Shown: positions 1 to 64,000 of the stretch, in pieces
Layout: the number at the start of each line of letters is the position of its first letter
How positions within the stretch are numbered: the stretch's first letter is position 1
DNA from: a virus
IMG/VR virus record: IMGVR_UViG_3300030202_003023
Coordinates: 18,905 to 82,904 of that record
Direction: 5' to 3' (one strand)
Length of the DNA: 64,000 nt
The notes under the pieces: model-generated
Databases searched by the model: none
Told to the model about the DNA's origin: nothing
The model's input: only the letters and a program-made list of their open reading frames with translations
Made by a program: the position numbers and the translations under genes

Positions 1-1163
1 TCTCTAATTATTGTTATATCAGGCTTTATAACGTTTTTTATATATTTATCCCCTAGTTTTTTATAAGATTCTTCAAGCTGTCTTATAGATGTTGTTATTT
101 TATTCATAACTTCTGTAAGATCTTGGTCTGCTAGTTCACGCTGTATGTCTTCAATTAAAGCTATATCATAACCTTGTGCAGTATCTCTAAGGTATTTTAT
201 AGTATCTAATTCAGGAACTTCTTTATTAGTGTCATATGCAAGTGCATATTCTTTGAATTTAAGGTTTATGTAGTCTAATTGGCCGTCTGCTTTTGTTACA
301 TAAGCTAATAAAGCTTGTTCTGTTTCATATTCTTCAAGCTTAAGTTCTAAAAGATTTAGTTGATGTGATACATCCGTATCTTCATCAGTAGTAATTTTTT
401 TTCTTTCTAATTGGGCTATTTTATCTTTTACAATGGCTTTTGCTTTTGAGACTAATCTTTCTTTTTCAGTAAGTTGCTGATGATTAGGTCCTTTTGCTTT
501 TTGTAAATAAAACTCTTCTTCTATAACACCTTTTAATTCAGATTCATGTACATGTTCTGATAAAAGTTTAGAAGCTAAATACCTAGCTTCATTTCTTTCA
601 ATACCTATAAGCTCTTTTAATTTTCTAAAAATACCATTTAACCATCTTCTAAAAGCAGATTGCTTTTCTTCATTAGAAAAAATTTTACTTCCCTCTATAC
701 CTATTGCTCTTGCTAGTATTTCTTTGTCTTGCTTTTGTTTAGGTTCTTCAGCATATTCTTCTCTTACTTCTTTTTCAATTGTTGATCCTTGTAGTCTTGC
801 AATACCTGCTTTAATTATAGGATTTTCTAACCCTCCTAATAAATCTATAAAAACATGTCCAAATTCATGTATAATAGTATCTCCTTGTAATAATTCAGGA
901 TTAATCTCTACTCTTGCTGTTCTTTCCCCTTCTCTAATTACTTTACCAGAAACATCTAAATCTGAATTTATTACAACAGAAACTCCAGGTAACACTCTTT
1001 GTAGACGTGTAACTAATTTATCTATTTGCCCCATATTAAATTCAGGGATACCTTTAGCTGCTTTTTGATCTTCAGCCCATATACGGTAAGCTTCTTTTGT
1101 ATTTCCGTCTAATTTAGCTACTAAGTTTTTCCACTCTTTACTCTTTTTATTTGGACAAATCAT
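1..1163 (-). CDS. Putative zincin metallopeptidase, probable virion cargo protein (cut by window edge)
   Basis: The reading frame opens at an ATG at 1161-1163 and stays open for 387 codons to the window edge, so the C-terminus is missing. About residue 99 it has HEFGH, the zinc-binding HExxH motif of metallopeptidases, preceded by a hydrophobic beta-like strand and followed by a hydrophobic helix, as usual in zincins. The rest is Lys/Glu-rich and helical, with a likely coiled coil at about residues 200-380. The ATG overlaps the TGA stop of the RNA polymerase gene (ATGA), so translation of the two is probably coupled. Position after the polymerase in the ejection module suggests a capsid cargo protein. 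Peptidase activity is inferred from one motif; the third zinc ligand was not identified. Confidence 0.7.
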   Translation of the reverse strand, partial: MICPNKKSKEWKNLVAKLDGNTKEAYRIWAEDQKAAKGIPEFNMGQIDKLVTRLQRVLPGVSVVINSDLDVSGKVIREGERTARVEINPELLQGDTIIHEFGHVFIDLLGGLENPIIKAGIARLQGSTIEKEVREEYAEEPKQKQDKEILARAIGIEGSKIFSNEEKQSAFRRWLNGIFRKLKELIGIERNEARYLASKLLSEHVHESELKGVIEEEFYLQKAKGPNHQQLTEKERLVSKAKAIVKDKIAQLERKKITTDEDTDVSHQLNLLELKLEEYETEQALLAYVTKADGQLDYINLKFKEYALAYDTNKEVPELDTIKYLRDTAQGYDIALIEDIQRELADQDLTEVMNKITTSIRQLEESYKKLGDKYIKNVIKPDITIIR

Positions 1164-4100
1164 ATATCACATCTTTTAAGTATTTCTTCAAACTCTGCAT
1201 TTCTTCTAGCTTTTTCGTAGCTATCTGATAGATTTCTACTTATGCCTTCTCTTAGTGTACTTGCTATTTCCTTAGAGCCAACAAGTCTAAAGCTACTTAT
1301 TGCAGCGGCTGCTTCTTTGTTTAAAGGGTCTATTTTGTTTTCTTCAAATATAGTACCTGAAGAATCAAATATACTAACATTATCATTAGACAATATAGTT
1401 TGTACACCATATTCTTTAATTGCTTTTCCTGCTGAATTAAATCCTAGTTTAGGTATTTGTCTGTATACAGCAGTGTTACTTTTGGTATATCCTACAAGTT
1501 TAAAAAGATTGCTTTTTGAATCTCTTACATATCTTGCATATTCTACTTCACCAATATCATTTTTTCCTATACTAAAATCAGTACTGTTATTTAAAGCAAA
1601 TAATTTATTTGTACTTATCCCTTTACCTAAAGGTTTTTTGTCTGTATTAGGTACTGTTTTTAATATTCTACTATTTTCAGATAAATGTTTAATGATAGTT
1701 TCTTCTGCTTTTTCACCAAGCAATCCAGGATATCCAGCTGCTGTATTAAGATCATTCATAAAAGATACAAACCCTGATTTTATATAAGTATTAGTAGGGA
1801 TGTATTGGTAAAAACTAAATAAGTTTCTGTTAAATCCTGTAGCATGAAAAGCGTATTTTACTAATTCATCTGCCAGTTCTTCATTTACTTCATACAGTTC
1901 TTCCCATGCTTGTTGGTATAGTTCTCTGTCTTGGTTTTTGTTTCTAAACTTAATATAATCTAATCCAATACCAATACTTTCATCTTTAAAAATAATAGTC
2001 ATATCACTTAAAAGAAGGTTATTTTCTACAAAAGTAGGATTTGATCTTTTAAATCTTTCCATTTTTCTGGCGGTGCTTTCTCTACCAAAAAACAAAGATT
2101 TAAAATTACCGTCTGTAATACCAGCTAATTCAGTACTAGCAATATAAGAGTATATTTCATTTGAAATATCATCAATAGCTTTACTGTCATGTATCTTATC
2201 AGGGTTAACTGCAAACAATATATTAAATAAGGTACTTCTAACTGCATTAGATGACATTAAAGACATGTTAGAAAACATTTTGTTTATCTGCTGTATTGCA
2301 TTTTTATGGTAGCTACCTACCATTCTACTGTCATCAATGTTAAGATATCCTCCAGGACCTGTAATTTGTCCGTTTATTTCTACAACTCCAAATGCTTTTT
2401 GTACATTTTCTATTTTATTATCTGCAATAACTTTAGCAAGATTTAATTCTCTTATGTATGCTTCAGTTAAGTTTTTACCTATTGATACATCTGATTTAGC
2501 GGCTCTAATAACTTCATTTAAATCTTTAGCTTTTTCTTTATAGTCAAGAAAAGCAGCTAATATTAAAGCTTCACGTCTTGGAGATGCTGCAAAAGGATTT
2601 TCTACCATTTTTTCTAAATCTTCTAATGATAATTTTCCTATATTTTTTAGTGCTGTTTTTTTGATTTCATTAAATCCGTTTTTAAACGTGTCTATTCCAC
2701 TTTGTTCTAAATCTTCATTTATTTCTAATATAAGCTGATCTTCTCCTAAAAGTCTTCTTCCTTTTTTGTCGTATGATTTTTTTGCAACTTTACTTTCATC
2801 TTTGTTCTTTTTTGTTACCAACCTACGTAGTACAGGTTGTCCAATAAAAGCATTTACCCACTTTATAGGTACTCCTGCTCTTAACAACATAAATGCTACA
2901 GGAGCTGTATAATTATTAATATTGGCTTTTGCTATGTACGGATCTTTAGCTGCATCTACAATAGCGTTCATATACAAACTTAGCCAATTAGATACTACAT
3001 TACCTTCTGTATCTGATATACTTGATACGGGACTTTTACCATCTACTATCTTACCTACACCTAAATACTCAGAGTGTAGTAAATTGTCCATTTGTGTAGA
3101 GTTATGGTGGCTTAAGTGGTTGGCAACAACTCCTACAAGACCTTTAGATTGGTCAAATAGTACTTTAATTTTTCTTTGAGTAGTCCCTTTAAAGAAATGT
3201 AAGTTATTTCCAAATTCTGTGCTTTGGTCATACAGTCCTTTAGCTGCATCTTCCAATACTGGACTATCTAAAGAAGCCATAGCTGATGGATAAGTTTTTA
3301 CATCAGTAAGTAAAGCCTGCATTAAGTCTAATCTATAGTTTTCTAATGCGGCATTAGTATGCCTTTTAATAGCTGGATAATTTTTAAACTCTTCGTAAGT
3401 AGGCATTACCTTTTCTTCTTGTAGTTTAGCTATTACAGCTTTTTTATGAGCATCATTTAACTCTTGTAATTCTTTTTTTATACTTACTATACTATTTTTA
3501 ATAGTTTTAGCATCATCTAAAGTAAACTCATCTCCTAGATCTATGCCTTCACTTATAACGTAGTCTACAGACTTTTGTATTTGATCTGCATATTCTAGTA
3601 ATTCAGTAGAATACAATGCTGTAAATTCTTCTTCATTTGCTATTTTGCCTAAAGCAGCTTTAATTCTAGCTTTTTTAGCAACAAACTTTAAAGCGTTTTG
3701 TATTTTAATCTTTTTTGATTTTTCAGGAGATTCTAGTTCAGTAAAAAGTTCTCTTGCTCTTACTGATTTTAACCAGTCTTTTTTAGTTTTTTCTTCGTAA
3801 GCCTCTTCTACAGTCATTTCATGCTGGTATCTTGGTCTAGTTATTTTACCGTCTCTGTATTCTATATTAGGCATTACTACAAAAGCTTTATCAATATCAA
3901 AGTCAGACCCAGTTTTTGCAGTGATTTCATTGTATGCTATAATAGTATCTCCCATATGACTTGGAAGTATACCTACAATTTCAAAAGAATCATTAGATGA
4001 TGTAGCCTGGTTAGGAATACGGTAACTAATACCTTCAAGTGCAGAAGGATCAATTGCATCTTTTATCTCTTGTGGAGTCATTGACTTGTACTTAGGACCT

Positions 4101-7100
4101 ATTAAATTTAATAAAGCACTATGTGCTATAAGTACTTGAGCTTTTTTAGTGTAAAATACCCCTTCTTTTTCTTCTAGCTTCATTGGACTTAGACCTTCTC
4201 TAGGGTCTTTGAACCATATGATGCCGTCTTTGGTCTCTTTATCTAAAGAAATAGTATCTTGTAAAGTACCAAAATTAGACATTTGTATAAAAGCACCTCC
4301 TGTTTGTTTTAATTTTACAGAAGCTTTTAATACTTCTGCTGCTATTTTGTTTTCTAGTTTTTTTCTAACTGCAGGCATTGCATCTATTGATACTCCTGTA
4401 TCTAATAAAGCTTTTTCAGAATTAGTTAATTCGTCAGTAAGTGCTTTACTTAAAAAATCATTAAATTTTTCTTTGTTTATAGTTCCATTTAAATGAAATC
4501 CAAAAGTCTGCTCTAGTTTATCTTTACCTATTTTAGATAATTCTGAAATTACTCTATGATATTCAGCAACTAACATTTCTCCTGTCATTTGCTGTGTAAT
4601 TCCTCCAAAGTTTACTTCATAAAATCCATTTTTTAATATTTGAGAAAGTAAATTCTTTACTAGCTGAGAACCTACAAGAGTGTCGTCCATCCCTTTAGCT
4701 TTTAAATCTTGCTGTAAGTATACGTACTTAGTCTTTAGTTGAACAAAAGGCATTTCTGCAGCAACTAATTGGTCTCCATCATTTATTTTAGTAACACCAC
4801 TAGCTCCAACTTTTTTACCATCTATAGTCACAAAATGGTCTGTTTCTGGATTAGCTTCTTGTAATGCGTCTAATGCAGCAAACATTCCAGGAACTATAAC
4901 AGCTTCAGACTGTTTATGGTAATGTGTAGTTCTGTGTCCGTGCTTAAGTACAGGCTCAACATGTACAGTTTTTATAGGTTGCATAAATAGCTTAGTGTCT
5001 TGAAATAAAAGCTCTCCGTTTTTTAATCTGTTATAAGCTTCTTCATGTTCATCACTCCATTTAGACCAAGATAACATTCTCTGTCTGTATAAGTCTAAAG
5101 TAATCCAAGCTTGAGCATCTGCAATATTTATGTTTTTATACCCTTTTACCCATTCAGTAATTTCTGCTGCAGTAAGTTGTTCGTCTTTTTCCTTGCCCAT
5201 GTTAAAGGCTTTGGTCATTCTATCAATTAAGGCTGTATTGAGGTTTCTTTTGCTTAATTCAGCTAACATTTTATCTCCAAAAACTACATTGCTAGGTATT
5301 GGAAATTTACCAAACATATCAGCTAATTCTTTTAGACTTTTCTTATTTAAATTAACGTCTGAATTATAAGGTATAATAAAATTTTTATCAGGATTATCTC
5401 TTGCTACTTCATAAAGTTTTTCAATTTCAGTAAGCATTTCTGCTTCATTTTTAGGAGTACCTATTTTTAATCTTCCGTTTTGAACAGACGCATTTTTAGT
5501 TACTAATCCGTATCCAGTACCTTTATTACCTTCAGTTAATCCAACTTCTCCAGCAATAGCAAAATCGCCTACTTTTTTACTCTGAATGTCATTAACTAAA
5601 TTAGGATTCCAGCTACGGTAGTTTTCTGTAGTGTTTGCATAAGCTAAAGCTGCAACACCTTGTCCATGACCGCCTGCTGAATTTGCTCCAAATACCATAA
5701 CATCGTTTTCTCCAAACATTTCTTGAGAAACTTGGTCTTCAAATGCAGGAGCAGTCTGTTTTGTTTTTCTAGGAAAAAAATAAGCTGAAGGAGCAATAAC
5801 TTCATCTGTAACGCTTGTAGTATAGGTAGGTTTTACATCACCATAAATTCTAGACATAGTACCCCCCGCATTAACAAAAGATGCTCTCTTTTTAAAATCA
5901 GAAAACAAATCTAAAGGTTCTCCTGTTTCCTTGTTAGTTTTAGGTTTAAATCCAGCAGGATCACCGTGGAATAACATAGTCATTTCAATACTACCAATTA
6001 TACTATTTAGAGTATAATCTGCAGCAGCTTCTCTTATGTCATCATATCTAGCAGCAACAGTAGTATCAATTGCTTTATTCACAGCAACTACTTTTTCTCC
6101 TTGCTGTGTAATGCTAATAACATCAACTTCTTCTAATACTTGTAAATCACTTTGTACAGCATTTACAAAAGCTCTTCTAATTCTTAGCCTAAGTTCTTTG
6201 TTGTTACCAGTTTCTTCTGTAACTTTTTTTGCTACTTTTTTACCATTTATAGTTTCAACTAATCCTAATTCTTCTAAAAGCGTTTCTCCTTCTTCGTTAG
6301 TTTTACTAAATTCAGGAAACAAATAGGATTGTAATAAATTTCTGTCTGTATGTAAGTATTCTATGTACTCTGATTTATCAATTTTATTTTCACCGTACAT
6401 ATTTTCATAAATTAACCTCATCCTGGTTAATTCAGCTTTAAAGTACTCCATTAAAATATTAACAGCATTGTCATTACTAACTGTTATTTTTCCTTGTTCG
6501 TTAAAAGTTAATCCAGCTTTTTCAAACTTACCGCCTTTCATAGCAACTTGTTCCTGCTTATCTGCTTCTGCAATACCTGTATAAACAGCCGTTTTATTAT
6601 CCATTAAATGAATATTTACATCAGCTATAATTGCTTCTATTTCAGAAAGTTTACTAACTTTTATACCTTGGTCTCCTTTATCAAGACTTTTAAAATTATT
6701 AAAAACAAAAGTTCTTATTTTTCTACTTGGATCTTCTTCCATCCAATTTAAAGTTCTAGAAATTGAACTCCAAACAGCACTTCTTATTTCACCTGAAGCT
6801 TTTTCAAAGTCAGTATTAAGTTCATTTACTAGTTGTGAAATTAAAGAAGGGTCACTATAAAGTGAATATTGATTACCTTCTGGACCTAATGTAGTAGCGT
6901 CACCAAAATTAAACATTACTTCACCTTGTCTTATTGCTAAAGTTGTTATTATTTGGTTGTCTTCTATTACGTTATTTCCTTTTCCTTGCTCTATAATTGT
7001 ATCACCGTAAAGTACTATTTCTTCTTTTTTAGCTGCTATATCATTAAACACTCCTTGCATTTCTCTACTAGTCAGCATAGCATGTACAGACATAGCAGTT

Positions 7101-8284
7101 GTAGCATTGCCGTATTCTTTTCTTAAAAAATTATTTAATCCAGGAGAAGTTAGTTCTATACCTATTACTTTATTAAAAAACTCTATGACTTTACTTTTAA
7201 GTACTTTAACGTCATTTTCACTTACAGCATTTCTTCTACCTGGTTTTTTTTCTTTTGTTTTTAATTTTTCAACTTCTTCTTTTAACTCAGCATATCTTTC
7301 TAAAATAGTTGTAAGTCTACCTCCTTTGTCACTTTCTTGGTAAAATGTCTTACTACCAACATCATTACCATTAATCATCTTAAAATTTTGAAACCACTCT
7401 TCTTTTAACATTTCTGTTTTAGATGAAGGATCAGAAGTACTTATTCTATATTTTCTACCTTCTTCTGCTTCTTCAGTAACTAGAGTTAAATAAGATACAG
7501 ATGCGTTAGCAAATACATTAAAAAAACTTGTTCTTAATTTTTCATCAAAAACTTGTTCTTCTTGTTTATTGATGATTTTTTGTTTTAGTCCATCTACTAC
7601 TCTGTTTAAATGTGGTTTAACTTTACCTTCCTCTTCTAGTAATTTAATCATTTTACCCAAAGTAGGATTGGCCATATCTGTTAAGATGGTTTGTATATCA
7701 TTATACATTTGACCTTCTTCAACAAACTTAGGTGTCCCTAAAAATGTATCTGTATTGTTTACAGTTCCTCCTTTTGCACTTTTGACTTGTTCAGGAATCA
7801 TTGAAATAAATGCCCTTACTTGTGCGCTAGCTTTGCTTTTAGTAGTTAGAGTTAGTTTATTTTCTGTAAAAAAATTACCGTCTTCATCTTCTACTAAAGA
7901 TTCAGATATTGAAATTCCTTTTGATTTAAAAAACTTTTTAACTTCTTGTACAAAGAAAGGAACCATTTCTCCTACTTCTTTAAATCTATCTCTATAAACA
8001 CTGCCTGCAGGCTTGCTTGCTGATGCTTTTAATACCCAGTCTGTTAAAAGCTCTGTAAGATCCATATCAGCAATAGCTTCAACATTTCTACCTGCTGAAA
8101 GGTATACAAAGTATGCACCAGAATTAGTTATTTCTTTTTGCTGCCCACTAGTAAAACTAGAATCTACAGTGTAAGTAATTTCTCTTTGTAAATTGACTCC
8201 CCTTATGTCATTATCCCTTAAATAATCTTTAAGTTCATTTTGATTTTGGAACTCTTTTCCTTTGTAATTTATAACACATTTCAT
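1160..8284 (-). CDS. Virion-packaged DNA-dependent RNA polymerase, crAss-like type
   Basis: This 2374-residue protein contains GSDFDIDK with aspartates at about D1461, D1463 and D1465. That DFDID motif is the catalytic metal-binding loop of the single-chain double-psi beta-barrel RNA polymerase packaged by crAss-like phages; the studied example is gp66 of Cellulophaga phage phi14:2. Length is in the range of that family. The motif lies about 60 percent along the chain, flanked by long helical regions. By homology it would be ejected with the DNA and transcribe early phage genes before any new protein is made. It lies at the distal end of the late region, just downstream (in transcription) of the 4113-residue cargo protein with a 39-base gap, and its TGA stop overlaps the next ATG. 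Start ATG at 8284. The call rests on the motif, size and position. Confidence 0.85.
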   Translation of the reverse strand: MKCVINYKGKEFQNQNELKDYLRDNDIRGVNLQREITYTVDSSFTSGQQKEITNSGAYFVYLSAGRNVEAIADMDLTELLTDWVLKASASKPAGSVYRDRFKEVGEMVPFFVQEVKKFFKSKGISISESLVEDEDGNFFTENKLTLTTKSKASAQVRAFISMIPEQVKSAKGGTVNNTDTFLGTPKFVEEGQMYNDIQTILTDMANPTLGKMIKLLEEEGKVKPHLNRVVDGLKQKIINKQEEQVFDEKLRTSFFNVFANASVSYLTLVTEEAEEGRKYRISTSDPSSKTEMLKEEWFQNFKMINGNDVGSKTFYQESDKGGRLTTILERYAELKEEVEKLKTKEKKPGRRNAVSENDVKVLKSKVIEFFNKVIGIELTSPGLNNFLRKEYGNATTAMSVHAMLTSREMQGVFNDIAAKKEEIVLYGDTIIEQGKGNNVIEDNQIITTLAIRQGEVMFNFGDATTLGPEGNQYSLYSDPSLISQLVNELNTDFEKASGEIRSAVWSSISRTLNWMEEDPSRKIRTFVFNNFKSLDKGDQGIKVSKLSEIEAIIADVNIHLMDNKTAVYTGIAEADKQEQVAMKGGKFEKAGLTFNEQGKITVSNDNAVNILMEYFKAELTRMRLIYENMYGENKIDKSEYIEYLHTDRNLLQSYLFPEFSKTNEEGETLLEELGLVETINGKKVAKKVTEETGNNKELRLRIRRAFVNAVQSDLQVLEEVDVISITQQGEKVVAVNKAIDTTVAARYDDIREAAADYTLNSIIGSIEMTMLFHGDPAGFKPKTNKETGEPLDLFSDFKKRASFVNAGGTMSRIYGDVKPTYTTSVTDEVIAPSAYFFPRKTKQTAPAFEDQVSQEMFGENDVMVFGANSAGGHGQGVAALAYANTTENYRSWNPNLVNDIQSKKVGDFAIAGEVGLTEGNKGTGYGLVTKNASVQNGRLKIGTPKNEAEMLTEIEKLYEVARDNPDKNFIIPYNSDVNLNKKSLKELADMFGKFPIPSNVVFGDKMLAELSKRNLNTALIDRMTKAFNMGKEKDEQLTAAEITEWVKGYKNINIADAQAWITLDLYRQRMLSWSKWSDEHEEAYNRLKNGELLFQDTKLFMQPIKTVHVEPVLKHGHRTTHYHKQSEAVIVPGMFAALDALQEANPETDHFVTIDGKKVGASGVTKINDGDQLVAAEMPFVQLKTKYVYLQQDLKAKGMDDTLVGSQLVKNLLSQILKNGFYEVNFGGITQQMTGEMLVAEYHRVISELSKIGKDKLEQTFGFHLNGTINKEKFNDFLSKALTDELTNSEKALLDTGVSIDAMPAVRKKLENKIAAEVLKASVKLKQTGGAFIQMSNFGTLQDTISLDKETKDGIIWFKDPREGLSPMKLEEKEGVFYTKKAQVLIAHSALLNLIGPKYKSMTPQEIKDAIDPSALEGISYRIPNQATSSNDSFEIVGILPSHMGDTIIAYNEITAKTGSDFDIDKAFVVMPNIEYRDGKITRPRYQHEMTVEEAYEEKTKKDWLKSVRARELFTELESPEKSKKIKIQNALKFVAKKARIKAALGKIANEEEFTALYSTELLEYADQIQKSVDYVISEGIDLGDEFTLDDAKTIKNSIVSIKKELQELNDAHKKAVIAKLQEEKVMPTYEEFKNYPAIKRHTNAALENYRLDLMQALLTDVKTYPSAMASLDSPVLEDAAKGLYDQSTEFGNNLHFFKGTTQRKIKVLFDQSKGLVGVVANHLSHHNSTQMDNLLHSEYLGVGKIVDGKSPVSSISDTEGNVVSNWLSLYMNAIVDAAKDPYIAKANINNYTAPVAFMLLRAGVPIKWVNAFIGQPVLRRLVTKKNKDESKVAKKSYDKKGRRLLGEDQLILEINEDLEQSGIDTFKNGFNEIKKTALKNIGKLSLEDLEKMVENPFAASPRREALILAAFLDYKEKAKDLNEVIRAAKSDVSIGKNLTEAYIRELNLAKVIADNKIENVQKAFGVVEINGQITGPGGYLNIDDSRMVGSYHKNAIQQINKMFSNMSLMSSNAVRSTLFNILFAVNPDKIHDSKAIDDISNEIYSYIASTELAGITDGNFKSLFFGRESTARKMERFKRSNPTFVENNLLLSDMTIIFKDESIGIGLDYIKFRNKNQDRELYQQAWEELYEVNEELADELVKYAFHATGFNRNLFSFYQYIPTNTYIKSGFVSFMNDLNTAAGYPGLLGEKAEETIIKHLSENSRILKTVPNTDKKPLGKGISTNKLFALNNSTDFSIGKNDIGEVEYARYVRDSKSNLFKLVGYTKSNTAVYRQIPKLGFNSAGKAIKEYGVQTILSNDNVSIFDSSGTIFEENKIDPLNKEAAAAISSFRLVGSKEIASTLREGISRNLSDSYEKARRNAEFEEILKRCDI

Positions 8285-8323
8285 AAGTAGGAATTTGTAT
8301 AAAATTAAAAAATAAAACCTTGG

Positions 8324-11300
8324 TTAACAACGCTTTTTAGTAATATTGTTTACCTGTTCAATCACTCCAGCTTGCATCATTAAGTCAATGCTTTCTGCTT
8401 TATTAAACTTACCTTGCTGTATTTTATCAAACAAAGTTTTATAATTTTTAGGTCTTTGTATTATCTCTTTTAACCAAGTAAATAACCTTTTAAATAAATT
8501 TTCATGTTTAGTTTTAGGCGTTATTGCTTTATAAGTTTCAGGATTTTTCATAAACAGCGCAAATTCATCAGCTAGTTGTTCTTCATAAAAAAGACGTATT
8601 GCATGTTCTCTACTTGCTTTGTGTCTTTTTTGGAAGTCTTCAATTTGCTCTTCAAGTGGCCCTAAAAACAAGCTTTTAGCTTCTTCTATTAGTTCTGACT
8701 GCTCTGCTTCAGTTAAAGCTGTTCTAAATATTCCGTGAAAAGCTTCATGGAAAGCGTCTCCAGTTTTTGCTAATGTGCTTATTTTAATCATACTATCAGT
8801 AAACATACCTACAACTCTTCTTCCTCCAGAAAGTAATCTTAAGTAATCTTTAACTACTTCTACTTTCATATTTTCAGGAACTATTTCTTCAACTTTTCTA
8901 ATTTCTTCTTCAGTTATAGGAGTAGATTCATCAACTGCTTCTCTAACTTTAAACGCTTCATCAGTATTAGGCGTTTGTTTTTTTGATTCTGTTGATTTTT
9001 TAAGCGCATCAAGGTTGCTTAATGCTTCATCAATACCTGATTGTTTCTTTTCTACAGCTTTTAATAAATCAGACACATCTCCAACAGGATTACCGTCTAA
9101 TCCTACATCTGGAGTATGTGTTATTTTGTTATCTTCAACACTTATGTGCTCTTTACCGCTAGAACTATTAGCAGTAATAGAGTAACCTAAAACATCATTT
9201 GAAGGAGTGTGCTCAATACTTGTTTTTAAATCTAATACTTTTGTTTTAGTATCATTTTCTTCATATTGTAACTGTATTGGAATTATTTCTAAATTTTTAG
9301 CCAATACTCCGTATGTTTTATACATTAACATTCTGTATAAAGAAAGTTGTTCTTTATGTTTCTGTCTTTCAGATTTAATTTTACCGTTTAAAGTACTGTC
9401 ATATTTAGCTGTTCCAGGGTCACTTTTATAACTTTCTTTTAGTCTGTTACCTTTTTGACCCTTCATGTCATAAATTCTCCAAACACCTTTATTATCTATT
9501 GTGATAAGATCAGTAGTACCAGCTATTCCCATTTCAGTGTTATGTAACGTTATTTCATCAGAAACTACATGTTCATTATTAGCTTCAAATCTACGTCTTA
9601 ACACTTTTAACTGCTCTATAAATCCTTCAAACTCTTCTTTATTTGCAAGTTTGTAATGTGTGTGTGATTTTAGTTTTTCATTAAAGAAATCTCTAACTAC
9701 TCTATCAACTTTTCTACCTAAAGCTGCTCCTGTCTCCATAATAGCTGTACGGTTTGTAGTAGGAGTTACTATTTTAGATACTCTAATAAGTTGTAAAAAC
9801 TTAGTATCTTTTCCAGGTATATTTTTATGTATATAGAAATCATCATTCTCATTTTCTAACACAACAATTTTAGAGTCTGCGCGCATTTTTTCTAAGATTG
9901 CTAAAGATTCAGCTGGAATAGCTTCCATCTCTACCCTAATTTTTTCTAGTTCAATACCTAGCTTAGCTTTAATGTATAAGTCTCTTTGATTTAATGCTTT
10001 ATACTCTCTTTCTAGTCTATCTATTTCTGCGTCAATTTCTTCAATATTTGTATCTTCTCTTCTTTTTCTTCTAAATAAGAAAAGCACTCCCGCCATTCCT
10101 ATTTGAGTACTATCTTTTGGAGATAGTGGAGAATTTTCTTGAAGATTATTGATTTCTTTTGTACCTAAGTAAACATCAACTTCTTCTGCGTATTTAAGTA
10201 CATTAGTTACGTACTCATTAGTTACTTTTTCACCTTTAAATACTTTTGCAGCTGTTTTACGCTGATTAGAATAAAGTAGAGGAAGTATGGTTTTAAATTC
10301 ACTTTTACGTGTAGAAGGTGTTTGGTTAACGTAGATATCTAAAAGTATACCCATAGTAGCCAAAGCAGAGTTTCTGTTATTGTAATTACCGAAAAGATCT
10401 TCAGTTTTATTTATATTAAACTTTTTTCTTACTTTTTTAGGTACACTAAATATTCTTGTTTGGGTAATACCTACAGAAGGTGTACGAGTTTCTCTACCTG
10501 TAATTCTATTTATTTCAACTTGTGCCCTATCTCTAAGTAATCCTTCATGTCCTCTAAGTCCTCCATAAGTACCAAATGAAGATTCTTGTCCTAAAATACC
10601 ATAAGCTAATGTTGCAATTTCGTTGTATATATCATTAGATACAGTTGGGAACATCTGCATTAAATCAGATTTGTGATTTGCAATAGTTTGTATGTACCCT
10701 TTTATGGTTTTTTGTGTTTCAGGAAATTCGTGAAACTGTGATAAATTATTTGCTTTTATTGTAATAGGCTGAGATTCAAAAGAATAAGGAGTTCTATTTA
10801 CTAAACTATCTCTGGATCTGAATACTAACTCATTATCAACAAATTCAAATTTGTTATTTGGATTGTCAGGCAATACATAAACTTTAGAATTAGGAGCCAA
10901 TCCTCTAGCGTCTAAATCTTCAAGAGATTTTACATTAAAATTAAAACACCCATTACTAAACCTGTTGTTTGTACTGTCTTTGTCATTTAATTTTCTTTTT
11001 CTTACTACACTGTTAGGTACTTTGTGTAAAATAGATGGAACATTAAGCCCCCCTTCATTCTTTAAAAAGAAAGCCTTATCTCCTTTGTATTTACCTTTTC
11101 TGTCTATTGTGTAGATTCCTGCACCTGTTTGCTTATTACCTTGGGACCAGTTAGTTTTAGAAGTATAACCATCTCTTAAATACCTAGTACCGTTTTCTAG
11201 ATATGTGGCTTTTTGCAAACCAACTTCTACTCCTGAAGAATTAAAGTAAGCGGATTTAAGTGTGGTTTGCTTATCCCCCTCAGCTGATCCTGTACCTACT

Positions 11301-14300
11301 TGGTAACTAGTAACCAGTTCTCCGTCTTCATACAAGTGAGCTATTCCTACGCTTTTGTCTACAATAACATATGGCGCAGCTGTGTTTTCATTAGCTTTTG
11401 TAATTTTAGTTACATTGTCTAACTTATTTAACTCATCTTGAGAAAGTTTTACTGATGTAAAAGACTCTAAATTATTTACTACTAAATTATCATAGCCGTA
11501 AGTTCCAACTTGTTCATTACGTACACTGAAAGATGAGGTAGATACTAATGTAGCTGTAATTAAAAACCCTATAAGCATGTTTTTAATAGCAGAAGCAATT
11601 CTTTGTAAAAGGCTAGGCTTTTTAGGAAGTGCAGATTTAGTGTTCATTTGAGACACTATTTCATCTTTAAGGGCTGCTCTAACTTCTTCTTTAGAAGAAA
11701 GATTTTCTTCAGCCATTATCTGCTTAATTTCTGCATCAGTTAGATTACTATCTAAAAGAGCCTCTAAAGTTTTTTCATGTTTTACAGCTTTTAATTCTTC
11801 TAGCTGATTAGTTATTGTTCTTTGTCTTTGTGATATACCTTCCTGTTCTATTTCTAGAGCAGCACGTCTAAGTTTTTCTTCTTTACTTTTAACTTCTTCC
11901 TTTTCTGCTCTATCAGTATCTTGCGCTTCTAGTATTTTTTCATTAAAGCTAGTTAAGTCTTGTCTAGTTAATACAGCATCAGTTAAAACATCTAATACTT
12001 CTTGGTTTGTTAATTTACTAAGTATCCACTTAGCAAACTTTTGCCACCATTTAAGCGCTTCTCCTACTTTACCTGTTTTTACAAATTCAACAGCTTGCTT
12101 ACCAATAGCTTCTACTAAAGCTTCTTCAGATCCAAATCTTTTTATCCCTTCTTGTACAATAGGAGAACTACGCCACATTCTTATATAGTGGTGTGCATAT
12201 TCATGTGGTAAAGTGTCTTGCTTTTGATTAGCTGCATCAATTAATACAGTAAGTGCTTCTATATTAGCTTGTCCTACAATTTTACCAACAGCATCTCTTT
12301 GGTATAGCAGTGGGGCCGTTTCTTCATAACCAGAAATATCTACTCTATAACCTCCTGTAACAGTACGCCTGTCTTGTGTTCCTGAAGATTCCCAACTAAT
12401 AGTACCGCTTCTATTTAATCCAGGTATTTCTTCTACATATTGTAATTTAACTCCTGGTATTTTTTTAAGTGCTAAGTACATTACACCTACTTTTGTTGCT
12501 AATCCTTTTTTAACTTCTTCTGGACCTGCGTATAAAGCAGCTGATCTTTCGCTACCTTGTGTTAACATAGTAGCTTGCTGTCCTGTAAAGTAAATAGGAA
12601 AGTCTTTACCTTTTTCTTTAATAACGCTTTGTATTAGTTTGTGAAATAATACATTAGCATAAGTAAATTCAATGTTGTTTTTATCTTTAGTTATTGCTTC
12701 AATTTTTTTTCTTTTAGCTTCAATGTTTCCTTCTAATTCTTCTTTTAAACTATTGTACTCTGTAAATAATTTTTCAAAAGTAGCTTCTATTTCTTGATCT
12801 GATAAAGCAGCATATCTATTATTAGCAGCAAAGTTTTTATTTCCTATTACAGCATTTAATACTTCTTGATTATCTAATTTTATTCTTCTAACAGCTTCTT
12901 TTCTTATTTTAGCTAAAAGAGCAGCAGCAAATTGTTTTCTAGATTTAGCAAAAAGTCTAGCAGGCATCCTTCCAGTTTCTAGATTGTATGTATCTTCTTC
13001 TAAATTACTACCGCTTTTAATTTGGTATGCTACGCCTCTACGTAAAAATTGATCTACACTTATTTGAGTTTGTGGGTTTTCTTCTAAATATTTTATTTTT
13101 ACTTCTTTGCTTTCAAATAAAAGCTCTCCAGGAACTAAGTAGTCAAGACTTGTTTCATTATCATAATAATCTAAAACTACATTAAACCCTTGTAATAAAT
13201 CTGAAATTATATTTGCATTAACTTCTTTTGATACTCTAATGTTTTTTGTAAGACCTTCAGGTAAATGCTTGTCAACAATTTCATTTAATTTTCCAGATTG
13301 TTGCACTTCTTTTAAATGTCTTAAAAACCTTTTAAGGTTTTCTCTTCTAACTTTTGCTATTTCTACACTTTTTTTATTGTCTTTTATTGAGCTGCTTAGT
13401 AAATTTACTCTTTCTGCTATTCTTTGTCTATATGCCTTAATTTTAAAGTTCTTATCCCAGTTTGTTAAATCTTGGATAGCTGTAGATTGATCAATTCCTG
13501 TATTTTCCCAATCTCTTACTTCTTTTAGTACGTCCTCAAAAGCATCCATTAAAAAAACTGGATATCTTTTTATTTCTGACATTATCCTTATATAGTCTCC
13601 AATTCTTATTTTATTAGGGTCCTGTTCTTTTACACTTTCTCTTAACCTTTCAAAAAAATCATTCTGTATTTCATGCATTAAAACAGCGTCAGGAGCAAGT
13701 GCGTCTTGATAACGTTCTTTATCACTTTCCATTTCATTTATAAAAGCCATTTCTTCTGATAAAGGCATTCCTTCTGTACTTTCTTCACTACTAAGAGGCT
13801 TTGAATTAAAGTAAGTGATGTTACCCCAAGCAGATGGAGATAGAGGAAAATGAGAGTGCATGTTAAAAAACTCATCATTATATCTTAATGATACTTTTCT
13901 GTGCCTAACGCCTGCTGTCCTGTTAAATGTTTGATCTAGTCTGTAAGTTAAATACTGTTTTTCTTGTGCAAACCCTAAAACAAAACCTGCATCTAAAAAT
14001 ACTTGAACTTCTTTAATAAAGTCTTCAGCTGTAATGCTTTTTAGTTTAGGGTTGTCTACTTTAATACTTTCTCTGACAGTGTTTAAAATATTTAATTCTG
14101 GTCCTTTAACACCATCAAGTTTTATAGGAGCTGATAAAGCTATTCTTTGTTTTTTATATTTTTCAGCTAGTATTTTAAAAGACTTTAGCCCTGCACTTTC
14201 TTTTGTATATTTATTTTGTTTTTCTAAACTTTCTATTTCTTTATCTGTTAATTTAATTTTTCTAAGTTCTACTCCTTCATTAGCAACACTCCTTATTGCT

Positions 14301-17300
14301 TTTTGAATAGATTTTTTAGAAAATCTAGTAGGAGTTGTAAGCCTGTTTATTAGCTTTTCATAATACTCCCTAGCTTTCATTTCTTCAATCTCATTAGTAC
14401 TAGCAAAATCCAATACTTCTTGATTAAGTACAGAAGTAGATTCAGTTTCCCAAACAGGATTTTCAGCAATAGTTAATGTAATTTCAGGATAGAGTTTTTC
14501 AAATAGATTTTGTAATTTTTTACCTAATTCAATATCAAAATCTTCTCTTTCAGGATAAGCTTCACTAACATCTCTACTAGTTTCAATAATACTTTCTGTA
14601 CTACTTGTGTCTACTACTTCAGTAGTTTCTAGAGAAGTAGGCTGTCCTAATTCAGTAAAAATACCCTCTTTAGTGTTGTTAAGAGAATTTAATAAACCTA
14701 TTTTACCTTGTTTCTTTTCTCTCTTTTTACCATTTTGGTCTATATAGCTTGTAGTAACACTGTCATTATCTACAGCCACTACTGTAACTTCAATAGTTCC
14801 ATCAAAGTTCCAATTAAATTTATCCCCAACTTTAAAGTCTTTTCTTGTTCCTGGTTTTTGTTCAGTAGTTGTATCAGTTGTAGCTTGGTTTTCTTCTGCA
14901 AGTTTATTTAAACCTATCAAAAGCTTTTTCTCTAAGTCATAGCTTGCGTCAACTTCTTTACGTAAATTTTGCTTTGCAATATCCAGACTATGATATATAA
15001 TCTTATTACTAAATTCAAACGTAACTTTATCACCATCTTCAAATTCTATTGATATAGGATCACCTAATTCTTTTAAAACATATTCTTTAGCTTCTTGTCT
15101 TTTTTCTTCAGATATATTTGTAGGATTAAAATTATAACCTTCAGTAGCTGTATCAGTTGTAGTTTCTTCTGTTTCAGTTACCTCTTCTTTAGTAACTTCT
15201 TCTGATTTAGTTTTAAAATTAAAACCGCTTGCAGAAACTGAAGAATCTGCTATTTCTACTTTACTAAATAAAACTGTAGGCTGTTTAAATAAATTAGATT
15301 TACCATCACGGTTTTGTTGTAATCCTTCTTTAACTGTAGTTTGAACTAAGTTATTGTTAACTATAAAGGCTTTATATACAGGGTCTGATAATTTATCTAT
15401 ATTAATTTGTCTTCTTTTCTTAGACAATGCTCTTACAAATGATTCTTTACCTTTTTCAGTTAGAAATACATTTGTAGGTATCCAAGTACCGCCTGCTTGT
15501 ATTCCTGCAGGGCTAGACAAAAGCCTACCCCCGCCTAATGTTTTAGTATACTTACCTTCAAATACTAACATTGATAGTAAATCTTGAAGTGAAGTAACTT
15601 CAACATCTACTAAATCTATTAATCCAGAAATTCTTTTATTACTTGATGTTTTTATATAATTTAATAAATCAGTGTGTTTACTTAAAGATTCTTTGTAAGT
15701 GTTTTTGTCTTGTAAAGTCTTAACGTATATGTCATAAATTAAATTAATTTCTTCAATTATAAGGTCTGGAGTAAATAGTCTTAATGGAAAAGCTTCTCCG
15801 TTACCTCTTTGTACTAGCGCATATATAGCTCCTGGAGTAGAAGAAACGTTATCTAATTCCTCAACTTTGTTTTTATTAGAGTCTATATAAATACCTGTTT
15901 TTTGTCCTGGCGCTGCTTTAGCTCCAGCTATAAATTTAATATCTTCAGGAACTACATTTAAAACTAATTCAAGGTTTTTAAAATACCTTTCATTTAAAGG
16001 GTCTTTCATTAATGTACCAGACCTTTGCCCTTCAAACTCTACATACGCTTGTTTACCTGTGTATACAGATTCAATTACTGCTTTTTTAATTTCTACAACT
16101 TCTGCTCTTGCTATTTCCTGCTTATCTTCTGGAAGACCGTACCACCGCGGAAAAGTAGTATCATGGACTTCCATGTTTAGCTTAACTCCATTTACTAATA
16201 CTCTTTCTCCTTTTTTATTTATAATTGCCCCTCTTACTGGAACTATCCCAAGTTCTTCATCTGTAAGAGGCTCTTTGTTTTTAATTTTGTTTGCTATAAT
16301 TGATTTTTGTGAATCTTTTTTAAATTTAGTTGCCCACTCTTCAAGTAGTACAGGGTCTACATAAAGCTGTGCACCGTAATCTTCAACATTTATATTAGGG
16401 TCTTCAAAAAACTGAGTTAAAGCTATAGCTTCTTCAGGGTTTCTAAATAGACTTTTGTCTTTTGTATTTTCTAAATTTGTTGATCTCCAAGCTATTCCGT
16501 ATCCTGTTTCAACTATAAAGTTAGGACCGTCTTCTATTTCAGTGTTAATTTCATCATTAGTAGGATTATTAGGAGTACCTATTTCAGTAGAGACTGCAGT
16601 AACTAATACATCATCATGTTTTATAGTATTTTTTCTGTTTTCTTCTTCTCTCTTTTTTGCAATTCTTTCAGCTTGCGCTATTAAATCTGATGCGTCTGTT
16701 GCTTCTTCTTCAGCAATACCTTCTTGTACAGCTTCAGGAGTAACTCCTTCACGTTTAGCTTTTGCTTCTTCAGCTTGTTTTATTAAGCTTGATACATCTC
16801 CTGCTTCTTCTTCAGGAATTCCAGTGTTTTTATTAGATTTTGGTTTTGATCCTACGCTTACTGTTACTTCAGCTGTTTGTACTTTTTTACCGTTTTTATT
16901 TATTTGCGGTTTTGTAACAAAAGTTATAATTTCTTTACCTTCTTCAATTTCATCACTAGGAACAAAAGTTGCAATAACTTCCATACCCTCTTTGTACTCT
17001 TGTCCTTCTTCTATAGATGTTTCATAGCCTTCAGCTTCAAGTTCTTTTTCTATTTTTTTAATTGTATTTTTTTGGGCTTCTGTTAAAACTGCTCCCTTTG
17101 CTACATTCGTGTTAATTCTGTTTATTATATTTAATTTTTCTAAATTAGTCTTTGCTTTGTTCAGCTTTTCAAAATCTCTTTTTATTTGCTTTTCTCCTAT
17201 TTTTTCAGTTTTTGTAGACGGTTCTTCAGCTTTAGCTTCAATTTTACTAGGAGCTGCTTTTATTCTTTTTGCATAATCACTTTTTATAGCTTTTATGTCA

Positions 17301-20300
17301 TTATCTATTTGACCAAGACGTTTTTTAATTTCAGCAATTCTATCAGCTTTGTTGATACTAAAATAAGTAGCATCTGCAGTTTGTGACGCTGCTTCTCTTG
17401 CTTCAGTATTAGCCTCTGAAACTAATTCATTAAATACATCATATACTTCATCAAAAGCTGTTTTGCTTATTCCAAATAAATCAGCAAAAAACTGCTTTAT
17501 TTTACCTAATAATGTTTTAGCTCTTTTAGATTTTACACCTTTTAATTTTTCAACAAACTTAGGATTAGCCAATTCTGCAAGAAGTTCATCTATATTATAC
17601 GTACCGTACAAATTAATATCTGTAAAATTGTACATATCAAATGCACCTAATACTTCTTGAACTTCTTTAAGTATACTTTGTAATCTTTTAACTGCCTCAA
17701 TTTGTTTTTTAGTAAGTTTAGAAAGCTCGTTTTTCTTTACGCTATCTGTTATATAAGCCGTAACCCCATGTATAAATTCATGCAGTATAAGTCCACTTAG
17801 TTCTGATTTTAAATTTGATTTTTTATTAGAAACTTGATACCCAAAGAATGCAACATTTATGTATATTTTATTTTCTTTGAGTTCAAATATTCCAGCTGCA
17901 TTTTTGCCAGCTTTAAAATCTGTAGCAAATTCTACTTTAACCCCTAATTTATTAGCAGTACCTTTAATTAAATTCCAAAGTGTTTTACTTAACCCTGATA
18001 AAGACAGCTTATTGCTTATTTCATCAGCTGTGTATTCTTTATTTGTTTCTATTCCATATTCAAGAAGCTTTTTTTCTCCTATTTTAGCATTTTCTTTTAT
18101 ATCAAATTCTTCTTCTACTTCTTCCCTTATCCAACCTTTTTTACGTTCTAAAGTTTCTTTAATCTCTTCTTCACTAAAGCCTGCATCTCTAAACTCATTT
18201 TCAATTTCTTCTTTTTCTTCATTAAGTCTTTTTTCAACTTCTTTTTCTATAGCGTCATTAATAGATTTTTTAGGTCCTGTTTTTTCTTCTTCTTCTAATT
18301 TTCTTAATTCTTCTTCTAAGGCTTGACGTTCTTTTTCAAGTTCATCTATTTTTTCATCACGCTCTTCTTTTAGACCTTCTTTAGTTTGTTCTGTTTCTTC
18401 TTCTGGTTCTCTACCAGTTTCTTCACCTGTAGGACCTGTCTTTTCTTCTTCAGTTTCTTCTGTTGTTTCTTCTGTTGTTTCCTCTTCTGCTGTAGTACCT
18501 GTTTTTTCTTCGTTGTTTCTAGAATTGTTTACAGATTCATTTGCTGCTGCTTCTTCTTCTTCTGAATAAGCGGCTGCTGCGGCTGCTGCTTCAGCTTCTG
18601 CTTTCTTTTTAGCTGCTTCTTTAAACGCGTCTTCTACTACTCTATATGCTTTTTGTCCTTTTTTACTTGTAAGCTTAGCTAGTTCTTTATTATTAGCGTC
18701 TATTAATTCATTTAATAAGATAATTTGCATTTGATGCCCTACAGCACCAGCAGAGTTTACTGCAACTTCGTTTAATATTTTATTATCATCTTGTGCGTCT
18801 ATACCTAGAACACGCTTTTCATCAGTCTGTTCTCCTGTTTTAAATGATTCATCTTCTTTTAAGAATGCATCATACTTAGCTTTTTCTTTTGCTAAATCAT
18901 TTTCAAGCTTTGCTTTTCTTCTTTCAAGTTCTGCTACATGTGCAGGAGCTTCTGCAATTTTTTCATTAATTGCTGTTTCTGTTGATTGAATTGCAGATAG
19001 AATTGCACTTATTTTAACTAGATTATCTAGCTTTTCTTTGCCTCTAGTACTTAATTCATTAAATCTTGGGATGTTCGCTCTTTCTTTTATAAGACCGTCT
19101 TTTTGCTTAGTCAAATTATCAGAATAGTACCTGTTCCAGTATTGGAATGAAGTAATAGGTCTTACTGTACTAGGCTGGTATTTTCTTCTATTTCTTTTAT
19201 AGTCTTTTGATACTTTGGCCATTTCACCCTTCATTCTAACTAATCTTTCTCTATAGTTAGGAGCAAAGGCTTGCTTTTCTTCTTCTGTAGCATTGTCAAT
19301 AGCCTCAATTAAATTGTCAACACTTGCTTGACCTATTGGCTCAGTACCGTTTTCAGCATGTGTAAAAGCAACGTTAAAAGCATTTTCAGCTTCAACTTCT
19401 TGGGCCATTTTTTCATCGTTATTTAACAATGCGCTGTTTAACTTCATACCAGCAGCGGTCATTTTTTCAAACCCTTCTTGTGCTACTCTTATTTGTTCTT
19501 CTTCTCTTTCTCTTTCTTCTTTACCGCCAACAAGAGGAAGATTTGTTCTTTTTAATCCTGCTCTACTTGCTTGCATTACTCCAGCACCTAAAGCACCAAA
19601 TAACGCACTAGTCCACAGTTCTCCACTCTTCATGTATTTACTGTAGCGATCTCCTGCGTCTTCTTTGGATATAAGACCTGCATCTGCAAGTGCGTGATAT
19701 CTACTTTCTTCTCCAACTATGTGCTGATAAGCTTCTTCAGCACCTTCAGTAAGCATATCAAAACCATACATTGCACCAATTTGTGCTCTATTAAGCATGA
19801 TTTTTTGATTAGCCATTCCAGCTAACTTAGGGTTTGAAAATTTTCCAGCTTTACCAAAAACTCCAGCACCTATTGAATATTGAAATATATCTTGAAGTAT
19901 TAAATTGTAGTTCTTTACGTAAGTTCTACTAGCTGCTTTTGATGCTAAATAGTTAGCTTCATCATAACCTGTACCTCTTTGAAATGCTTCATTTCTTACT
20001 CTTTCCCAAAGCTGATGGCTTTCCATCATGTTTTCCATGTGTCTAGAAACAAAAGCTTGTCCAAAAACAGACATTCCTTTCATTACTGCTGCTCCTTTTA
20101 CACCTTTAGCAGTAAGACCCAGAGCTTTACCTATCATTCCTAAACCTCTAATAGTACCTACTGCAGGTATCATAAGTGAAAGTGTAGAACCTACAGACAC
20201 ACCATTACTTAACCACCAACCTAAACTACCTTCATCTTGTGCTCCAAATATTGGAAAGTGTTCTCTAGACCCTTCTTTCATTGAAGTACCTAAATTAGAT

Positions 20301-20665
20301 AACCAGTTACCCCAATTAGTAAGATCTTTGTTATACATACCTCGCAGCCCTTCAATGTCTCCAAGATAACCAACGCCTTCAATTATACCTCCTAACACTT
20401 CTGCCCCTAATTGTGCACTAAAGTTTTTCCATTTTTCTGGTGCGCTTTGTGCTTCTCCTAGTTTGTAAGGAAGATCTCCAGAAAATATATTTACTTGTCC
20501 TCCTAACTTTTCTGCTACTTTTTCAAAGTCAACTCCACCAGTCATTTCTTTTACTTCTCCTGGAAGTAAAGAAGGACTTGTTTTAATTATACTTTTTCTA
20601 GAAACGTTCTTTGCGTATTCTTCTGCTAGTTTATCGTGTAATCCTAGTTTTTTATTATCTCCCAT
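8324..20665 (-). CDS. 4113-residue multi-enzyme virion cargo protein (three HExxH motifs, L,D-transpeptidase-like, lytic transglycosylase-like, Cas4/RecB-like nuclease)
   Basis: The N-terminus (about 1-380) is rich in Gly/Ala hydrophobic helices that could insert in or cross membranes. Residues about 560-870 are acidic, low-complexity coiled coil. Enzyme-like segments follow: HEFIHG at H962 (zincin); HEYAHH at H2821 (zincin); a hydrophobic segment near 3020-3050; an L,D-transpeptidase (YkuD)-like segment with SNGCF and cysteine C3240; a soluble-transglycosylase-like segment with GQESSFG (candidate catalytic E3361) and SVGITQ; a PD-(D/E)XK segment of Cas4/RecB type with GTTDL, then YDMKG (D3733) and a QLSLYR helix; and HEAFHG at H3973 with a later EEQLADEF helix that could give the third zinc ligand. 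The gene sits between an 887-residue cargo protein and the RNA polymerase. It is probably packaged and ejected, attacking peptidoglycan and host proteins. Activities are inferred from motifs only. ATG at 20665. Confidence 0.8.
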   Translation of the reverse strand: MGDNKKLGLHDKLAEEYAKNVSRKSIIKTSPSLLPGEVKEMTGGVDFEKVAEKLGGQVNIFSGDLPYKLGEAQSAPEKWKNFSAQLGAEVLGGIIEGVGYLGDIEGLRGMYNKDLTNWGNWLSNLGTSMKEGSREHFPIFGAQDEGSLGWWLSNGVSVGSTLSLMIPAVGTIRGLGMIGKALGLTAKGVKGAAVMKGMSVFGQAFVSRHMENMMESHQLWERVRNEAFQRGTGYDEANYLASKAASRTYVKNYNLILQDIFQYSIGAGVFGKAGKFSNPKLAGMANQKIMLNRAQIGAMYGFDMLTEGAEEAYQHIVGEESRYHALADAGLISKEDAGDRYSKYMKSGELWTSALFGALGAGVMQASRAGLKRTNLPLVGGKEEREREEEQIRVAQEGFEKMTAAGMKLNSALLNNDEKMAQEVEAENAFNVAFTHAENGTEPIGQASVDNLIEAIDNATEEEKQAFAPNYRERLVRMKGEMAKVSKDYKRNRRKYQPSTVRPITSFQYWNRYYSDNLTKQKDGLIKERANIPRFNELSTRGKEKLDNLVKISAILSAIQSTETAINEKIAEAPAHVAELERRKAKLENDLAKEKAKYDAFLKEDESFKTGEQTDEKRVLGIDAQDDNKILNEVAVNSAGAVGHQMQIILLNELIDANNKELAKLTSKKGQKAYRVVEDAFKEAAKKKAEAEAAAAAAAYSEEEEAAANESVNNSRNNEEKTGTTAEEETTEETTEETEEEKTGPTGEETGREPEEETEQTKEGLKEERDEKIDELEKERQALEEELRKLEEEEKTGPKKSINDAIEKEVEKRLNEEKEEIENEFRDAGFSEEEIKETLERKKGWIREEVEEEFDIKENAKIGEKKLLEYGIETNKEYTADEISNKLSLSGLSKTLWNLIKGTANKLGVKVEFATDFKAGKNAAGIFELKENKIYINVAFFGYQVSNKKSNLKSELSGLILHEFIHGVTAYITDSVKKNELSKLTKKQIEAVKRLQSILKEVQEVLGAFDMYNFTDINLYGTYNIDELLAELANPKFVEKLKGVKSKRAKTLLGKIKQFFADLFGISKTAFDEVYDVFNELVSEANTEAREAASQTADATYFSINKADRIAEIKKRLGQIDNDIKAIKSDYAKRIKAAPSKIEAKAEEPSTKTEKIGEKQIKRDFEKLNKAKTNLEKLNIINRINTNVAKGAVLTEAQKNTIKKIEKELEAEGYETSIEEGQEYKEGMEVIATFVPSDEIEEGKEIITFVTKPQINKNGKKVQTAEVTVSVGSKPKSNKNTGIPEEEAGDVSSLIKQAEEAKAKREGVTPEAVQEGIAEEEATDASDLIAQAERIAKKREEENRKNTIKHDDVLVTAVSTEIGTPNNPTNDEINTEIEDGPNFIVETGYGIAWRSTNLENTKDKSLFRNPEEAIALTQFFEDPNINVEDYGAQLYVDPVLLEEWATKFKKDSQKSIIANKIKNKEPLTDEELGIVPVRGAIINKKGERVLVNGVKLNMEVHDTTFPRWYGLPEDKQEIARAEVVEIKKAVIESVYTGKQAYVEFEGQRSGTLMKDPLNERYFKNLELVLNVVPEDIKFIAGAKAAPGQKTGIYIDSNKNKVEELDNVSSTPGAIYALVQRGNGEAFPLRLFTPDLIIEEINLIYDIYVKTLQDKNTYKESLSKHTDLLNYIKTSSNKRISGLIDLVDVEVTSLQDLLSMLVFEGKYTKTLGGGRLLSSPAGIQAGGTWIPTNVFLTEKGKESFVRALSKKRRQINIDKLSDPVYKAFIVNNNLVQTTVKEGLQQNRDGKSNLFKQPTVLFSKVEIADSSVSASGFNFKTKSEEVTKEEVTETEETTTDTATEGYNFNPTNISEEKRQEAKEYVLKELGDPISIEFEDGDKVTFEFSNKIIYHSLDIAKQNLRKEVDASYDLEKKLLIGLNKLAEENQATTDTTTEQKPGTRKDFKVGDKFNWNFDGTIEVTVVAVDNDSVTTSYIDQNGKKREKKQGKIGLLNSLNNTKEGIFTELGQPTSLETTEVVDTSSTESIIETSRDVSEAYPEREDFDIELGKKLQNLFEKLYPEITLTIAENPVWETESTSVLNQEVLDFASTNEIEEMKAREYYEKLINRLTTPTRFSKKSIQKAIRSVANEGVELRKIKLTDKEIESLEKQNKYTKESAGLKSFKILAEKYKKQRIALSAPIKLDGVKGPELNILNTVRESIKVDNPKLKSITAEDFIKEVQVFLDAGFVLGFAQEKQYLTYRLDQTFNRTAGVRHRKVSLRYNDEFFNMHSHFPLSPSAWGNITYFNSKPLSSEESTEGMPLSEEMAFINEMESDKERYQDALAPDAVLMHEIQNDFFERLRESVKEQDPNKIRIGDYIRIMSEIKRYPVFLMDAFEDVLKEVRDWENTGIDQSTAIQDLTNWDKNFKIKAYRQRIAERVNLLSSSIKDNKKSVEIAKVRRENLKRFLRHLKEVQQSGKLNEIVDKHLPEGLTKNIRVSKEVNANIISDLLQGFNVVLDYYDNETSLDYLVPGELLFESKEVKIKYLEENPQTQISVDQFLRRGVAYQIKSGSNLEEDTYNLETGRMPARLFAKSRKQFAAALLAKIRKEAVRRIKLDNQEVLNAVIGNKNFAANNRYAALSDQEIEATFEKLFTEYNSLKEELEGNIEAKRKKIEAITKDKNNIEFTYANVLFHKLIQSVIKEKGKDFPIYFTGQQATMLTQGSERSAALYAGPEEVKKGLATKVGVMYLALKKIPGVKLQYVEEIPGLNRSGTISWESSGTQDRRTVTGGYRVDISGYEETAPLLYQRDAVGKIVGQANIEALTVLIDAANQKQDTLPHEYAHHYIRMWRSSPIVQEGIKRFGSEEALVEAIGKQAVEFVKTGKVGEALKWWQKFAKWILSKLTNQEVLDVLTDAVLTRQDLTSFNEKILEAQDTDRAEKEEVKSKEEKLRRAALEIEQEGISQRQRTITNQLEELKAVKHEKTLEALLDSNLTDAEIKQIMAEENLSSKEEVRAALKDEIVSQMNTKSALPKKPSLLQRIASAIKNMLIGFLITATLVSTSSFSVRNEQVGTYGYDNLVVNNLESFTSVKLSQDELNKLDNVTKITKANENTAAPYVIVDKSVGIAHLYEDGELVTSYQVGTGSAEGDKQTTLKSAYFNSSGVEVGLQKATYLENGTRYLRDGYTSKTNWSQGNKQTGAGIYTIDRKGKYKGDKAFFLKNEGGLNVPSILHKVPNSVVRKRKLNDKDSTNNRFSNGCFNFNVKSLEDLDARGLAPNSKVYVLPDNPNNKFEFVDNELVFRSRDSLVNRTPYSFESQPITIKANNLSQFHEFPETQKTIKGYIQTIANHKSDLMQMFPTVSNDIYNEIATLAYGILGQESSFGTYGGLRGHEGLLRDRAQVEINRITGRETRTPSVGITQTRIFSVPKKVRKKFNINKTEDLFGNYNNRNSALATMGILLDIYVNQTPSTRKSEFKTILPLLYSNQRKTAAKVFKGEKVTNEYVTNVLKYAEEVDVYLGTKEINNLQENSPLSPKDSTQIGMAGVLFLFRRKRREDTNIEEIDAEIDRLEREYKALNQRDLYIKAKLGIELEKIRVEMEAIPAESLAILEKMRADSKIVVLENENDDFYIHKNIPGKDTKFLQLIRVSKIVTPTTNRTAIMETGAALGRKVDRVVRDFFNEKLKSHTHYKLANKEEFEGFIEQLKVLRRRFEANNEHVVSDEITLHNTEMGIAGTTDLITIDNKGVWRIYDMKGQKGNRLKESYKSDPGTAKYDSTLNGKIKSERQKHKEQLSLYRMLMYKTYGVLAKNLEIIPIQLQYEENDTKTKVLDLKTSIEHTPSNDVLGYSITANSSSGKEHISVEDNKITHTPDVGLDGNPVGDVSDLLKAVEKKQSGIDEALSNLDALKKSTESKKQTPNTDEAFKVREAVDESTPITEEEIRKVEEIVPENMKVEVVKDYLRLLSGGRRVVGMFTDSMIKISTLAKTGDAFHEAFHGIFRTALTEAEQSELIEEAKSLFLGPLEEQIEDFQKRHKASREHAIRLFYEEQLADEFALFMKNPETYKAITPKTKHENLFKRLFTWLKEIIQRPKNYKTLFDKIQQGKFNKAESIDLMMQAGVIEQVNNITKKRC

Positions 20666-20680
20666 TTAAGTTGGCTTCTT

Positions 20681-23290
20681 TTAATCTATTTTTAATATAC
20701 CTGCTAAAAGTAATGTTAAATTCTTTGTTTCATTTACATCATTATAGCCTAATATAGGTCTATTTTTAATTGCACTTGCTAGTTCTTTTTCTGAGTTAGT
20801 TAAAGTAGTACCGCTAAAAAACTTATTTAGTATTTGATAAACTTGCCCTCCGTCAGGGTTACTATCAGTAGGAGGTAAATACATGTTTCTTGTATTTTCA
20901 CCTTCTAAAGCTTTTGGTCTGGTATAGCTTAAATTATGTGCAAAAATTCTTGCAAACATGTCTGCATTTTTAGGTTTCATTTGTGCTCCTTTCATGTCTT
21001 TCATTACTTTACCTATTGATACTGGAATTTTTGATTGACTGTAAGTAAACATAGAAGGTGTTGCAGGATTAGAATAAGAAGTATATCCTCTAAAATCATT
21101 TATTTTAAGCCCTATACCTTTGTTTTCTATCTCTGCACTTTCGTTAGCATCAAATAACCTGTTAAATCCTCTTATATTTAAAACACTTTTACTGTTATCT
21201 GTTAGAGTTTGTAACCCTTGTATAGCAGAGGCTTCATCATAAGTACCTTGTCCTAAGTATGAATCATATAAATATTTCATCACACCAGATGCTTCATTTG
21301 AATTTTCTTGTATTTGGTATTTTTTTACAGAGTTTTTAATTAGCGTACCATGTTCTGTGTATTGAGGACTGGTTGTAACTTCTAAAAATTTATCACCTTC
21401 TACACCTATTCTAGTAGTAAATTTATTTTTATTTGCGACACCTTTTCTAAATGCTTTGTAACCATCATCAGTTGGGGATAACATTACTGGTAACCCTTCA
21501 TCACTTATTTCAAATACTGTAAATTCAGCGTCAAAATTATCTCTTCCAAGTACATCACTTATATCATCAGCAGCTTTTGGATCTGTAGGCATCCAAACTT
21601 TTTGAGGAGTTACAACAGTACCGTCTGAAAGTTCATCTCTTTTTTTAGCTATGTCATAAGCTATATTTTTTATATAGTCTAATGCATCATCTGAATAAGC
21701 CATGGTTTTATCCACAGCACTGCCTTTTTCATCTACATAAGAATTAAGTACATCTCCAATTGCTCTAGCCACTTTATTAGGCTGTTTAGTATCTAGTGGT
21801 CCTCCATAATGAGGACCCATAGCGTCTGCAATAAACTGCATACCTTCTTTTGATTTAGTATCTATGCCCATTTCGTTCCACCTAAATACTTCAGAACTGC
21901 CTCTAAATGCAATACCTTCTTCAGTTACTTCAGCAACGTTACCAAACAGTGCGCTTCCAGTAGTAGGAAAGCCGTAATTTTCTGAGCTATCAAATGTAAG
22001 ATTATCAAAAAATTCAGTGTTACCTGCACTTGCTTCTTTTTCAATTAACTTATATATGTTATTTTTAACATAGTTCTCAAGTTTTTTTACATTATCTTTT
22101 CCATTTAATTTGATATGATCAAATGCACCATCAAATGCGCCTTCTCTTGCTAAAGTCATTCCTCCTTGTGAAGGTTTTTCTCTAACACTACCGTCTTTAT
22201 TAAGTACTGCTTTACCAGTTGTAAGTGCTTTTATCTTGTCTCTAGACCCAGATATAGTTGGATCTTTGTCCATTTTATCATGTATCTGTGCTAGTAAAGA
22301 CTGTGCTTGTACAGACGCGTTACCTTTACCTTCTGATGCTAGGTCTATTAAGTCCCAGTAACTAGTGTCTTCAAGAGTTCCTGATTGTGTTCTAGTTATT
22401 ACACCATCTTGTGGGTTTTTTGGTTTTCCGCTTAGTTCATTTAATCCTTTATTAAAGCTTATAGTTGATTTATTATGTACTCTTTCTAATCCTGTACGCA
22501 CCATTTGGTCTAATACATATCTAGATCCATCTGTAATAGGTTTACCAAATCTATCTGTAGGAGTTTGTCCAGTTTTAACTAAATAGTCATAGTAGTCAAC
22601 ATCTTGTTGTCCTGCATTACTAGCTAAATAATCACTAAATCCTAAATTAGCAAGGCTTTGTATTTGAGCTGTATCTATTCCTCCTACTCCAACTTTCATT
22701 ATTAGACCTTCTATATTTTTAAAGCCTTCATGGAAACTTGCAGAAGCATTATTGAAAAAAGCTTCTCTTGCTTTACGTCTATCAAGTTCTTTTTCTACAA
22801 ATAAATCTCCTATACTTGATACTTCTCCTGCAGTGTTTGTGTAGTTGCTTATTTGTTGTATTGCAGTTGCATAAGAAGGTGTAAATAGCTCTTTCTTTTT
22901 TCTTAACTCTGCAGCTTCTTCTTTTAATTTTTGTACAGCAGCTAAGTTTTCTCTTGCTATTTTTAATTTTTTATCTTGTTGTATTTTAGTTGCAAATCTA
23001 AATGCTTCTCTAGCTATACTACTATCTGCAAGGTCTTTACCTAAAGTAGAATCAACAAATTTAGACACGTCTTCTTTTACTGAATCAACGTATTCTGTAT
23101 CTCTACCTTTAAGAGCATCTTGATCAAAGCTTCCTAACAAGTCAATGCCAGCTTGTGTTTGGTCATATTGACCTTGTTTAGTTACACCTGCCTTTAACAA
23201 AAGGTCTATAGGTAAACTTTCGTCTACAAAGTGACTCATTGGAGTACTTTGTCTAGGATTGTAAAAAGGATTTATAGCTCCTGCTCCCAT
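20681..23290 (-). CDS. Internal virion (cargo) protein, 869 residues
   Basis: No enzymatic motif is recognised. The protein is mainly helical, with a strong Lys/Glu/Ala coiled coil at about residues 100-150 and no membrane segment. The frame could open at an ATG at 23344, but that would overlap the upstream gene by 41 bases; the ATG at 23290 follows that gene's stop by 13 bases and has an A-rich leader (ATAAAATAAAAAAAATT), so I prefer it. Position between the 1233-residue protein and the 4113-residue protein, in the block that in crAss-like phages encodes capsid cargo, suggests it is packaged and ejected with the polymerase. Role inferred from position only. Confidence 0.65.
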   Translation of the reverse strand: MGAGAINPFYNPRQSTPMSHFVDESLPIDLLLKAGVTKQGQYDQTQAGIDLLGSFDQDALKGRDTEYVDSVKEDVSKFVDSTLGKDLADSSIAREAFRFATKIQQDKKLKIARENLAAVQKLKEEAAELRKKKELFTPSYATAIQQISNYTNTAGEVSSIGDLFVEKELDRRKAREAFFNNASASFHEGFKNIEGLIMKVGVGGIDTAQIQSLANLGFSDYLASNAGQQDVDYYDYLVKTGQTPTDRFGKPITDGSRYVLDQMVRTGLERVHNKSTISFNKGLNELSGKPKNPQDGVITRTQSGTLEDTSYWDLIDLASEGKGNASVQAQSLLAQIHDKMDKDPTISGSRDKIKALTTGKAVLNKDGSVREKPSQGGMTLAREGAFDGAFDHIKLNGKDNVKKLENYVKNNIYKLIEKEASAGNTEFFDNLTFDSSENYGFPTTGSALFGNVAEVTEEGIAFRGSSEVFRWNEMGIDTKSKEGMQFIADAMGPHYGGPLDTKQPNKVARAIGDVLNSYVDEKGSAVDKTMAYSDDALDYIKNIAYDIAKKRDELSDGTVVTPQKVWMPTDPKAADDISDVLGRDNFDAEFTVFEISDEGLPVMLSPTDDGYKAFRKGVANKNKFTTRIGVEGDKFLEVTTSPQYTEHGTLIKNSVKKYQIQENSNEASGVMKYLYDSYLGQGTYDEASAIQGLQTLTDNSKSVLNIRGFNRLFDANESAEIENKGIGLKINDFRGYTSYSNPATPSMFTYSQSKIPVSIGKVMKDMKGAQMKPKNADMFARIFAHNLSYTRPKALEGENTRNMYLPPTDSNPDGGQVYQILNKFFSGTTLTNSEKELASAIKNRPILGYNDVNETKNLTLLLAGILKID

Positions 23291-23303
23291 AATTTTTTTT
23301 ATT

Positions 23304-26300
23304 TTATCCAGTTGTTTTAAATCTAATCTTACCAGTTTTGTCATACTCGTAATTACTTAGAATATTATTAATGGCCTCAAGCTGTATGTCATTTAGCTTA
23401 TCAACTTGGTTACTCATTCTTGTATCTTTTAATGCTCCTGCAGCATTTCTACCTAATCCAGCTAATCCAGAAGCAATAGCTTCTTGTGCTTTGGCGTCTG
23501 CCATTAGACCAAGTTCTGTTTCTTTATTGTCAACTCCAATGTTATATTGTTTAGCTTGATTAGCTATTTGAGTATTTGTAGTTTCTTCATCTACAGCAGA
23601 TTGTCTTAGTATATTACCTAAATTTTGATCAATTGCTGCTGTACCTGCAGTCATTCCAGCTAATGCTGCTCCTGAACTCTGTGCTGTATTTCTAACATTT
23701 TCACGTTGTGTAGCTTGTGAATTAGCAGCATTTACTCTAGCAATGTTTCTTTGCTCTTCTAAACTAATAAAGTCTGGATTAAATTTAGCTAAATTAATGT
23801 CTTCAGGTCCTCTAATACCTTGATATAAATTGTACAAATCTGGAGCAGAATTAGCAAAAGATCCAAAATATATTTGTGCGTTTCTTTTTCTTATGTCTGC
23901 TTCTTTTTGCCTTTCATTTTCTGCATCTAATAAAGCTTGTTTTCTAGCAGCATCGTCTGCTGCAGCTTGTCTTAGTTCTCTAGCATAAGATGTATTAGCT
24001 GCATTAGGGTCTGATACCTTTGTTGTTGGTGCAAAAACACCAGTAGTGTTTGCTGCAGTTCCTTTTATAGCATCAAAGTCTTTATATTTATCATACGCTG
24101 CAGAGTATTCTGCTCCAAACCTGTCATCTAATCCGTATTTACTAAACATTCCAGGATCTGTTTTATAAGCGTGGTCAATTACTTGTTTAAGACGTACTTG
24201 TGATACTGGAGGTAAAGTATATCCTTGTGCTGGAGTAATTCCTCCAATATTGTAAGATATTTTACCACCGTTTTTATATAACATTCCACCATTTTTTTGC
24301 GGCATCATTGATTGAGGCTGTTGCATTATAGACGGGTCCATTGTTCCTGCTCCCATATCTGCTTGTGGCATCATAGGATCTGTCATTGGCGTTTGCATAG
24401 GACCTTGCGGTGCAGCTCCTTGTGGATTTAATTCATCCATTTTTGCTTGCAACATAGCCATCTTAGTTTCTTTTTGCTCCTCTTGTTGATTAGCAAGTGC
24501 GTATAGCTCTTGGTTCATTGCTCTTTTAGCAGCAGCGTCACCTTCTCTATCTTTGTATTTCTTTTTAACTTTCTTAGATATGTCTGCAAAGGTTTTTCCT
24601 TTTTTACCTTTAGGTCCAAATCTGTCTGAAAAAACAAACTTACCACCTTCTACTAAATCCATAACAGTTTCACCTTCTTCTACTGAAGCGCCTGGTCCTA
24701 TAGGTACTCCCCCCATTGGGTTTTGTTCATGTGTTCCTCCGTTTTCAATAGCCGTAAAACCACCACTAGCCATACTTTTTATTTTTCTTTCTTGTGCTAA
24801 CATTTCAGCCGTAGGTTCATTTCCAGACCCTGCGTTTGCTCTAATGTTATCCCACATCCCTCTTGGAGAATAAGAACCATCAGCTCTTTTTATCATACCG
24901 CCATTTTTCATTTGCTCATGCCCATAACCTTGTTCTTTAAGACTAAGGTGTGTTTCATAGTCATTAGCCATAACCATTTGACCGTCTTTGTACATAGGAT
25001 GAGGTTTAAACCCTCCTTGCGCCATTTGTATTAATCCACCATACTGTCTTGTAAAATCTAATTGATTACCAGTATTAAAAGTATTTTGTATGTTGCCCAT
25101 ATTACTTAAATCTGTTGTTCCTGCTTGTTGCGGAGAAGTTATAATATTCTGTCCTGTATTACCTAAGTTAGTTGATGTCTCTTGAACTACACCAGGAGTT
25201 TCTCCAAGTCCTGCACCTGGACCTTCTGACATTGAAGCATTCATTCCTTCAGTTCCTGTAGGTTTCTTTATACTATTATAACCTAATCCTCCTAACATAC
25301 CTGCAGCATCAGCGCCCATTTTTAATCTTACTTTTCCTTCACCACTAAGTTCACTACCGTGTGCAATACCTTCACCTAATCCACTAGAAATACTACCTAT
25401 ACTATTACCTAATGTTGCTCCACCAGTTGCAACAGCTGAAACAATACCTGCAGCTGCTTGTCCATATCCCATCAAACTTCTTTCTTCTTCTGAAATATCT
25501 TTGTCTAAAGCACCATGTAATGAGTCTATTCCCATATTAACAACGTTACTTATTGCTGGAGGTGTAAAAGCACTAACACCACCTTTAATTGCACCTACAC
25601 TAGCTGCTCCAACTTTACTAAGTACTGTACCACCTTTATCCATCTGTTGTCTTTGTGCATTCATCAAAGCAACATATCTATTGAAATCCATGTTTTGCAT
25701 ATCTGTATCTTTTACAGTACCACCATAGGCTCTTTTATAAGGTACTTCGTTATATTGTAGATTTTTATATTGATCTGTTTGTAGCATGTAATCTTTAATA
25801 CCATGTGGTCTACCTTGAAAATCTATATAAAAATATTCTGTAGGCCCAGGAGCACCAACAACTCTTTTAATAGAATTAGGAGTACCTGATCCTGTAGCTT
25901 GTGGTTGTGTTTGTGCTTGTGCTTGTGTAACTGGTTGTGTAGGCTGTATAGCTGGTTGTATAACTGGCTCTTTAATAACTTGGTCAACTACTTTTTCTTC
26001 TTCTTTCTCTTCTTTCTCTTCTTTATTGTATTCTTCCCAAGCGGTTTGTGAGTTTTTACCCCATATACCATCTAAAGTTCCATCATATAAACCTGCATCT
26101 TTAAGTTTCTTTTGTTTTTCTACTATTTCAGGTGGTGCGTATTTAAATTTTTTTGTAGGTTCATCGTATTTAGGTAACATTACACCAGTCTCACTTCTCT
26201 TTACATATCTATCACCTTCTAAAGTTGTAGTAGGCTCTTCTATTTGTAAATTATGCTCAACGTCAGGAAGTATATTGTATTTAGCATTTAAGCTGTCAAT

Positions 26301-26978
26301 TTCTGCTTGTATAGCTGCACCTTTTTCAGGAGTTATTTTGTTTCCTGGATTATAATTATCGTATGTTTTACTCCAATCAGACAAAGCTTTTTTTGCCTGA
26401 TAGTTTTTTAATCTTGGATCATTAGGGTCAGTAACATATACTGTACCATCAGGTCCAATTTCTCCTCCAGGACCAAAAGCTATTCTAGGTGTAGATAGTC
26501 CTTGTGCAGTTATAGGGTCTATGAAGTTATCAATAGTTCCACCCTGCGCCAAGTAAAGATTATCATATAAAGACGCGGTGTTATAAGGTTCAAATTTTGA
26601 TATATCAGGCTTTTCATTAAAAGTGTAAATTTTACCTGTAGTCTTGTCTCTGTAAGGAGAATAGCCTGCTTGCATGTCACCTTCAATGGCCATTCTAAAT
26701 GTAGGGTGATTTTCTTTTTTTAATATTTCTCCTGTTTGAGGGTTTCTACTAAAAGCGTGGTAATAACCATCAGATTCTTTAGGTTGTGAGTAATCAAATT
26801 GTGACGGCTTACCTAAAGATTCCCAATAACCTCTTAGGTTATAAGTTGAAGTATCTGTACCTCTTAAATTAGACGGTAATGTTTTTACAAAAGTGTTGTA
26901 AGCATTATCATCAGGAGACACAGCTCCACCATTACCATAATATTTTTTCTTAGTTTTTTTCATTTTTATTTTTTTCAT
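23304..26978 (-). CDS. Virion cargo protein with peptidoglycan-binding domain and repeated double-glycine motifs
   Basis: About 1224 residues. Near residues 290-320 it has the signature of a PG_binding_1 domain (EKQKKLKDAGLYDGTLDGIW), which binds cell-wall peptide. Around residues 735-810 lies GGTHEQNPMGGVPIG followed by EEGETVM and FVFSDRFGPK; I recognise this block from structural proteins of Bacteroidota phages, but its function is not known to me. Short xGG motifs recur along the chain, many before T, M, F or L. Other parts are Gln/Met/Pro-rich low complexity, with helical coiled coil near the C-terminus. The open frame extends to a TTG at 27005; ATGs at 26978 and 26963 in a Lys-rich stretch are likelier starts, both slightly overlapping the small membrane protein upstream. 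Probably an ejected protein that engages the cell wall. Confidence 0.7.
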   Translation of the reverse strand: MKKIKMKKTKKKYYGNGGAVSPDDNAYNTFVKTLPSNLRGTDTSTYNLRGYWESLGKPSQFDYSQPKESDGYYHAFSRNPQTGEILKKENHPTFRMAIEGDMQAGYSPYRDKTTGKIYTFNEKPDISKFEPYNTASLYDNLYLAQGGTIDNFIDPITAQGLSTPRIAFGPGGEIGPDGTVYVTDPNDPRLKNYQAKKALSDWSKTYDNYNPGNKITPEKGAAIQAEIDSLNAKYNILPDVEHNLQIEEPTTTLEGDRYVKRSETGVMLPKYDEPTKKFKYAPPEIVEKQKKLKDAGLYDGTLDGIWGKNSQTAWEEYNKEEKEEKEEEKVVDQVIKEPVIQPAIQPTQPVTQAQAQTQPQATGSGTPNSIKRVVGAPGPTEYFYIDFQGRPHGIKDYMLQTDQYKNLQYNEVPYKRAYGGTVKDTDMQNMDFNRYVALMNAQRQQMDKGGTVLSKVGAASVGAIKGGVSAFTPPAISNVVNMGIDSLHGALDKDISEEERSLMGYGQAAAGIVSAVATGGATLGNSIGSISSGLGEGIAHGSELSGEGKVRLKMGADAAGMLGGLGYNSIKKPTGTEGMNASMSEGPGAGLGETPGVVQETSTNLGNTGQNIITSPQQAGTTDLSNMGNIQNTFNTGNQLDFTRQYGGLIQMAQGGFKPHPMYKDGQMVMANDYETHLSLKEQGYGHEQMKNGGMIKRADGSYSPRGMWDNIRANAGSGNEPTAEMLAQERKIKSMASGGFTAIENGGTHEQNPMGGVPIGPGASVEEGETVMDLVEGGKFVFSDRFGPKGKKGKTFADISKKVKKKYKDREGDAAAKRAMNQELYALANQQEEQKETKMAMLQAKMDELNPQGAAPQGPMQTPMTDPMMPQADMGAGTMDPSIMQQPQSMMPQKNGGMLYKNGGKISYNIGGITPAQGYTLPPVSQVRLKQVIDHAYKTDPGMFSKYGLDDRFGAEYSAAYDKYKDFDAIKGTAANTTGVFAPTTKVSDPNAANTSYARELRQAAADDAARKQALLDAENERQKEADIRKRNAQIYFGSFANSAPDLYNLYQGIRGPEDINLAKFNPDFISLEEQRNIARVNAANSQATQRENVRNTAQSSGAALAGMTAGTAAIDQNLGNILRQSAVDEETTNTQIANQAKQYNIGVDNKETELGLMADAKAQEAIASGLAGLGRNAAGALKDTRMSNQVDKLNDIQLEAINNILSNYEYDKTGKIRFKTTG

Positions 26979-27183
26979 TTTTTTCTTTAGATTCAGATGA
27001 ACCAAAGAAATAATTAATGACTGAAACTAATCCTGATCCTACTATAACTCCTAGTACCATGTCTACAATTCTTTGATTGCCAACTGGTATCTCTACAAAA
27101 AACAGCAAAAGCACCACTAGGGCGCTAAATAAGAATACTGCCATTGCAAGTAAATGAATAAACTGTTTAAACGGTCCTTGCAT
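26950..27183 (-). CDS. Small two-helix membrane protein, holin-like
   Basis: A 77-residue protein from the ATG at 27183; a GTG at 27201 would add six residues. Two hydrophobic segments are visible: about residues 8-31 (LLAMAVFLFSALVVLLLFF) and about 39-60 (VDMVLGVIVGSGLVSVINYF), joined by a short polar turn and followed by a highly charged Lys/Glu/Asn tail. Two helices with a charged C-terminus is a common holin layout. The gene is not in the lysis cassette, however; it lies between the tail nozzle and the ejection proteins. It could be a holin, an antiholin or an inner-membrane channel helper for genome entry. Its tail overlaps the start of the next gene. Confidence 0.6.
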   Translation of the reverse strand: MQGPFKQFIHLLAMAVFLFSALVVLLLFFVEIPVGNQRIVDMVLGVIVGSGLVSVINYFFGSSESKEKNEKNKNEKN

Positions 27184-27266
27184 AGTAATAAAGGTTAACA
27201 CACTAATTTAATTACCTAAGCCTTAAGTAACAAGCTTTTACAGGACTTTCTGTTAAATTAACATAC

Positions 27267-30200
27267 TTAGTCTCTTGCTGGAGTATATGATACCATTATA
27301 TCATGTAATACGAGGCGTTTGTTAGTATTGTTACTGTATGATAGTTTCATATATACACTGTAATCTCTAATTCTTGCTTTACTGCTAGAACTATTTGTGT
27401 CTCTACCTATTACATGTCTCCAGTGTCTTATTCTTCTCTTTATATTCGTACCTACTATAAGCGGTATGTTACCAGTAGTTTGATAGTCATTCCAAACTTC
27501 TAGTTCTGTCAGAGTCTCACTAGGTTGTTGTACATCATTTAATGATATTTCTGAATTGTATTCTATGTTTGTAAATATCTTTGGAATATTTGCATTAGGA
27601 GCAACTAACAATGTAATGTGAGATTTATAAGTTGTACCATAGAATTGTCCGTATATACCTTCATTGTGTACATAGCTTTTATCTTGAAAGTTAGGGTCTG
27701 TAGATATTATTCTTCTACCTGTGTTTAAATACATGTTAGGTACAAAAGAATAAAAAGATTCAAATGCTCCCATCATTTCATTGTAGCTTACAGTAAAATT
27801 AGATACTCCTGTTTTAGGATTAAGGAATGTAAATAAAGCTCTGTTATTTCTATGATCAAATGTACTGTGTACACCTGTAGGAGATACTTCTCTTAATGTT
27901 TTATCTACTTCAATTATTTCACCATCAACATTATCAGCAAAGAAATTAGATAACCCTTTTAAATCACTAATTGGCTCTTGGCCATTAGGACTCATTTTAT
28001 ACAGCTTTCTAAGTGTTGCGTCATAATGATATAAAGAACCTGTAGAAGCTACAACACTAAATTGGTGTCTAGTACCTGTTGCAGTAGATACGTATCTAAA
28101 ATCTTGTAATACATCTCCAGTACCTAGTGTAACTTGTACACCGCTATTGTCTGTAATAACAGATCTTTCATTTATAGCAGCTATTCCAAATGCTCTATCT
28201 TGGTAGTAGAACAGTTTGTCTTGGAAGTTTATTACTTTATTAATTGGACCATAAGAACCTTCAACATCTAATATATTAGCAACTTTAAAATTTCTCCAAG
28301 CATCTACTGGTTCTCCATCTATTTTTTCTTCTGATGCCCACAGTCTATGTGGAAATTCTTCAGAGAAATCAGCTGCAAAATCTTTTGCAAAAAACTTATC
28401 TTCTGAATTATTTTGTTGGCTATATATTTGATCAACATTATATGATTCACCTACCCAATCACCTGGCTTTGAACCATTCCTGTCTTTTAAAAAGTATTTT
28501 CCACTACCTAAGTTTATATTTATATAAGACTCTACAGGAACAATTGCTGTTACTCCTAGCCTTTTTTCCTTGCTGTCTATATCCTCATATTCTCCTGCAG
28601 GGTTCTGTGATGTAAGGTTGTAATACTGGTCTATATAAGTTCTCCCCCAGTAAGCTACATAAGTATCTCCTCCAAAAATTCTAGGAGAAATCTCTTGTCC
28701 ATTATTTGTTGCACTTAAAACAGCGCTTGTTATTGGTTGAAAATGTCCTGTAGACATATACTGCTGTTTACTTCTAGCTTCATAGCTGTCTCCTCCGTAT
28801 TGTCGTACTAAAGGTCTTGACCAAGCCACTTCTTTGTATTTAAATGTATCAATACTGTTATTTTCTAAATAAACAACACCGTTATCCCATAATCTAAATC
28901 GTTGTTCATTTTCTATTACATTATTATTCCAGTCCATGTCTTTTGGCTCTGTAAATTTAGTTGTAATAACATCTGTACTGTCTTCTAATGTCATTAAGTA
29001 AATATTATTACCTATACCAAAAGGTTGTCCAGGTATTCCTTTATTTATTTCAGTGGTATAACTATACGTAGTATTTACAAAATCAGCTTCAGGATCTATA
29101 TTTTGTTTGTTACTTTCCCACTTTTTAGGAATATCATCATCATAAGTACTGTCAGGAATAAAAGAATCATTTGTATTAAGGCGTACACCGTTTCCTATAT
29201 ACTTTGTTTTATCTATTTTAAAGTATTCTGGATTGTGTGCAGGTAATTCAAAAGCTCTTGAATAGTACGCCCAAGAACTTGTAAATTGTTTTTTACCGTC
29301 CAATTCTTGGTATTGTACTAATGCTGTAGTATAGTAACCATTAGTTTTTATATAATCACCTTCTTTAGCTACAAATTGGTTTGTGTCTTTATATATAGTA
29401 AGCGGAGATATAAATATGGTAAAGTTTTTAGTTTCTGGTTTTTTTAAATGTACTCCTTTGTAACCATTATGGTTAACTCTGTTAAATCCAGGAAAATCAG
29501 GTAAGTGGAATCTGTTTGCTTTTCTTCCTTGCATACCATTAATATTAAGTTTATTAATACCAGTTTCCATAGCAATGTTTGTTTTTGATACTGCTTCTGC
29601 TAAACTATTTACATATTTATAGTTTTTCCCATACCCAGATCCTCCAGGTCCACTTTTAGTATCATTGTCTCCTCTTCTTCTGTTTGCTATTAAAAGAAAC
29701 CCTGTACCTAGTTTAGTCATTTCACTTATAGGTCTTTCTGCTCGTAATATTCTAAACCCTCCTATTTTATCTTTTATGTCACTTATATCAATAGTAAATT
29801 GTATTCCTATACTTCTAACGTATAGCTTTCCACTATACGTATTTGTAGGAGCAGTTACTGCAAATTCAGGATCATCTGCAGCTTCAGGAAACTTAATGTC
29901 TCCAATCCACTTAACAAAAGTTGTATGCCCTTTCTTTAAATAAAACTCTATACCAAACCTATAAACTTCTCCTCTAGTGTATCCAGTGTAAAGTGTTTCT
30001 ACATAAGGATCTGAAAAATTAGGAAACACGTTTGTATATTGTAAGGTTAAAGGATTACCATTAGGTGAAAACATCCCTGTATTTTCTGTAATATTTGCTC
30101 TATCTACATTAACAAAAGGTGCTCTTTGTCTACTAGAACGCTGGTCTGAGCCTCCAAATGTACCGTCTTTATCTACTTCTAAATCTTTGTATACAAATGT

Positions 30201-31595
30201 ATAAGATATGTTTTTACCTTCTCCACCAAGTGTAACACCATCTGTTTTATATTTAAATTGCTGATTTACACTCCAATCAGAAGTTCCTGTTGCAGTTGTA
30301 TCTACTCTTCCTGTTTGTGTTTCCTCGTGATTAAAAAGGTTTATAGCATCTGCATCTTCTGGAATACTGTCATAATTAGGTCCTGTAGGATAAGTGTCGC
30401 TATACAATGTTTTGTGTAACGCCCCACTTGCATCATATAGATCAGCTGTAATAAAACCAGTAGCATCGTCTTTCATAAACCTATATGCTCTTGCATCCCA
30501 TTCACTTGTAGGTATTTCTATAGAAGCTGTAGATATATTACCTATAACAAGCCTGTTTCCTTTTGCAGCAAGTGTTTTACATCTCTCAAATCCTCCCATA
30601 GTAGCGGAAAATTCTGGTTCTGTTAGCTGTATTCTAGGCTCATTTCCAGACAATGTTATAGACATCTCATCACTTGTAATACCATCTTCTCCAAATTTAA
30701 AAATAGTAGGAGCGTCTTTTACTGTGTACAAAATTGCAATATGGTGTATTATTTCATAGCTAGTATCTATACCTTTTAAATTAAAAGTAACAGATCTTGT
30801 ATTTTCAGAATCAGCTGCACTTCCAACAACATCAATATAATTAGCTTCTGAACTTGAGTCTGTTCCGTTTAATGTAACTAACTGACTAGTAGGAGACATT
30901 ATTGTTTGTGCTCCATTTTCAGATACTAATCTGTAAGCGTATTGTACTTTACCTCCTGCTGGAAGACTTCCTCCAAATCCTATTTCTTCTACTGTAGGCT
31001 GACAAAACACTAGATTAGGTGTAATGTCTATATCTCCTGGAGTTATTTTAAAAGAGTTTGGATCTAGTATATTAATTGATCTAAGAGGATTAAAGTTATC
31101 TGTCCAATATACATGTATTTTTGAATTGTTTTCATACCTACCTTCTGCTTCTATTCTGTGATTAATAGACAGTCCTATACTGTTGTTGTAGATTAGATGA
31201 TCATCAACATTTAAAGAAGCTCCCCCTCCTGTAGTAATAATAGTGTCTGTTTTTTCTTCATATTGGAATCTCCATATTTGTCCTACTCCTCCACCTAATG
31301 TAGTTGTAAACAGTACTACATAGTTAGAAACAGTGCACCATCCTATAATTCTAAGATTTGTTTGTTCTGGTACAGTTTCAGAATTACCGTTAATGTACTC
31401 ATAAGTAGTTTCTGGTATATTAGGTATTGTAAAAGACAGCTTATTACCTTTCTCTGTTTCTACAGAACCTGTAGACAGCCCTCCATTAGTAATAACTTTA
31501 ATGTTTAAAGCATCATAATAATTACTAGGGTCATACTTAGACCTACTATTATCTTTATTTAAACCTTTTATATATGTATTTACTGATTTAGGCAT
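27267..31595 (-). CDS. Tail tube/nozzle (hub-muzzle-type) protein, 1442 residues
   Basis: A long, beta-rich protein with no membrane segment and no catalytic motif seen. It opens with KGLNKDNSRSKYDPSNYYDA and ends with a beta-strand-like segment. I recognise this opening and overall type from the large tail protein of podovirus-like and crAss-like phages that builds the tube below the ring proteins (the role of P22 gp10 or T7 gp12). In transcription order it follows the ring-type protein at 31607 by 11 bases and precedes the ejection genes, as expected for the distal tail tube. Start ATG at 31595. Family assignment is by resemblance and context. Confidence 0.65.
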   Translation of the reverse strand: MPKSVNTYIKGLNKDNSRSKYDPSNYYDALNIKVITNGGLSTGSVETEKGNKLSFTIPNIPETTYEYINGNSETVPEQTNLRIIGWCTVSNYVVLFTTTLGGGVGQIWRFQYEEKTDTIITTGGGASLNVDDHLIYNNSIGLSINHRIEAEGRYENNSKIHVYWTDNFNPLRSINILDPNSFKITPGDIDITPNLVFCQPTVEEIGFGGSLPAGGKVQYAYRLVSENGAQTIMSPTSQLVTLNGTDSSSEANYIDVVGSAADSENTRSVTFNLKGIDTSYEIIHHIAILYTVKDAPTIFKFGEDGITSDEMSITLSGNEPRIQLTEPEFSATMGGFERCKTLAAKGNRLVIGNISTASIEIPTSEWDARAYRFMKDDATGFITADLYDASGALHKTLYSDTYPTGPNYDSIPEDADAINLFNHEETQTGRVDTTATGTSDWSVNQQFKYKTDGVTLGGEGKNISYTFVYKDLEVDKDGTFGGSDQRSSRQRAPFVNVDRANITENTGMFSPNGNPLTLQYTNVFPNFSDPYVETLYTGYTRGEVYRFGIEFYLKKGHTTFVKWIGDIKFPEAADDPEFAVTAPTNTYSGKLYVRSIGIQFTIDISDIKDKIGGFRILRAERPISEMTKLGTGFLLIANRRRGDNDTKSGPGGSGYGKNYKYVNSLAEAVSKTNIAMETGINKLNINGMQGRKANRFHLPDFPGFNRVNHNGYKGVHLKKPETKNFTIFISPLTIYKDTNQFVAKEGDYIKTNGYYTTALVQYQELDGKKQFTSSWAYYSRAFELPAHNPEYFKIDKTKYIGNGVRLNTNDSFIPDSTYDDDIPKKWESNKQNIDPEADFVNTTYSYTTEINKGIPGQPFGIGNNIYLMTLEDSTDVITTKFTEPKDMDWNNNVIENEQRFRLWDNGVVYLENNSIDTFKYKEVAWSRPLVRQYGGDSYEARSKQQYMSTGHFQPITSAVLSATNNGQEISPRIFGGDTYVAYWGRTYIDQYYNLTSQNPAGEYEDIDSKEKRLGVTAIVPVESYININLGSGKYFLKDRNGSKPGDWVGESYNVDQIYSQQNNSEDKFFAKDFAADFSEEFPHRLWASEEKIDGEPVDAWRNFKVANILDVEGSYGPINKVINFQDKLFYYQDRAFGIAAINERSVITDNSGVQVTLGTGDVLQDFRYVSTATGTRHQFSVVASTGSLYHYDATLRKLYKMSPNGQEPISDLKGLSNFFADNVDGEIIEVDKTLREVSPTGVHSTFDHRNNRALFTFLNPKTGVSNFTVSYNEMMGAFESFYSFVPNMYLNTGRRIISTDPNFQDKSYVHNEGIYGQFYGTTYKSHITLLVAPNANIPKIFTNIEYNSEISLNDVQQPSETLTELEVWNDYQTTGNIPLIVGTNIKRRIRHWRHVIGRDTNSSSSKARIRDYSVYMKLSYSNNTNKRLVLHDIMVSYTPARD

Positions 31596-31606
31596 TTTCC
31601 TTAGTT

Positions 31607-32383
31607 CTATTTTTTACTTAAATTATCAAAGTAGTCATCTCTATCTACTTCATTAGAGGATGTTGAGCCGCTTTTAGTTCTTATGTTTCTTTCTTCTTGT
31701 AATCCTATAGAAGCAAAGAAGTCTTGTTCTTGGTTAATTTTAGGAATTAACCTTAAGAAGTTGTTTTTAATATTAACCATCTCATCTACAGACGGCATAA
31801 CTCCTCTTGTTTGCGCTGACCCAAGATACCATAATTGGTCTTGTACTGTTTTTTCATATACACCTTGAGGAAGTTTTCCAGACCTCCAAAGTTTATAATC
31901 AATTTTTTCTCTTATGTAGAATTCTACAGCTTTAACAAACTTAACATCATCTGGAATAGTAGGCCATCCATTATCATCTGTAGGAAGACCTTTATAAGCT
32001 ACCTCTACTGTACCTTTATCAAAGTTTGTAAATACACAGTCATCACTTAATGTATAAGTAACTGTATGTTCACACTTTGTATCAGGAGAAGAAGCGCAGT
32101 GTCTGTGAAAATTGTCTGTAGCATAAGACATTGGAACATAACCATTCTCAGTTTTATATCTAAACTGCATTACTAAATGCAAGTCACACGGTAAATTTCC
32201 TCTACCGTTAGTTATGTCTATACAAGAAACTTTCTCACTTAAGCTTTGAGGAGAACCAATAAGTTCAATAGCTTCACCTGCCCATTCTAGAGCATCATGT
32301 AAGTCTACCCCCTCTACTAAGCCTGTATCTCTAAAGACTTTTTCTAAGATAAATTGAATACTTTTTACTTTACCGTTAAACAT
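31607..32383 (-). CDS. Tail adaptor/ring protein (gp4/gp11-like role)
   Basis: A 258-residue protein: an N-terminal helical part (about 1-45), a central beta-rich part with paired cysteines, then a helix-rich part with VKAVEFYIREKIDYKLWR and a hydrophilic tail. Helical ends around a small beta domain, placed directly upstream of the tail tube gene, fit the ring or adaptor proteins that join portal and tail in podovirus-like virions. It starts at ATG 32383, three bases after the stop of the 83-residue gene. No enzymatic motif. The exact ring is not resolved. Confidence 0.55.
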   Translation of the reverse strand: MFNGKVKSIQFILEKVFRDTGLVEGVDLHDALEWAGEAIELIGSPQSLSEKVSCIDITNGRGNLPCDLHLVMQFRYKTENGYVPMSYATDNFHRHCASSPDTKCEHTVTYTLSDDCVFTNFDKGTVEVAYKGLPTDDNGWPTIPDDVKFVKAVEFYIREKIDYKLWRSGKLPQGVYEKTVQDQLWYLGSAQTRGVMPSVDEMVNIKNNFLRLIPKINQEQDFFASIGLQEERNIRTKSGSTSSNEVDRDDYFDNLSKK

Positions 32384-32386
32384 GAT

Positions 32387-32638
32387 TTATAGATTAATGT
32401 TCTTAATTGCTTGTGAAACAGTTTCAGGCTCTTTAGATTCTTTATCTGACTTATCTGGTATTGGATCACTTTTAGAAATCCAGTGTTTTTTGTCTACTTT
32501 GTACTCTTCTCCTTTCATATAGGAAGTAGTAATACAAACTATAAAACCGTTTTCTGCTGTTATTACTTTTAACTCTTTAGTGACACCGTCTTTGGTAACA
32601 CTTTTAGTTCTTATTTTATCTTCTTCTACACCGTACAT
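32387..32638 (-). CDS. Hypothetical 83-residue protein in the neck/tail operon
   Basis: Not recognised. The first 55 residues look like a small beta-rich domain with many Lys and Thr; the C-terminal third is charged and probably disordered. It has no cysteine cluster and no membrane segment. Tight packing between two structural genes (7 bases from the upstream stop, 3 bases to the downstream start) suggests co-expression with the tail ring proteins. Confidence 0.55.
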   Translation of the reverse strand: MYGVEEDKIRTKSVTKDGVTKELKVITAENGFIVCITTSYMKGEEYKVDKKHWISKSDPIPDKSDKESKEPETVSQAIKNINL

Positions 32639-32645
32639 AATGCTT

Positions 32646-33230
32646 TTATTTTAAATAGTAGTTGGTATTTATACTAGGGTCTTTAAGTACTTTACTTAAA
32701 TCCCTATTCATTGTTCTTGTAGCTTTAAATTTGTAAGCAGATTTGTACTTAAAAGTCGCACATTTTAAACTTAAGTACCAAAAAGGTACATATCCATTTG
32801 TATGCTCATTAAGATGCCTTACAAGTTTCTTTTGTTTTTTAGATTCTTCGTCTTCTTCCCATAATTCTCTGGTTGCTTTCCAATCTATAGGCATTGTATT
32901 AATTAAATTACCTTCTTTATTGTATTTAAGAATAGGCTTTTTCTTTTTTATACATAAAGTACCCATTCTTGACGGCAGTTTAAATTCAAAGTTGTCAAAA
33001 ATTATCTCATCTGTAATTCTAGAGTGTATAAAATCAATTATTTGTCCATATACTTTTCTATCTACACAAAATTTAGAGTTCTTATGTACAATTGATTTAT
33101 TGTTTACTTTCTCTTTAAATGTAGTATCACAGTAGTAGCTATAGAATTCTTTCATTCCAATATCTACTTTAATTTTTTCTTTTTGTTTTCCTCTACTTTC
33201 CACCTGTTCTCTCATTTGATGCAGCATCAT
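32646..33230 (-). CDS. Conserved-type neck/tail protein of unknown function
   Basis: A Lys-rich, basic 194-residue protein with no recognised catalytic motif. It has an aromatic-rich central segment (EHTNGYVPFWYLSLKC) and several scattered cysteines. The first ATG (33230) overlaps the preceding gene by 38 bases; ATGs at 33215 and 33155 would reduce or remove the overlap, so the start is uncertain. Its place between two ring-type proteins matches an uncharacterised gene I associate with the same place in crAss-like tail operons; a structural or assembly role is likely but not shown. Confidence 0.55.
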   Translation of the reverse strand: MMLHQMREQVESRGKQKEKIKVDIGMKEFYSYYCDTTFKEKVNNKSIVHKNSKFCVDRKVYGQIIDFIHSRITDEIIFDNFEFKLPSRMGTLCIKKKKPILKYNKEGNLINTMPIDWKATRELWEEDEESKKQKKLVRHLNEHTNGYVPFWYLSLKCATFKYKSAYKFKATRTMNRDLSKVLKDPSINTNYYLK

Positions 33231-33891
33231 TGCTGTTATCTTCTGGTAATTGTAATGAAGTTATTAATTGCTTTACAACTTGTTCATGTATAAAAGGAAG
33301 CATCCAATTACTTATTGGGTATTCATCATCAAGACTAAAGCATGAACTACTGTCTGTATTACAGAACTTTGATACTTCTGTAGGATCTTCAAATATCCCC
33401 ATTATATTTACTTTTCTTAAAAGTTTAGATTGCTCGCTATTTACTTTAAAATACATTCTTTTATTGTAAATAAAGGCAAAAATAGAATCTTTGTTATATT
33501 TACCACTACCTGAAAAAGCAGCTCGTTGGTAAGGTATAAAAGAGAAAAAGTAATCTAAATTATCAATAGGTCCTACTTTAGTGATGGCTTCTCTGTGGTG
33601 TAATTCTACCGCTTTTGGTAAATCACACGTAGTTCTTAATACAGTGCACCCTACAGGTAAATTAGGACATTCTGAACTATTTGTAGCTTCTAGTTCTACA
33701 CAACCTAAAGACTGTACAATAAAAGGATCAATAGTTCTTCCAGGTTTGTTCAGTTCATTACGTATCCATAAAGATCTTTGTACTCCAATCTTATAAAGTA
33801 CTTGTCTTTCACTAATATCTAAATCATCAGTTATGTGACTAGACCTAACATCTTCTAGAATATCAAAAATTATTTCATTTGCTGTTGCCAT
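33193..33891 (-). CDS. Neck ring/connector-type structural protein
   Basis: A 232-residue protein with an N-terminal helical segment, then QRSLWIRNELNKPGRTIDP and a cysteine-containing beta-rich core (CTVLRTTCDLPKAVEL), and a helical region HEQVVKQLITSLQLPED near the end. The order helix, beta core, helix and its place at the head of the tail-tube sub-operon resemble phage head-tail ring proteins. The gene follows the phosphoesterase stop by three bases. I cannot say which ring it forms, and the assignment rests on architecture and context. Confidence 0.5.
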   Translation of the reverse strand: MATANEIIFDILEDVRSSHITDDLDISERQVLYKIGVQRSLWIRNELNKPGRTIDPFIVQSLGCVELEATNSSECPNLPVGCTVLRTTCDLPKAVELHHREAITKVGPIDNLDYFFSFIPYQRAAFSGSGKYNKDSIFAFIYNKRMYFKVNSEQSKLLRKVNIMGIFEDPTEVSKFCNTDSSSCFSLDDEYPISNWMLPFIHEQVVKQLITSLQLPEDNSNDAASNERTGGK

Positions 33892-33894
33892 CTT

Positions 33895-34791
33895 TTATAA
33901 GTTCATTGATATTAATATTGGCTGTTTACCGTTTTTAACTACTCCGCAAGATATTGTACTCTTTTTAAAATTTTTACCATACGCCATAGCGTAAGCAGTA
34001 TCATCTACACCACAACCTACTTGCATACCAAACACTACATTATGTTTACCAGTGGAAAACTCAATGTATGCTTGTGCATGCAAGTGCCCTTGCACTTGTG
34101 ACTGTAGTTCATTCTTCATCTTAGTTTTAGCTGTACCGCCTTCACCGTGATTATAATTAACGTTGTCTATTTCAATTTCTTCTACAAAGTTCCATCCTGG
34201 TGTTCCAAGAACCTCATCATAGTCCCTAACCCATTTGGATGATACTCCAGAAGTTTTAGCTTTTCTAAAAGCCATTCTATCATGGTTTCCAATAGTAACA
34301 TATGCTTTTGGAAACACGCTATACCATTCTTGTATTTTATCTATTGCCCACAATAATTCATTATCAGAACCTAAAGCAGTTGTTTCTGTTTCATGGTAAC
34401 TAGCGTAATGGTTATCAATTACATCTCCAATAAAAACAACAGTCCCGCAATCATATCTTTCTTGTATTTTCCTTACAAACTGTAGATAACCAGGTAATGA
34501 AAAAGGCTCATGTATGTCGCCAATAATAAGAACGTTTTTTAAGTTACCTTTTAAATAAGGTTTAGGCAACTTTTTCTTTAGCTTTTTAGGAGGTTTAAAC
34601 TTATTCTCTTTAAACTTTTTAAACTCTTCCCATTCTTTATCACTAATTATTTTAGAGTTTTCTAAAGCAATGGCTTTCTTTGCATTTGCTACTTCATTTA
34701 CAGATACTCCAAGCTTATTAGCAAGTTTCTGTTTGCCCCATTTAAGATATCCTGTATTTATTCTTAAAAATTTCTCTATTTCGTTGGGCAT
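33895..34791 (-). CDS. Calcineurin-like metallophosphoesterase with N-terminal helix-turn-helix
   Basis: The classical metallophosphoesterase motifs are present in order: GDIH (91-94), GDVIDNH (122-128), GNHD (168-171), a His in NYNHGEGG, and GHLHAQ. Together they make a two-metal site for phosphoester hydrolysis. Residues 1-45 form a helix-turn-helix-like segment (KQKLANKLGVSVNEVANAKK), joined by a Lys/Pro-rich linker (60-82), so the enzyme may be DNA-bound. The substrate is unknown: nucleic acid, nucleotide or phosphoprotein are all possible. It lies between the lysis genes and ring-protein genes on the late strand. Start ATG 34791, 11 bases after the upstream stop. Confidence 0.85.
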   Translation of the reverse strand: MPNEIEKFLRINTGYLKWGKQKLANKLGVSVNEVANAKKAIALENSKIISDKEWEEFKKFKENKFKPPKKLKKKLPKPYLKGNLKNVLIIGDIHEPFSLPGYLQFVRKIQERYDCGTVVFIGDVIDNHYASYHETETTALGSDNELLWAIDKIQEWYSVFPKAYVTIGNHDRMAFRKAKTSGVSSKWVRDYDEVLGTPGWNFVEEIEIDNVNYNHGEGGTAKTKMKNELQSQVQGHLHAQAYIEFSTGKHNVVFGMQVGCGVDDTAYAMAYGKNFKKSTISCGVVKNGKQPILISMNL

Positions 34792-34802
34792 ATATAAACA
34801 GT

Positions 34803-35393
34803 TTATCGTTTTATCTTAGTATACACATGTACATTGTGTGTCTTTTGTATTATATCATAACCATATCCAAACATAAATCCTTTTTTGGGGACTCTAACTA
34901 TTGCAGCTGGTTGTAATGTGAATGTGGCGGGATTTCCGCCAACTACACCCCCTACATATAATTCCCAAGGATCTTTTATTATTGTTTTATTGGTATTAAT
35001 CTGCTGTTTAAATGTATCTGTTTTATAAATATATTTAGGAAACTTTGATACATATTTAAAATCAGAAGAAAGTAGTTCTCCTTTTACAACTGAAGTAAAT
35101 TTTCCAGAGATTAAAGAGTCTTCTACTGGAGTTGTATAAAAAGAAACGCTATCTCCTGTTGGAGTAACGCTATCTTTTATATACTCAATTACTAATTCTT
35201 TGTGCCATTTAGTGATAGTATCATGGATAGTATCAGGCTTACCTTTAACATATTGTACTACTGTGTCTGTTTCTATAATAACATTTGGTTCAGTGTCTTT
35301 ATTAAAGGTATTTTTAGGTTTTGTACATTGCCTAAACAAACAAAACCCTAAAGTAAATATGACTGTAAGTAATATGTAGTCTTTAAAGTCCAT
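34803..35393 (-). CDS. Membrane-anchored lysis-associated protein, candidate spanin
   Basis: A 196-residue protein with one N-terminal membrane segment (YILLTVIFTLGFCLF, about 6-20), then a periplasmic-looking Thr/Asp/Lys-rich stalk (25-110) and a C-terminal beta/Gly-rich part (YVGGVVGGNPATF, FMFGYGYDI). Its ATG overlaps the TAA stop of the endolysin gene (TAATG), so the two are translationally coupled. Inner-membrane anchor plus long stalk plus beta end, next to endolysin and a holin candidate, suggests an outer-membrane disruption protein of the spanin kind. There is no lipobox, so if it is a spanin it would be a single-protein type. Function inferred. Confidence 0.5.
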   Translation of the reverse strand: MDFKDYILLTVIFTLGFCLFRQCTKPKNTFNKDTEPNVIIETDTVVQYVKGKPDTIHDTITKWHKELVIEYIKDSVTPTGDSVSFYTTPVEDSLISGKFTSVVKGELLSSDFKYVSKFPKYIYKTDTFKQQINTNKTIIKDPWELYVGGVVGGNPATFTLQPAAIVRVPKKGFMFGYGYDIIQKTHNVHVYTKIKR

Positions 35394-35926
35394 TAATCTA
35401 AATCTGGATTTTGTATTAGCTTCTCATTACCTTCGTATGGTATATACTTACCTTTACCTAAAAATATTAAATTTTGTTTTCTGTTCTTACCATCTGCTCT
35501 GTAAGAAACATGTATCCATCCAGGATAACCGTTTACAGGCTTTTCGTAAATTAGCTGATCATAGTCTAGATTTTCTCTAATCCAGTCAGCCATTTCAGTG
35601 TTATTATACTTGTTAATGCCTTTTCTCCAATAGTAATCATCAATGTCCATTGCTGCACCGTAATTACGTTTGGTTTTGTCTAGTCCAACACAGTGTTGTG
35701 AATTTTTTGATCCTCCAATAGCCTTGTTAAGCTCAGGTCCTCTGAATACAGAGTTTATCTTTATTGGTTTACCTGTGTGTTTTCTAAGTTTATCAAAGAC
35801 ATTAAGACATAACGCTTGTATAAGTAACATCTGATTACTAGTTGGTGTGTTATCTAGTCCTCTACTTATAGCAGTGTTACTATGCGTTACTTCTGCTAAA
35901 GAAACATATTCTGAAACTTTCTCCAT
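35393..35926 (-). CDS. Endolysin, M15-family D-Ala-D-Ala/L-Ala-D-Glu-type peptidase
   Basis: From the ATG at 35926 the protein has 177 residues, typical for M15A phage lysins. Zinc-site motifs are visible: KINSVFRGPELNKAIGGS, then SQH (H78), AAMDID (D94/D96) and WIHVSY (H139). This family cuts peptidoglycan cross-bridge peptides, using zinc bound by two His and one Asp. The open frame extends upstream to 36076, but that part overlaps the holin-like gene in another frame and looks non-homologous; the ATG at 35926 lies 13 bases after the holin stop and has an A-rich leader. It sits between a holin candidate and a spanin candidate. Confidence 0.88.
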   Translation of the reverse strand: MEKVSEYVSLAEVTHSNTAISRGLDNTPTSNQMLLIQALCLNVFDKLRKHTGKPIKINSVFRGPELNKAIGGSKNSQHCVGLDKTKRNYGAAMDIDDYYWRKGINKYNNTEMADWIRENLDYDQLIYEKPVNGYPGWIHVSYRADGKNRKQNLIFLGKGKYIPYEGNEKLIQNPDLD

Positions 35927-35939
35927 CTTGTTTTCTTTT

Positions 35940-36221
35940 TCAGTTGAACATTCCAAAGAACTTTTGGCAAAGCCCTTTAATTCCAAGTATTGCCCCTGTA
36001 CCAAGTGCACCGAGGATAACCATCTTTTTATCAAATTTACGCTGTTTTGTTTCAGCTTTTTTAAGACCGTCTTCAACTTCTTCTATTCTTTTAATAATTC
36101 CTTTATTCCCCATGGACGGATCTCCAACTAAAGCAACTTCTAATCTTTCTGTTCTTTTTGCAGTATTTATTGCATGTTCTTCTAGTCTTATTAATAAATC
36201 TTTAGTTTCTTTACTGTCCAT
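35940..36221 (-). CDS. Putative holin (coiled coil plus one membrane helix)
   Basis: A 93-residue protein: residues 1-65 form a Lys/Glu-rich coiled coil (TAKRTERLEVAL, IIKRIEEVEDGLKKAETKQR), then a hydrophobic helix (MVILGALGTGAILGIKGL, about 67-84) and a short C-terminus. A coiled coil followed by one membrane helix is the layout of XhlA-type hemolysin/holin partners. Directly upstream of the M15 endolysin, this makes a holin role likely. A tail-associated membrane protein is an alternative. Confidence 0.65.
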   Translation of the reverse strand: MDSKETKDLLIRLEEHAINTAKRTERLEVALVGDPSMGNKGIIKRIEEVEDGLKKAETKQRKFDKKMVILGALGTGAILGIKGLCQKFFGMFN

Positions 36222-36235
36222 AACGGCTTTTAATT

Positions 36236-36715
36236 TTAAATGTCTTCAATCATAAAAGATAAAGCACTCATTTGGTCAGGAGTAATAGTTTCTGGCAATT
36301 CTTCTAGTTTAACATACACAATACTAACATTAACATTTTCGTTGTCTAAAGCATCATTATATTTGTCTTCTATTTCTTTAGCCTTATTAAGTACCTCACT
36401 GTTGGCTTCACGCTTTTCTTTTTCTACTTCTTTAAATATTTCTATTTTTTCAGGAGCTATTTGATATTTATTATCTGTAATTACTAGTTCCCCATTTTCG
36501 TCTTTAAGTGCATGTTCTTTAAAAGTTTTTTCCATTTCTTTATTGTACACTAAAAACTCTTCTGGATATACTAAAGTGCTTTTAATTTTCTTTGCCTCCT
36601 CTTCAAATGTTTTTGCGTTTTTAATTAATGCATGTGAAAACTTTACTCCATAAAGTCCTTCTGCATTAAGTTCAGATAACGCAAAATTAATTCCTAAAAC
36701 TTCTACATTTTTCAT
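36236..36715 (-). CDS. Hypothetical 159-residue protein upstream of the lysis genes
   Basis: Not recognised. Residues 1-30 (MKNVEVLGINFALSELNAEG) look like a small beta/alpha unit; residues 60-125 are a charged coiled coil rich in Lys and Glu; the end is VYVKLEELPETITPDQMSAL. The frame extends to 36778, but the extra stretch is hydrophobic and starts without ATG, so the ATG at 36715 is preferred. It precedes the holin candidate by 14 bases and follows the last tail-fibre gene. Possibly a fibre chaperone or assembly factor, on position only. Confidence 0.55.
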   Translation of the reverse strand: MKNVEVLGINFALSELNAEGLYGVKFSHALIKNAKTFEEEAKKIKSTLVYPEEFLVYNKEMEKTFKEHALKDENGELVITDNKYQIAPEKIEIFKEVEKEKREANSEVLNKAKEIEDKYNDALDNENVNVSIVYVKLEELPETITPDQMSALSFMIEDI

Positions 36716-36782
36716 AATTTTTTTTCTTAAAACTTCTTTTATAAAAATAAAAGAATTAATCAATAATAGCAAGAGCAATATA

Positions 36783-37478
36783 TCAGCATATTATGATACG
36801 TCTTCTTGTACTTCCTCCACTTACAGCATCAGGAATTACCCATGCCTGATTAGTTATCTTACCGCTATTTGATACTGTTGTACAAACAGTTGATCCAGCA
36901 GGTAAACTTGTTCCACTATAAGCAACACTAACAAATTTACCATTTACATTATGTTGGTTTACTTCTAAAGCTGCGTTAGCTCCTCCAATAACAAAAGGAT
37001 TTGACATACTTTGTGTTGAAATTCCAGAAAGACATATGAGGTCATTTGCTGCTATAGTAATACTTCTACTGTGAGGAGTAGTACCGTCTATTCCGCCACT
37101 AAAGCCTAAATTATATGCGTGTTCAGTAGTTAAGTTGTTTTGACCTACTCCTGTAAAAGACTGTGCATAAATGCTTATTGGATTCCATTGGTTACCAGTA
37201 AAACGAACTTCAAAGTCTAAAGCTACACCTGTTGGTGGATTTGCTAACCAATATCCAACTTGTCTGGTGCTTACCATATTCCTTCTTGTCATTCTTTGCA
37301 TTTGAACAAAATTACCATTTGTATCTTTGTAGAATGCATTATTAAAGTTTACTGTATTAGCCATACTAACAACTACAAATAGACCTGGATTTGTTCCTGG
37401 GCTACATGTTACAGAAATTGACTTTTTATTTGCGCCACAAGGTCCACTATATATTGCTTTAAGCCCTAATGTTGCCAT
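36783..37478 (-). CDS. Beta-rich tail adhesion protein, 231 residues
   Basis: Gly/Ser/Thr/Asn-rich with alternating hydrophobic residues throughout, consistent with a beta-sandwich. ISIYAQSFTGVGQNN and the following segment resemble jelly-roll-type domains of phage adhesion proteins. The C-terminus is basic and ends in a lone cysteine (TRRRIIIC). It is the last gene of the fibre cassette, one base after the upstream stop. Probably a receptor-binding or baseplate component; not assigned to a family. Confidence 0.55.
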   Translation of the reverse strand: MATLGLKAIYSGPCGANKKSISVTCSPGTNPGLFVVVSMANTVNFNNAFYKDTNGNFVQMQRMTRRNMVSTRQVGYWLANPPTGVALDFEVRFTGNQWNPISIYAQSFTGVGQNNLTTEHAYNLGFSGGIDGTTPHSRSITIAANDLICLSGISTQSMSNPFVIGGANAALEVNQHNVNGKFVSVAYSGTSLPAGSTVCTTVSNSGKITNQAWVIPDAVSGGSTRRRIIIC

Positions 37479-37479
37479 A

Positions 37480-37758
37480 TTACAATTCGTTTAAATGTAT
37501 TATTTCAATTAAATCTGGTCTTTCAGCATCTGTAACTGTAGATGCTGTATGAACAACGGGAGTAGTTTCAAAAAAAGCACTTATAGAAACTACTTCATTT
37601 TGTAAGTTAGTTCTATTTTTTCCTATAAATTCTCCCATAGATTCATCGTAACTAATGTTTATTTCATTAATTAAAAAAACGTTTTCTGTATACCCTACTT
37701 CTGTAGTTACTACTTCTCCGTTATCTCCTAATTCTATCTTCTCTATAATTGTTATCAT
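37480..37758 (-). CDS. Small tail-cassette protein of unknown function
   Basis: A 92-residue acidic protein, mostly beta-type in pattern. It is packed one base from each neighbour within the fibre cassette, which suggests coordinated expression with the C1q-like protein and the 231-residue adhesion protein. Not recognised. Confidence 0.55.
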   Translation of the reverse strand: MITIIEKIELGDNGEVVTTEVGYTENVFLINEINISYDESMGEFIGKNRTNLQNEVVSISAFFETTPVVHTASTVTDAERPDLIEIIHLNEL

Positions 37759-37759
37759 C

Positions 37760-38707
37760 TTATTCTTCGTATCTTATGTCAATAGTTATGTATTGCCCTG
37801 CTGTTGCAGTGGCAGGAGCAGTAAACTCTACCCAGACCCATGAGTCTGCTGGAATTGCAGCAGTACTTAAAGTAGAAGCATTTCCAGTTAGTTGGGTATT
37901 AATGTTTTGAGAAGTTGTTAGTGCGTTTGCCGATGCTGAGTTTCTTGTTGGGTGATGGTAAAGTTGGTGAGTTACAGTAGTTCCACTACCAACTAATACA
38001 CTTATTACTTCCTTTACTGTTATAGCTACATCAGTTCTAAATATTGTAATGTCATCACCATTTACAGGCTCTTCTAAAGTTATTGTTTTGTTAAGAGTTT
38101 GAGCAACAATATTATTAACTGTTGTACTATCTCCTACTTTAGTAATGGAAAAAGTATGTATTTCCATTCCCCAAGAATCTTTAATATTTCCAGTACCAGT
38201 TCTCCAGTGTGCCCAAAATTCTACATACTCTCCTACTGCTAATTCAACAGCAACAGAACCGTCTATGTCATCATGAGAGTCATTATGGCCTGAAACACCT
38301 AAATTCTGTGTAACTAATTGACTACCGCCTTTTTTTAGATATACAGAACCCCAACCAGAGCTTGATTCTACAAATAATGAAGCTTGAAAAATATAGACAC
38401 CAGCACCACTTGCACCAACTGTAAATCTATGATTTGTATTATCCCACTCACTATTTACATCAGTACCACCTGTTACACTATCATCAAATTCTATTTTTGT
38501 ATGTCCAACAGCAAACGTTTGTACTGTACCACTTCCTGCAAAACTACCAGTTACTAAAACTTTAGTTCCACTTCCTAATGAAGTTGCAGTAGCGTTTTTT
38601 ACAAAGCCATTTTCAGCCCACAAATCTCCTGCAGATAAACCAGAGTTTGATGTTGGTAATTCAGAACCATCTATTTTTTTAGGATTTATATTTGGTGTAG
38701 CACTCAT
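37760..38707 (-). CDS. Tail fibre/tip protein with C1q/TNF-like jelly-roll domain
   Basis: The N-terminal part (PKKIDGSELPTSNSGLSAGD) is an attachment-like segment. Residues about 60-185 carry the pattern of a C1q-like trimeric jelly-roll: FDDSV, then NHRFTVGASGAGVYIFQAS, GSVYLKKGG, GEYVEFWAHW and a final strand, as in many phage fibre tips. Residues about 195-315 form a second beta domain (ITLEEPVNGDDITIFRT). Such tips bind host surface polymers. It starts three bases after the 57-residue gene. C1q-like call is by pattern. Confidence 0.65.
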   Translation of the reverse strand: MSATPNINPKKIDGSELPTSNSGLSAGDLWAENGFVKNATATSLGSGTKVLVTGSFAGSGTVQTFAVGHTKIEFDDSVTGGTDVNSEWDNTNHRFTVGASGAGVYIFQASLFVESSSGWGSVYLKKGGSQLVTQNLGVSGHNDSHDDIDGSVAVELAVGEYVEFWAHWRTGTGNIKDSWGMEIHTFSITKVGDSTTVNNIVAQTLNKTITLEEPVNGDDITIFRTDVAITVKEVISVLVGSGTTVTHQLYHHPTRNSASANALTTSQNINTQLTGNASTLSTAAIPADSWVWVEFTAPATATAGQYITIDIRYEE

Positions 38708-38710
38708 ATC

Positions 38711-38884
38711 TTAAATATTTTCTTGTTTATTTAACCATTCTGTATATTCAGCTGGTGGTTCATCACTCCAAAACCAACCTGCATGTTCGCTTTTATTATC
38801 TTTTGAAATAACAATTCCGTTGGGAAACCGTACTTTATTTCCTGTTTCCCAATTATCATTTTCTATATCGTAAAAATAAACCAT
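38711..38884 (-). CDS. 57-residue tail-cassette protein
   Basis: A short open frame from ATG at 38884 to TAA at 38711, exactly filling the gap between two tail genes with 3 bases on either side, so it is very likely real. The protein begins MVYFYDIENDNWETG and is rich in Trp, Asp and Glu (HAGWFWSDEPPAEYTEWLN). Such short Trp-rich proteins beside fibre genes may be assembly chaperones, but I do not recognise this one. Confidence 0.65.
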   Translation of the reverse strand: MVYFYDIENDNWETGNKVRFPNGIVISKDNKSEHAGWFWSDEPPAEYTEWLNKQENI

Positions 38885-38887
38885 ATT

Positions 38888-40597
38888 TTAATTTGTTACT
38901 GTCCAACCTTTAATAATAGCTATATCTTCTTGTGCTGTTGTTAATCCTGCTGAACCTGGACAATTAGAAACATTAATTACTGTTGCACTTGATACTGTTC
39001 CTAAATTAGTAAATATTTCTTCTATTTTAGATTCACTTAAAGCACAACTACTGTAATTAATTTTAGAAGTGTTACCAGTTACTAAAGACTCTCTTAAATT
39101 AAAACAAGCTGAAGCAAATAAATAAGTTTCATTTCCAGAGTTGCAACCACTTAAATCATAAGCAGGTATTTTCTCTAAGTTCCTACAATTTTGAAACATT
39201 TGTTGAGCATTAGAAATAGTTCCACTTATTGGTGGAGCTTGTTTAAGGGTTCTGCAATAATAAAAAGCAGTTGTAGTATTTGTAATGTTTCCTGTGTTGA
39301 TTAAATTAGGAGTTATTTCTAACATACCACAACCTTTAAACATTCCTGCTATTGATGTTAAGTTAGTACAATCAAAAGAAGCTGGTAGTTTTCTTAACTT
39401 AACACAATCAGCAAACAAACTACTTACACTTGTTGCTGAACTAATATCTATAAAACTTGCGTCTGTTAAATAGTTACCAGAAAACATTCCTGTAAGGTTT
39501 TGACCTGAACTGGTATCTAACCAACCATAATCTCTAATATATCTATTTGTTCCAAAAGCATATCTAAATTCAGTAACAGCAGAAGTATCAAATGGTTTAA
39601 TTTCTTTAATTTGATTACAACCAGAAAATAAATAACCTATGCTGGTTAATTGCCCATTAGGTATAGTTAAGCTTGCAACTTCTAAATTTGCACAATTCTG
39701 AAACATAGTATAAAGATTTGTTGCGTTAGGTAACGTTGCTTCAAATACTTTAATACCCGTACTTTTAAAAGCAGCAGTAAAATTGGTTATTCCCGTATAA
39801 TCTGAAATTGGATTGCTTTTTAAATTATTACAACCATTAAAAGTATTACTTAATGACGTAGCTGCAGTTACAACTATTGGAGGAATATAATCTATAATAA
39901 AACAATTTAGAAACATACTAGCAAAATTAGTACAACTACTTGTGTCTAATTGAGGAAGAGTGAGTAATTGGTAGCAAGAATTAAAACAACTGGATAAAGT
40001 TGTAACATTTGCTGTATTCCATTGAATTACTTTTTTAAGGTGAGTACATTGTGAAAAAACTTGACTGGCAGTAACTAAATTAGGTGTAGTTCCAACATAT
40101 TCAAATTCTTCTAAAGCAGTATAATTATAAAAGGCTTGATGTAGAGTAGTAAATCCAGTACCCGCCATTTTAACACTTATAACGCTGTTACTTCCACCTC
40201 TTGCAGTATCTCCCGTTGCGTGATATGGAGAACTTTGTCTGTTAATTCCTGTTAATGTTGAACCTGATTGTGGAGTAACTGTAACAATTACTTGTCTAAA
40301 ACCATGACTTGTTAATGAACTTGGGGAAGCGTCACCCCAAGCAAATTCATGCTCTGCATTTGTAAGCGAAGAATGATTTGTATTTGCTGTACCATCTCCC
40401 CAATCTACTGTGTAATCGCCAGTTATTCTAAACCTAAGAAAATTCTCTCCGTCTTCAAATACTTTAACAAGATAATATATTTTTTCATCTCCTTGAGATA
40501 GCGCAGGCATATCTAACCAGTCACCTGGTCTTTCCCAGGTTTGAGCAGGTACAGGAGTAGTTCCTATTATTCTAGTTTTACTTATAATTATTGACAT
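38888..40597 (-). CDS. BspA-type leucine-rich-repeat adhesin with PKD-like N-terminus
   Basis: A 569-residue protein. Residues about 45-110 resemble a PKD/Ig-like unit (FRITGDYTVDWGDGT). From about 130 to 555 there are roughly 18-20 repeats of about 22 residues of the BspA/DUF285 type, with recurring pieces such as MFLNCFIIDYIP, FNGCNNLK, MFQNCANLE, LFSGCNQIKEI and MFKGCGMLEI. This family is common in surface proteins that bind host molecules; in a phage tail it is probably a receptor-binding or fibre protein. It is flanked by two other fibre genes with gaps of 3-4 bases. Repeat-family call is firm; tail role is from context. Confidence 0.75.
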   Translation of the reverse strand: MSIIISKTRIIGTTPVPAQTWERPGDWLDMPALSQGDEKIYYLVKVFEDGENFLRFRITGDYTVDWGDGTANTNHSSLTNAEHEFAWGDASPSSLTSHGFRQVIVTVTPQSGSTLTGINRQSSPYHATGDTARGGSNSVISVKMAGTGFTTLHQAFYNYTALEEFEYVGTTPNLVTASQVFSQCTHLKKVIQWNTANVTTLSSCFNSCYQLLTLPQLDTSSCTNFASMFLNCFIIDYIPPIVVTAATSLSNTFNGCNNLKSNPISDYTGITNFTAAFKSTGIKVFEATLPNATNLYTMFQNCANLEVASLTIPNGQLTSIGYLFSGCNQIKEIKPFDTSAVTEFRYAFGTNRYIRDYGWLDTSSGQNLTGMFSGNYLTDASFIDISSATSVSSLFADCVKLRKLPASFDCTNLTSIAGMFKGCGMLEITPNLINTGNITNTTTAFYYCRTLKQAPPISGTISNAQQMFQNCRNLEKIPAYDLSGCNSGNETYLFASACFNLRESLVTGNTSKINYSSCALSESKIEEIFTNLGTVSSATVINVSNCPGSAGLTTAQEDIAIIKGWTVTN

Positions 40598-40601
40598 AAT
40601 T

Positions 40602-42275
40602 TTATCCTCTAATTAATCTTATCCAAACATTATCATCTACCGCAGTATACCAATAGTTACCGTTACTATCTAAATGTGCTTGTCCTTGATAAGTTCCAGT
40701 TAATGATGTAGAAGTAGCTTTGTAATGTCCATTTACATCCCAATTTGCTGAATCTTCTAATAAAGCAGTATTTGTTCCCGTTGTAAGATATTGTTGTACT
40801 ATTGGAATTTCTTGCACTGTTCCTGTTCCTGCTACTGGATTACCTAACATGGTTGAACCACTAGCGTCTTGCATCTTATCATAGGTAACTGTATCAGGTT
40901 GTATTGTAGTTGCTCCAGTATTACTAATAGCAACATCTCCACTCATTGAAACTGAAGCAGCTTGGTTTGAAGCATCACCTACAAACACCTGTCCGTTATT
41001 TAAAGCAGGTATACTAGAAGCTGCTTCCCATTTTAATCCTCCAACTTCTCCTGATCTAGCAGTAAGTACATGTCCATTTGTAGGACTATTACTTACTTTT
41101 AAATTGTCTTCGTCTACTACATCACTTGCAATAGTTAAAGCCCCAGATCCTTCTACTTCACCTGTATGTGTAGCGTTAGTTACTTTAGCTGTGTTTAAAG
41201 CTATTGCAGTTGTATTTGTTGCAATGTTAGTTGCGTTAGTTGCAATGTCTGTGTCATTAGATGCAATATTAGTTGCATTAGTTGCTATTGCAGTTGTGTT
41301 AGTAGCTATACCTGAAATATCTTGGTCTCCAGTGTTAGTACCACTTGTATTTCCTAAAATAGTTATTTGTCCTGCAGTTAATCCTACTTTAAGCGTGTTT
41401 GCAGTTACTTCATCAAACTTAGCTTTGGACATAACCCCTGCTCTTGTTGTAGAAGCTGCTGCTAAAGTAGCATTTGTACCATCACTTGAATTTACATCTA
41501 CTGTTGTAACAGTAGAAGTTCCTTCTGAGAGGTTAGTAGGTTGATTAGATACTTTTAAAGTATTTGCTTCTATCTCATCAAATTTAGCTTTTGTTAAAAG
41601 CCCTGCCCGTAATGTAGAAGCAGAAACTAGAGTAGCGTTTGTACCATCGCTGGAATTTACATCCACCGTTGTGTTTGTTGCAGTACCTTCTGAAAGATTC
41701 GTAGTAACGTTAGTTACTTTGGCATTATTGGCTGTAATGTCTGTCTCCATTTGATCCAGGTCTACAGCTTGAGAAACGCTTATGTGTCCTAATTTGGTAA
41801 CATCTCCAGCAGTTACAAATTTATTATTACCTTCTGTAATGTCATCAGTGTCATCAGCAGTTTTATCAAAAGCATTTGGATTAGTTATACTGTTTACGTT
41901 TTTCCACCTAATTTGTCCAGAAGCATTAATTCCTGCTATTTTAGTTATACCGTCTTCTTCTAGTATACCAGACATGAACACATTAGCGCCTTCTGTTCTA
42001 AAAGTAGAAGTACTGGCAATTTGATACGTACCATTTGCTATTGTTAATGTATAACCAGCTAAACTGTGTGTTATATTATCTGATAACGTTAATGGACCTG
42101 TACTCCAATTAGGAGGATCAATTGCACTACTAACTAAATCAGACGCAAAGAAATCTTTTAAGGTAATCCTTTTTAACTGGCCATCTCTATCTCCTTCTTT
42201 TTTCCAAATAGGTATTTGGAAGTCTAATGTTACGTCTTCATATTTTGTAAGTGACTCTCTGTATATCTGTCCCAT
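40602..42275 (-). CDS. Coiled-coil tail fibre with duplicated segment
   Basis: A 557-residue protein. The first 60 residues look like an attachment domain. Residues about 190-300 hold two copies of a roughly 50-residue unit (VDVNSSDGTNATL, then STLRAGLLTKAKFDE or STTRAGVMSKAKFDE). Residues about 320-365 are heptad-like, with repeated IATNATNI/IATNTTAI, a trimeric coiled-coil pattern of phage fibre shafts. The C-terminus (NGNYWYTAVDDNVWIRL) is aromatic, like a small terminal binding or trimerisation domain. It lies in the fibre cassette between the 206-residue protein and the BspA-type adhesin. Confidence 0.7.
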   Translation of the reverse strand: MGQIYRESLTKYEDVTLDFQIPIWKKEGDRDGQLKRITLKDFFASDLVSSAIDPPNWSTGPLTLSDNITHSLAGYTLTIANGTYQIASTSTFRTEGANVFMSGILEEDGITKIAGINASGQIRWKNVNSITNPNAFDKTADDTDDITEGNNKFVTAGDVTKLGHISVSQAVDLDQMETDITANNAKVTNVTTNLSEGTATNTTVDVNSSDGTNATLVSASTLRAGLLTKAKFDEIEANTLKVSNQPTNLSEGTSTVTTVDVNSSDGTNATLAAASTTRAGVMSKAKFDEVTANTLKVGLTAGQITILGNTSGTNTGDQDISGIATNTTAIATNATNIASNDTDIATNATNIATNTTAIALNTAKVTNATHTGEVEGSGALTIASDVVDEDNLKVSNSPTNGHVLTARSGEVGGLKWEAASSIPALNNGQVFVGDASNQAASVSMSGDVAISNTGATTIQPDTVTYDKMQDASGSTMLGNPVAGTGTVQEIPIVQQYLTTGTNTALLEDSANWDVNGHYKATSTSLTGTYQGQAHLDSNGNYWYTAVDDNVWIRLIRG

Positions 42276-42278
42276 AGG

Positions 42279-42899
42279 TTAACAATTACATCCGTTGCTA
42301 TTAGTTGTACTACCACCAGCAGTTTTACCTGATGCTGCTGTAGCAAACTTTATTAAATTACATAGTTCTTTTGCTGTTAGACTGTTCCAAATATTAAGAA
42401 GTTCGTCTAAATCAGTTTCAATACTTTTAGAAACTGCCGTTACTTTAGTTGTGCTTGAAGTAGTGGTAGCAGCATCTGCATAAGAAGCACCACTATCGTA
42501 AGTATAAACATATAAAACATTATCAACCCTTTCTACATTATACGCTATTGTAAGCCCGCCTGCTTTTATAGTTGTTTCAAAGTGTGCAGCAATGTTAGTT
42601 CCAGTACCAGTTCCAGTGTATTGAGTTATTGTGTTGTCTTTTAACTGCATAGTTACTGTTGCAGATGTGGTATCTCCAACTGTTCTAGTAAAAGTAAACT
42701 TGTACGCGTATGTTACGGCACTTTCAAAAGGTTTATACTTCCTTAATACTTCTAATATATAACCTGTAGCTAAATTATACCTATCTAAACATACTACTTT
42801 ACGTGTTCCTGCTTCTAAATGGTCACTTAAAGTAACTCCTAGCGTACTGTGCTTATACTGAATGTTTAGAATATTATTATTTAAACACGTTTTATTCAT
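42279..42899 (-). CDS. Tail-cassette protein with Cys-rich C-terminus
   Basis: A 206-residue protein: a helical/beta start, a central Thr-rich beta domain (about 60-150), a helical part (TDLDELLNIWNSLTAKELC) and a tail ending NSNGCNC. The same CNC ending occurs in the 190-residue protein at 46553 and a Cys cluster opens the large fibre, which suggests related tail parts. Not assigned to a family; fibre adaptor or baseplate role is possible. Confidence 0.55.
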   Translation of the reverse strand: MNKTCLNNNILNIQYKHSTLGVTLSDHLEAGTRKVVCLDRYNLATGYILEVLRKYKPFESAVTYAYKFTFTRTVGDTTSATVTMQLKDNTITQYTGTGTGTNIAAHFETTIKAGGLTIAYNVERVDNVLYVYTYDSGASYADAATTTSSTTKVTAVSKSIETDLDELLNIWNSLTAKELCNLIKFATAASGKTAGGSTTNSNGCNC

Positions 42900-42910
42900 T
42901 ATAATTTAGT

Positions 42911-43546
42911 TTATGTTATACCATAATTAATTTCCATGCCTCTTATAGTAGAGTAATTCGGTATTGTTGATATTAAATCTACAATTGGAGCGTATGAATT
43001 ACCTTTAGGGTGCAGTATTTTACTAGTAATACTATCAATTGGTCTATCAACTAGTTCTAACCATTCTAAATATTCATCATAAACGTTTTCATTTATAATG
43101 TATATCTGACAAGACCAGGAAGATTTAAGTTGTAATAAATTACGTACCCTATTAAGACGGCCAGAACTATAATTTTGATGTGCTAAATGAAAAAGTTCCC
43201 AGTTTTTAGGCAACGTTTTAAACAAATTTTTAGCTGTTTTATACGCACCATGTCTGAAAACTATATCATCTTCCATAATCATTATGGATTTATACTTTTT
43301 AGCTTTAGCTTCTTTAATAATACCTATTGTAGTATGTACTAAACCTGCTGCACCTTGTGTCCAACCATCATATTTACTGTTCCAGTCATTTTTAACCCAG
43401 TGAACGTTCTCTTTTCTTCCGTCTATTGCTTCTACTAATTTAAAGTGCGTACCTATTTTATGACATTCGCTATAAATGTTGTTTCTTCTGTCTTCACTAG
43501 ACTTCAGATTAATTGCATACACTTTATCTACTAGTTTATGAAACAT
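42911..43546 (-). CDS. Glycosyltransferase family 25 (LPS biosynthesis type)
   Basis: From the ATG at 43546 the protein has 211 residues. Family GT25 hallmarks are visible: VYAINLKSSEDRR near the start, FKLVEAIDGR, QGAAGLVHTTIGIIKEA and the metal-binding IMEDDIV (EDD at about 92-94). These enzymes transfer sugars to lipopolysaccharide or to hydroxylysine of collagen-like proteins. The start lies one base after the stop of the collagen-like fibre gene, so the pair is probably co-translated; the longer frame to 43663 would overlap that gene by over 100 bases. Modification of the fibre or of the host surface is plausible; the substrate is not known. Confidence 0.8.
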   Translation of the reverse strand: MFHKLVDKVYAINLKSSEDRRNNIYSECHKIGTHFKLVEAIDGRKENVHWVKNDWNSKYDGWTQGAAGLVHTTIGIIKEAKAKKYKSIMIMEDDIVFRHGAYKTAKNLFKTLPKNWELFHLAHQNYSSGRLNRVRNLLQLKSSWSCQIYIINENVYDEYLEWLELVDRPIDSITSKILHPKGNSYAPIVDLISTIPNYSTIRGMEINYGIT

Positions 43547-43547
43547 A

Positions 43548-46529
43548 TTATTGAAGTTTAGTAGGTGTTTGTACGGCTCCTGAAGAGTTAATACTTTGTT
43601 CCCAAATATCAGTACCGTCTGTTCTATCAAATACTTTTTTACTGTAAGCTGCTGTTGTAACAACTGCTGCTCCTCTAGCTAACACAGACACTTCTGTAAA
43701 TCCAAAACCTGCAACTGCATCAACATTTGATATACTATTTCCAATATTGTTGTAAGTTTTAGTTGCTCCTTGCAATCTTATAGCAGAACAGTTGTTTCCA
43801 ATTGTATTGTAGTTACAATTTAATCCTCCTAATGTAGCTAGTGCAGTTATGTTTGTTGCGTTATATGCAGGACTAGATCCTGCAAGGTCTACTGTACCAC
43901 TAGTGTAAGTTATAGTGTAACTTGCTATTGAAGGACATCCTATAAAAACATCATTACAGTTATTTCCAACTACATTATTTTTACTACTAACTATTCCAAT
44001 ATTTGAACATTTTGCTCCTACATGGTTTTCTATGTTTTCAGCTTGTGGTTCACTTATAAGTTCTGCTAATGAACTAGCTACTCCAGTACGGGCTACAGGG
44101 CTTCCTGCACCTACGTAAGTTCTATTAGAAAGAGTATTCATTCTTGTTCCACCGTTAGTGTCTAAAATAGTATTGTAATTAAAATTACTGTAATCTCCAG
44201 AATTACTAGTTACATTTTTTACGTTTAAAGGACTCATAGTAACATTAGTACAATCATCACCTATTGAACAATTATTATTATATACTAAGTAAATACCATC
44301 ACAGTGGTCTCCAATTTTAATTCTTGTTCCTTTTCTTATTTCTACAATTGAGGAAGCGTCTCCAGTGTAGCACTGATTTGCTGATTCCATTAATACATTA
44401 CTACTGTTGTGTCCTATTTTAACATCAAAAGACCCATACATTATTAAAGCGCCTACAACATTGTCTCCAATGTGTACATAAGAACTATTAAATATCTTTG
44501 TATTTCTAGTACTACACCCTATATTAACGTGCTGTACGCCAGAAAATTCTAAATGAGTTGCAGAGTCTTTTATGTATACATACTCACAATACATAAATGC
44601 AAGTCTGCTGACTCTGTTATCAACAGTTACACTTTGTGATGTTTTTATCCAAACGCCTTCACAGTCACTACCTATTAAAATTCCGTCAGAATCACCAATC
44701 CACAAATCTTTACCTCCAGATTTAATTTCTACAGACATATTACTTTCAGCAATTTCAGTTGCAGATAAACTTGTATGTCCTTGTGGAAATGTTTTACCTT
44801 TACCTCCAGTACCGTTGTGTCTACAGTTTTTTAAATCAACAGTGTCCTGTTTACTTTCTATTTTAACGTCACTAGATGCAGACATTCTTATAACAGAAGA
44901 CCAATCTTCTATGTATACATCATAACATTCACTAGCATAGATTGTTGTATTATAACTACCTATAGTAAAATCAGTACACCATTTTTCAAAATGAATTCCA
45001 AGGTTTGCGTTTCCTATTGTAATACGTCTATTATGATCACAAATCATAATGTTTCTATTACCATTACCAATAACTATGTTTTCATTGAATCCTAGTGTTT
45101 TTGGCTCTGTTGCAGTAGAATAGTCTGGGACAGTTTTTGAACCTCCTATAACTATGTTTTCATTATTGTTTCCAATAGTTATATTCTTGTTAGTTCTTCC
45201 TGTTATAGTAACACCTGAAGCATTTTGTCCTACTGTAATGTTTTCACAAGATCTAGAAAACATAACTACGTTTGCTATAGAAGGATAAAACGTACCAAAT
45301 GTTCCTCCTCCCCCTGAAGCTTCTGCTTCTATAGAAGTACCTATTGAAGATCCATTAACTGCTGCAACTTTACTAGACTTTTTAATGTGTACATTTTTAA
45401 ATCTAGGCTTTTCTTTACTTCCTCCAGTTACATGCCAAAGAGGCTCATCATAACCTACAAAAGTTTTAAAATCTCTATAGTTAGAAGCTCCTATGTACGG
45501 AGTAGTAATGATACCTATAGTAGTATTTGCTCCATTAATATTACTTACAAAAGGTGGAATATACCCGTCATAATCGTAGGCAATAGGATGTTCATTAGCT
45601 AAAGGATCACCAGCTACATAACCTAAAGCTGTTTCATATTGAGCATCTCTGTCTACAACTTGGTTCATATCCCAACGTCTATGTAGAACATTTCTAAAAT
45701 CAAAATGTGCAGATACATCATTATCAGGGTCTTTTCTATAAGTTATAAATCCTGGTCTACTTTGTAATCCATCTTCAGTAGTATCTAAAGTATGGTCATA
45801 ATGAATGATGTCTCTAGGATGAGATTCAGAGTATGCTTGAACGTGTAATTTATTAGCAGTTACTGCTAACACTAAAAGGTTTTCTGTCTCTGGAACAAAC
45901 GCAGCAGTAACTCCTGTTCCTGGGTCATGCTTTGTTGTTGTATCATTGTAAACAGCACTTGTTCCTCCTATTAGATGTTTAGTACTGTAAGGGAATTTAT
46001 ATAAAGTTCCTGGCTCAAGGTTACTTCCTGTTATCAATGTTGTTAGACCACTATAAGTAGTAGTAACTACAAGAGCTGTAGCACTAGAACCTGTGTCTCC
46101 TTTAGGAATAGTAAAATCAAATACTGCTGCAGCACTTGTACCTGAGTTAGTTATTGATGCACTTGAACCAGCCGCACCAGTTGTTACAGTACCTACTGTA
46201 ATAGTAGCTGCTGCACCATCTGATCCATTTGTACCATTAGCTCCATTAGTACCGTTAGTACCATTAGTTCCTGCAGTTCCTTGAATATTAGCTACTGGGC
46301 TTCCCCAAGTTGAACTTGTTTTTTGGTACAGATCAGCTGTATCAGTTTTTATATGAATATCACCATCATTACCATCAACATCTTGTGGTACAATAGTACT
46401 AGTGAAAATTCTGTTACCGTCTGCACCAGGATTACCTTGTTGTCCTTGTTGTCCTTGGTTTCCTTGTTGGCCAGTAGGTAATGTTATAACTTGTGAACAA
46501 TCACAGCTTGAATCACATCCGCATCCCAT
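43548..46529 (-). CDS. Large tail fibre/spike with collagen-like repeats and beta-solenoid
   Basis: A 993-residue protein. The N-terminus is a Cys cluster (MGCGCDSSCDCS). Collagen-like Gly-X-Y runs follow at about 20-40 (GQQGNQGQQGQQG) and 84-105 (GTNGTNGTNGANG). From about 370 to 780 there are many short repeats with N/G-x-I-x-I-G spacing (NENIVIGNGNRNIMI, RRITIGNANLGIHFE), a parallel beta-helix/solenoid pattern. Near residues 225-340 a segment is aromatic and Asp-rich. The C-terminus (about 950-993) resembles a short terminal domain found in phage fibres. This looks like the main tail spike or fibre. It is followed with a one-base gap by the GT25 gene. Confidence 0.75.
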   Translation of the reverse strand: MGCGCDSSCDCSQVITLPTGQQGNQGQQGQQGNPGADGNRIFTSTIVPQDVDGNDGDIHIKTDTADLYQKTSSTWGSPVANIQGTAGTNGTNGTNGANGTNGSDGAAATITVGTVTTGAAGSSASITNSGTSAAAVFDFTIPKGDTGSSATALVVTTTYSGLTTLITGSNLEPGTLYKFPYSTKHLIGGTSAVYNDTTTKHDPGTGVTAAFVPETENLLVLAVTANKLHVQAYSESHPRDIIHYDHTLDTTEDGLQSRPGFITYRKDPDNDVSAHFDFRNVLHRRWDMNQVVDRDAQYETALGYVAGDPLANEHPIAYDYDGYIPPFVSNINGANTTIGIITTPYIGASNYRDFKTFVGYDEPLWHVTGGSKEKPRFKNVHIKKSSKVAAVNGSSIGTSIEAEASGGGGTFGTFYPSIANVVMFSRSCENITVGQNASGVTITGRTNKNITIGNNNENIVIGGSKTVPDYSTATEPKTLGFNENIVIGNGNRNIMICDHNRRITIGNANLGIHFEKWCTDFTIGSYNTTIYASECYDVYIEDWSSVIRMSASSDVKIESKQDTVDLKNCRHNGTGGKGKTFPQGHTSLSATEIAESNMSVEIKSGGKDLWIGDSDGILIGSDCEGVWIKTSQSVTVDNRVSRLAFMYCEYVYIKDSATHLEFSGVQHVNIGCSTRNTKIFNSSYVHIGDNVVGALIMYGSFDVKIGHNSSNVLMESANQCYTGDASSIVEIRKGTRIKIGDHCDGIYLVYNNNCSIGDDCTNVTMSPLNVKNVTSNSGDYSNFNYNTILDTNGGTRMNTLSNRTYVGAGSPVARTGVASSLAELISEPQAENIENHVGAKCSNIGIVSSKNNVVGNNCNDVFIGCPSIASYTITYTSGTVDLAGSSPAYNATNITALATLGGLNCNYNTIGNNCSAIRLQGATKTYNNIGNSISNVDAVAGFGFTEVSVLARGAAVVTTAAYSKKVFDRTDGTDIWEQSINSSGAVQTPTKLQ

Positions 46530-46552
46530 AATATTTTAATTTTTAAAGATTA

Positions 46553-47125
46553 TTAACAATTACAATCCTTCCAAGAACATAAATTGTTTAAGGAAGTTAA
46601 AATTTTATTAACACACGCGCTGTCGCAAGAAGCTGCTCCTGAAATTAAAGCTTTATATAAGCCCTCAGCAAGGTTAGCATCGTCTATTAAATTTACTAAA
46701 TCGCAGTTACCATTGCAAGTTTCACATGCAATTTTCACCCACATTTGATTAATACATTTTCTTATATTGCAAGTATATAGTTGCTTTATTTCTGCTTCGT
46801 ATGAAGTAGTTGATGTAGTTATTTTGTAATTAACTGTTGCAATACCGTCTACATAGCCTTCTAGTTTAATTGCAGTATAAGAAAAGTTTCCTGTTACAGA
46901 AGCAGGTATTTCTGTTTTATCAAGAGTTGCTGTTTGAACAGTTCCGTCTGAATATGTTATAGTGAGTGTTACAGCAGTGACAGCTGCTGGTGCAATGTTT
47001 GGATCTCCACCAGTTGTGTTCCAACCTCCAGTATTTGTGGCTGAATAAGCGCCTGTAGTATCTGTTATTGTTATATGTGTACCAGTACTATTTAAACTTG
47101 CTTTAAATGCTAAAGATAACGCCAT
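46553..47125 (-). CDS. Tail-cassette protein with Cys-rich C-terminal region
   Basis: A 190-residue protein: residues 1-110 are Thr-rich and beta-like; residues 115-190 carry about nine cysteines (CNIRKCINQMW, ACETCNGNC, ASCDSACVNK, CSWKDCNC), which could bind metal or form disulfides. It is the first gene after a strong terminator and so heads the adhesion cassette. Not recognised. An attachment base for the large fibre, whose N-terminus is also Cys-rich, is an inference. Confidence 0.6.
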   Translation of the reverse strand: MALSLAFKASLNSTGTHITITDTTGAYSATNTGGWNTTGGDPNIAPAAVTAVTLTITYSDGTVQTATLDKTEIPASVTGNFSYTAIKLEGYVDGIATVNYKITTSTTSYEAEIKQLYTCNIRKCINQMWVKIACETCNGNCDLVNLIDDANLAEGLYKALISGAASCDSACVNKILTSLNNLCSWKDCNC

Positions 47126-47144
47126 TGTGTAAGAATTAGGTTAT

Positions 47145-47185
47145 AAAAAAAGGAGAGACGTGGGATTTCCCAACAGTCCCTCCTT
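47145..47185 (-). terminator. Rho-independent terminator after the 427-residue virion gene
   Basis: On the minus strand an AAGGAGGGAC...GTCTCTCCTT stem with a further GGGA/TCCC inner stem is followed by seven T residues (47145-47151). It lies 20 bases downstream of the 47206 stop and just upstream of the adhesion cassette. Confidence 0.85.
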
Positions 47186-47205
47186 ATTAGTGAATTAATT
47201 TACTA

Positions 47206-48489
47206 TTAACTTAAATCAATAGTGTTACCTGATACTGATACTACAGTAGCACCGTTTCCGTGTTGTGGTTTACCTGCTAGTAAAACTTCTAATACATCAG
47301 TGATGTCATTGGCTACAGGATTAGTACCGTCATTTTCAAGTGCGTAATCTGCTCCTACAGGAATTAAAAGTACGTAAGTTTTACTTCTCTTATTACGAGT
47401 AGTAACACCTCCAGTTTCAGCAACTTCAATAGTAACAGTATGGTAAGTAGAACCTGGCACTGTCGCAATTGGTCTGTCAAAAATGTCTGGTGCACCTTTT
47501 CTGAAGTATTCACCATCATTCCCTTTGTAGAAGAACTCTAGTTCAGCAGCTTGCTCGTAAGTTCCAGATCCTGGATAAGCTCCTGCAGATTCAGTAACTG
47601 TAGTAGTTCCAAAATTCTGTACAGTTGTTTTCCAGTTAGCTTTCTTGTAGTTCGTTTTACCTACAGAAAACTTTAACGGTTTACCTGTCATTTTGATACC
47701 CCAAGCGTCTCCTTGAGCATCAGCTTCAGTAATAAACCCTACATCAGCATCAGCTACTGCTGCGTTAGTTGCTCCTGTGTAAGGAAAATCTAGTGTTGCA
47801 GTTTCATTTGGTACATCCATTGCAACAATTTTATAAATTACACCAAGTATTGAAATATAACATCCTACTGCCATACTTCCATCATCAATTGCTGTTGATG
47901 CTTTTACAATTTTACTACCGTTAGTTACTGCAAGAGTACCAGTTCCACTGGGATTAGTAATTGTTTTTGAATTAACTCTTTCAAAATTAATGTAAGATTT
48001 AGCTTCTCTTGAAAAATTGTTTATTAAGCTTTCGTACAATCCGTTAGTAATTTCTTCTTGAGTAGCACTTGCATCAGACTTATATTGTCCATGCTTTACT
48101 AAGATACCACCACCTTGGCTACTAGTGATTGACTGATCAATATGTAATCTTACGAAGTAAAGGTTACTGTTAATTACGCTAATTGCTCCTGAAGTACCAT
48201 TCCATCCAATGTAGTCTACTTTTTCAACAGCTGCTTGTGCAGTTCTTACGCTTACTTTAGTAACGTCACTAATGTTGATAGTATCACTCACAAATGGAGT
48301 TCCAGATCCTTTTCCTTCAGCTATTGTAAAAGCAGTTGCTCCTCCAGTAGCTTCTAGCATTCTGCTGGTTTTAGCTTTGTTAAAAATTCCAATTTCTCCA
48401 TCATTCAATGTAGAAATGTCTCCAGTTGTAATTGCTGTGTCTTTACCAACAAACAACGTGGTTTTGTCTTTTTCTGTAAATGTTGCCAT
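47206..48489 (-). CDS. Abundant-type virion protein (head fibre or capsid decoration candidate), 427 residues
   Basis: The N-terminus (MATFTEKDKTTLFVGKDTAI) leads into a beta-rich, Gly/Thr/Ala-rich protein of even composition, with no enzymatic motif. KTYVLLIPVGADYALEND lies near the end. Strong terminators close to both this gene and the capsid gene suggest both are highly expressed relative to neighbours. Location after capsid and connector genes fits a capsid-associated or head-fibre protein; I cannot name it more closely. Confidence 0.55.
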   Translation of the reverse strand: MATFTEKDKTTLFVGKDTAITTGDISTLNDGEIGIFNKAKTSRMLEATGGATAFTIAEGKGSGTPFVSDTINISDVTKVSVRTAQAAVEKVDYIGWNGTSGAISVINSNLYFVRLHIDQSITSSQGGGILVKHGQYKSDASATQEEITNGLYESLINNFSREAKSYINFERVNSKTITNPSGTGTLAVTNGSKIVKASTAIDDGSMAVGCYISILGVIYKIVAMDVPNETATLDFPYTGATNAAVADADVGFITEADAQGDAWGIKMTGKPLKFSVGKTNYKKANWKTTVQNFGTTTVTESAGAYPGSGTYEQAAELEFFYKGNDGEYFRKGAPDIFDRPIATVPGSTYHTVTIEVAETGGVTTRNKRSKTYVLLIPVGADYALENDGTNPVANDITDVLEVLLAGKPQHGNGATVVSVSGNTIDLS

Positions 48490-48540
48490 TTTCGTTTAAT
48501 TTAAATTATACAATTGTTTTTATATTACTCTATTTTTAAT

Positions 48541-49263
48541 TTACTCTGATAATCCTGCTTCCATTTTTCTTATTTGGAAAGTTTCAGGGTTTGTTATACC
48601 TGCTGCTATAGCTACTGCTTCATCAACTATTGCTCTGTGTGTAATAGGATGTAATTCACAACTCTTTACACCAGTTGCATCTTCAATTGTTACACCTGTT
48701 GCTGTTATAATTGGAGTAGGCTTTTTAATGTACCTAACGTTATATTTAGTTACAGTTGTAGCAGTGTCTGTTATTAACTCATGCCTTTTTGCAGTCCCAT
48801 TACTGCTAAAATCTAGTCTCCATATTAATTCACCATAAGGTTTTTTGTATGGATTCTTTTTGTTTTTAAGATAGTAGTCATGCGTTATAGGCTTAACTTC
48901 TACTCCTGTATCTCCATTATAGCAACTATCAGTTGAACTTATTTCAGCTTCTTCTTGTATTGTATACAAAAAGTTTGCAGGTAATTCAAAGAACTTTCCA
49001 TCTGCTTTAGCGTCTGTTTGTAAAATTGCGGGTACTAATTCTACATCTCTTACAAGCTCTGATAAATCTTTACGTCTTTTTTCTGTTTCTTCAAATCCTG
49101 TAACGTATTTGTTACCCATAGGATTGTAAACATGTAAAACAAACCTTTCTTGCGCCCGTGAGAGAAATCTACTAATCTCTTCATCAGTATACCCAGGGGC
49201 ATCAAAATTGGTTATTTTATCATAAAGAATTAAAAATTCTTCTTGCATTTCAGCAGCATCCAT
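48541..49263 (-). CDS. Head-tail connector/ring-type protein
   Basis: A 240-residue protein with an N-terminal helical hairpin (YTDEEISRFLSRAQERFVLH), a central beta segment with paired Cys, and a C-terminal helical part (HPITHRAIVDEAVAIAAGIT). Such N-terminal helices packing as a ring, followed by a small beta core, are typical of gp4/gp11/neck-ring proteins. It starts five bases after the preceding gene. Exact position in the neck is unknown. Confidence 0.5.
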   Translation of the reverse strand: MDAAEMQEEFLILYDKITNFDAPGYTDEEISRFLSRAQERFVLHVYNPMGNKYVTGFEETEKRRKDLSELVRDVELVPAILQTDAKADGKFFELPANFLYTIQEEAEISSTDSCYNGDTGVEVKPITHDYYLKNKKNPYKKPYGELIWRLDFSSNGTAKRHELITDTATTVTKYNVRYIKKPTPIITATGVTIEDATGVKSCELHPITHRAIVDEAVAIAAGITNPETFQIRKMEAGLSE

Positions 49264-49267
49264 CTAC

Positions 49268-50143
49268 CTAATCTTTAGCAGTTTCTAATCTAGCTTTTAT
49301 CTCTGTTAAGATATCTTGATTTTTTTTAAGTTTCAAAAACTTAACAGCAGTTTCCATTAGTGGTACTTGTCCAGGTGACGCCAGTGGCTCTCCACCTTGT
49401 AAGAAATACTTACGTCCTTCTTTAACAACAATTCCTCCTTCAACAGCATCTAGAATTAACAATCTTGTTTTTCTATCACTGTCTCTAGCAATTGCTAAGA
49501 ACGCATCCAAAGAAGTTTGTATCATTTGACCTAGTTCATCTAGCAACCATTTTTCAGTGGCATCTAGTGGTACACGCTTACCGTGTATTCTTAAGAAGTT
49601 AGTCATTTCTTCTTTGTTTTCACCAATCTTTCCAAGGAACATATAAGCTTCTTGAAGCTTTTTTTGTTTTGTAAGTCTTGTGTCTACAGCTATTTCTTCT
49701 GAAACAAGCATAAACTTATAAGACCTTTTCTTTTTAGAAGTTGCAAAAGAAGGAGCTATCTCATCTTTATTCGCTAATAAAAGTTTGTAATCTATATAGT
49801 CTTTTGGATGGTCAAGTTTTAAAACTCTAGGATCTTTTCCTAGTCTAATCTTGTGCCGCTTCCAAAAGTTACCGTTCTCTTTATGTGGAGATAAGTCTCC
49901 AGCTTTGTATGACATTCCAGATAATTCTGGGTTTTCAAAGTACTCTCTTTCTTCATCAGTTAGTGGACATATAATGTTACCATTTCTATCCATTGGTGCT
50001 GAATAATTTCTTGTTGCAGGTCCTACTAAAAACGCTGCTTCATGCTCTGGATCTGTAATCCAACTACTCCTCTTGATAGGCAAAATTTTTATAGTTTGGC
50101 CTTTCATGTCTTCTCTTAGGTTAAACCCTTTACTAACTCCCAT
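49268..50143 (-). CDS. Capsid-region protein of unknown function, 291 residues
   Basis: A basic, mostly helical protein. The first 110 residues contain many charged and aromatic residues (GFNLREDMKGQTIKILP, REYFENPELSGMSY); residues about 155-270 are helical. No motif was recognised. Placed between the capsid gene and a connector gene, downstream of the capsid terminator, so a capsid-associated or assembly role is plausible. Confidence 0.55.
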   Translation of the reverse strand: MGVSKGFNLREDMKGQTIKILPIKRSSWITDPEHEAAFLVGPATRNYSAPMDRNGNIICPLTDEEREYFENPELSGMSYKAGDLSPHKENGNFWKRHKIRLGKDPRVLKLDHPKDYIDYKLLLANKDEIAPSFATSKKKRSYKFMLVSEEIAVDTRLTKQKKLQEAYMFLGKIGENKEEMTNFLRIHGKRVPLDATEKWLLDELGQMIQTSLDAFLAIARDSDRKTRLLILDAVEGGIVVKEGRKYFLQGGEPLASPGQVPLMETAVKFLKLKKNQDILTEIKARLETAKD

Positions 50144-50177
50144 TCTTCTCCTTTTATGGTTATTTATTAAATATAGT

Positions 50178-50214
50178 AAAAAAAGGACTATGCAACTATG
50201 TTACATAGCCCCTA
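50178..50214 (-). terminator. Rho-independent terminator after the capsid gene
   Basis: On the minus strand AGGGGCTATG pairs with CATAGTCCT around a short loop, followed by a run of seven T. It lies 6 bases past the capsid stop. Partial read-through would make capsid mRNA the most abundant. Confidence 0.8.
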
Positions 50215-50219
50215 TTATT

Positions 50220-51704
50220 TTATGCTAAAATGTTTGGAATGAAAGACGCTGTCTTAGATGGGTCTCTTACAAGAACACCTCCAATAAACATCTTATGCTC
50301 TTCCCAAGCATCTACTGCGTTTCCTACTGCTGTTACAGCTCCTGCTGGATCAAATGGATTTCTCAATCCTGCAACATACTTGTGGATTGTTGGCATACCT
50401 TTAACAGCAACCTTCTGAATGTTAGGTTGACCATCACTTGTACCAACGTCCATAATGTCAAATCTGTAAGACTCAGCAACACCACCATCTGGGTGATTAA
50501 TTTTGTTACGGTCTCTGTCTCCATACATAGAGTCAATAGAAAGAGTTACCTCAATTCCGTTTGGTCCAATGTACTCAACAAATTGTCCACCGTATCCCAT
50601 TGGCTTACCAACTGAAACTCCTGATGGAGATTTTCCTTTTCCAATTCTAGACTGGTCTCTAGCAGGTGTGTAAAGTTGAGAGAATTTTTCTAAAGCTTTG
50701 TGGAATAAGTAAGCACCTCTTTCACCTGTTCTCAAGACAAATTTTCTTTGATCTCCTGAAATCTTACCTTCTGATAAATCAAGAAGTCTTTCAGTTAAAT
50801 CTTCAATAGAAAATTCATTGTAGAACTCAGTGTTAGCAGCTTCCATTTGTTGTCTGATACCTGCACCTTGTACAATCTTGTATCCTGATTTACCAGCTAC
50901 TTCGTAACCACCTTCTTCAGTTCTGTTAGCTGTACCGTACATTAACATTCTGTTGATGTCATCTCTAAACTCTCTGTCAAAAACATAAGATTCATAATCT
51001 TGCCATACAGTGAAAGTCTTCTTAGAACGTGGGTCCATTAACTTAGTTCCCATTTTTCTAAGGATCATGTTACCAGGAGTTCTTTTCATCATACGTAAGT
51101 GCGTGAACGCATTTCTCATAGTGATGTTCCCTCTGTAACGTGGTTGGTGACCTTTCTCAGAGAATTTGCTTTCTACTGGAGAGTACTCACCAGAGAATTT
51201 CTTTCCTGCAGCTAATTCCTCAAAAGGAATAAACAAGTCAGCGTCTCCTGTGTTTAATCTACAAGTGTAAACAAAGTTAGTTCCTTCAGCAACTGGCTCT
51301 CCAACAATTAAAATTGGATAAAGCTCGTTTCTTTCACCTACAATAACTTGAGTATCATCAAAGTAATTTTTAGGGAACACTAGTTCAAACTCTGAAAAGT
51401 TTTTACCTACTTCATCAGTAGCATCTGCTGTTGAACCATCATGTCTAGCTTCTACTAGCCCAATGTTTTCTATAGCTGGTGAGCTTAGCTCCCAAGTATA
51501 GTCTCTTTCATCATCAAACTCTAATGTTGGAAATTGAGACAACATAGTGTCAATGTTATTTCCAAAGTTTGCTGCCTGAATTTTAGTAATCAAATCAGAA
51601 ACTTTATGAGGGTCTTGTTTCCATATAGCCCCCAAGTGGTTTTCTGTCGTAAGACCCTTCCAAGCGGAAGCATCCGTCATCTGTAAAAATGATAATTGTG
51701 ACAT
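50220..51704 (-). CDS. Major capsid protein (HK97-type fold expected)
   Basis: A 494-residue protein just downstream of portal and scaffold candidate genes. The start (MSQLSFLQMTDASAWKGLT) and the pattern of a long helical segment, beta-rich core (TFTVWQDYESYVFDREFRDD) and a C-terminal beta segment (DVGTSDGQPNIQKVAVKGM) match what I know of crAss-like capsid proteins. Its own terminator follows the stop. I have not verified the fold; identity rests on gene order, size and resemblance. Confidence 0.8.
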   Translation of the reverse strand: MSQLSFLQMTDASAWKGLTTENHLGAIWKQDPHKVSDLITKIQAANFGNNIDTMLSQFPTLEFDDERDYTWELSSPAIENIGLVEARHDGSTADATDEVGKNFSEFELVFPKNYFDDTQVIVGERNELYPILIVGEPVAEGTNFVYTCRLNTGDADLFIPFEELAAGKKFSGEYSPVESKFSEKGHQPRYRGNITMRNAFTHLRMMKRTPGNMILRKMGTKLMDPRSKKTFTVWQDYESYVFDREFRDDINRMLMYGTANRTEEGGYEVAGKSGYKIVQGAGIRQQMEAANTEFYNEFSIEDLTERLLDLSEGKISGDQRKFVLRTGERGAYLFHKALEKFSQLYTPARDQSRIGKGKSPSGVSVGKPMGYGGQFVEYIGPNGIEVTLSIDSMYGDRDRNKINHPDGGVAESYRFDIMDVGTSDGQPNIQKVAVKGMPTIHKYVAGLRNPFDPAGAVTAVGNAVDAWEEHKMFIGGVLVRDPSKTASFIPNILA

Positions 51705-51729
51705 ATCTATCTATTTAATAAGTTTTCTT

Positions 51730-52869
51730 TTATATAATATTATCTAAAGCTCCAAGTAACCCACTAGCATTCTTTTTTTGTTTTCCTGAAACGCCTTGTT
51801 TAATTTTAGCGTCTTGGGCTGCTAAAGCTCTATCTAGTTTATTAACTGCAGAATTTGAAACAGGTCCAGTTAGTGAATCCCAACTTTTAAATCCATCTGT
51901 TAAGTGATGTAAGTAGTTAAGTTTAACTAAGTAGTCTTGATCTTCAATCATACTTTTAACTACTGCACTTATAGGATTATTGTTTCTATCATAACCTGCA
52001 GTTTTTGTCATTAAGTCATAGACCTTGTTTTGTGTGTCTTCGTTGACTTTTAAATTAGGAATAACTTCTTTAGTGCTTAATACTTTAGTTTTCAAAGTAT
52101 TTAGTCTTTTTTGATAGTTTTCCTGCGCCTCTTTATTTCTAGTCTCTGCCTCTTCAGAAAGTTTTGCAATTCTTTCTTTCTCTACTTTCTGAAGTCTGGC
52201 TAAAGCTTTTTTAGAGTCTTCAACATCTTCACCAAGATCTATAGAACGTTCTGCGTACTTTTCAGCTTCTGACTGCTCAAAACCTTTAACTAAAAAATCT
52301 TGAGTAAGTACTTTTCTTCTAAAATCTAGCTTATCTTCTCCTTCTAAATCAAAGGCGCTGATATCAGCTAGTTGTTTTGAAGAATTTTTTGCTTCTCTAT
52401 AAGAGTCTTCAGGGACTCCATTTCTTAAAGCTTTTAAATATTCTTTTTGGTCTTCATTCAAATCAGAATATTCATTTTTTTCTACCTGTTTTCTGATAAC
52501 GTTAATTAAATCTGAACCAGACTTAATCTCTTTTAATTCATCATCAGAAAGAGATGAAAGAACCCCATCCTCGCGAAGAGCAGAAGTTAAGGAAGTAAGT
52601 GGAGAAGAGTTAGACTCTTCTGAGTCTGGGGCATCTTCATCAATATCTTCATCATTGTTTTGTACACTTTCTTCTGTTTCCTCGCTTGTTTGTACAAAAT
52701 TTAATTCTTTTTGTAAATCAGGTTCATCTCCTGGTTCTTTTTCTTCTGTTTCTGTACCATAAACTTCTCCCGTTGTTGCGTCAAAGCCTGGTATGTCTAG
52801 TGTTCCTTCACTGGCGCCTTCTTCTAAAAAATTAGCATCCAGTCCTTCAAATAAATCCTCTCCTTCCAT
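51730..52869 (-). CDS. Probable scaffolding protein
   Basis: A 379-residue acidic protein. Residues 1-90 are strongly Glu/Asp/Ser-rich and probably disordered; residues about 185-265 are a long Lys/Glu/Ala coiled coil (EKERIAKLSEEAETRNKEAQ); the end is basic (QGVSGKQKKNASGLLGALDN), as in scaffolds that contact the capsid protein. It lies between portal and capsid genes, the usual place of scaffold. Assignment by composition and position. Confidence 0.7.
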   Translation of the reverse strand: MEGEDLFEGLDANFLEEGASEGTLDIPGFDATTGEVYGTETEEKEPGDEPDLQKELNFVQTSEETEESVQNNDEDIDEDAPDSEESNSSPLTSLTSALREDGVLSSLSDDELKEIKSGSDLINVIRKQVEKNEYSDLNEDQKEYLKALRNGVPEDSYREAKNSSKQLADISAFDLEGEDKLDFRRKVLTQDFLVKGFEQSEAEKYAERSIDLGEDVEDSKKALARLQKVEKERIAKLSEEAETRNKEAQENYQKRLNTLKTKVLSTKEVIPNLKVNEDTQNKVYDLMTKTAGYDRNNNPISAVVKSMIEDQDYLVKLNYLHHLTDGFKSWDSLTGPVSNSAVNKLDRALAAQDAKIKQGVSGKQKKNASGLLGALDNII

Positions 52870-52928
52870 AATAAAATTTATTATAATTACAAATTAAAAA
52901 CATTCTTAATTAGAATTCCAAATTTTCT

Positions 52929-52955
52929 AGAGTGATATACGAAATATTTCACTCT
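52929..52955 (-). other. Stem-loop between portal and scaffold genes
   Basis: AGAGTGA and TCACTCT pair perfectly around a 13-base loop. There is no T-run after the stem on the minus strand, so this is not a standard terminator. It may mark an RNA-processing or attenuation point. Confidence 0.5.
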
Positions 52956-52964
52956 TAGTTATAG

Positions 52965-55367
52965 CTATTTTGTTGAAGTTGTCTTATTCTTTTTAGCTAC
53001 TTCAACTTTTTTAAGCTCAATTTCTTCCTTAGCTCTGTTTGATCTCTCTATTTCAGTTAAGGAACTTTGCTTAATTTGGAAATCTTTTTGCATTTTTTCT
53101 GCTTCTATTTTAATCTTTTCTAGTCCTTCCTTACTAGTTTCTGCAGAATTTTTAGCGTTTATGTCTAGTTGTTTTAACAATATAGCGTTTTCTCTATCAC
53201 GCTGGTTGTCTTCTAATTCTCTAAGTTGTTTATCAACTTCAGCTTGTGCTTTTTGTTCTTCAATAGCAGCTTGCTGTTGAAGTTGTTGTTGTGCCATTTG
53301 CTGTTCTTGCTCTTGTTGTTTTTGTGCTTGAGCTTTAGCGTCTTCTTCAGATCTTTCAATCTTACGCTTAATAGCACTAACTGAATTAGTAGTCATAATG
53401 TCTAACAGTTGAGAGAAGTTAATCATACCATTTTGTAATCCTGCATGTGCAAGTTGCTTAAGGCTTTCTCTTAAATTGTCATTCATAGACCCTGTAGTTA
53501 CATGTATGTCATAGTCAGCTTCATTAAAAATTTCACCGTCTATTTCAAATAACTTTGTACTTCCTTCATCTAGTACATATTGTACTTTTATATTCTCTTT
53601 ATTTCTCCAAGCAAACTTAGCTGTTTCTAATAAAGCTTCTAATACTCTAATTTGTGTAGCTTCATGCTCTGCAAACCAATACTCAGTAATATGAGAAGAC
53701 TGAATTACTTCTCTTTCTACATTACCTACTGCTTCTCTTGCTGATATTTGCCCTTGTCTTCCTGGAGATACTCCTGATATTTCACCTAACTCTTGTTTGA
53801 TGTATCCTAACATGCTAATATATAGCTGTATGGTATTACCCATCTCAAGATCTATAACAGGTGTAGGAAGTTGTTGTCCTCCTGCTAGCTTACCTGTTGC
53901 TGCACCTTTGTTACCTTCTTTAAAAGAATCATAAACAGCTAGATTCATACCTTGTGCAAAAGATAACCACTGATCAATCTTCCAATTTTCAGGAACTCTA
54001 GCTAAATCTAATGACATTATCTTACCATAGTTTTTAGCAATAGCTAACTCTGTATTGTACATAAGTACATTATACATGTATTGGTAAGGTTTCATTCTAT
54101 CCATTAATGAAACTGAAGTATTATCATTTGTTTGGTATATTGTACCTATAATTCCAGGATGGCATTTAGAAGGATTTTCCATGTTTCTAAATTGGATTTT
54201 TCTAGGCTGCATTCTCAAATAGATTGCTCTATCATCACCTTGTACGGATGATCCTCCAATTTTATGTCCTTCCCACCATTCATTTATCCAAAGAACTTTA
54301 GATTTTTCACCTAAGTCTTTGTTTATTTTGTAGTTTTCATCTTCTAGAGAAACCACCTCGTTACCAAATTCATTGATTTTAGTAACTTTAAGCATTTTTC
54401 TTCTAGATTTCCAATATACTTTTAATACTCTAATATTACCATCTTCGTCAAAAACACTACCAAAGTCATTGTCACTCCACCAATCAGGATCAAATGTTTC
54501 TGGATCTAAATTAATAGGCTTACGTTCTCCAATACCGTTAGATGCAGAAGCGCCTGAAAAAGAACCTTCTTCTAACATGTCAATTTCTGCAGGTGTTAAC
54601 TCTTCGTGATATTCATCTATAATTCTTCCTGGAGAATACCAGCTTCTTATAGTTATTACATCAGAGTCTTCTATATGTGAAGATTCTCCTGATCTAATTA
54701 TATTAACATGTTTACAATTAAGTCTTTGTAGTATTGGTTCATTTCCAATTACGTCTACTTGGTATATTTCTTCACCTGCAATTAAAGCATCTTTAAATCC
54801 TTTAGCAAATGTTTGTTCAATTTTTAGTTTTTGTTGAAGATGTGTTAATATATGAGTAGCCATCTCTTCTCTATGGTCTTGAAACTCATATGTTTTAAAC
54901 CTTTCAAAGTCAGCAAGCTTTTTTTGCATTTCTTCTTCTGTAAGGTTTTCATTATCAATGCTTTCCATCATAAGCTTAACTAATGATGATTTTAGCTCTT
55001 TTTCTTTTTGAGATATAGCGTCTGCATTACCTACTCTTACTCTTATATCTAATTTACGCTTTAAAACTTCCCCTACAAGTAAATCAATTTTAGGATTAGC
55101 TATAGGATAGTTCTGCATTGAAGCAGGTGCTGTTAGATTTTTAAGTTTAAATGGGTTGCATGTTTTTTCAACATCTTCCTGATCTAAGATATCACTATAC
55201 AAATCATAGTTTATCTTTTTATTTTTTGTGCTTTTTCTAAGTCCTTCATCTCTATGAAACGCATAGTCTTCTGCAGCATTAATGTTTTGTTTTCTCCACT
55301 CTTTATTCTTTTTACTTAAAGATTTTTTCTGTGCGGGGAAATGTATAACTTTTTCAGGAGTTGCCAT
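52965..55367 (-). CDS. Portal protein
   Basis: An 800-residue protein directly after the large terminase. NYPIANPKIDLLVGEVLKRK near residue 80 and GVSPGRQGQISAREAVGNVE near 530 are of the type seen in crAss-like and P22-like portals. Residues about 600-790 form a Gln/Glu-rich helical region (QKQQEQEQQMAQQQLQQQA), matching the helical barrel at the portal top. Portal dodecamers form the DNA channel at the capsid vertex. Order terminase, portal, scaffold, capsid supports it. Confidence 0.85.
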   Translation of the reverse strand: MATPEKVIHFPAQKKSLSKKNKEWRKQNINAAEDYAFHRDEGLRKSTKNKKINYDLYSDILDQEDVEKTCNPFKLKNLTAPASMQNYPIANPKIDLLVGEVLKRKLDIRVRVGNADAISQKEKELKSSLVKLMMESIDNENLTEEEMQKKLADFERFKTYEFQDHREEMATHILTHLQQKLKIEQTFAKGFKDALIAGEEIYQVDVIGNEPILQRLNCKHVNIIRSGESSHIEDSDVITIRSWYSPGRIIDEYHEELTPAEIDMLEEGSFSGASASNGIGERKPINLDPETFDPDWWSDNDFGSVFDEDGNIRVLKVYWKSRRKMLKVTKINEFGNEVVSLEDENYKINKDLGEKSKVLWINEWWEGHKIGGSSVQGDDRAIYLRMQPRKIQFRNMENPSKCHPGIIGTIYQTNDNTSVSLMDRMKPYQYMYNVLMYNTELAIAKNYGKIMSLDLARVPENWKIDQWLSFAQGMNLAVYDSFKEGNKGAATGKLAGGQQLPTPVIDLEMGNTIQLYISMLGYIKQELGEISGVSPGRQGQISAREAVGNVEREVIQSSHITEYWFAEHEATQIRVLEALLETAKFAWRNKENIKVQYVLDEGSTKLFEIDGEIFNEADYDIHVTTGSMNDNLRESLKQLAHAGLQNGMINFSQLLDIMTTNSVSAIKRKIERSEEDAKAQAQKQQEQEQQMAQQQLQQQAAIEEQKAQAEVDKQLRELEDNQRDRENAILLKQLDINAKNSAETSKEGLEKIKIEAEKMQKDFQIKQSSLTEIERSNRAKEEIELKKVEVAKKNKTTSTK

Positions 55368-55437
55368 AATTTACGAAAATTAAAATTTATAATAATAATA
55401 ACAAGATGTTTTAAAAATAAATACAAAATATTTATAG

Positions 55438-57723
55438 CTAATATATAGGACGTGTCATTCTTGATGTAAAAAACTCATCATTCTCTAATCCTATTTCTCT
55501 GTTCTTTTGTTCATCTTTACGTTTTAGTATAGAAAACTTGTCTTCTTTAAGTATAGCTAACATACCTAACGCTGATACACGGTCAAAGTTTCCGTTTTCA
55601 TTGTGTGCTATTAATTCATCTAGTGCTCCTAAGAACCTCAACTTGTGCATATTCTGCACTTCTTCATTGTCTTCTCCATATGCAGGTGTAATTAAATACT
55701 TAAGTACAAGCCTAAGCGCGTAAGCATTTACTTGAGCTGTTGCAGTTGTACCGTATTTACGGTTACCTACTTTTGATATAGTTGCATTAGCTTGATCTCT
55801 AAGTATTTCTGGAGTTTCTGCTAACAAATGAAGAGAGTTTTTATGTTTGTAATGTATATAAAGTCCCTTTTTATTCTGCTCATAGTTGTTGAGAGCTTTG
55901 TAAAACAAACAAAGTCTTCTTGTTATTTCATAAAACTCTTCTGCACTTCTACGTCCTGTGTATTCTGCTACTATCCTATCTGTCCAACTGTCTAGTACAA
56001 ATATAGAACCTAATGATTTAGTAGAAGACGCATCATCATCATATGTATCTGTTCCTGCTAAATACCTGTTTGGAAATACAGTACCATCAGATTGTTTTTT
56101 AGGCATTTCAGCTATTTCAATAACCCCAGGTTTATTTTTGTTGTCTTTAATTGGCCATTCTTTTACAAGATTAATAGCGTCTGTGTTTTTCCACTTTACC
56201 TTACCTTTACCGTCTAATATAATTTCACCAAACCAGTGCTTATTACGGTATTCATGTTTTTTAGTCTTAATGTTTGCTTGAACTACTTTAAGATCTGCTA
56301 TTGGAAAGATGTTTCCTTTAGCATTTAAAAACATTTCAGATGGCTTAAGTGGATAATTCATTAGTTCTCCATCAATAGCTGCAGCTGAATTTGCTCTTCT
56401 TTTTTCTTCTCTACGTTCTTTGTAATTTGCTATTGCTTTCTCTGTAAGGGTATTACCATTTTCATCTTTGAAGTTTCCATCCATGTAATAAGCAGGTACA
56501 AACCATCCTATCTTACCTGTATCTTCCCACTCATCTTCAAATTCTAAAAAGTTGTAAGCTTTTGGATCTCTAAATATTATTTCTGCTTCTTGTATTTTTT
56601 CTACATTACCTCCAGTACCAATGTATATAGATGTTCCAAACTTAACTGTACCATCTTTCATCTGACAAGCTTCATTTGAAGCATGTACTGTAAGTACATT
56701 TGCTAATAGTCCAACTTCCTCTATCACCATTACACCTGGTCTAGTACCTGCTGCCGCTTCAGCGTTTTCTACTGTATAAACTCCATGTTTAACATTAGAC
56801 CCACTACCTGCAATGTACTTTTTACCTCCTACCTTTTTTTCATATTCATGTCTCCAAGGATTTTCTATGTTGTTTGATTTAAGAGTTCCTGCCATTTCTT
56901 TGTAAAAAGGTGCGGGAACATAACTAGACCCTTTTCCCCAACTACCAGGCATGTTAACCATAGCAGTTTTAGTCTTTTTAAGAATGTCACCTGACTTAGA
57001 TGCCATTGCTGCTCCTACAAACACTTCAACTGTAGATGGGTTTTTAATAGATTCCTCTGTATAGTACCTTGCTCCGTCAAATACTACTTCATGTTCTATA
57101 ACTCCTACAGCATTAAGGTATGATTTACCACCACCCCTAGCTCCTAGTAAAAAAAGATTAAGTGCAGTGTTAGAATAATCAGGTAATCCCATAGGTTCAT
57201 GCCATAGTTGGCGTAAATACTCTCTAGCAGGTGCATACTCCTTAAGTTCTCCGTTTTCTTTGTATGCAATACTACTTAAATCTTCTTTATCTAGTTTTTT
57301 GTCGTAGTATAATTTAAGATCTCTTAAACAACAACGCTCATCATCTCTTTGAAAGCCTGAAAATCCTCTACATTCCATGTAATTGTAAAAGAATTCCCAC
57401 TCAAAATCTCTTAAAAGTGGTCTCATTTTCTTTTTAGGTGCAGTCTTAGGAGCATCAGGTGGGTTATGTAAGATAATACCATAATTTACATAGAAATAAA
57501 GATTAGGCGGCATCCATCTCCAGTTACCTCTACTCTCATGTCTCTCTACATCTTTATTTTTCAAATTTAACGAAACGTCACTTGAATCTACACCCCAAAA
57601 GCCTTCTATACACCTTCTCTTCTCCTCTCTCCAAAACAAAGTGTAGTTTTTAGACTTAGGGTGTAGTTCTGGTAACTCTCCTATTAAAAAATTATTTCTG
57701 TTATTTATCTTTATAAATCCCAT
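55438..57723 (-). CDS. Terminase large subunit (DNA-packaging ATPase-nuclease)
   Basis: A 761-residue protein. Walker A GARGGGKS is at about 194-201 (K200), Walker B VMVIEEVG with E335/E336, and the RNase H-like nuclease starts at LAGTDTYDDD (D559). The enzyme pumps DNA into the capsid through the portal and cuts the concatemer. It starts one base after the preceding gene's stop and ends with TAG. Fully consistent with the family in motif order; length is in the crAss-like range. Confidence 0.93.
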   Translation of the reverse strand: MGFIKINNRNNFLIGELPELHPKSKNYTLFWREEKRRCIEGFWGVDSSDVSLNLKNKDVERHESRGNWRWMPPNLYFYVNYGIILHNPPDAPKTAPKKKMRPLLRDFEWEFFYNYMECRGFSGFQRDDERCCLRDLKLYYDKKLDKEDLSSIAYKENGELKEYAPAREYLRQLWHEPMGLPDYSNTALNLFLLGARGGGKSYLNAVGVIEHEVVFDGARYYTEESIKNPSTVEVFVGAAMASKSGDILKKTKTAMVNMPGSWGKGSSYVPAPFYKEMAGTLKSNNIENPWRHEYEKKVGGKKYIAGSGSNVKHGVYTVENAEAAAGTRPGVMVIEEVGLLANVLTVHASNEACQMKDGTVKFGTSIYIGTGGNVEKIQEAEIIFRDPKAYNFLEFEDEWEDTGKIGWFVPAYYMDGNFKDENGNTLTEKAIANYKERREEKRRANSAAAIDGELMNYPLKPSEMFLNAKGNIFPIADLKVVQANIKTKKHEYRNKHWFGEIILDGKGKVKWKNTDAINLVKEWPIKDNKNKPGVIEIAEMPKKQSDGTVFPNRYLAGTDTYDDDASSTKSLGSIFVLDSWTDRIVAEYTGRRSAEEFYEITRRLCLFYKALNNYEQNKKGLYIHYKHKNSLHLLAETPEILRDQANATISKVGNRKYGTTATAQVNAYALRLVLKYLITPAYGEDNEEVQNMHKLRFLGALDELIAHNENGNFDRVSALGMLAILKEDKFSILKRKDEQKNREIGLENDEFFTSRMTRPIY

Positions 57724-57724
57724 T

Positions 57725-58294
57725 CTAAATTAATCCTTGTTCAGAAGCACTTTCTGTACGTCCTCCTCTAACATGACCTTCTTCTTCTAACTGTATAAAC
57801 TCAGATTGTAGTTGTTTTAACTGATCATACAGCTTTTTAGTGTTAGCCATCATGTCATCAAGCTGTTTAGCTGTACCTAAAATCTTTTTACCCTGCTCAT
57901 CTAAGCTATCCCAACTGTATTCTGTGTTGTCCATAAACTTCTGACGCTTATGAAGCTTCTCCTCAAACAATAAAAGATCCTTTTCAGGTAAACTCATCAC
58001 TCTATCTTGGTAACAAAACTCTAAATGTGCTATGTCATCCCAATTAAAGTCTTCTTTATCAATTATATCAGTAGCTAAAAGAGCTTTTTTCTCTTCTATA
58101 GCCATGTTTTTCCAAGTATTCTCTATGTTCTTATCATAACAAAGAGCAATAGCCCACATTACTCGCGAGCTATAGTCTTTCTTTTTAGATTTATCTTTTA
58201 ACATGAACTGCCTAAACAGTTTTATAGATTTAAAGTTGGGATTAGCTTCCCAAAAATTAAGCTCTGTATCAAGTGTTCCTAATAGTGTACTCAT
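57725..58294 (-). CDS. Possible small terminase subunit
   Basis: A 189-residue helical protein directly upstream of the large terminase, one base from it. The N-terminal half has helices that could form a DNA-binding unit (SKKKDYSSRVMWAIALCYDK); residues about 130-170 form a coiled coil (AKQLDDMMANTKKLYDQLKQ), as in oligomerising small terminases. No helix-turn-helix was identified with certainty. The call rests mainly on position. Confidence 0.5.
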   Translation of the reverse strand: MSTLLGTLDTELNFWEANPNFKSIKLFRQFMLKDKSKKKDYSSRVMWAIALCYDKNIENTWKNMAIEEKKALLATDIIDKEDFNWDDIAHLEFCYQDRVMSLPEKDLLLFEEKLHKRQKFMDNTEYSWDSLDEQGKKILGTAKQLDDMMANTKKLYDQLKQLQSEFIQLEEEGHVRGGRTESASEQGLI

Positions 58295-58597
58295 TTACTT
58301 GTAAATTGCCATTACATCTCCTTCAGTAAACATTAAATATTTTCCATTCTCTAGTGGTTCTGCACTTAAGAAGCGTCCTGTCTTTATTTTTACAGTGTCA
58401 CCTGTTTTAACTTCTACACAACTATTACCTGCAGACAGTACTTTAGCTTTCTCTGCATTTTTTAGTTGCTCTTGATTCCATGCCATTTCTTGCTCTGCTT
58501 CCATTTCAGGAGTTAATGCAATACTTGATTTTGGTTTTGGTTTTATAGGGTTCTCCACTATAATGTTGTTTCTAGTTGGTGTTATCTTTACTTCCAT
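58295..58597 (-). CDS. GroES-like co-chaperonin
   Basis: A 100-residue protein with the GroES layout: an N-terminal strand (KITPTRNNIIVE), a mobile loop-like segment with charged insert, then AKVLSAGNSCVEVKTGDTVKI and the terminal YLMFTEGDVMAIYK, matching the family's V-K-V-G-D and E-S-D-I-L-A-I-V pattern. Phage co-chaperonins (T4 gp31 is the model) replace host GroES to fold the capsid protein. Just upstream of terminase and capsid genes, this fits. The mobile loop was not clearly identified. Confidence 0.7.
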   Translation of the reverse strand: MEVKITPTRNNIIVENPIKPKPKSSIALTPEMEAEQEMAWNQEQLKNAEKAKVLSAGNSCVEVKTGDTVKIKTGRFLSAEPLENGKYLMFTEGDVMAIYK

Positions 58598-58600
58598 CTT

Positions 58601-59035
58601 CTATAAATTATTTAGTCTATTAATATCTTTTTCACTCATTACTGTTGCACCTTTACCTGCTTCAGGGTCTGCTTTCCAGGATTGCTTTGAAAAGTCTTTG
58701 TAATAATTACTACCTCTATTCCCTTTCATTTTAGTTGTACTAAAACTAAACTTCTTTTCTTCTTTCTTCTTAAAAAACTTCTGATCTACAACTTGCTTCT
58801 TTACCATACAAGTTGTGCATACATGTTTAATAGGCAAATTCTTTGAAATGGGCCCATTCTTTGTCATCTCCATAGCATATATAAAAGCAAAAGGTGGCTC
58901 TTCACTATTATCTTCAGTTTTTATATTTTCTTCTGTACATCCTTCTGTAACACATTTCCTTGATGTAACTGAGTAGTAGTTTAACTTCTCTTTTAAGTCT
59001 AAAAGACTGTATTCTTTTTTGCTTATTTCTTTCAT
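58601..59035 (-). CDS. Putative zinc-ribbon protein
   Basis: A 144-residue protein with two cysteine pairs, C28-x4-C33 (KCVTEGC) and C73-x2-C76 (HVCTTC), that could hold one zinc ion. The C-terminal half is basic (KKKEEKKFSFSTTKMKGNRG), which suggests nucleic-acid binding. It ends three bases before the GroES-like start. Function unknown. Confidence 0.55.
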   Translation of the reverse strand: MKEISKKEYSLLDLKEKLNYYSVTSRKCVTEGCTEENIKTEDNSEEPPFAFIYAMEMTKNGPISKNLPIKHVCTTCMVKKQVVDQKFFKKKEEKKFSFSTTKMKGNRGSNYYKDFSKQSWKADPEAGKGATVMSEKDINRLNNL

Positions 59036-59040
59036 TATTT

Positions 59041-59322
59041 CTAGTTTAGCTTACCAAAGTTTAGATTACTCTCCTCATTCTTAATGTAGGTTTTATACTT
59101 TTTCCACTTTTTAACTAACACAGAATAATCTTCTGTAACTAAAATATCCATGTATGATAAATTTATTAGTGTTAAGTTTTCTTCTTCTGTGTCATTTATT
59201 GTCTCTATACCAGCCTCTTCTATTGCAACTACGTCTCTCCATTCTATTATTTTACGAGTTTTGTCTACTATTCCTGTCTCGGCTGATTTGGTCACTCTTA
59301 CTACTTCTATTAGTTCTTGCAT
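59041..59322 (-). CDS. Hypothetical 93-residue protein
   Basis: An acidic protein with beta-like N-terminal half and a helical, basic end (VLVKKWKKYKTYIKNEE). It starts 71 bases inside the preceding gene, in another frame; a start at a downstream codon cannot be excluded. Not recognised. Confidence 0.5.
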   Translation of the reverse strand: MQELIEVVRVTKSAETGIVDKTRKIIEWRDVVAIEEAGIETINDTEEENLTLINLSYMDILVTEDYSVLVKKWKKYKTYIKNEESNLNFGKLN

Positions 59323-59536
59323 TTTCTATAGCTTTTATTTTTGCGTGATCAGCATAAAGTAACCCTAATTTTTTGAACCTTATATTAACAAAACTATCTA
59401 ATTTTTCTTTTTCAACTTTTGATATTTTAGTTCTTGCACATTTATAAGGAGATTCAAAAATAGCGATAATTACTTCTTCTGGTAAATTGTACTTTTCTGC
59501 TGCTTCTTTTATTATTCTATCTACACTTTTTTGCAT
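59252..59536 (-). CDS. Hypothetical 94-residue helical protein
   Basis: A basic helical protein: KSVDRIIKEAAEKYNLPEEV, then IFESPYKCARTKI. The combination of an N-terminal helical unit with F-E-S-P-Y-K resembles small conserved proteins near terminase genes of crAss-like phages, by memory only. The last 24 codons overlap the next gene. Its start overlaps the upstream gene by 16 bases. Confidence 0.5.
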   Translation of the reverse strand: MQKSVDRIIKEAAEKYNLPEEVIIAIFESPYKCARTKISKVEKEKLDSFVNIRFKKLGLLYADHAKIKAIENARTNRSSKSDQISRDRNSRQNS

Positions 59537-59703
59537 TTCACTGATAACGTATAAAACTCACCTTCATCAACATCTATAATTAAATCAATACTGTAATCAG
59601 GGTTCTTTTCTTTCCATCCTTTAATTACTATCTCATAAACAATTAGGTCTTTCATTAACTTATCTAAGTCACCATTGTAGACACTAATTACTCTAGATAC
59701 CAT
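59521..59703 (-). CDS. Hypothetical 60-residue protein
   Basis: A short alpha/beta protein (YEIVIKGWKEKNPDYSIDL then IDVDEGEFYTLSVKCKK). Its ATG follows the TAA of the winged-helix gene with no gap, indicating co-translation. Not recognised. Confidence 0.5.
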   Translation of the reverse strand: MVSRVISVYNGDLDKLMKDLIVYEIVIKGWKEKNPDYSIDLIIDVDEGEFYTLSVKCKKV

Positions 59704-60102
59704 TTAAATTGCTTTAGCTTTCTTAATCACGAGATTACTTTTAACTACAAATTTAAAATTCAAATTAAATACACCGTTCTCTGGTTCTACTGCAAAAGTT
59801 TCTCTTATCGTTATACCCTTAATAACGTTCTTTTTTCTCAAACCTCCAAGAGCTTGCTGTATAACTGCATTAGAAATGTTAAGCTTTTCACTTATTTTAT
59901 TCCTAGTAGAGATATCAAACACTAATTTAAACCTATCTTCAGCATCCTTAATATCTCTTTTTAAATAATTATGATAAAGAAGTTCTGCAAACACATCTGC
60001 TTCTCTCTTCCTTAACTTTAACATAGGTTGCAAGATTTCAATGTATTGTCTATAAAACTTCCTTGGTGCTACTGCAGGCATTGTTACTGTTTTCTTTGTC
60101 AT
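59704..60102 (-). CDS. Winged-helix DNA-binding protein at the head of the late operon
   Basis: A 132-residue basic protein. Residues 30-90 hold a helix pattern followed by RNKISEKLNISNAVIQQALG, a helix-turn-helix recognition unit, then a beta wing (VIKGITIRETFAVEPENG). This fits a winged-helix regulator of replication-initiator or MarR type. It is the first gene of the leftward late block; two direct repeats 47-93 bases upstream are candidate binding sites. It may control late transcription. Confidence 0.65.
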   Translation of the reverse strand: MTKKTVTMPAVAPRKFYRQYIEILQPMLKLRKREADVFAELLYHNYLKRDIKDAEDRFKLVFDISTRNKISEKLNISNAVIQQALGGLRKKNVIKGITIRETFAVEPENGVFNLNFKFVVKSNLVIKKAKAI

Positions 60103-60148
60103 CTCTATAATCTTTTAAAAAGAGAATATTCTTCAAATTACTTCTCCC

Positions 60149-60195
60149 TATATATGCAATTATATACACTATATATCATATATGCAAATACACAC
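60149..60195 (-). promoter_or_regulatory. Two direct repeats upstream of the late operon
   Basis: On the plus strand TATATATGCAATTATATACA (60149-60168) and CATATATGCAAATACACAC (60177-60195) share ATATATGCAA and a CAC end. Spacing is about 28 bases. They lie between the start of the late operon and the non-coding region, so they may be operators or part of a phage promoter. No Bacteroidota sigma consensus was clearly found. Confidence 0.45.
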
Positions 60196-60316
60196 TTAAA
60201 TTATTTAACAAAAATAAAGGAAAGACAGTATAGAGATTACCGCCTTTCCACAGTATCCGTAGAAATGAACACTTATTCTTACTTACTTAATAACTTATTT
60301 AAATATTTTTAGATAC

Positions 60317-60367
60317 GTTACAGATACATGTAACTGTAAAAACCCTATCTCTCCCTAGGTTTTTTTA
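60317..60367 (+). terminator. Hairpins ending in a T-run, putative terminator
   Basis: GTTACA/TGTAAC forms one hairpin (60317-60334). AAAACCCTA/TAGGTTTT forms a second (60338-60364), followed by T's to 60366. On the minus strand the A-run before it could also serve as a T-run. No gene precedes it on the plus strand, so a small RNA or bidirectional use is possible. Confidence 0.5.
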
Positions 60368-60446
60368 TTCTCACCAAAACTCTGCTTGCATTTTAGCTAA
60401 CCAGAGATACCATCCTTTTACCCTAACATGGTTTTTGTTGTTCAAG

Positions 60447-60530
60447 TATCATTAAAATGATAGTTGCCTGATCCAACAGCCGTAGTTGCTGAAGTTTGGT
60501 TGCTGAGCTGTTTTAAGGCTTTACGCAACT
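60447..60530. ncRNA. Nested stem-loop element in the non-coding region
   Basis: A small hairpin (TATCAT/ATGATA, 60447-60462) precedes an AGTTGC (60462-60467)/GCAACT (60525-60530) outer stem, which encloses AACAGC (60475-60480)/GCTGTT (60507-60512). This is not a tRNA: no T-loop or anticodon arm could be placed. The rest of the region 60103-60693 shows no coding frame I believe in. Function unknown; strand not determined. Confidence 0.4.
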
Positions 60531-60578
60531 GTTACAATATTACTAAAATTTAAACCAAGAAACAACTGAAAATTAAAA

Positions 60579-60602
60579 AACCCAGCTTTTTAGGGCTGGG
60601 TT
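60579..60602 (-). terminator. Rho-independent terminator after the small zinc-binding gene
   Basis: AACCCAGC and GCTGGGTT pair perfectly. On the minus strand the stem is followed by six T (60575-60580). It lies about 92 bases after the stop at 60694. Confidence 0.8.
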
Positions 60603-60693
60603 AACCAAAATCAACATAAAACAAATTATGAATTTTACACACAATCAATGTACCATAAAGATACGCATTTTTCATATGAAAAAAAAGTAATTA

Positions 60694-60897
60694 CTACCAT
60701 TTATTCCTAGGACAATTGCTATCTGAGCTTGCTTTAGCCACAAGCACACAGCCGCAATCTCCGCACATATATCCATTTCTAGCAGGACAAGTATCACAAA
60801 TTTTTAATTTCCGTTTACTCTCTTCCTTTCTAGCTGAAGAGGGTATTATAAGATTCCCCCACCCTTGCAACATGTGAATTAGATCCTTACCATCCAT
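60694..60897 (-). CDS. Small Cys-rich zinc-binding protein
   Basis: A 67-residue protein from ATG at 60897 (an in-frame TTG at 60912 adds five residues). It has CDTCPARNGYMCGDCGCVL and a later NCP, giving C-x2-C, C-x2-C-x-C and one more Cys, a zinc-ribbon-like pattern. The N-terminal part is an amphipathic helix and Lys-rich linker. Not in the late operon itself: a terminator and the 590-base non-coding region separate them. Function unknown; small zinc proteins of this type often bind nucleic acid. Confidence 0.65.
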   Translation of the reverse strand: MDGKDLIHMLQGWGNLIIPSSARKEESKRKLKICDTCPARNGYMCGDCGCVLVAKASSDSNCPRNKW

Positions 60898-60978
60898 ACC
60901 CTTAATATACAATTTTTTATTTTTTTTTATTTTTAAAAATTAAGTTTGAAAATGTGTGGTGATACGCCCTCTAATCAA

Positions 60979-61007
60979 GTCCCACCCCTTTTAAGTTTTG
61001 GCGGGAC
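60979..61007. other. GC-rich hairpin between divergent genes
   Basis: GTCCCACC pairs with GGCGGGAC (one mismatch) around a 13-base loop. This GC-rich stretch stands out in AT-rich DNA between the leftward small gene and the rightward block. No T-run follows directly, so it is not a clear terminator; it may mark a regulatory or origin-like site. Confidence 0.4.
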
Positions 61008-61049
61008 ACCCCCGTAGGAAATTTACACAATCAATATAAATTAAAACCT

Positions 61050-61095
61050 GTGCAAGTTTGATGAATCACATTTTCCTGTTCATTCAAATTTGCAC
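61050..61095 (+). promoter_or_regulatory. Long inverted repeat ahead of the rightward block
   Basis: GTGCAAGTTTGATGAA (61050-61065) and TTCATTCAAATTTGCAC (61079-61095) pair over almost their full length with a one-base bulge and a G-T pair. It lies just before the chosen start at 61112. Possible operator or leader hairpin; it shares the GTGCAAATT half-site with the palindrome at 61166. Confidence 0.55.
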
Positions 61096-61111
61096 GCAAC
61101 ATTTTACTGTT

Positions 61112-61672
61112 ATGAGACAATCATGCGACATTTTAGCCGTAGTAGGTATTCAATCTTCTACGAAGGTGCAAATTGAATTTGCACAGATTATTGACAATCC
61201 ATTTGCTAAAGCAAGTGGCGGTGGTAACAAGTTACTTCAACTTATGAATGAGGGTGATGATAGGTTTGATAATAAACCTAAACAGCAACGTGGTTGGATG
61301 AACTGTGAACGCGCAATGGCAGATAAATTATTTGGCATTAAGTGCTTGCAACCAACTGATGAGCACTACGTTGCTCAATGGGACGGTAAAAGTGCTAAAC
61401 CACGTAAGGAGCTGTTCGTTGCAGATGTGCACGTTAATGGAGAACCTGTTAACCTTGAGGTTACTGAAACTGTTGTTCCTTCTGAAATTCAGAAGAAGAA
61501 CAAAAGTTGGAAAACCAAAGGTAAAGGAGGTGAGGTAGTTTTGCATAAAGGCTTACCTGTTTATTCTACTAAGACACCAATGGTTGGTACACCTAACCAT
61601 ACGTTCTTAGAAATGGATACAGTTCCTGTAACTCCTGAAGTTGCTCCAAGCACTATTGGTGACCTTACATAA
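61112..61672 (+). CDS. First gene of the rightward block, unknown function
   Basis: From the ATG at 61112 the protein has 186 residues. It begins MRQSCDILAVVGIQSST, is rich in Asn/Gly/Lys, has GWMNCERAMADKLFG in the middle and a Thr/Pro-rich end. No family was recognised. The frame extends back to a TTG at 61058, but that region is an inverted repeat likely to be regulatory. A terminator follows the stop. Probably an early-expressed protein, by strand and position only. Confidence 0.6.
   Translation: MRQSCDILAVVGIQSSTKVQIEFAQIIDNPFAKASGGGNKLLQLMNEGDDRFDNKPKQQRGWMNCERAMADKLFGIKCLQPTDEHYVAQWDGKSAKPRKELFVADVHVNGEPVNLEVTETVVPSEIQKKNKSWKTKGKGGEVVLHKGLPVYSTKTPMVGTPNHTFLEMDTVPVTPEVAPSTIGDLT
61166..61184 (+). 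promoter_or_regulatory. 19-base palindrome inside the start of the gene
   Basis: GTGCAAATTGAATTTGCAC is a perfect palindrome apart from its central base. It is about 54 bases into the reading frame at 61112. It has the same half-site as the inverted repeat at 61050-61095, so this may be an operator cluster. Confidence 0.45.
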
Positions 61673-61685
61673 GGTTAATTGCTAT

Positions 61686-61720
61686 AAGGTAGGCACACTA
61701 GCGTGTGCTTACCTTTATTT
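61686..61720 (+). terminator. Terminator after the 61112 gene
   Basis: AAGGTAGGCACAC and GTGTGCTTACCTT pair with one mismatched position around TAGC, followed by TTATTTTATT. Stop of the gene lies 14 bases upstream. Confidence 0.75.
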
Positions 61721-61748
61721 TATTGTTTAACTTTTAAATTAATTGAAA

Positions 61749-61934
61749 ATGCATACTGATAAAATAAATAATGCTGAAGTAGTAACAGCAACAGAACTGT
61801 TTGAAATTGTTAATAATTGTAAACACCATTGGTTTGAGGGACAAACTCCTTCAGATGATGAGGGTAATTATATTATGTATTACGTGATTGACAGTAAATA
61901 CTACAGAGTAAATAGAAATTTGTTTAACTTTTAA
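61749..61934 (+). CDS. Hypothetical 61-residue protein
   Basis: From ATG 61749 (an in-frame TTG at 61743 is possible). An acidic small protein with an aromatic C-terminus (YIMYYVIDSKYYRVNRNLF) and a His/Trp segment CKHHWFEG. Not recognised. A hairpin follows it at 61947. Confidence 0.5.
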   Translation: MHTDKINNAEVVTATELFEIVNNCKHHWFEGQTPSDDEGNYIMYYVIDSKYYRVNRNLFNF

Positions 61935-61946
61935 ATTAATGTAATT

Positions 61947-61976
61947 GTATAAGTGCACCTAACGGTGCATTTATAC
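61947..61976 (+). other. Stem-loop after the 61-residue gene
   Basis: GTATAAGTGCACC and GGTGCATTTATAC pair with one G-T around TAAC. It is not followed by a clear T-run, so termination is uncertain; a 3'-end protecting stem is an alternative. Confidence 0.5.
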
Positions 61977-62036
61977 TATTGTCGCAGTATGCACCTCAGA
62001 AAGGAGAGGGAATACATGTCAACAAGTTAATTAGTC

Positions 62037-62076
62037 AGTGTTTGCAGTAGGTTTATTTGCCTTTGCCTATTACACT
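62037..62076 (+). other. Stem-loop in the leader of the 119-residue gene
   Basis: AGTGT (62037-62041)/ACACT (62072-62076) and AGTAGG (62046-62051)/CCTATT (62066-62071) form one hairpin with a 4-base bulge. It lies about 90 bases before the start at 62163, where AAACCATTTAA is duplicated just ahead of the ATG. Role unknown. Confidence 0.35.
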
Positions 62077-62162
62077 CACCACTATTCAACCTGTTTACAG
62101 CACAACAGAAATACAATTACATTAAATAATCATAGCTAAAAACCATTTAAAAACCATTTAAG

Positions 62163-62522
62163 ATGAGATCACTATTTAGATACCCAGGATTTAAATGCGG
62201 TAAATTAAAAGCCGTAGTTGCAAACAGCAAAATACAATTATTTGAAGACGGTAAACTTGTAGATGAATGTAGAACTTCAGACAATAATTTACTGTATGAC
62301 ATTCATGTAGGATATTCAGAAATACCTTGTGAAGTACGAGGTATACATAGAACTGTAATGTACATTGCAGGATATCCAGACAAAGAATATTCAAATTGTG
62401 GTGTAGGATTTAAATTAGTAAATACTTATACTTTTAAAGAAGTATTGTCAGTGTTAACTAAAAATAATGACACTCCTATAACACCTTCTGCTAACATTCC
62501 TGAAGAAGAATTTGATTACTAA
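62163..62522 (+). CDS. Hypothetical 119-residue protein
   Basis: An alpha/beta-looking protein: MRSLFRYPGFKCGKLKAVVA, then a strand-rich middle with three Cys and an acidic C-terminus (ANIPEEEFDY). Not recognised. Single-gene unit closed by a terminator at 62526. Possibly an early accessory protein. Confidence 0.55.
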   Translation: MRSLFRYPGFKCGKLKAVVANSKIQLFEDGKLVDECRTSDNNLLYDIHVGYSEIPCEVRGIHRTVMYIAGYPDKEYSNCGVGFKLVNTYTFKEVLSVLTKNNDTPITPSANIPEEEFDY

Positions 62523-62525
62523 TAC

Positions 62526-62553
62526 AAGAGGGCTTTAATTAGTCCTCTTTTTT
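62526..62553 (+). terminator. Terminator after the 119-residue gene
   Basis: AAGAGG(G)CT and AG(T)CCTCTT pair, followed by six T (62548-62553). It starts four bases after the stop. Confidence 0.8.
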
Positions 62554-62577
62554 GTTTACCCTTAAAACTAAATTACA

Positions 62578-62871
62578 ATGATACAGTTAATAATATTCCT
62601 AAAGAAATGTCTACAAAGACGTGATGCAATACAAGAGTTTATTTCATCAGAAGAAGAAAATGAAGCATTAGCATGCAAATGGATGGATGATGCTTTAGTT
62701 GACGAGCAATATGCAAATCATTTAGCAAAACTGCGTGAAGAAGGACTTGATGCAGAGCCATATGATGAATTTGGTAATCCCATCATTGAAGAGATGGATG
62801 ATGAAGCTTTCATATTTGGTGATGAACCTGAAGATATACTTGATGAATCCAATTATAACTATGAAGGTTAA
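62578..62871 (+). CDS. Hypothetical acidic 97-residue protein
   Basis: Starts with a hydrophobic/basic helix (MIQLIIFLKKCLQRRDAIQE), then a strongly acidic region rich in Asp and Glu, ending DESNYNYEG. Acidic small phage proteins may mimic DNA or bind host factors, but no family is recognised. Confidence 0.5.
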   Translation: MIQLIIFLKKCLQRRDAIQEFISSEEENEALACKWMDDALVDEQYANHLAKLREEGLDAEPYDEFGNPIIEEMDDEAFIFGDEPEDILDESNYNYEG

Positions 62872-62881
62872 AGAAGCTTCC

Positions 62882-63024
62882 TGAACAAGAGTTAAAACTG
62901 TTCATTAGCTGATGTTAGAGAAGGAGAGTACTCCGAGCATATTTATATGCATACGTCTAACAGGCTCAAGGTAAGAGAGATTGATCATCTCCACCTGTAC
63001 TATAAAAGTGCAGGTCAAATTTTT
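62882..63024 (+). ncRNA. Candidate structured RNA A with terminator-like end
   Basis: Hairpins in series: TGAACA/TGTTCA (62882-62904); a three-way element with outer stem GTTAGA/TCTAAC (62914-62961) holding GGAG/CTCC and GCATAT/ATATGC arms; GAGAT/ATCTC (62977-62991); then ACCTGTACT/AGTGCAGGT (62993-63015) followed by CAAATTTTT. The last looks like a terminator. A 51-codon frame (62947-63102) crosses it but has little support. Promoter not identified; function unknown. Confidence 0.45.
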
Positions 63025-63090
63025 AACTTTATCAGTATATTGAAAACTGTTCGTGTAAACCTCATGACCGTCTTAGTAATTGAGTACAAC

Positions 63091-63115
63091 AAAGCTACGT
63101 AAAGGCTTTATTTTA
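63091..63115 (+). terminator. Weak terminator-like hairpin
   Basis: AAAGC/GCTTT with a 9-base loop, followed by ATTTTATT. Short stem, so modest confidence. It is the second of four such ends in the non-coding stretch. Confidence 0.4.
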
Positions 63116-63122
63116 TTAACCA

Positions 63123-63211
63123 CGTTTGTCAGTGTCCTTAAACTGAACGTTGTCCAAAGCTTATGCAAAAGTGGGTAGACCATCAAGAGTACGTTAAGCT
63201 CTTGATTTTTT
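63123..63211 (+). ncRNA. Candidate structured RNA C with strong terminator
   Basis: CGTT/AACG plus CAGT/ACTG (63123-63149) forms one hairpin; ATCAAGAG (63182-63189)/CTCTTGAT (63199-63206) is a perfect terminator stem followed by T to 63211. A 16-codon frame (MQKWVDHQEYVKLLIF) runs through the stem but may be chance. Confidence 0.5.
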
Positions 63212-63214
63212 AAC

Positions 63215-63354
63215 ATCATTAGAAAGAAATAAAGCTACACGTAAAATAAGAGTAAAACGGCTTGCTAGGCAAAGTAGATAGCTTGTGTAGATAAAATATG
63301 GAGGAAATAGGGTTATGCAGTAAATCTCCTAATGTCTTTACTAATGATTTTTTT
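63215..63354 (+). ncRNA. Candidate structured RNA D, three-way folded, ending in seven T
   Basis: The outer stem ATCATTAGAAAG (63215-63226) pairs with CTTTACTAATGAT (63336-63348), one bulge, followed by seven T. Inside, CTACAC/GTGTAG and a TTGC/GCAA hairpin make one arm, and GGAG/CTCC another. The long-range terminal stem plus T-run is typical of small structured RNAs. It lies 39 bases before the gene at 63393, so it could also be a leader element. Confidence 0.5.
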
Positions 63355-63392
63355 AAATTCTTTAAATAATATAACTAAAAACTTAAAATATT

Positions 63393-63818
63393 ATGTACAA
63401 ATCAACTGAAGTATATGAAATGAATAATGAATGCAATGCTAAAGATGAATTGCTAAGAATATTAGGAGAGACATCAGGTTTAAGACCTGACTTTTTAATT
63501 AAATGTGCTACAATAACAATTAAAGCAAATAATGTAAGAGCTTTACAAACATTTGGACAGTATGAAGATCCAAATCCTGTTGTTGCAAATCTAAAAGTCA
63601 ATAAATTTAAAGAAAGAAGATATAACTATCAGTCTTCTAATGCAATTGATGAATTTTTAGATAAGCTTAATGTAGTTTATGATTGCGGTTATGGTGGTCA
63701 AGAACTATTCGGTACTGTTTGGTTACATGATGGTACTTGGTTATCAAGAGAAGAATATGATGGTTCAGAAGGTTGGATACATCAAAAATCACCTGAAATT
63801 CCAGAGGACTTATTGTAG
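63393..63818 (+). CDS. Hypothetical 141-residue protein
   Basis: Starts at ATG 63393; an ATG at 63420 is also possible. The first half is helical (KDELLRILGETSGLRPDFL), the second has Trp/Gly-rich parts (GYGGQELFGTVWLHDGTWL). Not recognised. Its last codons form the upstream arm of the terminator that follows. Confidence 0.55.
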   Translation: MYKSTEVYEMNNECNAKDELLRILGETSGLRPDFLIKCATITIKANNVRALQTFGQYEDPNPVVANLKVNKFKERRYNYQSSNAIDEFLDKLNVVYDCGYGGQELFGTVWLHDGTWLSREEYDGSEGWIHQKSPEIPEDLL

Positions 63819-63829
63819 TCCTCTTTTTT
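63803..63829 (+). terminator. Terminator overlapping the end of the 141-residue gene
   Basis: AGAGGACT/AGTCCTCT is a perfect stem around TATTGT, followed by six T. The TAG stop at 63816-63818 is inside the stem. Confidence 0.85.
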
Positions 63830-63856
63830 ATTAATAAATCTAAAAACTTATTTAAA

Positions 63857-64000
63857 ATGAGCACAACAGAACTTGAAAAAGACCTACTAAAAGTAGCAGA
63901 AAAGAAAACAAAAGAATTAGAATTAATAACTCTTTTGTTAGACAAATCCGTTAACACAGATTTTAGTCCTAATACACAACAAGATTATCATTTTGCTGCG
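63857..64000 (+). CDS. Partial hypothetical protein (cut by window edge)
   Basis: ATG at 63857, 48 codons open to the window end. The visible part (MSTTELEKDLLKVAEKKTKE) is helical and charged, with a coiled-coil pattern, then ends in a polar segment. Too short to identify. Confidence 0.5.
   Translation, partial: MSTTELEKDLLKVAEKKTKELELITLLLDKSVNTDFSPNTQQDYHFAA

Follow-up and report, generated by a model that had tools for sequence, protein, structure and literature searches.

The window analysed here, a stretch of 64 kb from the record of an 89.7-kb virus, encodes the crassvirus major capsid, muzzle, ring 1, ring 2, auxiliary capsid and cargo-1 proteins together with a P22-type portal, and its capsid protein shows no more than 41% identity to those of the listed named phages. 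The 12-kb single gene described in an earlier note, which had been made from the letters alone, is a real open reading frame, and it lies on the minus strand (Table 1). The gene order, running from muzzle through cargo 1, the cargo 2 position and gp47 to the RNA polymerase (RNAP) subunits, is that of crAss001 gp44–gp50, and the giant gene sits between the cargo protein genes and the RNAP genes, as does a gp47-type cargo gene. Its product also has the conserved N-terminal module that is common to crAss001 gp47, crAssphage gp45 and cr127. The 4113-residue protein is an orthologue of crAss001 gp47 and crAssphage gp45, the Crassvirales virion cargo protein, and the description of the locus as that of a crAss-like phage with a giant cargo protein beside its polymerase is borne out by the gene order, by the N-terminal module and by the gp50 match and DFDID motif of the adjoining gene. 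Mass spectrometry identified crAss001 gp47, gp49 and gp50 in virions, and gp47 has been assigned to the capsid cargo zone (PMC10172136); from this orthologue we infer that the protein studied here is itself packaged and is injected with the DNA.

Residues 913–1003 of the RNAP subunit encoded at 1160–8284 form an A1S_2505-family segment (NF049995, 1.4e-8), under the cut-off of that family. Elsewhere in the window, a glycosyltransferase family 25 gene overlaps the gene for a collagen-like protein (42911–43663 and 43548–46529, both minus), the product of which is possibly a glycosylated fibre.

Table 1. Features of the giant cargo gene and its surroundings, in window positions; residues are those of the encoded protein.
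Feature	Position	Strand	Basis or remark
RNA polymerase subunit, gp50-like	1160..8284	minus	matches crAss001 gp50; DFDID motif at residue 1461
Giant cargo protein gene, gp47-family	8324..20665	minus	4113 aa, ATG start, single open frame
Zincin-like module 3, residues 3896-4091; HEAFH at 3973, second-helix E (EExLAD)	8393..8980	minus	family conservation, AF2 topology
PD-(D/E)XK nuclease, Cas4/RecB type, residues 3615-3821; D3719, D3733, K3735	9203..9823	minus	PF12705, PHROG 298, model
SLT/lysozyme-like module, residues 3291-3500; E3361, SVGITQ 3397, YSNQ 3465	10166..10795	minus	homologue motifs, profile comparison
YkuD (L,D-transpeptidase-type) domain, residues 3098-3251; H3214, S3237-N-G-C3240	10913..11374	minus	PF03734
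Single strongly hydrophobic (transmembrane-like) stretch, residues 3023-3045	11531..11599	minus	hydropathy scan
Zincin-like module 2, residues 2785-2925; HEYAH at 2821, GSEE	11891..12313	minus	MT835645, L080 homologues
Module, residues 2166-2739	12449..14170	minus	N-terminus of RNAP chain in L003
Crassvirus module, residues 1363-1778	15332..16579	minus	also in G012, L003, L005, G019
Zincin-like module 1, residues 930-1107; HEFIH at 962, E in LLAELANP	17345..17878	minus	bajarodcaudo virus homologue
Conserved N-terminal module of gp47 family, residues 64-504	19154..20476	minus	profile matches in 15 proteins
Cargo protein 2 position, gp46-like, 887 aa	20681..23344	minus	position; G012 homologue at equivalent place
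Cargo protein 1 (crAss_CARG1), 1233 aa	23304..27005	minus	PF25725 3.5e-16
Muzzle	27267-31595		
Peptidase M15_3 gene	35393-36076	minus	2.1e-13

The motifs on which the earlier note had built its list of enzyme-like modules are all present at the residues claimed: HEFIH at 962, HEYAH at 2821 and HEAFH at 3973, SNGC at 3237–3240, E3361 followed by SVGITQ at 3397, and DMK at 3733. Their counts lie above those in shuffled versions of the protein with its composition preserved, in which three or more HExxH motifs arose in 0.05% of cases, the strict order E-S...SxG[ILVM][MT]Q...Y[NS] in 0.4%, and S[HN]GC in 0 of 2000. Scanning the protein against Pfam in segments, the check that the note had proposed, placed the YkuD and PD-(D/E)XK modules above the curated cut-offs, whereas the SLT and zincin modules fell below them. 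Weak matches to DUF5700, ThrE and Cation_ATPase_N were set aside.

The YkuD assignment was sustained both by profile and by conservation. In the segment scan the domain matched PF03734 with an E-value of 4.3e-5 (24.5 bits, against a cut-off of 23.4), a search of the virus's own genome also placed it above the cut-off, and it has the catalytic histidine and the S-x-G-C motif of the family. Directly N-terminal of it lies the transmembrane-like helix, the only one in the chain. The YkuD domain and the SLT-like module that follows it occur elsewhere as a separate protein, a 626-residue LysM-YkuD-SLT-like chain (LysM PF01476, 7.7e-12) that is encoded close to the MCP gene of another crassvirus (contig G073, L156:6558-8435). 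This homologue aligns with residues 3070–3498 (blastp E-value 2e-35; 35% identity in a global alignment) and keeps H3214, SNGC, QE/E3361, GxTQ and YxNQ, and its YkuD segment scores 36.4 bits against PF03734.

The transglycosylase-like claim stood in part, with moderate support. Its motifs are kept in the L156 homologue, but Pfam SLT gave no match to the isolated segment or to the corresponding segment of that homologue. Comparison of a two-sequence profile, made from both segments, with the SLT profile gave a P-value of 3.9e-4 and a probability of 36%, with a full-length alignment that sets catalytic glutamate on catalytic glutamate, and its score of 31.2 exceeded the maximum of 23.3 reached across 60 column shuffles. 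The lone segment compared with a six-sequence SLT profile was not clearly above chance, its score being equalled by 12 of 200 shuffles, and when a segment from G019 was added to the profile the support fell to the E-S motif only (P-value 1.4e-3). We describe residues 3291–3500 as SLT-like, without assigning them to SLT/GH23; the module probably works like a member of that family. A single-sequence AF2 model of residues 3040–3520 had a pLDDT of 33 and was discarded as uninformative.

In the relative MT835645 the distance from the HEYAH of zincin-2 to the start of the nuclease profile is 168 residues, compared with 828 here, or about 660 fewer; the cassette has therefore been inserted here or lost in MT835645. 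Peptide-pattern scans of viral contigs and genomes for YkuD-SLT or zincin-2 found no relatives. The reading frame of MT835645 (L012) reads through TAG, with 21 TAG, one TAA and no TGA codons, consistent with the TAG recoding of crass-like phages.

The Cas4/RecB-like nuclease proposed for D3733 was confirmed at the levels of profile, residues and predicted fold. Residues 3652–3784 score above the cut-off of PDDEXK_1 (PF12705; 22.5 against 22 bits), the module matches the PHROG 298 exonuclease (1.3e-7), and it is present in 10 family proteins, which retain its D-x-K and Q motifs. An AF2 model of the nuclease together with zincin-3, built on an alignment of 50 sequences, has pLDDT values mostly above 90 across both modules, joined by a disordered linker. 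Its PDB matches comprise Cas4 SSO0001 (best E-value 1.7e-3), RecE, MGME1, Exo5 and lambda exonuclease, with TM-scores that are low because the query contains two modules, and its matches among viral structures are crAss-like structural proteins and PD-(D/E)XK proteins. The predicted fold comes with the D...D-x-K...Q-x-x-Y residues.

Outcomes for the three HExxH modules were mixed. Each has, in alignments with crassvirus relatives, its HExxH motif and a conserved later glutamate, but none rose above any Pfam zincin cut-off; module 2 scored 16.3 bits with SprT-like, against a cut-off of 25.6. Module 1 shares about 31% identity with a protein of the bajarodcaudo virus in which HELIH and AELANP are kept; module 2 is 45% identical to its counterpart in MT835645 and has a further homologue in L080 (iE 1e-34); and module 3 is conserved family-wide, at dozens of crassvirus loci, and is present in nine of the related chains compared. 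The AF2 model of module 3, with an N-terminal helix, three strands, a HEAFH helix (model residues 369–373) and a helix bearing the conserved EE (424–425), agrees in topology with the published description of the metallopeptidases of polyvalent proteins (PMC5512222). The best 50 PDB matches listed for the two-module model are all to nucleases. We regard all three as zincin-like, their catalytic activity being predicted. In L003 the equivalent of residues 2166–2739 and a decayed zincin-3 (HExxH replaced by YQSGFH) precede the RNAP. Zincin-3 is fused to the RNAP in G012 and L005. The borders between gp47 and RNAP modules shift among relatives (L033:10488-17477, L003:18254-28567), zincin-3 lying at the RNAP N-terminus in G012. 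Matches of the zincin-1 profile at residues ~600–720 of crAss001-type proteins come without HExxH and were rejected as coiled-coil drift, and an origin of the three zincins as recent duplicates was unsupported, the alignment of modules 1 and 3 covering 24 columns only.

Wall enzymes recur in crassvirus cargo proteins, as judged from profile matches. A PF03734 search of 74 other crassvirus-side records, many of them fragments, gave two above the cut-off (G073 and G067) and one more that was weak, and most relatives of the 4113-residue protein are without YkuD-SLT. In G067 it is cargo protein 1 (L154:11540-15844) that contains an embedded YkuD (PF03734, 1.6e-6), together with DUF6321, and the cargo protein 1 of the bajarodcaudo virus has a tail lysozyme (PF18013). 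The gp47 orthologues of G019 (L035:11775-18026) and G015 have an SLT-like segment (PF01464, 17.6 bits, below the cut-off), which is N-terminal there but internal in the 4113-residue protein. In the window, a part of cargo protein 1 (26040–26132, minus) weakly matches PG_binding_1 (E-value 0.031, below the cut-off) and is also SleB-like; such a peptidoglycan-binding motif could aid docking at the wall.

The reading that we favour, and hold to be somewhat probable, is that the protein is an injected, polyvalent piece of cargo which has acquired a cassette for cutting peptidoglycan and uses that cassette at entry. The helix before YkuD, the recurrence of wall enzymes in cargo and the proposal of Iyer et al. 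that polyvalent proteins use domains of this kind to break through peptidoglycan during invasion, with zincins processing the chain (PMC5512222), together support a putative action in the periplasm at that stage. What we infer for packaging, ejection, topology, timing, activity and self-cleavage would run as follows. The protein would share the phage head with the virion RNAP and be ejected into the cell before the DNA, and the transmembrane-like helix would keep the YkuD-SLT pair in the periplasm during ejection. There the SLT part would cleave glycan strands and the YkuD part would cut or rearrange stem peptides, so that the RNAP, the DNA and what remains of the chain could pass through the opened wall. 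The zincins may then cleave the chain itself or host proteins, and the nuclease would act on DNA in the cytoplasm. YkuD enzymes often make crosslinks instead of cutting them, which counts against a wall-cutting role. Polyvalent proteins and T7 gp16 offer analogies that make the 'all-in-one entry machine' of the earlier note plausible. An extension of this scheme, in which the three zincins would split the periplasmic enzymes (helix, YkuD and SLT) from the cytoplasmic ones (nuclease, zincin and RNAP-associated) after ejection, seems to us unlikely; if true, a single gene would equip two compartments of the cell with a complete set of entry enzymes.

GenBank names the gp47 orthologues as RNA-polymerase subunits, and this, the fusion of zincin-3 straight to the RNAP, which ties the block to transcription, and the absence of YkuD-SLT from most relatives would all fit a protein that serves mainly as an accessory to transcription and in host takeover, with every module intracellular and the cassette a chance pick-up without a role in entry. 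We consider this rather unlikely, because the cytoplasm offers wall enzymes no substrate, the catalytic residues of both YkuD and SLT are kept relative to a 35%-identical homologue, and other crassviruses have wall enzymes in their cargo proteins. Were the cassette instead to serve late lysis or wall remodelling while the protein is being synthesised, the position of the gene in the structural/late block and the helix ahead of YkuD, which could export it, would be explained; however, the M15 peptidase gene at 35393–36076, a likely endolysin, is a separate and better candidate for the lysis enzyme, cargo orthologues are packaged in virions (PMC10172136), and the helix is internal (residue 3023) and the sole one in the chain, which makes such a late function distinctly improbable. 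The contig is metagenomic, and no second contig was found that spans the YkuD-SLT junctions, which lie at window positions of about 9866 and 11788, as might be expected of an assembly chimera of unrelated genes; but the 12.3-kb frame is uninterrupted, G+C content is alike across the modules (0.28–0.38) and the modules flanking the cassette are joined in identical order in MT835645, and we give a chimera very little credence.

Returning to the injected cargo protein with a gained cassette, we can compare it with known systems. T7 gp16 is an ejected internal virion protein with an SLT domain for entry; that domain is N-terminal, whereas the YkuD-SLT pair falls within the last third of the 4113-residue chain, a difference that speaks against the entry reading, and to our knowledge gp16 has no YkuD, zincin or nuclease. 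The closest counterparts, crAss001 gp47 and crAssphage gp45, share gene position and N-terminal module, and crAss001 gp47 also has the PD-(D/E)XK and zincin-3 modules, but they are of 1957–2341 residues with one HExxH each, and no YkuD or SLT match was found in them. The mix of modules, which the earlier note called unusual, is only partly so: protease plus nuclease is standard for the gp47 family, as the related chains show, large proteins associated with transcription having already been described with a PD-(D/E)XK domain (Yutin 2021) and the crAssphage orthologue being labelled in GenBank as an RNAP-associated protein fused to a zincin protease. Only the YkuD-SLT pair is unusual. YkuD is rare among phage lytic proteins, with 10 entries in PhaLP (PMC8310338); the structural study of crAss001 mentions in its text neither peptidoglycan nor a wall-cutting cargo enzyme (PMC10172136); and we found no report of the pair within a crassvirus cargo protein in the literature searched, which took in a minority of subscription journals. 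The stand-alone homologue in G073 has the same pair with the same catalytic residues, but as a shorter chain with LysM. The YkuD-SLT pair, occurring both within cargo and as a stand-alone gene of the virion block, is a concrete candidate for the means by which crassviruses cross the wall of Bacteroidota, and its catalytic residues are testable.

Polyvalent proteins combine many unrelated enzymatic domains per chain, among them one to five zincin-like metallopeptidases and wall-attacking domains, and have a link to the virion RNAP (PMC5512222). The protein described here likewise holds several disparate enzymatic domains in a single chain; it differs in that YkuD is not mentioned in that account, the RNAP is encoded by the next gene and the zincins lie below the Pfam cut-offs. 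Crassvirus cargo would thus follow the polyvalent-protein plan, offering a case of how multi-tool entry proteins get assembled.

Follow-up and report, generated by a model that had tools for sequence, protein, structure and literature searches.

The DNA analysed here, called the window in the following, is a 64-kb stretch that covers part of an 89.7-kb virus record. Matches to PHROGs (E 1e-97 to 1e-138) identify its terminase, portal and capsid proteins, and the best relatives of the terminase (TerL) are found in Cellulophaga phage phi14:2 (53%), which is the nearest isolate, and in gut crAss-like phages (about 30%). With a crAss-type TerL, portal and capsid, the source record is an uncultured crAss-like (Crassvirales) phage. 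Gene directions diverge at about 60-61 kb, with structural genes running leftward and small genes running rightward; the latter are presumably early genes, judging by gene position in crAss-like phages. Two of these rightward genes flank the stretch under study, and the following features are considered.

60333-60480, minus strand: four-hairpin structured RNA lying between genes that run leftward, its arms covarying and its loops conserved (arm-by-arm comparison)
61936-62125, plus strand: gene-free 190-nt element ('unit 0') with a perfect 15-bp closing stem, TTAATGTAATTGTAT/ATACAATTACATTAA (z -5.4, 0 of 200 shuffles)
62526-62549, plus strand: hairpin/T-run end just past the stop codon of gene 62163-62522 (strict scan)
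62872-63392, plus strand: stretch without genes, flanked by two early genes that run rightward (sequence, ORF list, PHROG search)
62913-62962, plus strand: three-way (Y) fold of unit A, TGTTAGA/TCTAACA closing two hairpins (z -3.0)
62993-63027, plus strand: 3' end of unit A, hairpin ACCTGTACT..AGTGCAGGT followed by CAAATTTTTAAC (both scans)
63026-63117, plus strand: unit B, weak fold with a small hairpin at 63091-63109, then ATTTTATTAAC (z -0.4)
63117-63213, plus strand: unit C, fold closed by CCAC/GTGG and strong hairpin ATCAAGAG..CTCTTGAT, then TTTTTTAAC (z -2.3)
63213-63355, plus strand: unit D, end-to-end 13-bp stem (63215-63348) around CTACAC/GTGTAG and GGAG/CTCC arms, leading into TTTTTTT (0 of 200 shuffles)
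63356-63392, plus strand: A/T-rich leader of gene 63393, like those of other early genes (63355-63392 has 8% GC)
63803-63824, plus strand: hairpin/T-run end that overlaps the stop of gene 63393-63818 (strict scan)
L015 5180-5200 and 5425-5450, right of the window: hairpin/T-run ends of early genes

Several early genes have a hairpin/T-run at or after the stop codon, and each of these genes therefore seems to be equipped with an end of its own. The set of early genes changes rapidly. Only one of the early proteins encoded right of 61 kb, L015 5644, has a clear relative among 12 loci, a count that sets aside L149, part of a contig which has an identical terminase and stops before the array. When the protein encoded at 61106-61672 was used as bait, the sole match was the contig with the identical TerL, ending before the array, and no relatives were found with the neighbouring proteins 63393 and 62163 as bait. 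A 21-base repeat, TTGTTTAACTTTTAAATTAAT, is identical at 61724-61744 and 61920-61940 of the window and precedes two early units. To the right of the window, a P-II regulator, an ammonium transporter and a BBP2 porin are encoded in a row (L015 6919-9472), that is, host-type nitrogen genes in a phage, and the protein encoded at L015 11000-11734 has a CxxxCxxC-type motif and resembles, by eye only, radical-SAM spore photoproduct lyases.

The longest ORF between the stop codon at 62871 and the next gene's ATG (63393) has 51 amino acids. The ORFs of 32-51 amino acids inside the stretch have no PHROG match, and neither hidden small proteins nor a coding remnant was found there, which confirms the 520 gene-free bases described in an earlier note on this DNA. 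About 480 bases are non-coding stem-loop sequence with T-runs. A simple scan finds four hairpin/T-run ends on the plus strand (62993-63015, 63091-63109, 63182-63206 and 63215-63348), as the earlier note had them at about 63024, 63115, 63211 and 63354, and none on the minus strand of the stretch. Shuffled sequences have on average 1.7 such sites on the plus and 2.9 on the minus strand, and four are reached in 6 of 200 shuffles; the scoring schemes of the scans were picked after the sequence had been seen, which makes the shuffle counts indicative rather than strict P values. The four ends differ in strength. Those at 62993-63015 and 63182-63206 are strong local hairpins, G+C-rich and followed at once by a T-run as in intrinsic terminators, and are the two that pass a strict terminator scan; that at 63091-63109 is a weak end, and a long-range stem forms the fourth. 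The first three T-runs (ATTTTTAAC, TTTTATTAAC and TTTTTTAAC) run on into TTAAC at the unit joins (63021-63027, 63110-63120 and 63207-63214), and similar joins are seen in the array of L017, a related phage locus (TTTTATTAAC/TTTTATTAAG, also TTTTATTAAC/G). Promoter-like sites are not in excess in the stretch according to a built-in scan. As only a few bases separate one T-run from the next unit, there is no space for one promoter per unit, so that an 'array' would have to be a single transcript, made by read-through and cut, or terminated, at more than one point.

The units differ in how well they fold. The Y-fold of unit A has a minimum free energy of -12.8 kcal/mol, which is matched by 2 of 200 shuffles (z -3.0), and unit C folds moderately better than its shuffles (z -2.3). 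The folding energy of unit D is weak (z -1.5); its stem of 13 bp with one bulge, which leads directly into TTTTTTT, scores 27 compared with a mean of 14 in 200 whole-array shuffles, none of which is as good. Unit B does not fold significantly better than its shuffles (z -0.4). The Y-shaped fold of unit A and the long-range stem with arms of unit D had both been noticed earlier and hold up here, and the claim of internal stems in every unit stands for A, C and D and fails for B. Units A, C and D likewise have features expected of a small-RNA cluster, as they are folded, contain no genes and finish at discrete hairpin/T-run 3' ends; B falls short in its folding. Over the array as a whole, the average folding z of -1.35 is no stronger than that of the rest of the phage's early region, genes included (-1.54), so a folding excess as such is no evidence; folding all 521 nt together likewise gives an ordinary minimum free energy (z -1.4).

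No family among the Rfam 15 covariance models matches the array at the gathering score, ribozyme families give no match at E<=10, and riboswitch or leader families likewise give none. The covariance search that the earlier note had suggested thus came back empty, in agreement with its statement that no known RNA class fits. No tRNA, tmRNA or tRNA remnant was found in the array: ARAGORN makes no call, and there is no T-arm with a 7-nt T-loop followed by an acceptor strand, whereas the same tests gave positive controls in L015, L017 and phi14:2. Due to the absence of a T-arm, we rejected the idea that the array consists of tRNA remnants. DNA searches in phages and plasmids returned only short, mostly A/T-rich chance matches, the hairpin of unit C, the sole unit scanned in this way, has no exact match in IMG/VR, and no relative turned up in eight related virus records. 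Covariance models built from the single sequences of unit A and unit D recovered only these units themselves in 0.6 Mb of phage loci that are related or carry RNAs, with next best E values of 0.9 and 0.6. In the collections searched, the array is thus an orphan without a known family. Its missing conservation has little weight for or against a function, since the surrounding early genes are equally private.

Structured RNAs are also present elsewhere in this genome. The strongest fold near the array is that of unit 0 (61936-62125). To the right of the window, L015 5452-5526 has an 11-bp stem, AAAAGACAGTG/CACTGTCTTTT, followed by TTT (0 of 200 shuffles), and L015 6591-6785 is a 195-nt gene-free, stem-closed element directly upstream of a tRNA gene at 6791-6869, which ARAGORN calls as tRNA-Tyr. 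At a distance of 2.4 kb from the array, the RNA at 60333-60480 is conserved in five other crAss-like contigs (L005, L006, L008, L022 and L024). The arms of its hairpin 2 change in concert (ACCAT/ATGGT, AACTA/TAGTT, AGTAGA/TCTACT and AACTTG/CAAGTT), and hairpin 3 occurs in the forms CTGCCT/AGGCAG and CTGCTT/AAGCAG, while three members have a G-G mismatch in it; in this comparison the arms were picked by eye and matched arm by arm, and hairpin lengths differ among members. The loops, for example AGGGTAAAAGG and TAGGGAGAGA, are largely kept, and this RNA has no Rfam family match.

The related phages show a similar picture. Two contigs share a gene-free RNA (L022 19442-19618 and L024 16856-17038, both reverse complement) whose core, ACTGCAG(A)ATGGGCTTGCCCAG, is conserved and whose closing stems of 12-14 bp differ in sequence and both still pair; within IMG/VR, the core pattern is found in these two contigs only. 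Rows of stem-closed units are present in L017. In phi14:2 (NC_021806), the gene-free early stretches 1279-1990 and 2905-4601 contain several folded blocks. The second of these, 1.7 kb long, has no retained genes, the earlier ORF calls having been withdrawn in 2020; it has blocks conserved with L017 and a predicted tmRNA (tag GSSVQKLAMVA, L028 4031-4500), which Rfam does not report at the gathering score. This phage group places structured RNAs in comparable gene-free stretches.

One block shared by phi14:2 and L017, GTTGTYMCCTTGAGAAAG, is matched by at least 120 IMG/VR stretches (L029-L148). It opens an element of 80-150 nt, composed of a closing stem (TGTGTTGT/ACAACACA), a TTCC-CTTGAGAAA-GGAA hairpin, a variable helix and a downstream segment. 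Copies of the element, GTGTTGTTCCCTTGAGAAAGGAA..ACAACAC, lie at L028 3131-3212 and L017 1117-1243 (minus strand) and in the at least 120 IMG/VR stretches. The downstream segment is complementary to the TGAGAA loop of the element, with TTCTCA present in 59 of 93 non-redundant copies among the matches listed, and in many copies a GAGG..CCTC hairpin presents this segment in its loop, suggesting that the two loops could pair as a kissing loop. An ARAGORN tRNA lies close by on the same strand in 37 of 135 copies, again among the matches listed, and no Rfam family covers the element at E<=1 in the loci sampled. Model R1, which scores 70.5 bits in phi14:2 and 56.8 bits in L017 as positive controls, together with the conserved core indicates that this element (GTTGTTCCCTTGAGAAAGGAA..ACAACAC) is absent from the array and from the genome studied here. 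In terms of interest, the conserved crAss-like RNA at 60333-60480 and this widespread tRNA-adjacent phage RNA may outrank the array.

We lean towards the view that at least one small structured RNA comes from the stretch, as a product of read-through early transcription that ends at the hairpin/T-runs. The array would then be a cluster of small non-coding RNAs that is specific to one lineage and lies in the early region of its crAss-like genome. The rightward early strand would be read through from upstream into one RNA, and termination or trimming of this RNA at the four ends would leave stable folded RNAs; the best candidates are unit D, whose closing stem joins its two ends, and the Y-folded unit A. 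Like other small RNAs of phages, such RNAs might be produced early and either target host or phage RNAs or serve as decoys. Small RNAs are favoured because other gene-free stretches of this genome and of its relatives hold stem-closed structured RNAs, and they are supported by the strand-specific excess of hairpin/T-runs, by the stem of unit D and by the fold of unit A. The lack of an array relative, the ordinary overall folding, the unfolded unit B and the lack of an excess of promoter-like sites weaken this reading. The 'array of small phage RNAs' put forward in the earlier note is plausible and partly supported: a phage source, no matching Rfam class and a phage group that carries structured RNAs speak for it, and unit B, without a significant fold, does not belong to the part that stands.

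The main rival, which we regard as possible but rather doubtful, is that the stretch is a 3' UTR or spacer and that its hairpin/T-runs are ordinary transcription ends. The unit A hairpin would be the terminator of gene 62578-62871, and B, C and D would be back-up ends or relics of deleted small genes that left their terminators behind. Neighbouring early genes indeed have hairpin/T-run ends at their stop codons; gene 62578-62871 has no terminator before 62993 and may thus have unit A as its 3' UTR. The fast turnover of early genes and array folding no stronger than that of its surroundings also fit. However, this explanation accounts neither for the Y-fold of unit A and the end-to-end stem of unit D nor for the stem-closed elements elsewhere in the genome, and the PHROG search of the stretch found no coding remnant. 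It is improbable that the stretch, which lies immediately 5' of gene 63393-63818, is one long structured leader that controls this gene by premature ends: four successive ends could serve as graded attenuators, but an A/T-rich leader of 37 bases, as in other early genes, lies between unit D and the gene, and no riboswitch or leader family matches. It is very hard to credit that the stretch is a DNA site acting in cis, for instance an origin of replication or a packaging site in which the inverted repeats are incidental. Inverted repeats in a gene-free part of the early region would suit such a site, but the hairpin/T-run pattern is confined to the plus strand, which fits RNA rather than DNA.

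If the small RNAs proposed here are expressed, the early region of abundant crAss-like phages makes small RNAs besides small proteins. As a speculation that we ourselves consider unlikely, units A and D, the element at 61936-62125 and those at L015 5452-5526 and 6591-6785 might belong to one undescribed, fast-evolving class of stem-closed small RNAs, arranged in tandem in crAss-like early regions and used early in infection.

In the papers that we searched, there was nothing on non-coding RNAs of crAss-like phages. Phage T4 makes RNA C and RNA D, stable small RNAs of its tRNA cluster with unknown function. Like these, the putative RNAs of the array are short, structured and non-coding and lie in a gene-free phage stretch, with a tRNA gene about 2.5 kb to the right; in contrast, the T4 RNAs lie inside the tRNA cluster, whereas the array has no tRNA or T-arm. 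GOLLD and ROOL are further phage-associated RNAs. Both are large and ornate, each being a single large conserved RNA (PMC12286853). They share with the array that they are non-coding, but the array matches no Rfam family. The HDV-like theta ribozymes of gut bacteriophages, which are linked to tRNA-based recoding (PMC10879173), are small folded phage RNA elements as well, but the array has no ribozyme match at E<=10. The predicted tmRNA, the tRNA-like end and the widespread RNA element of phi14:2 are all absent from the array, and no convincing sequence or model match connects the two. Nevertheless, this nearest isolated relative also has a gene-free stretch with several folded blocks among its early genes and, with a culturable host, provides a ready test bed.
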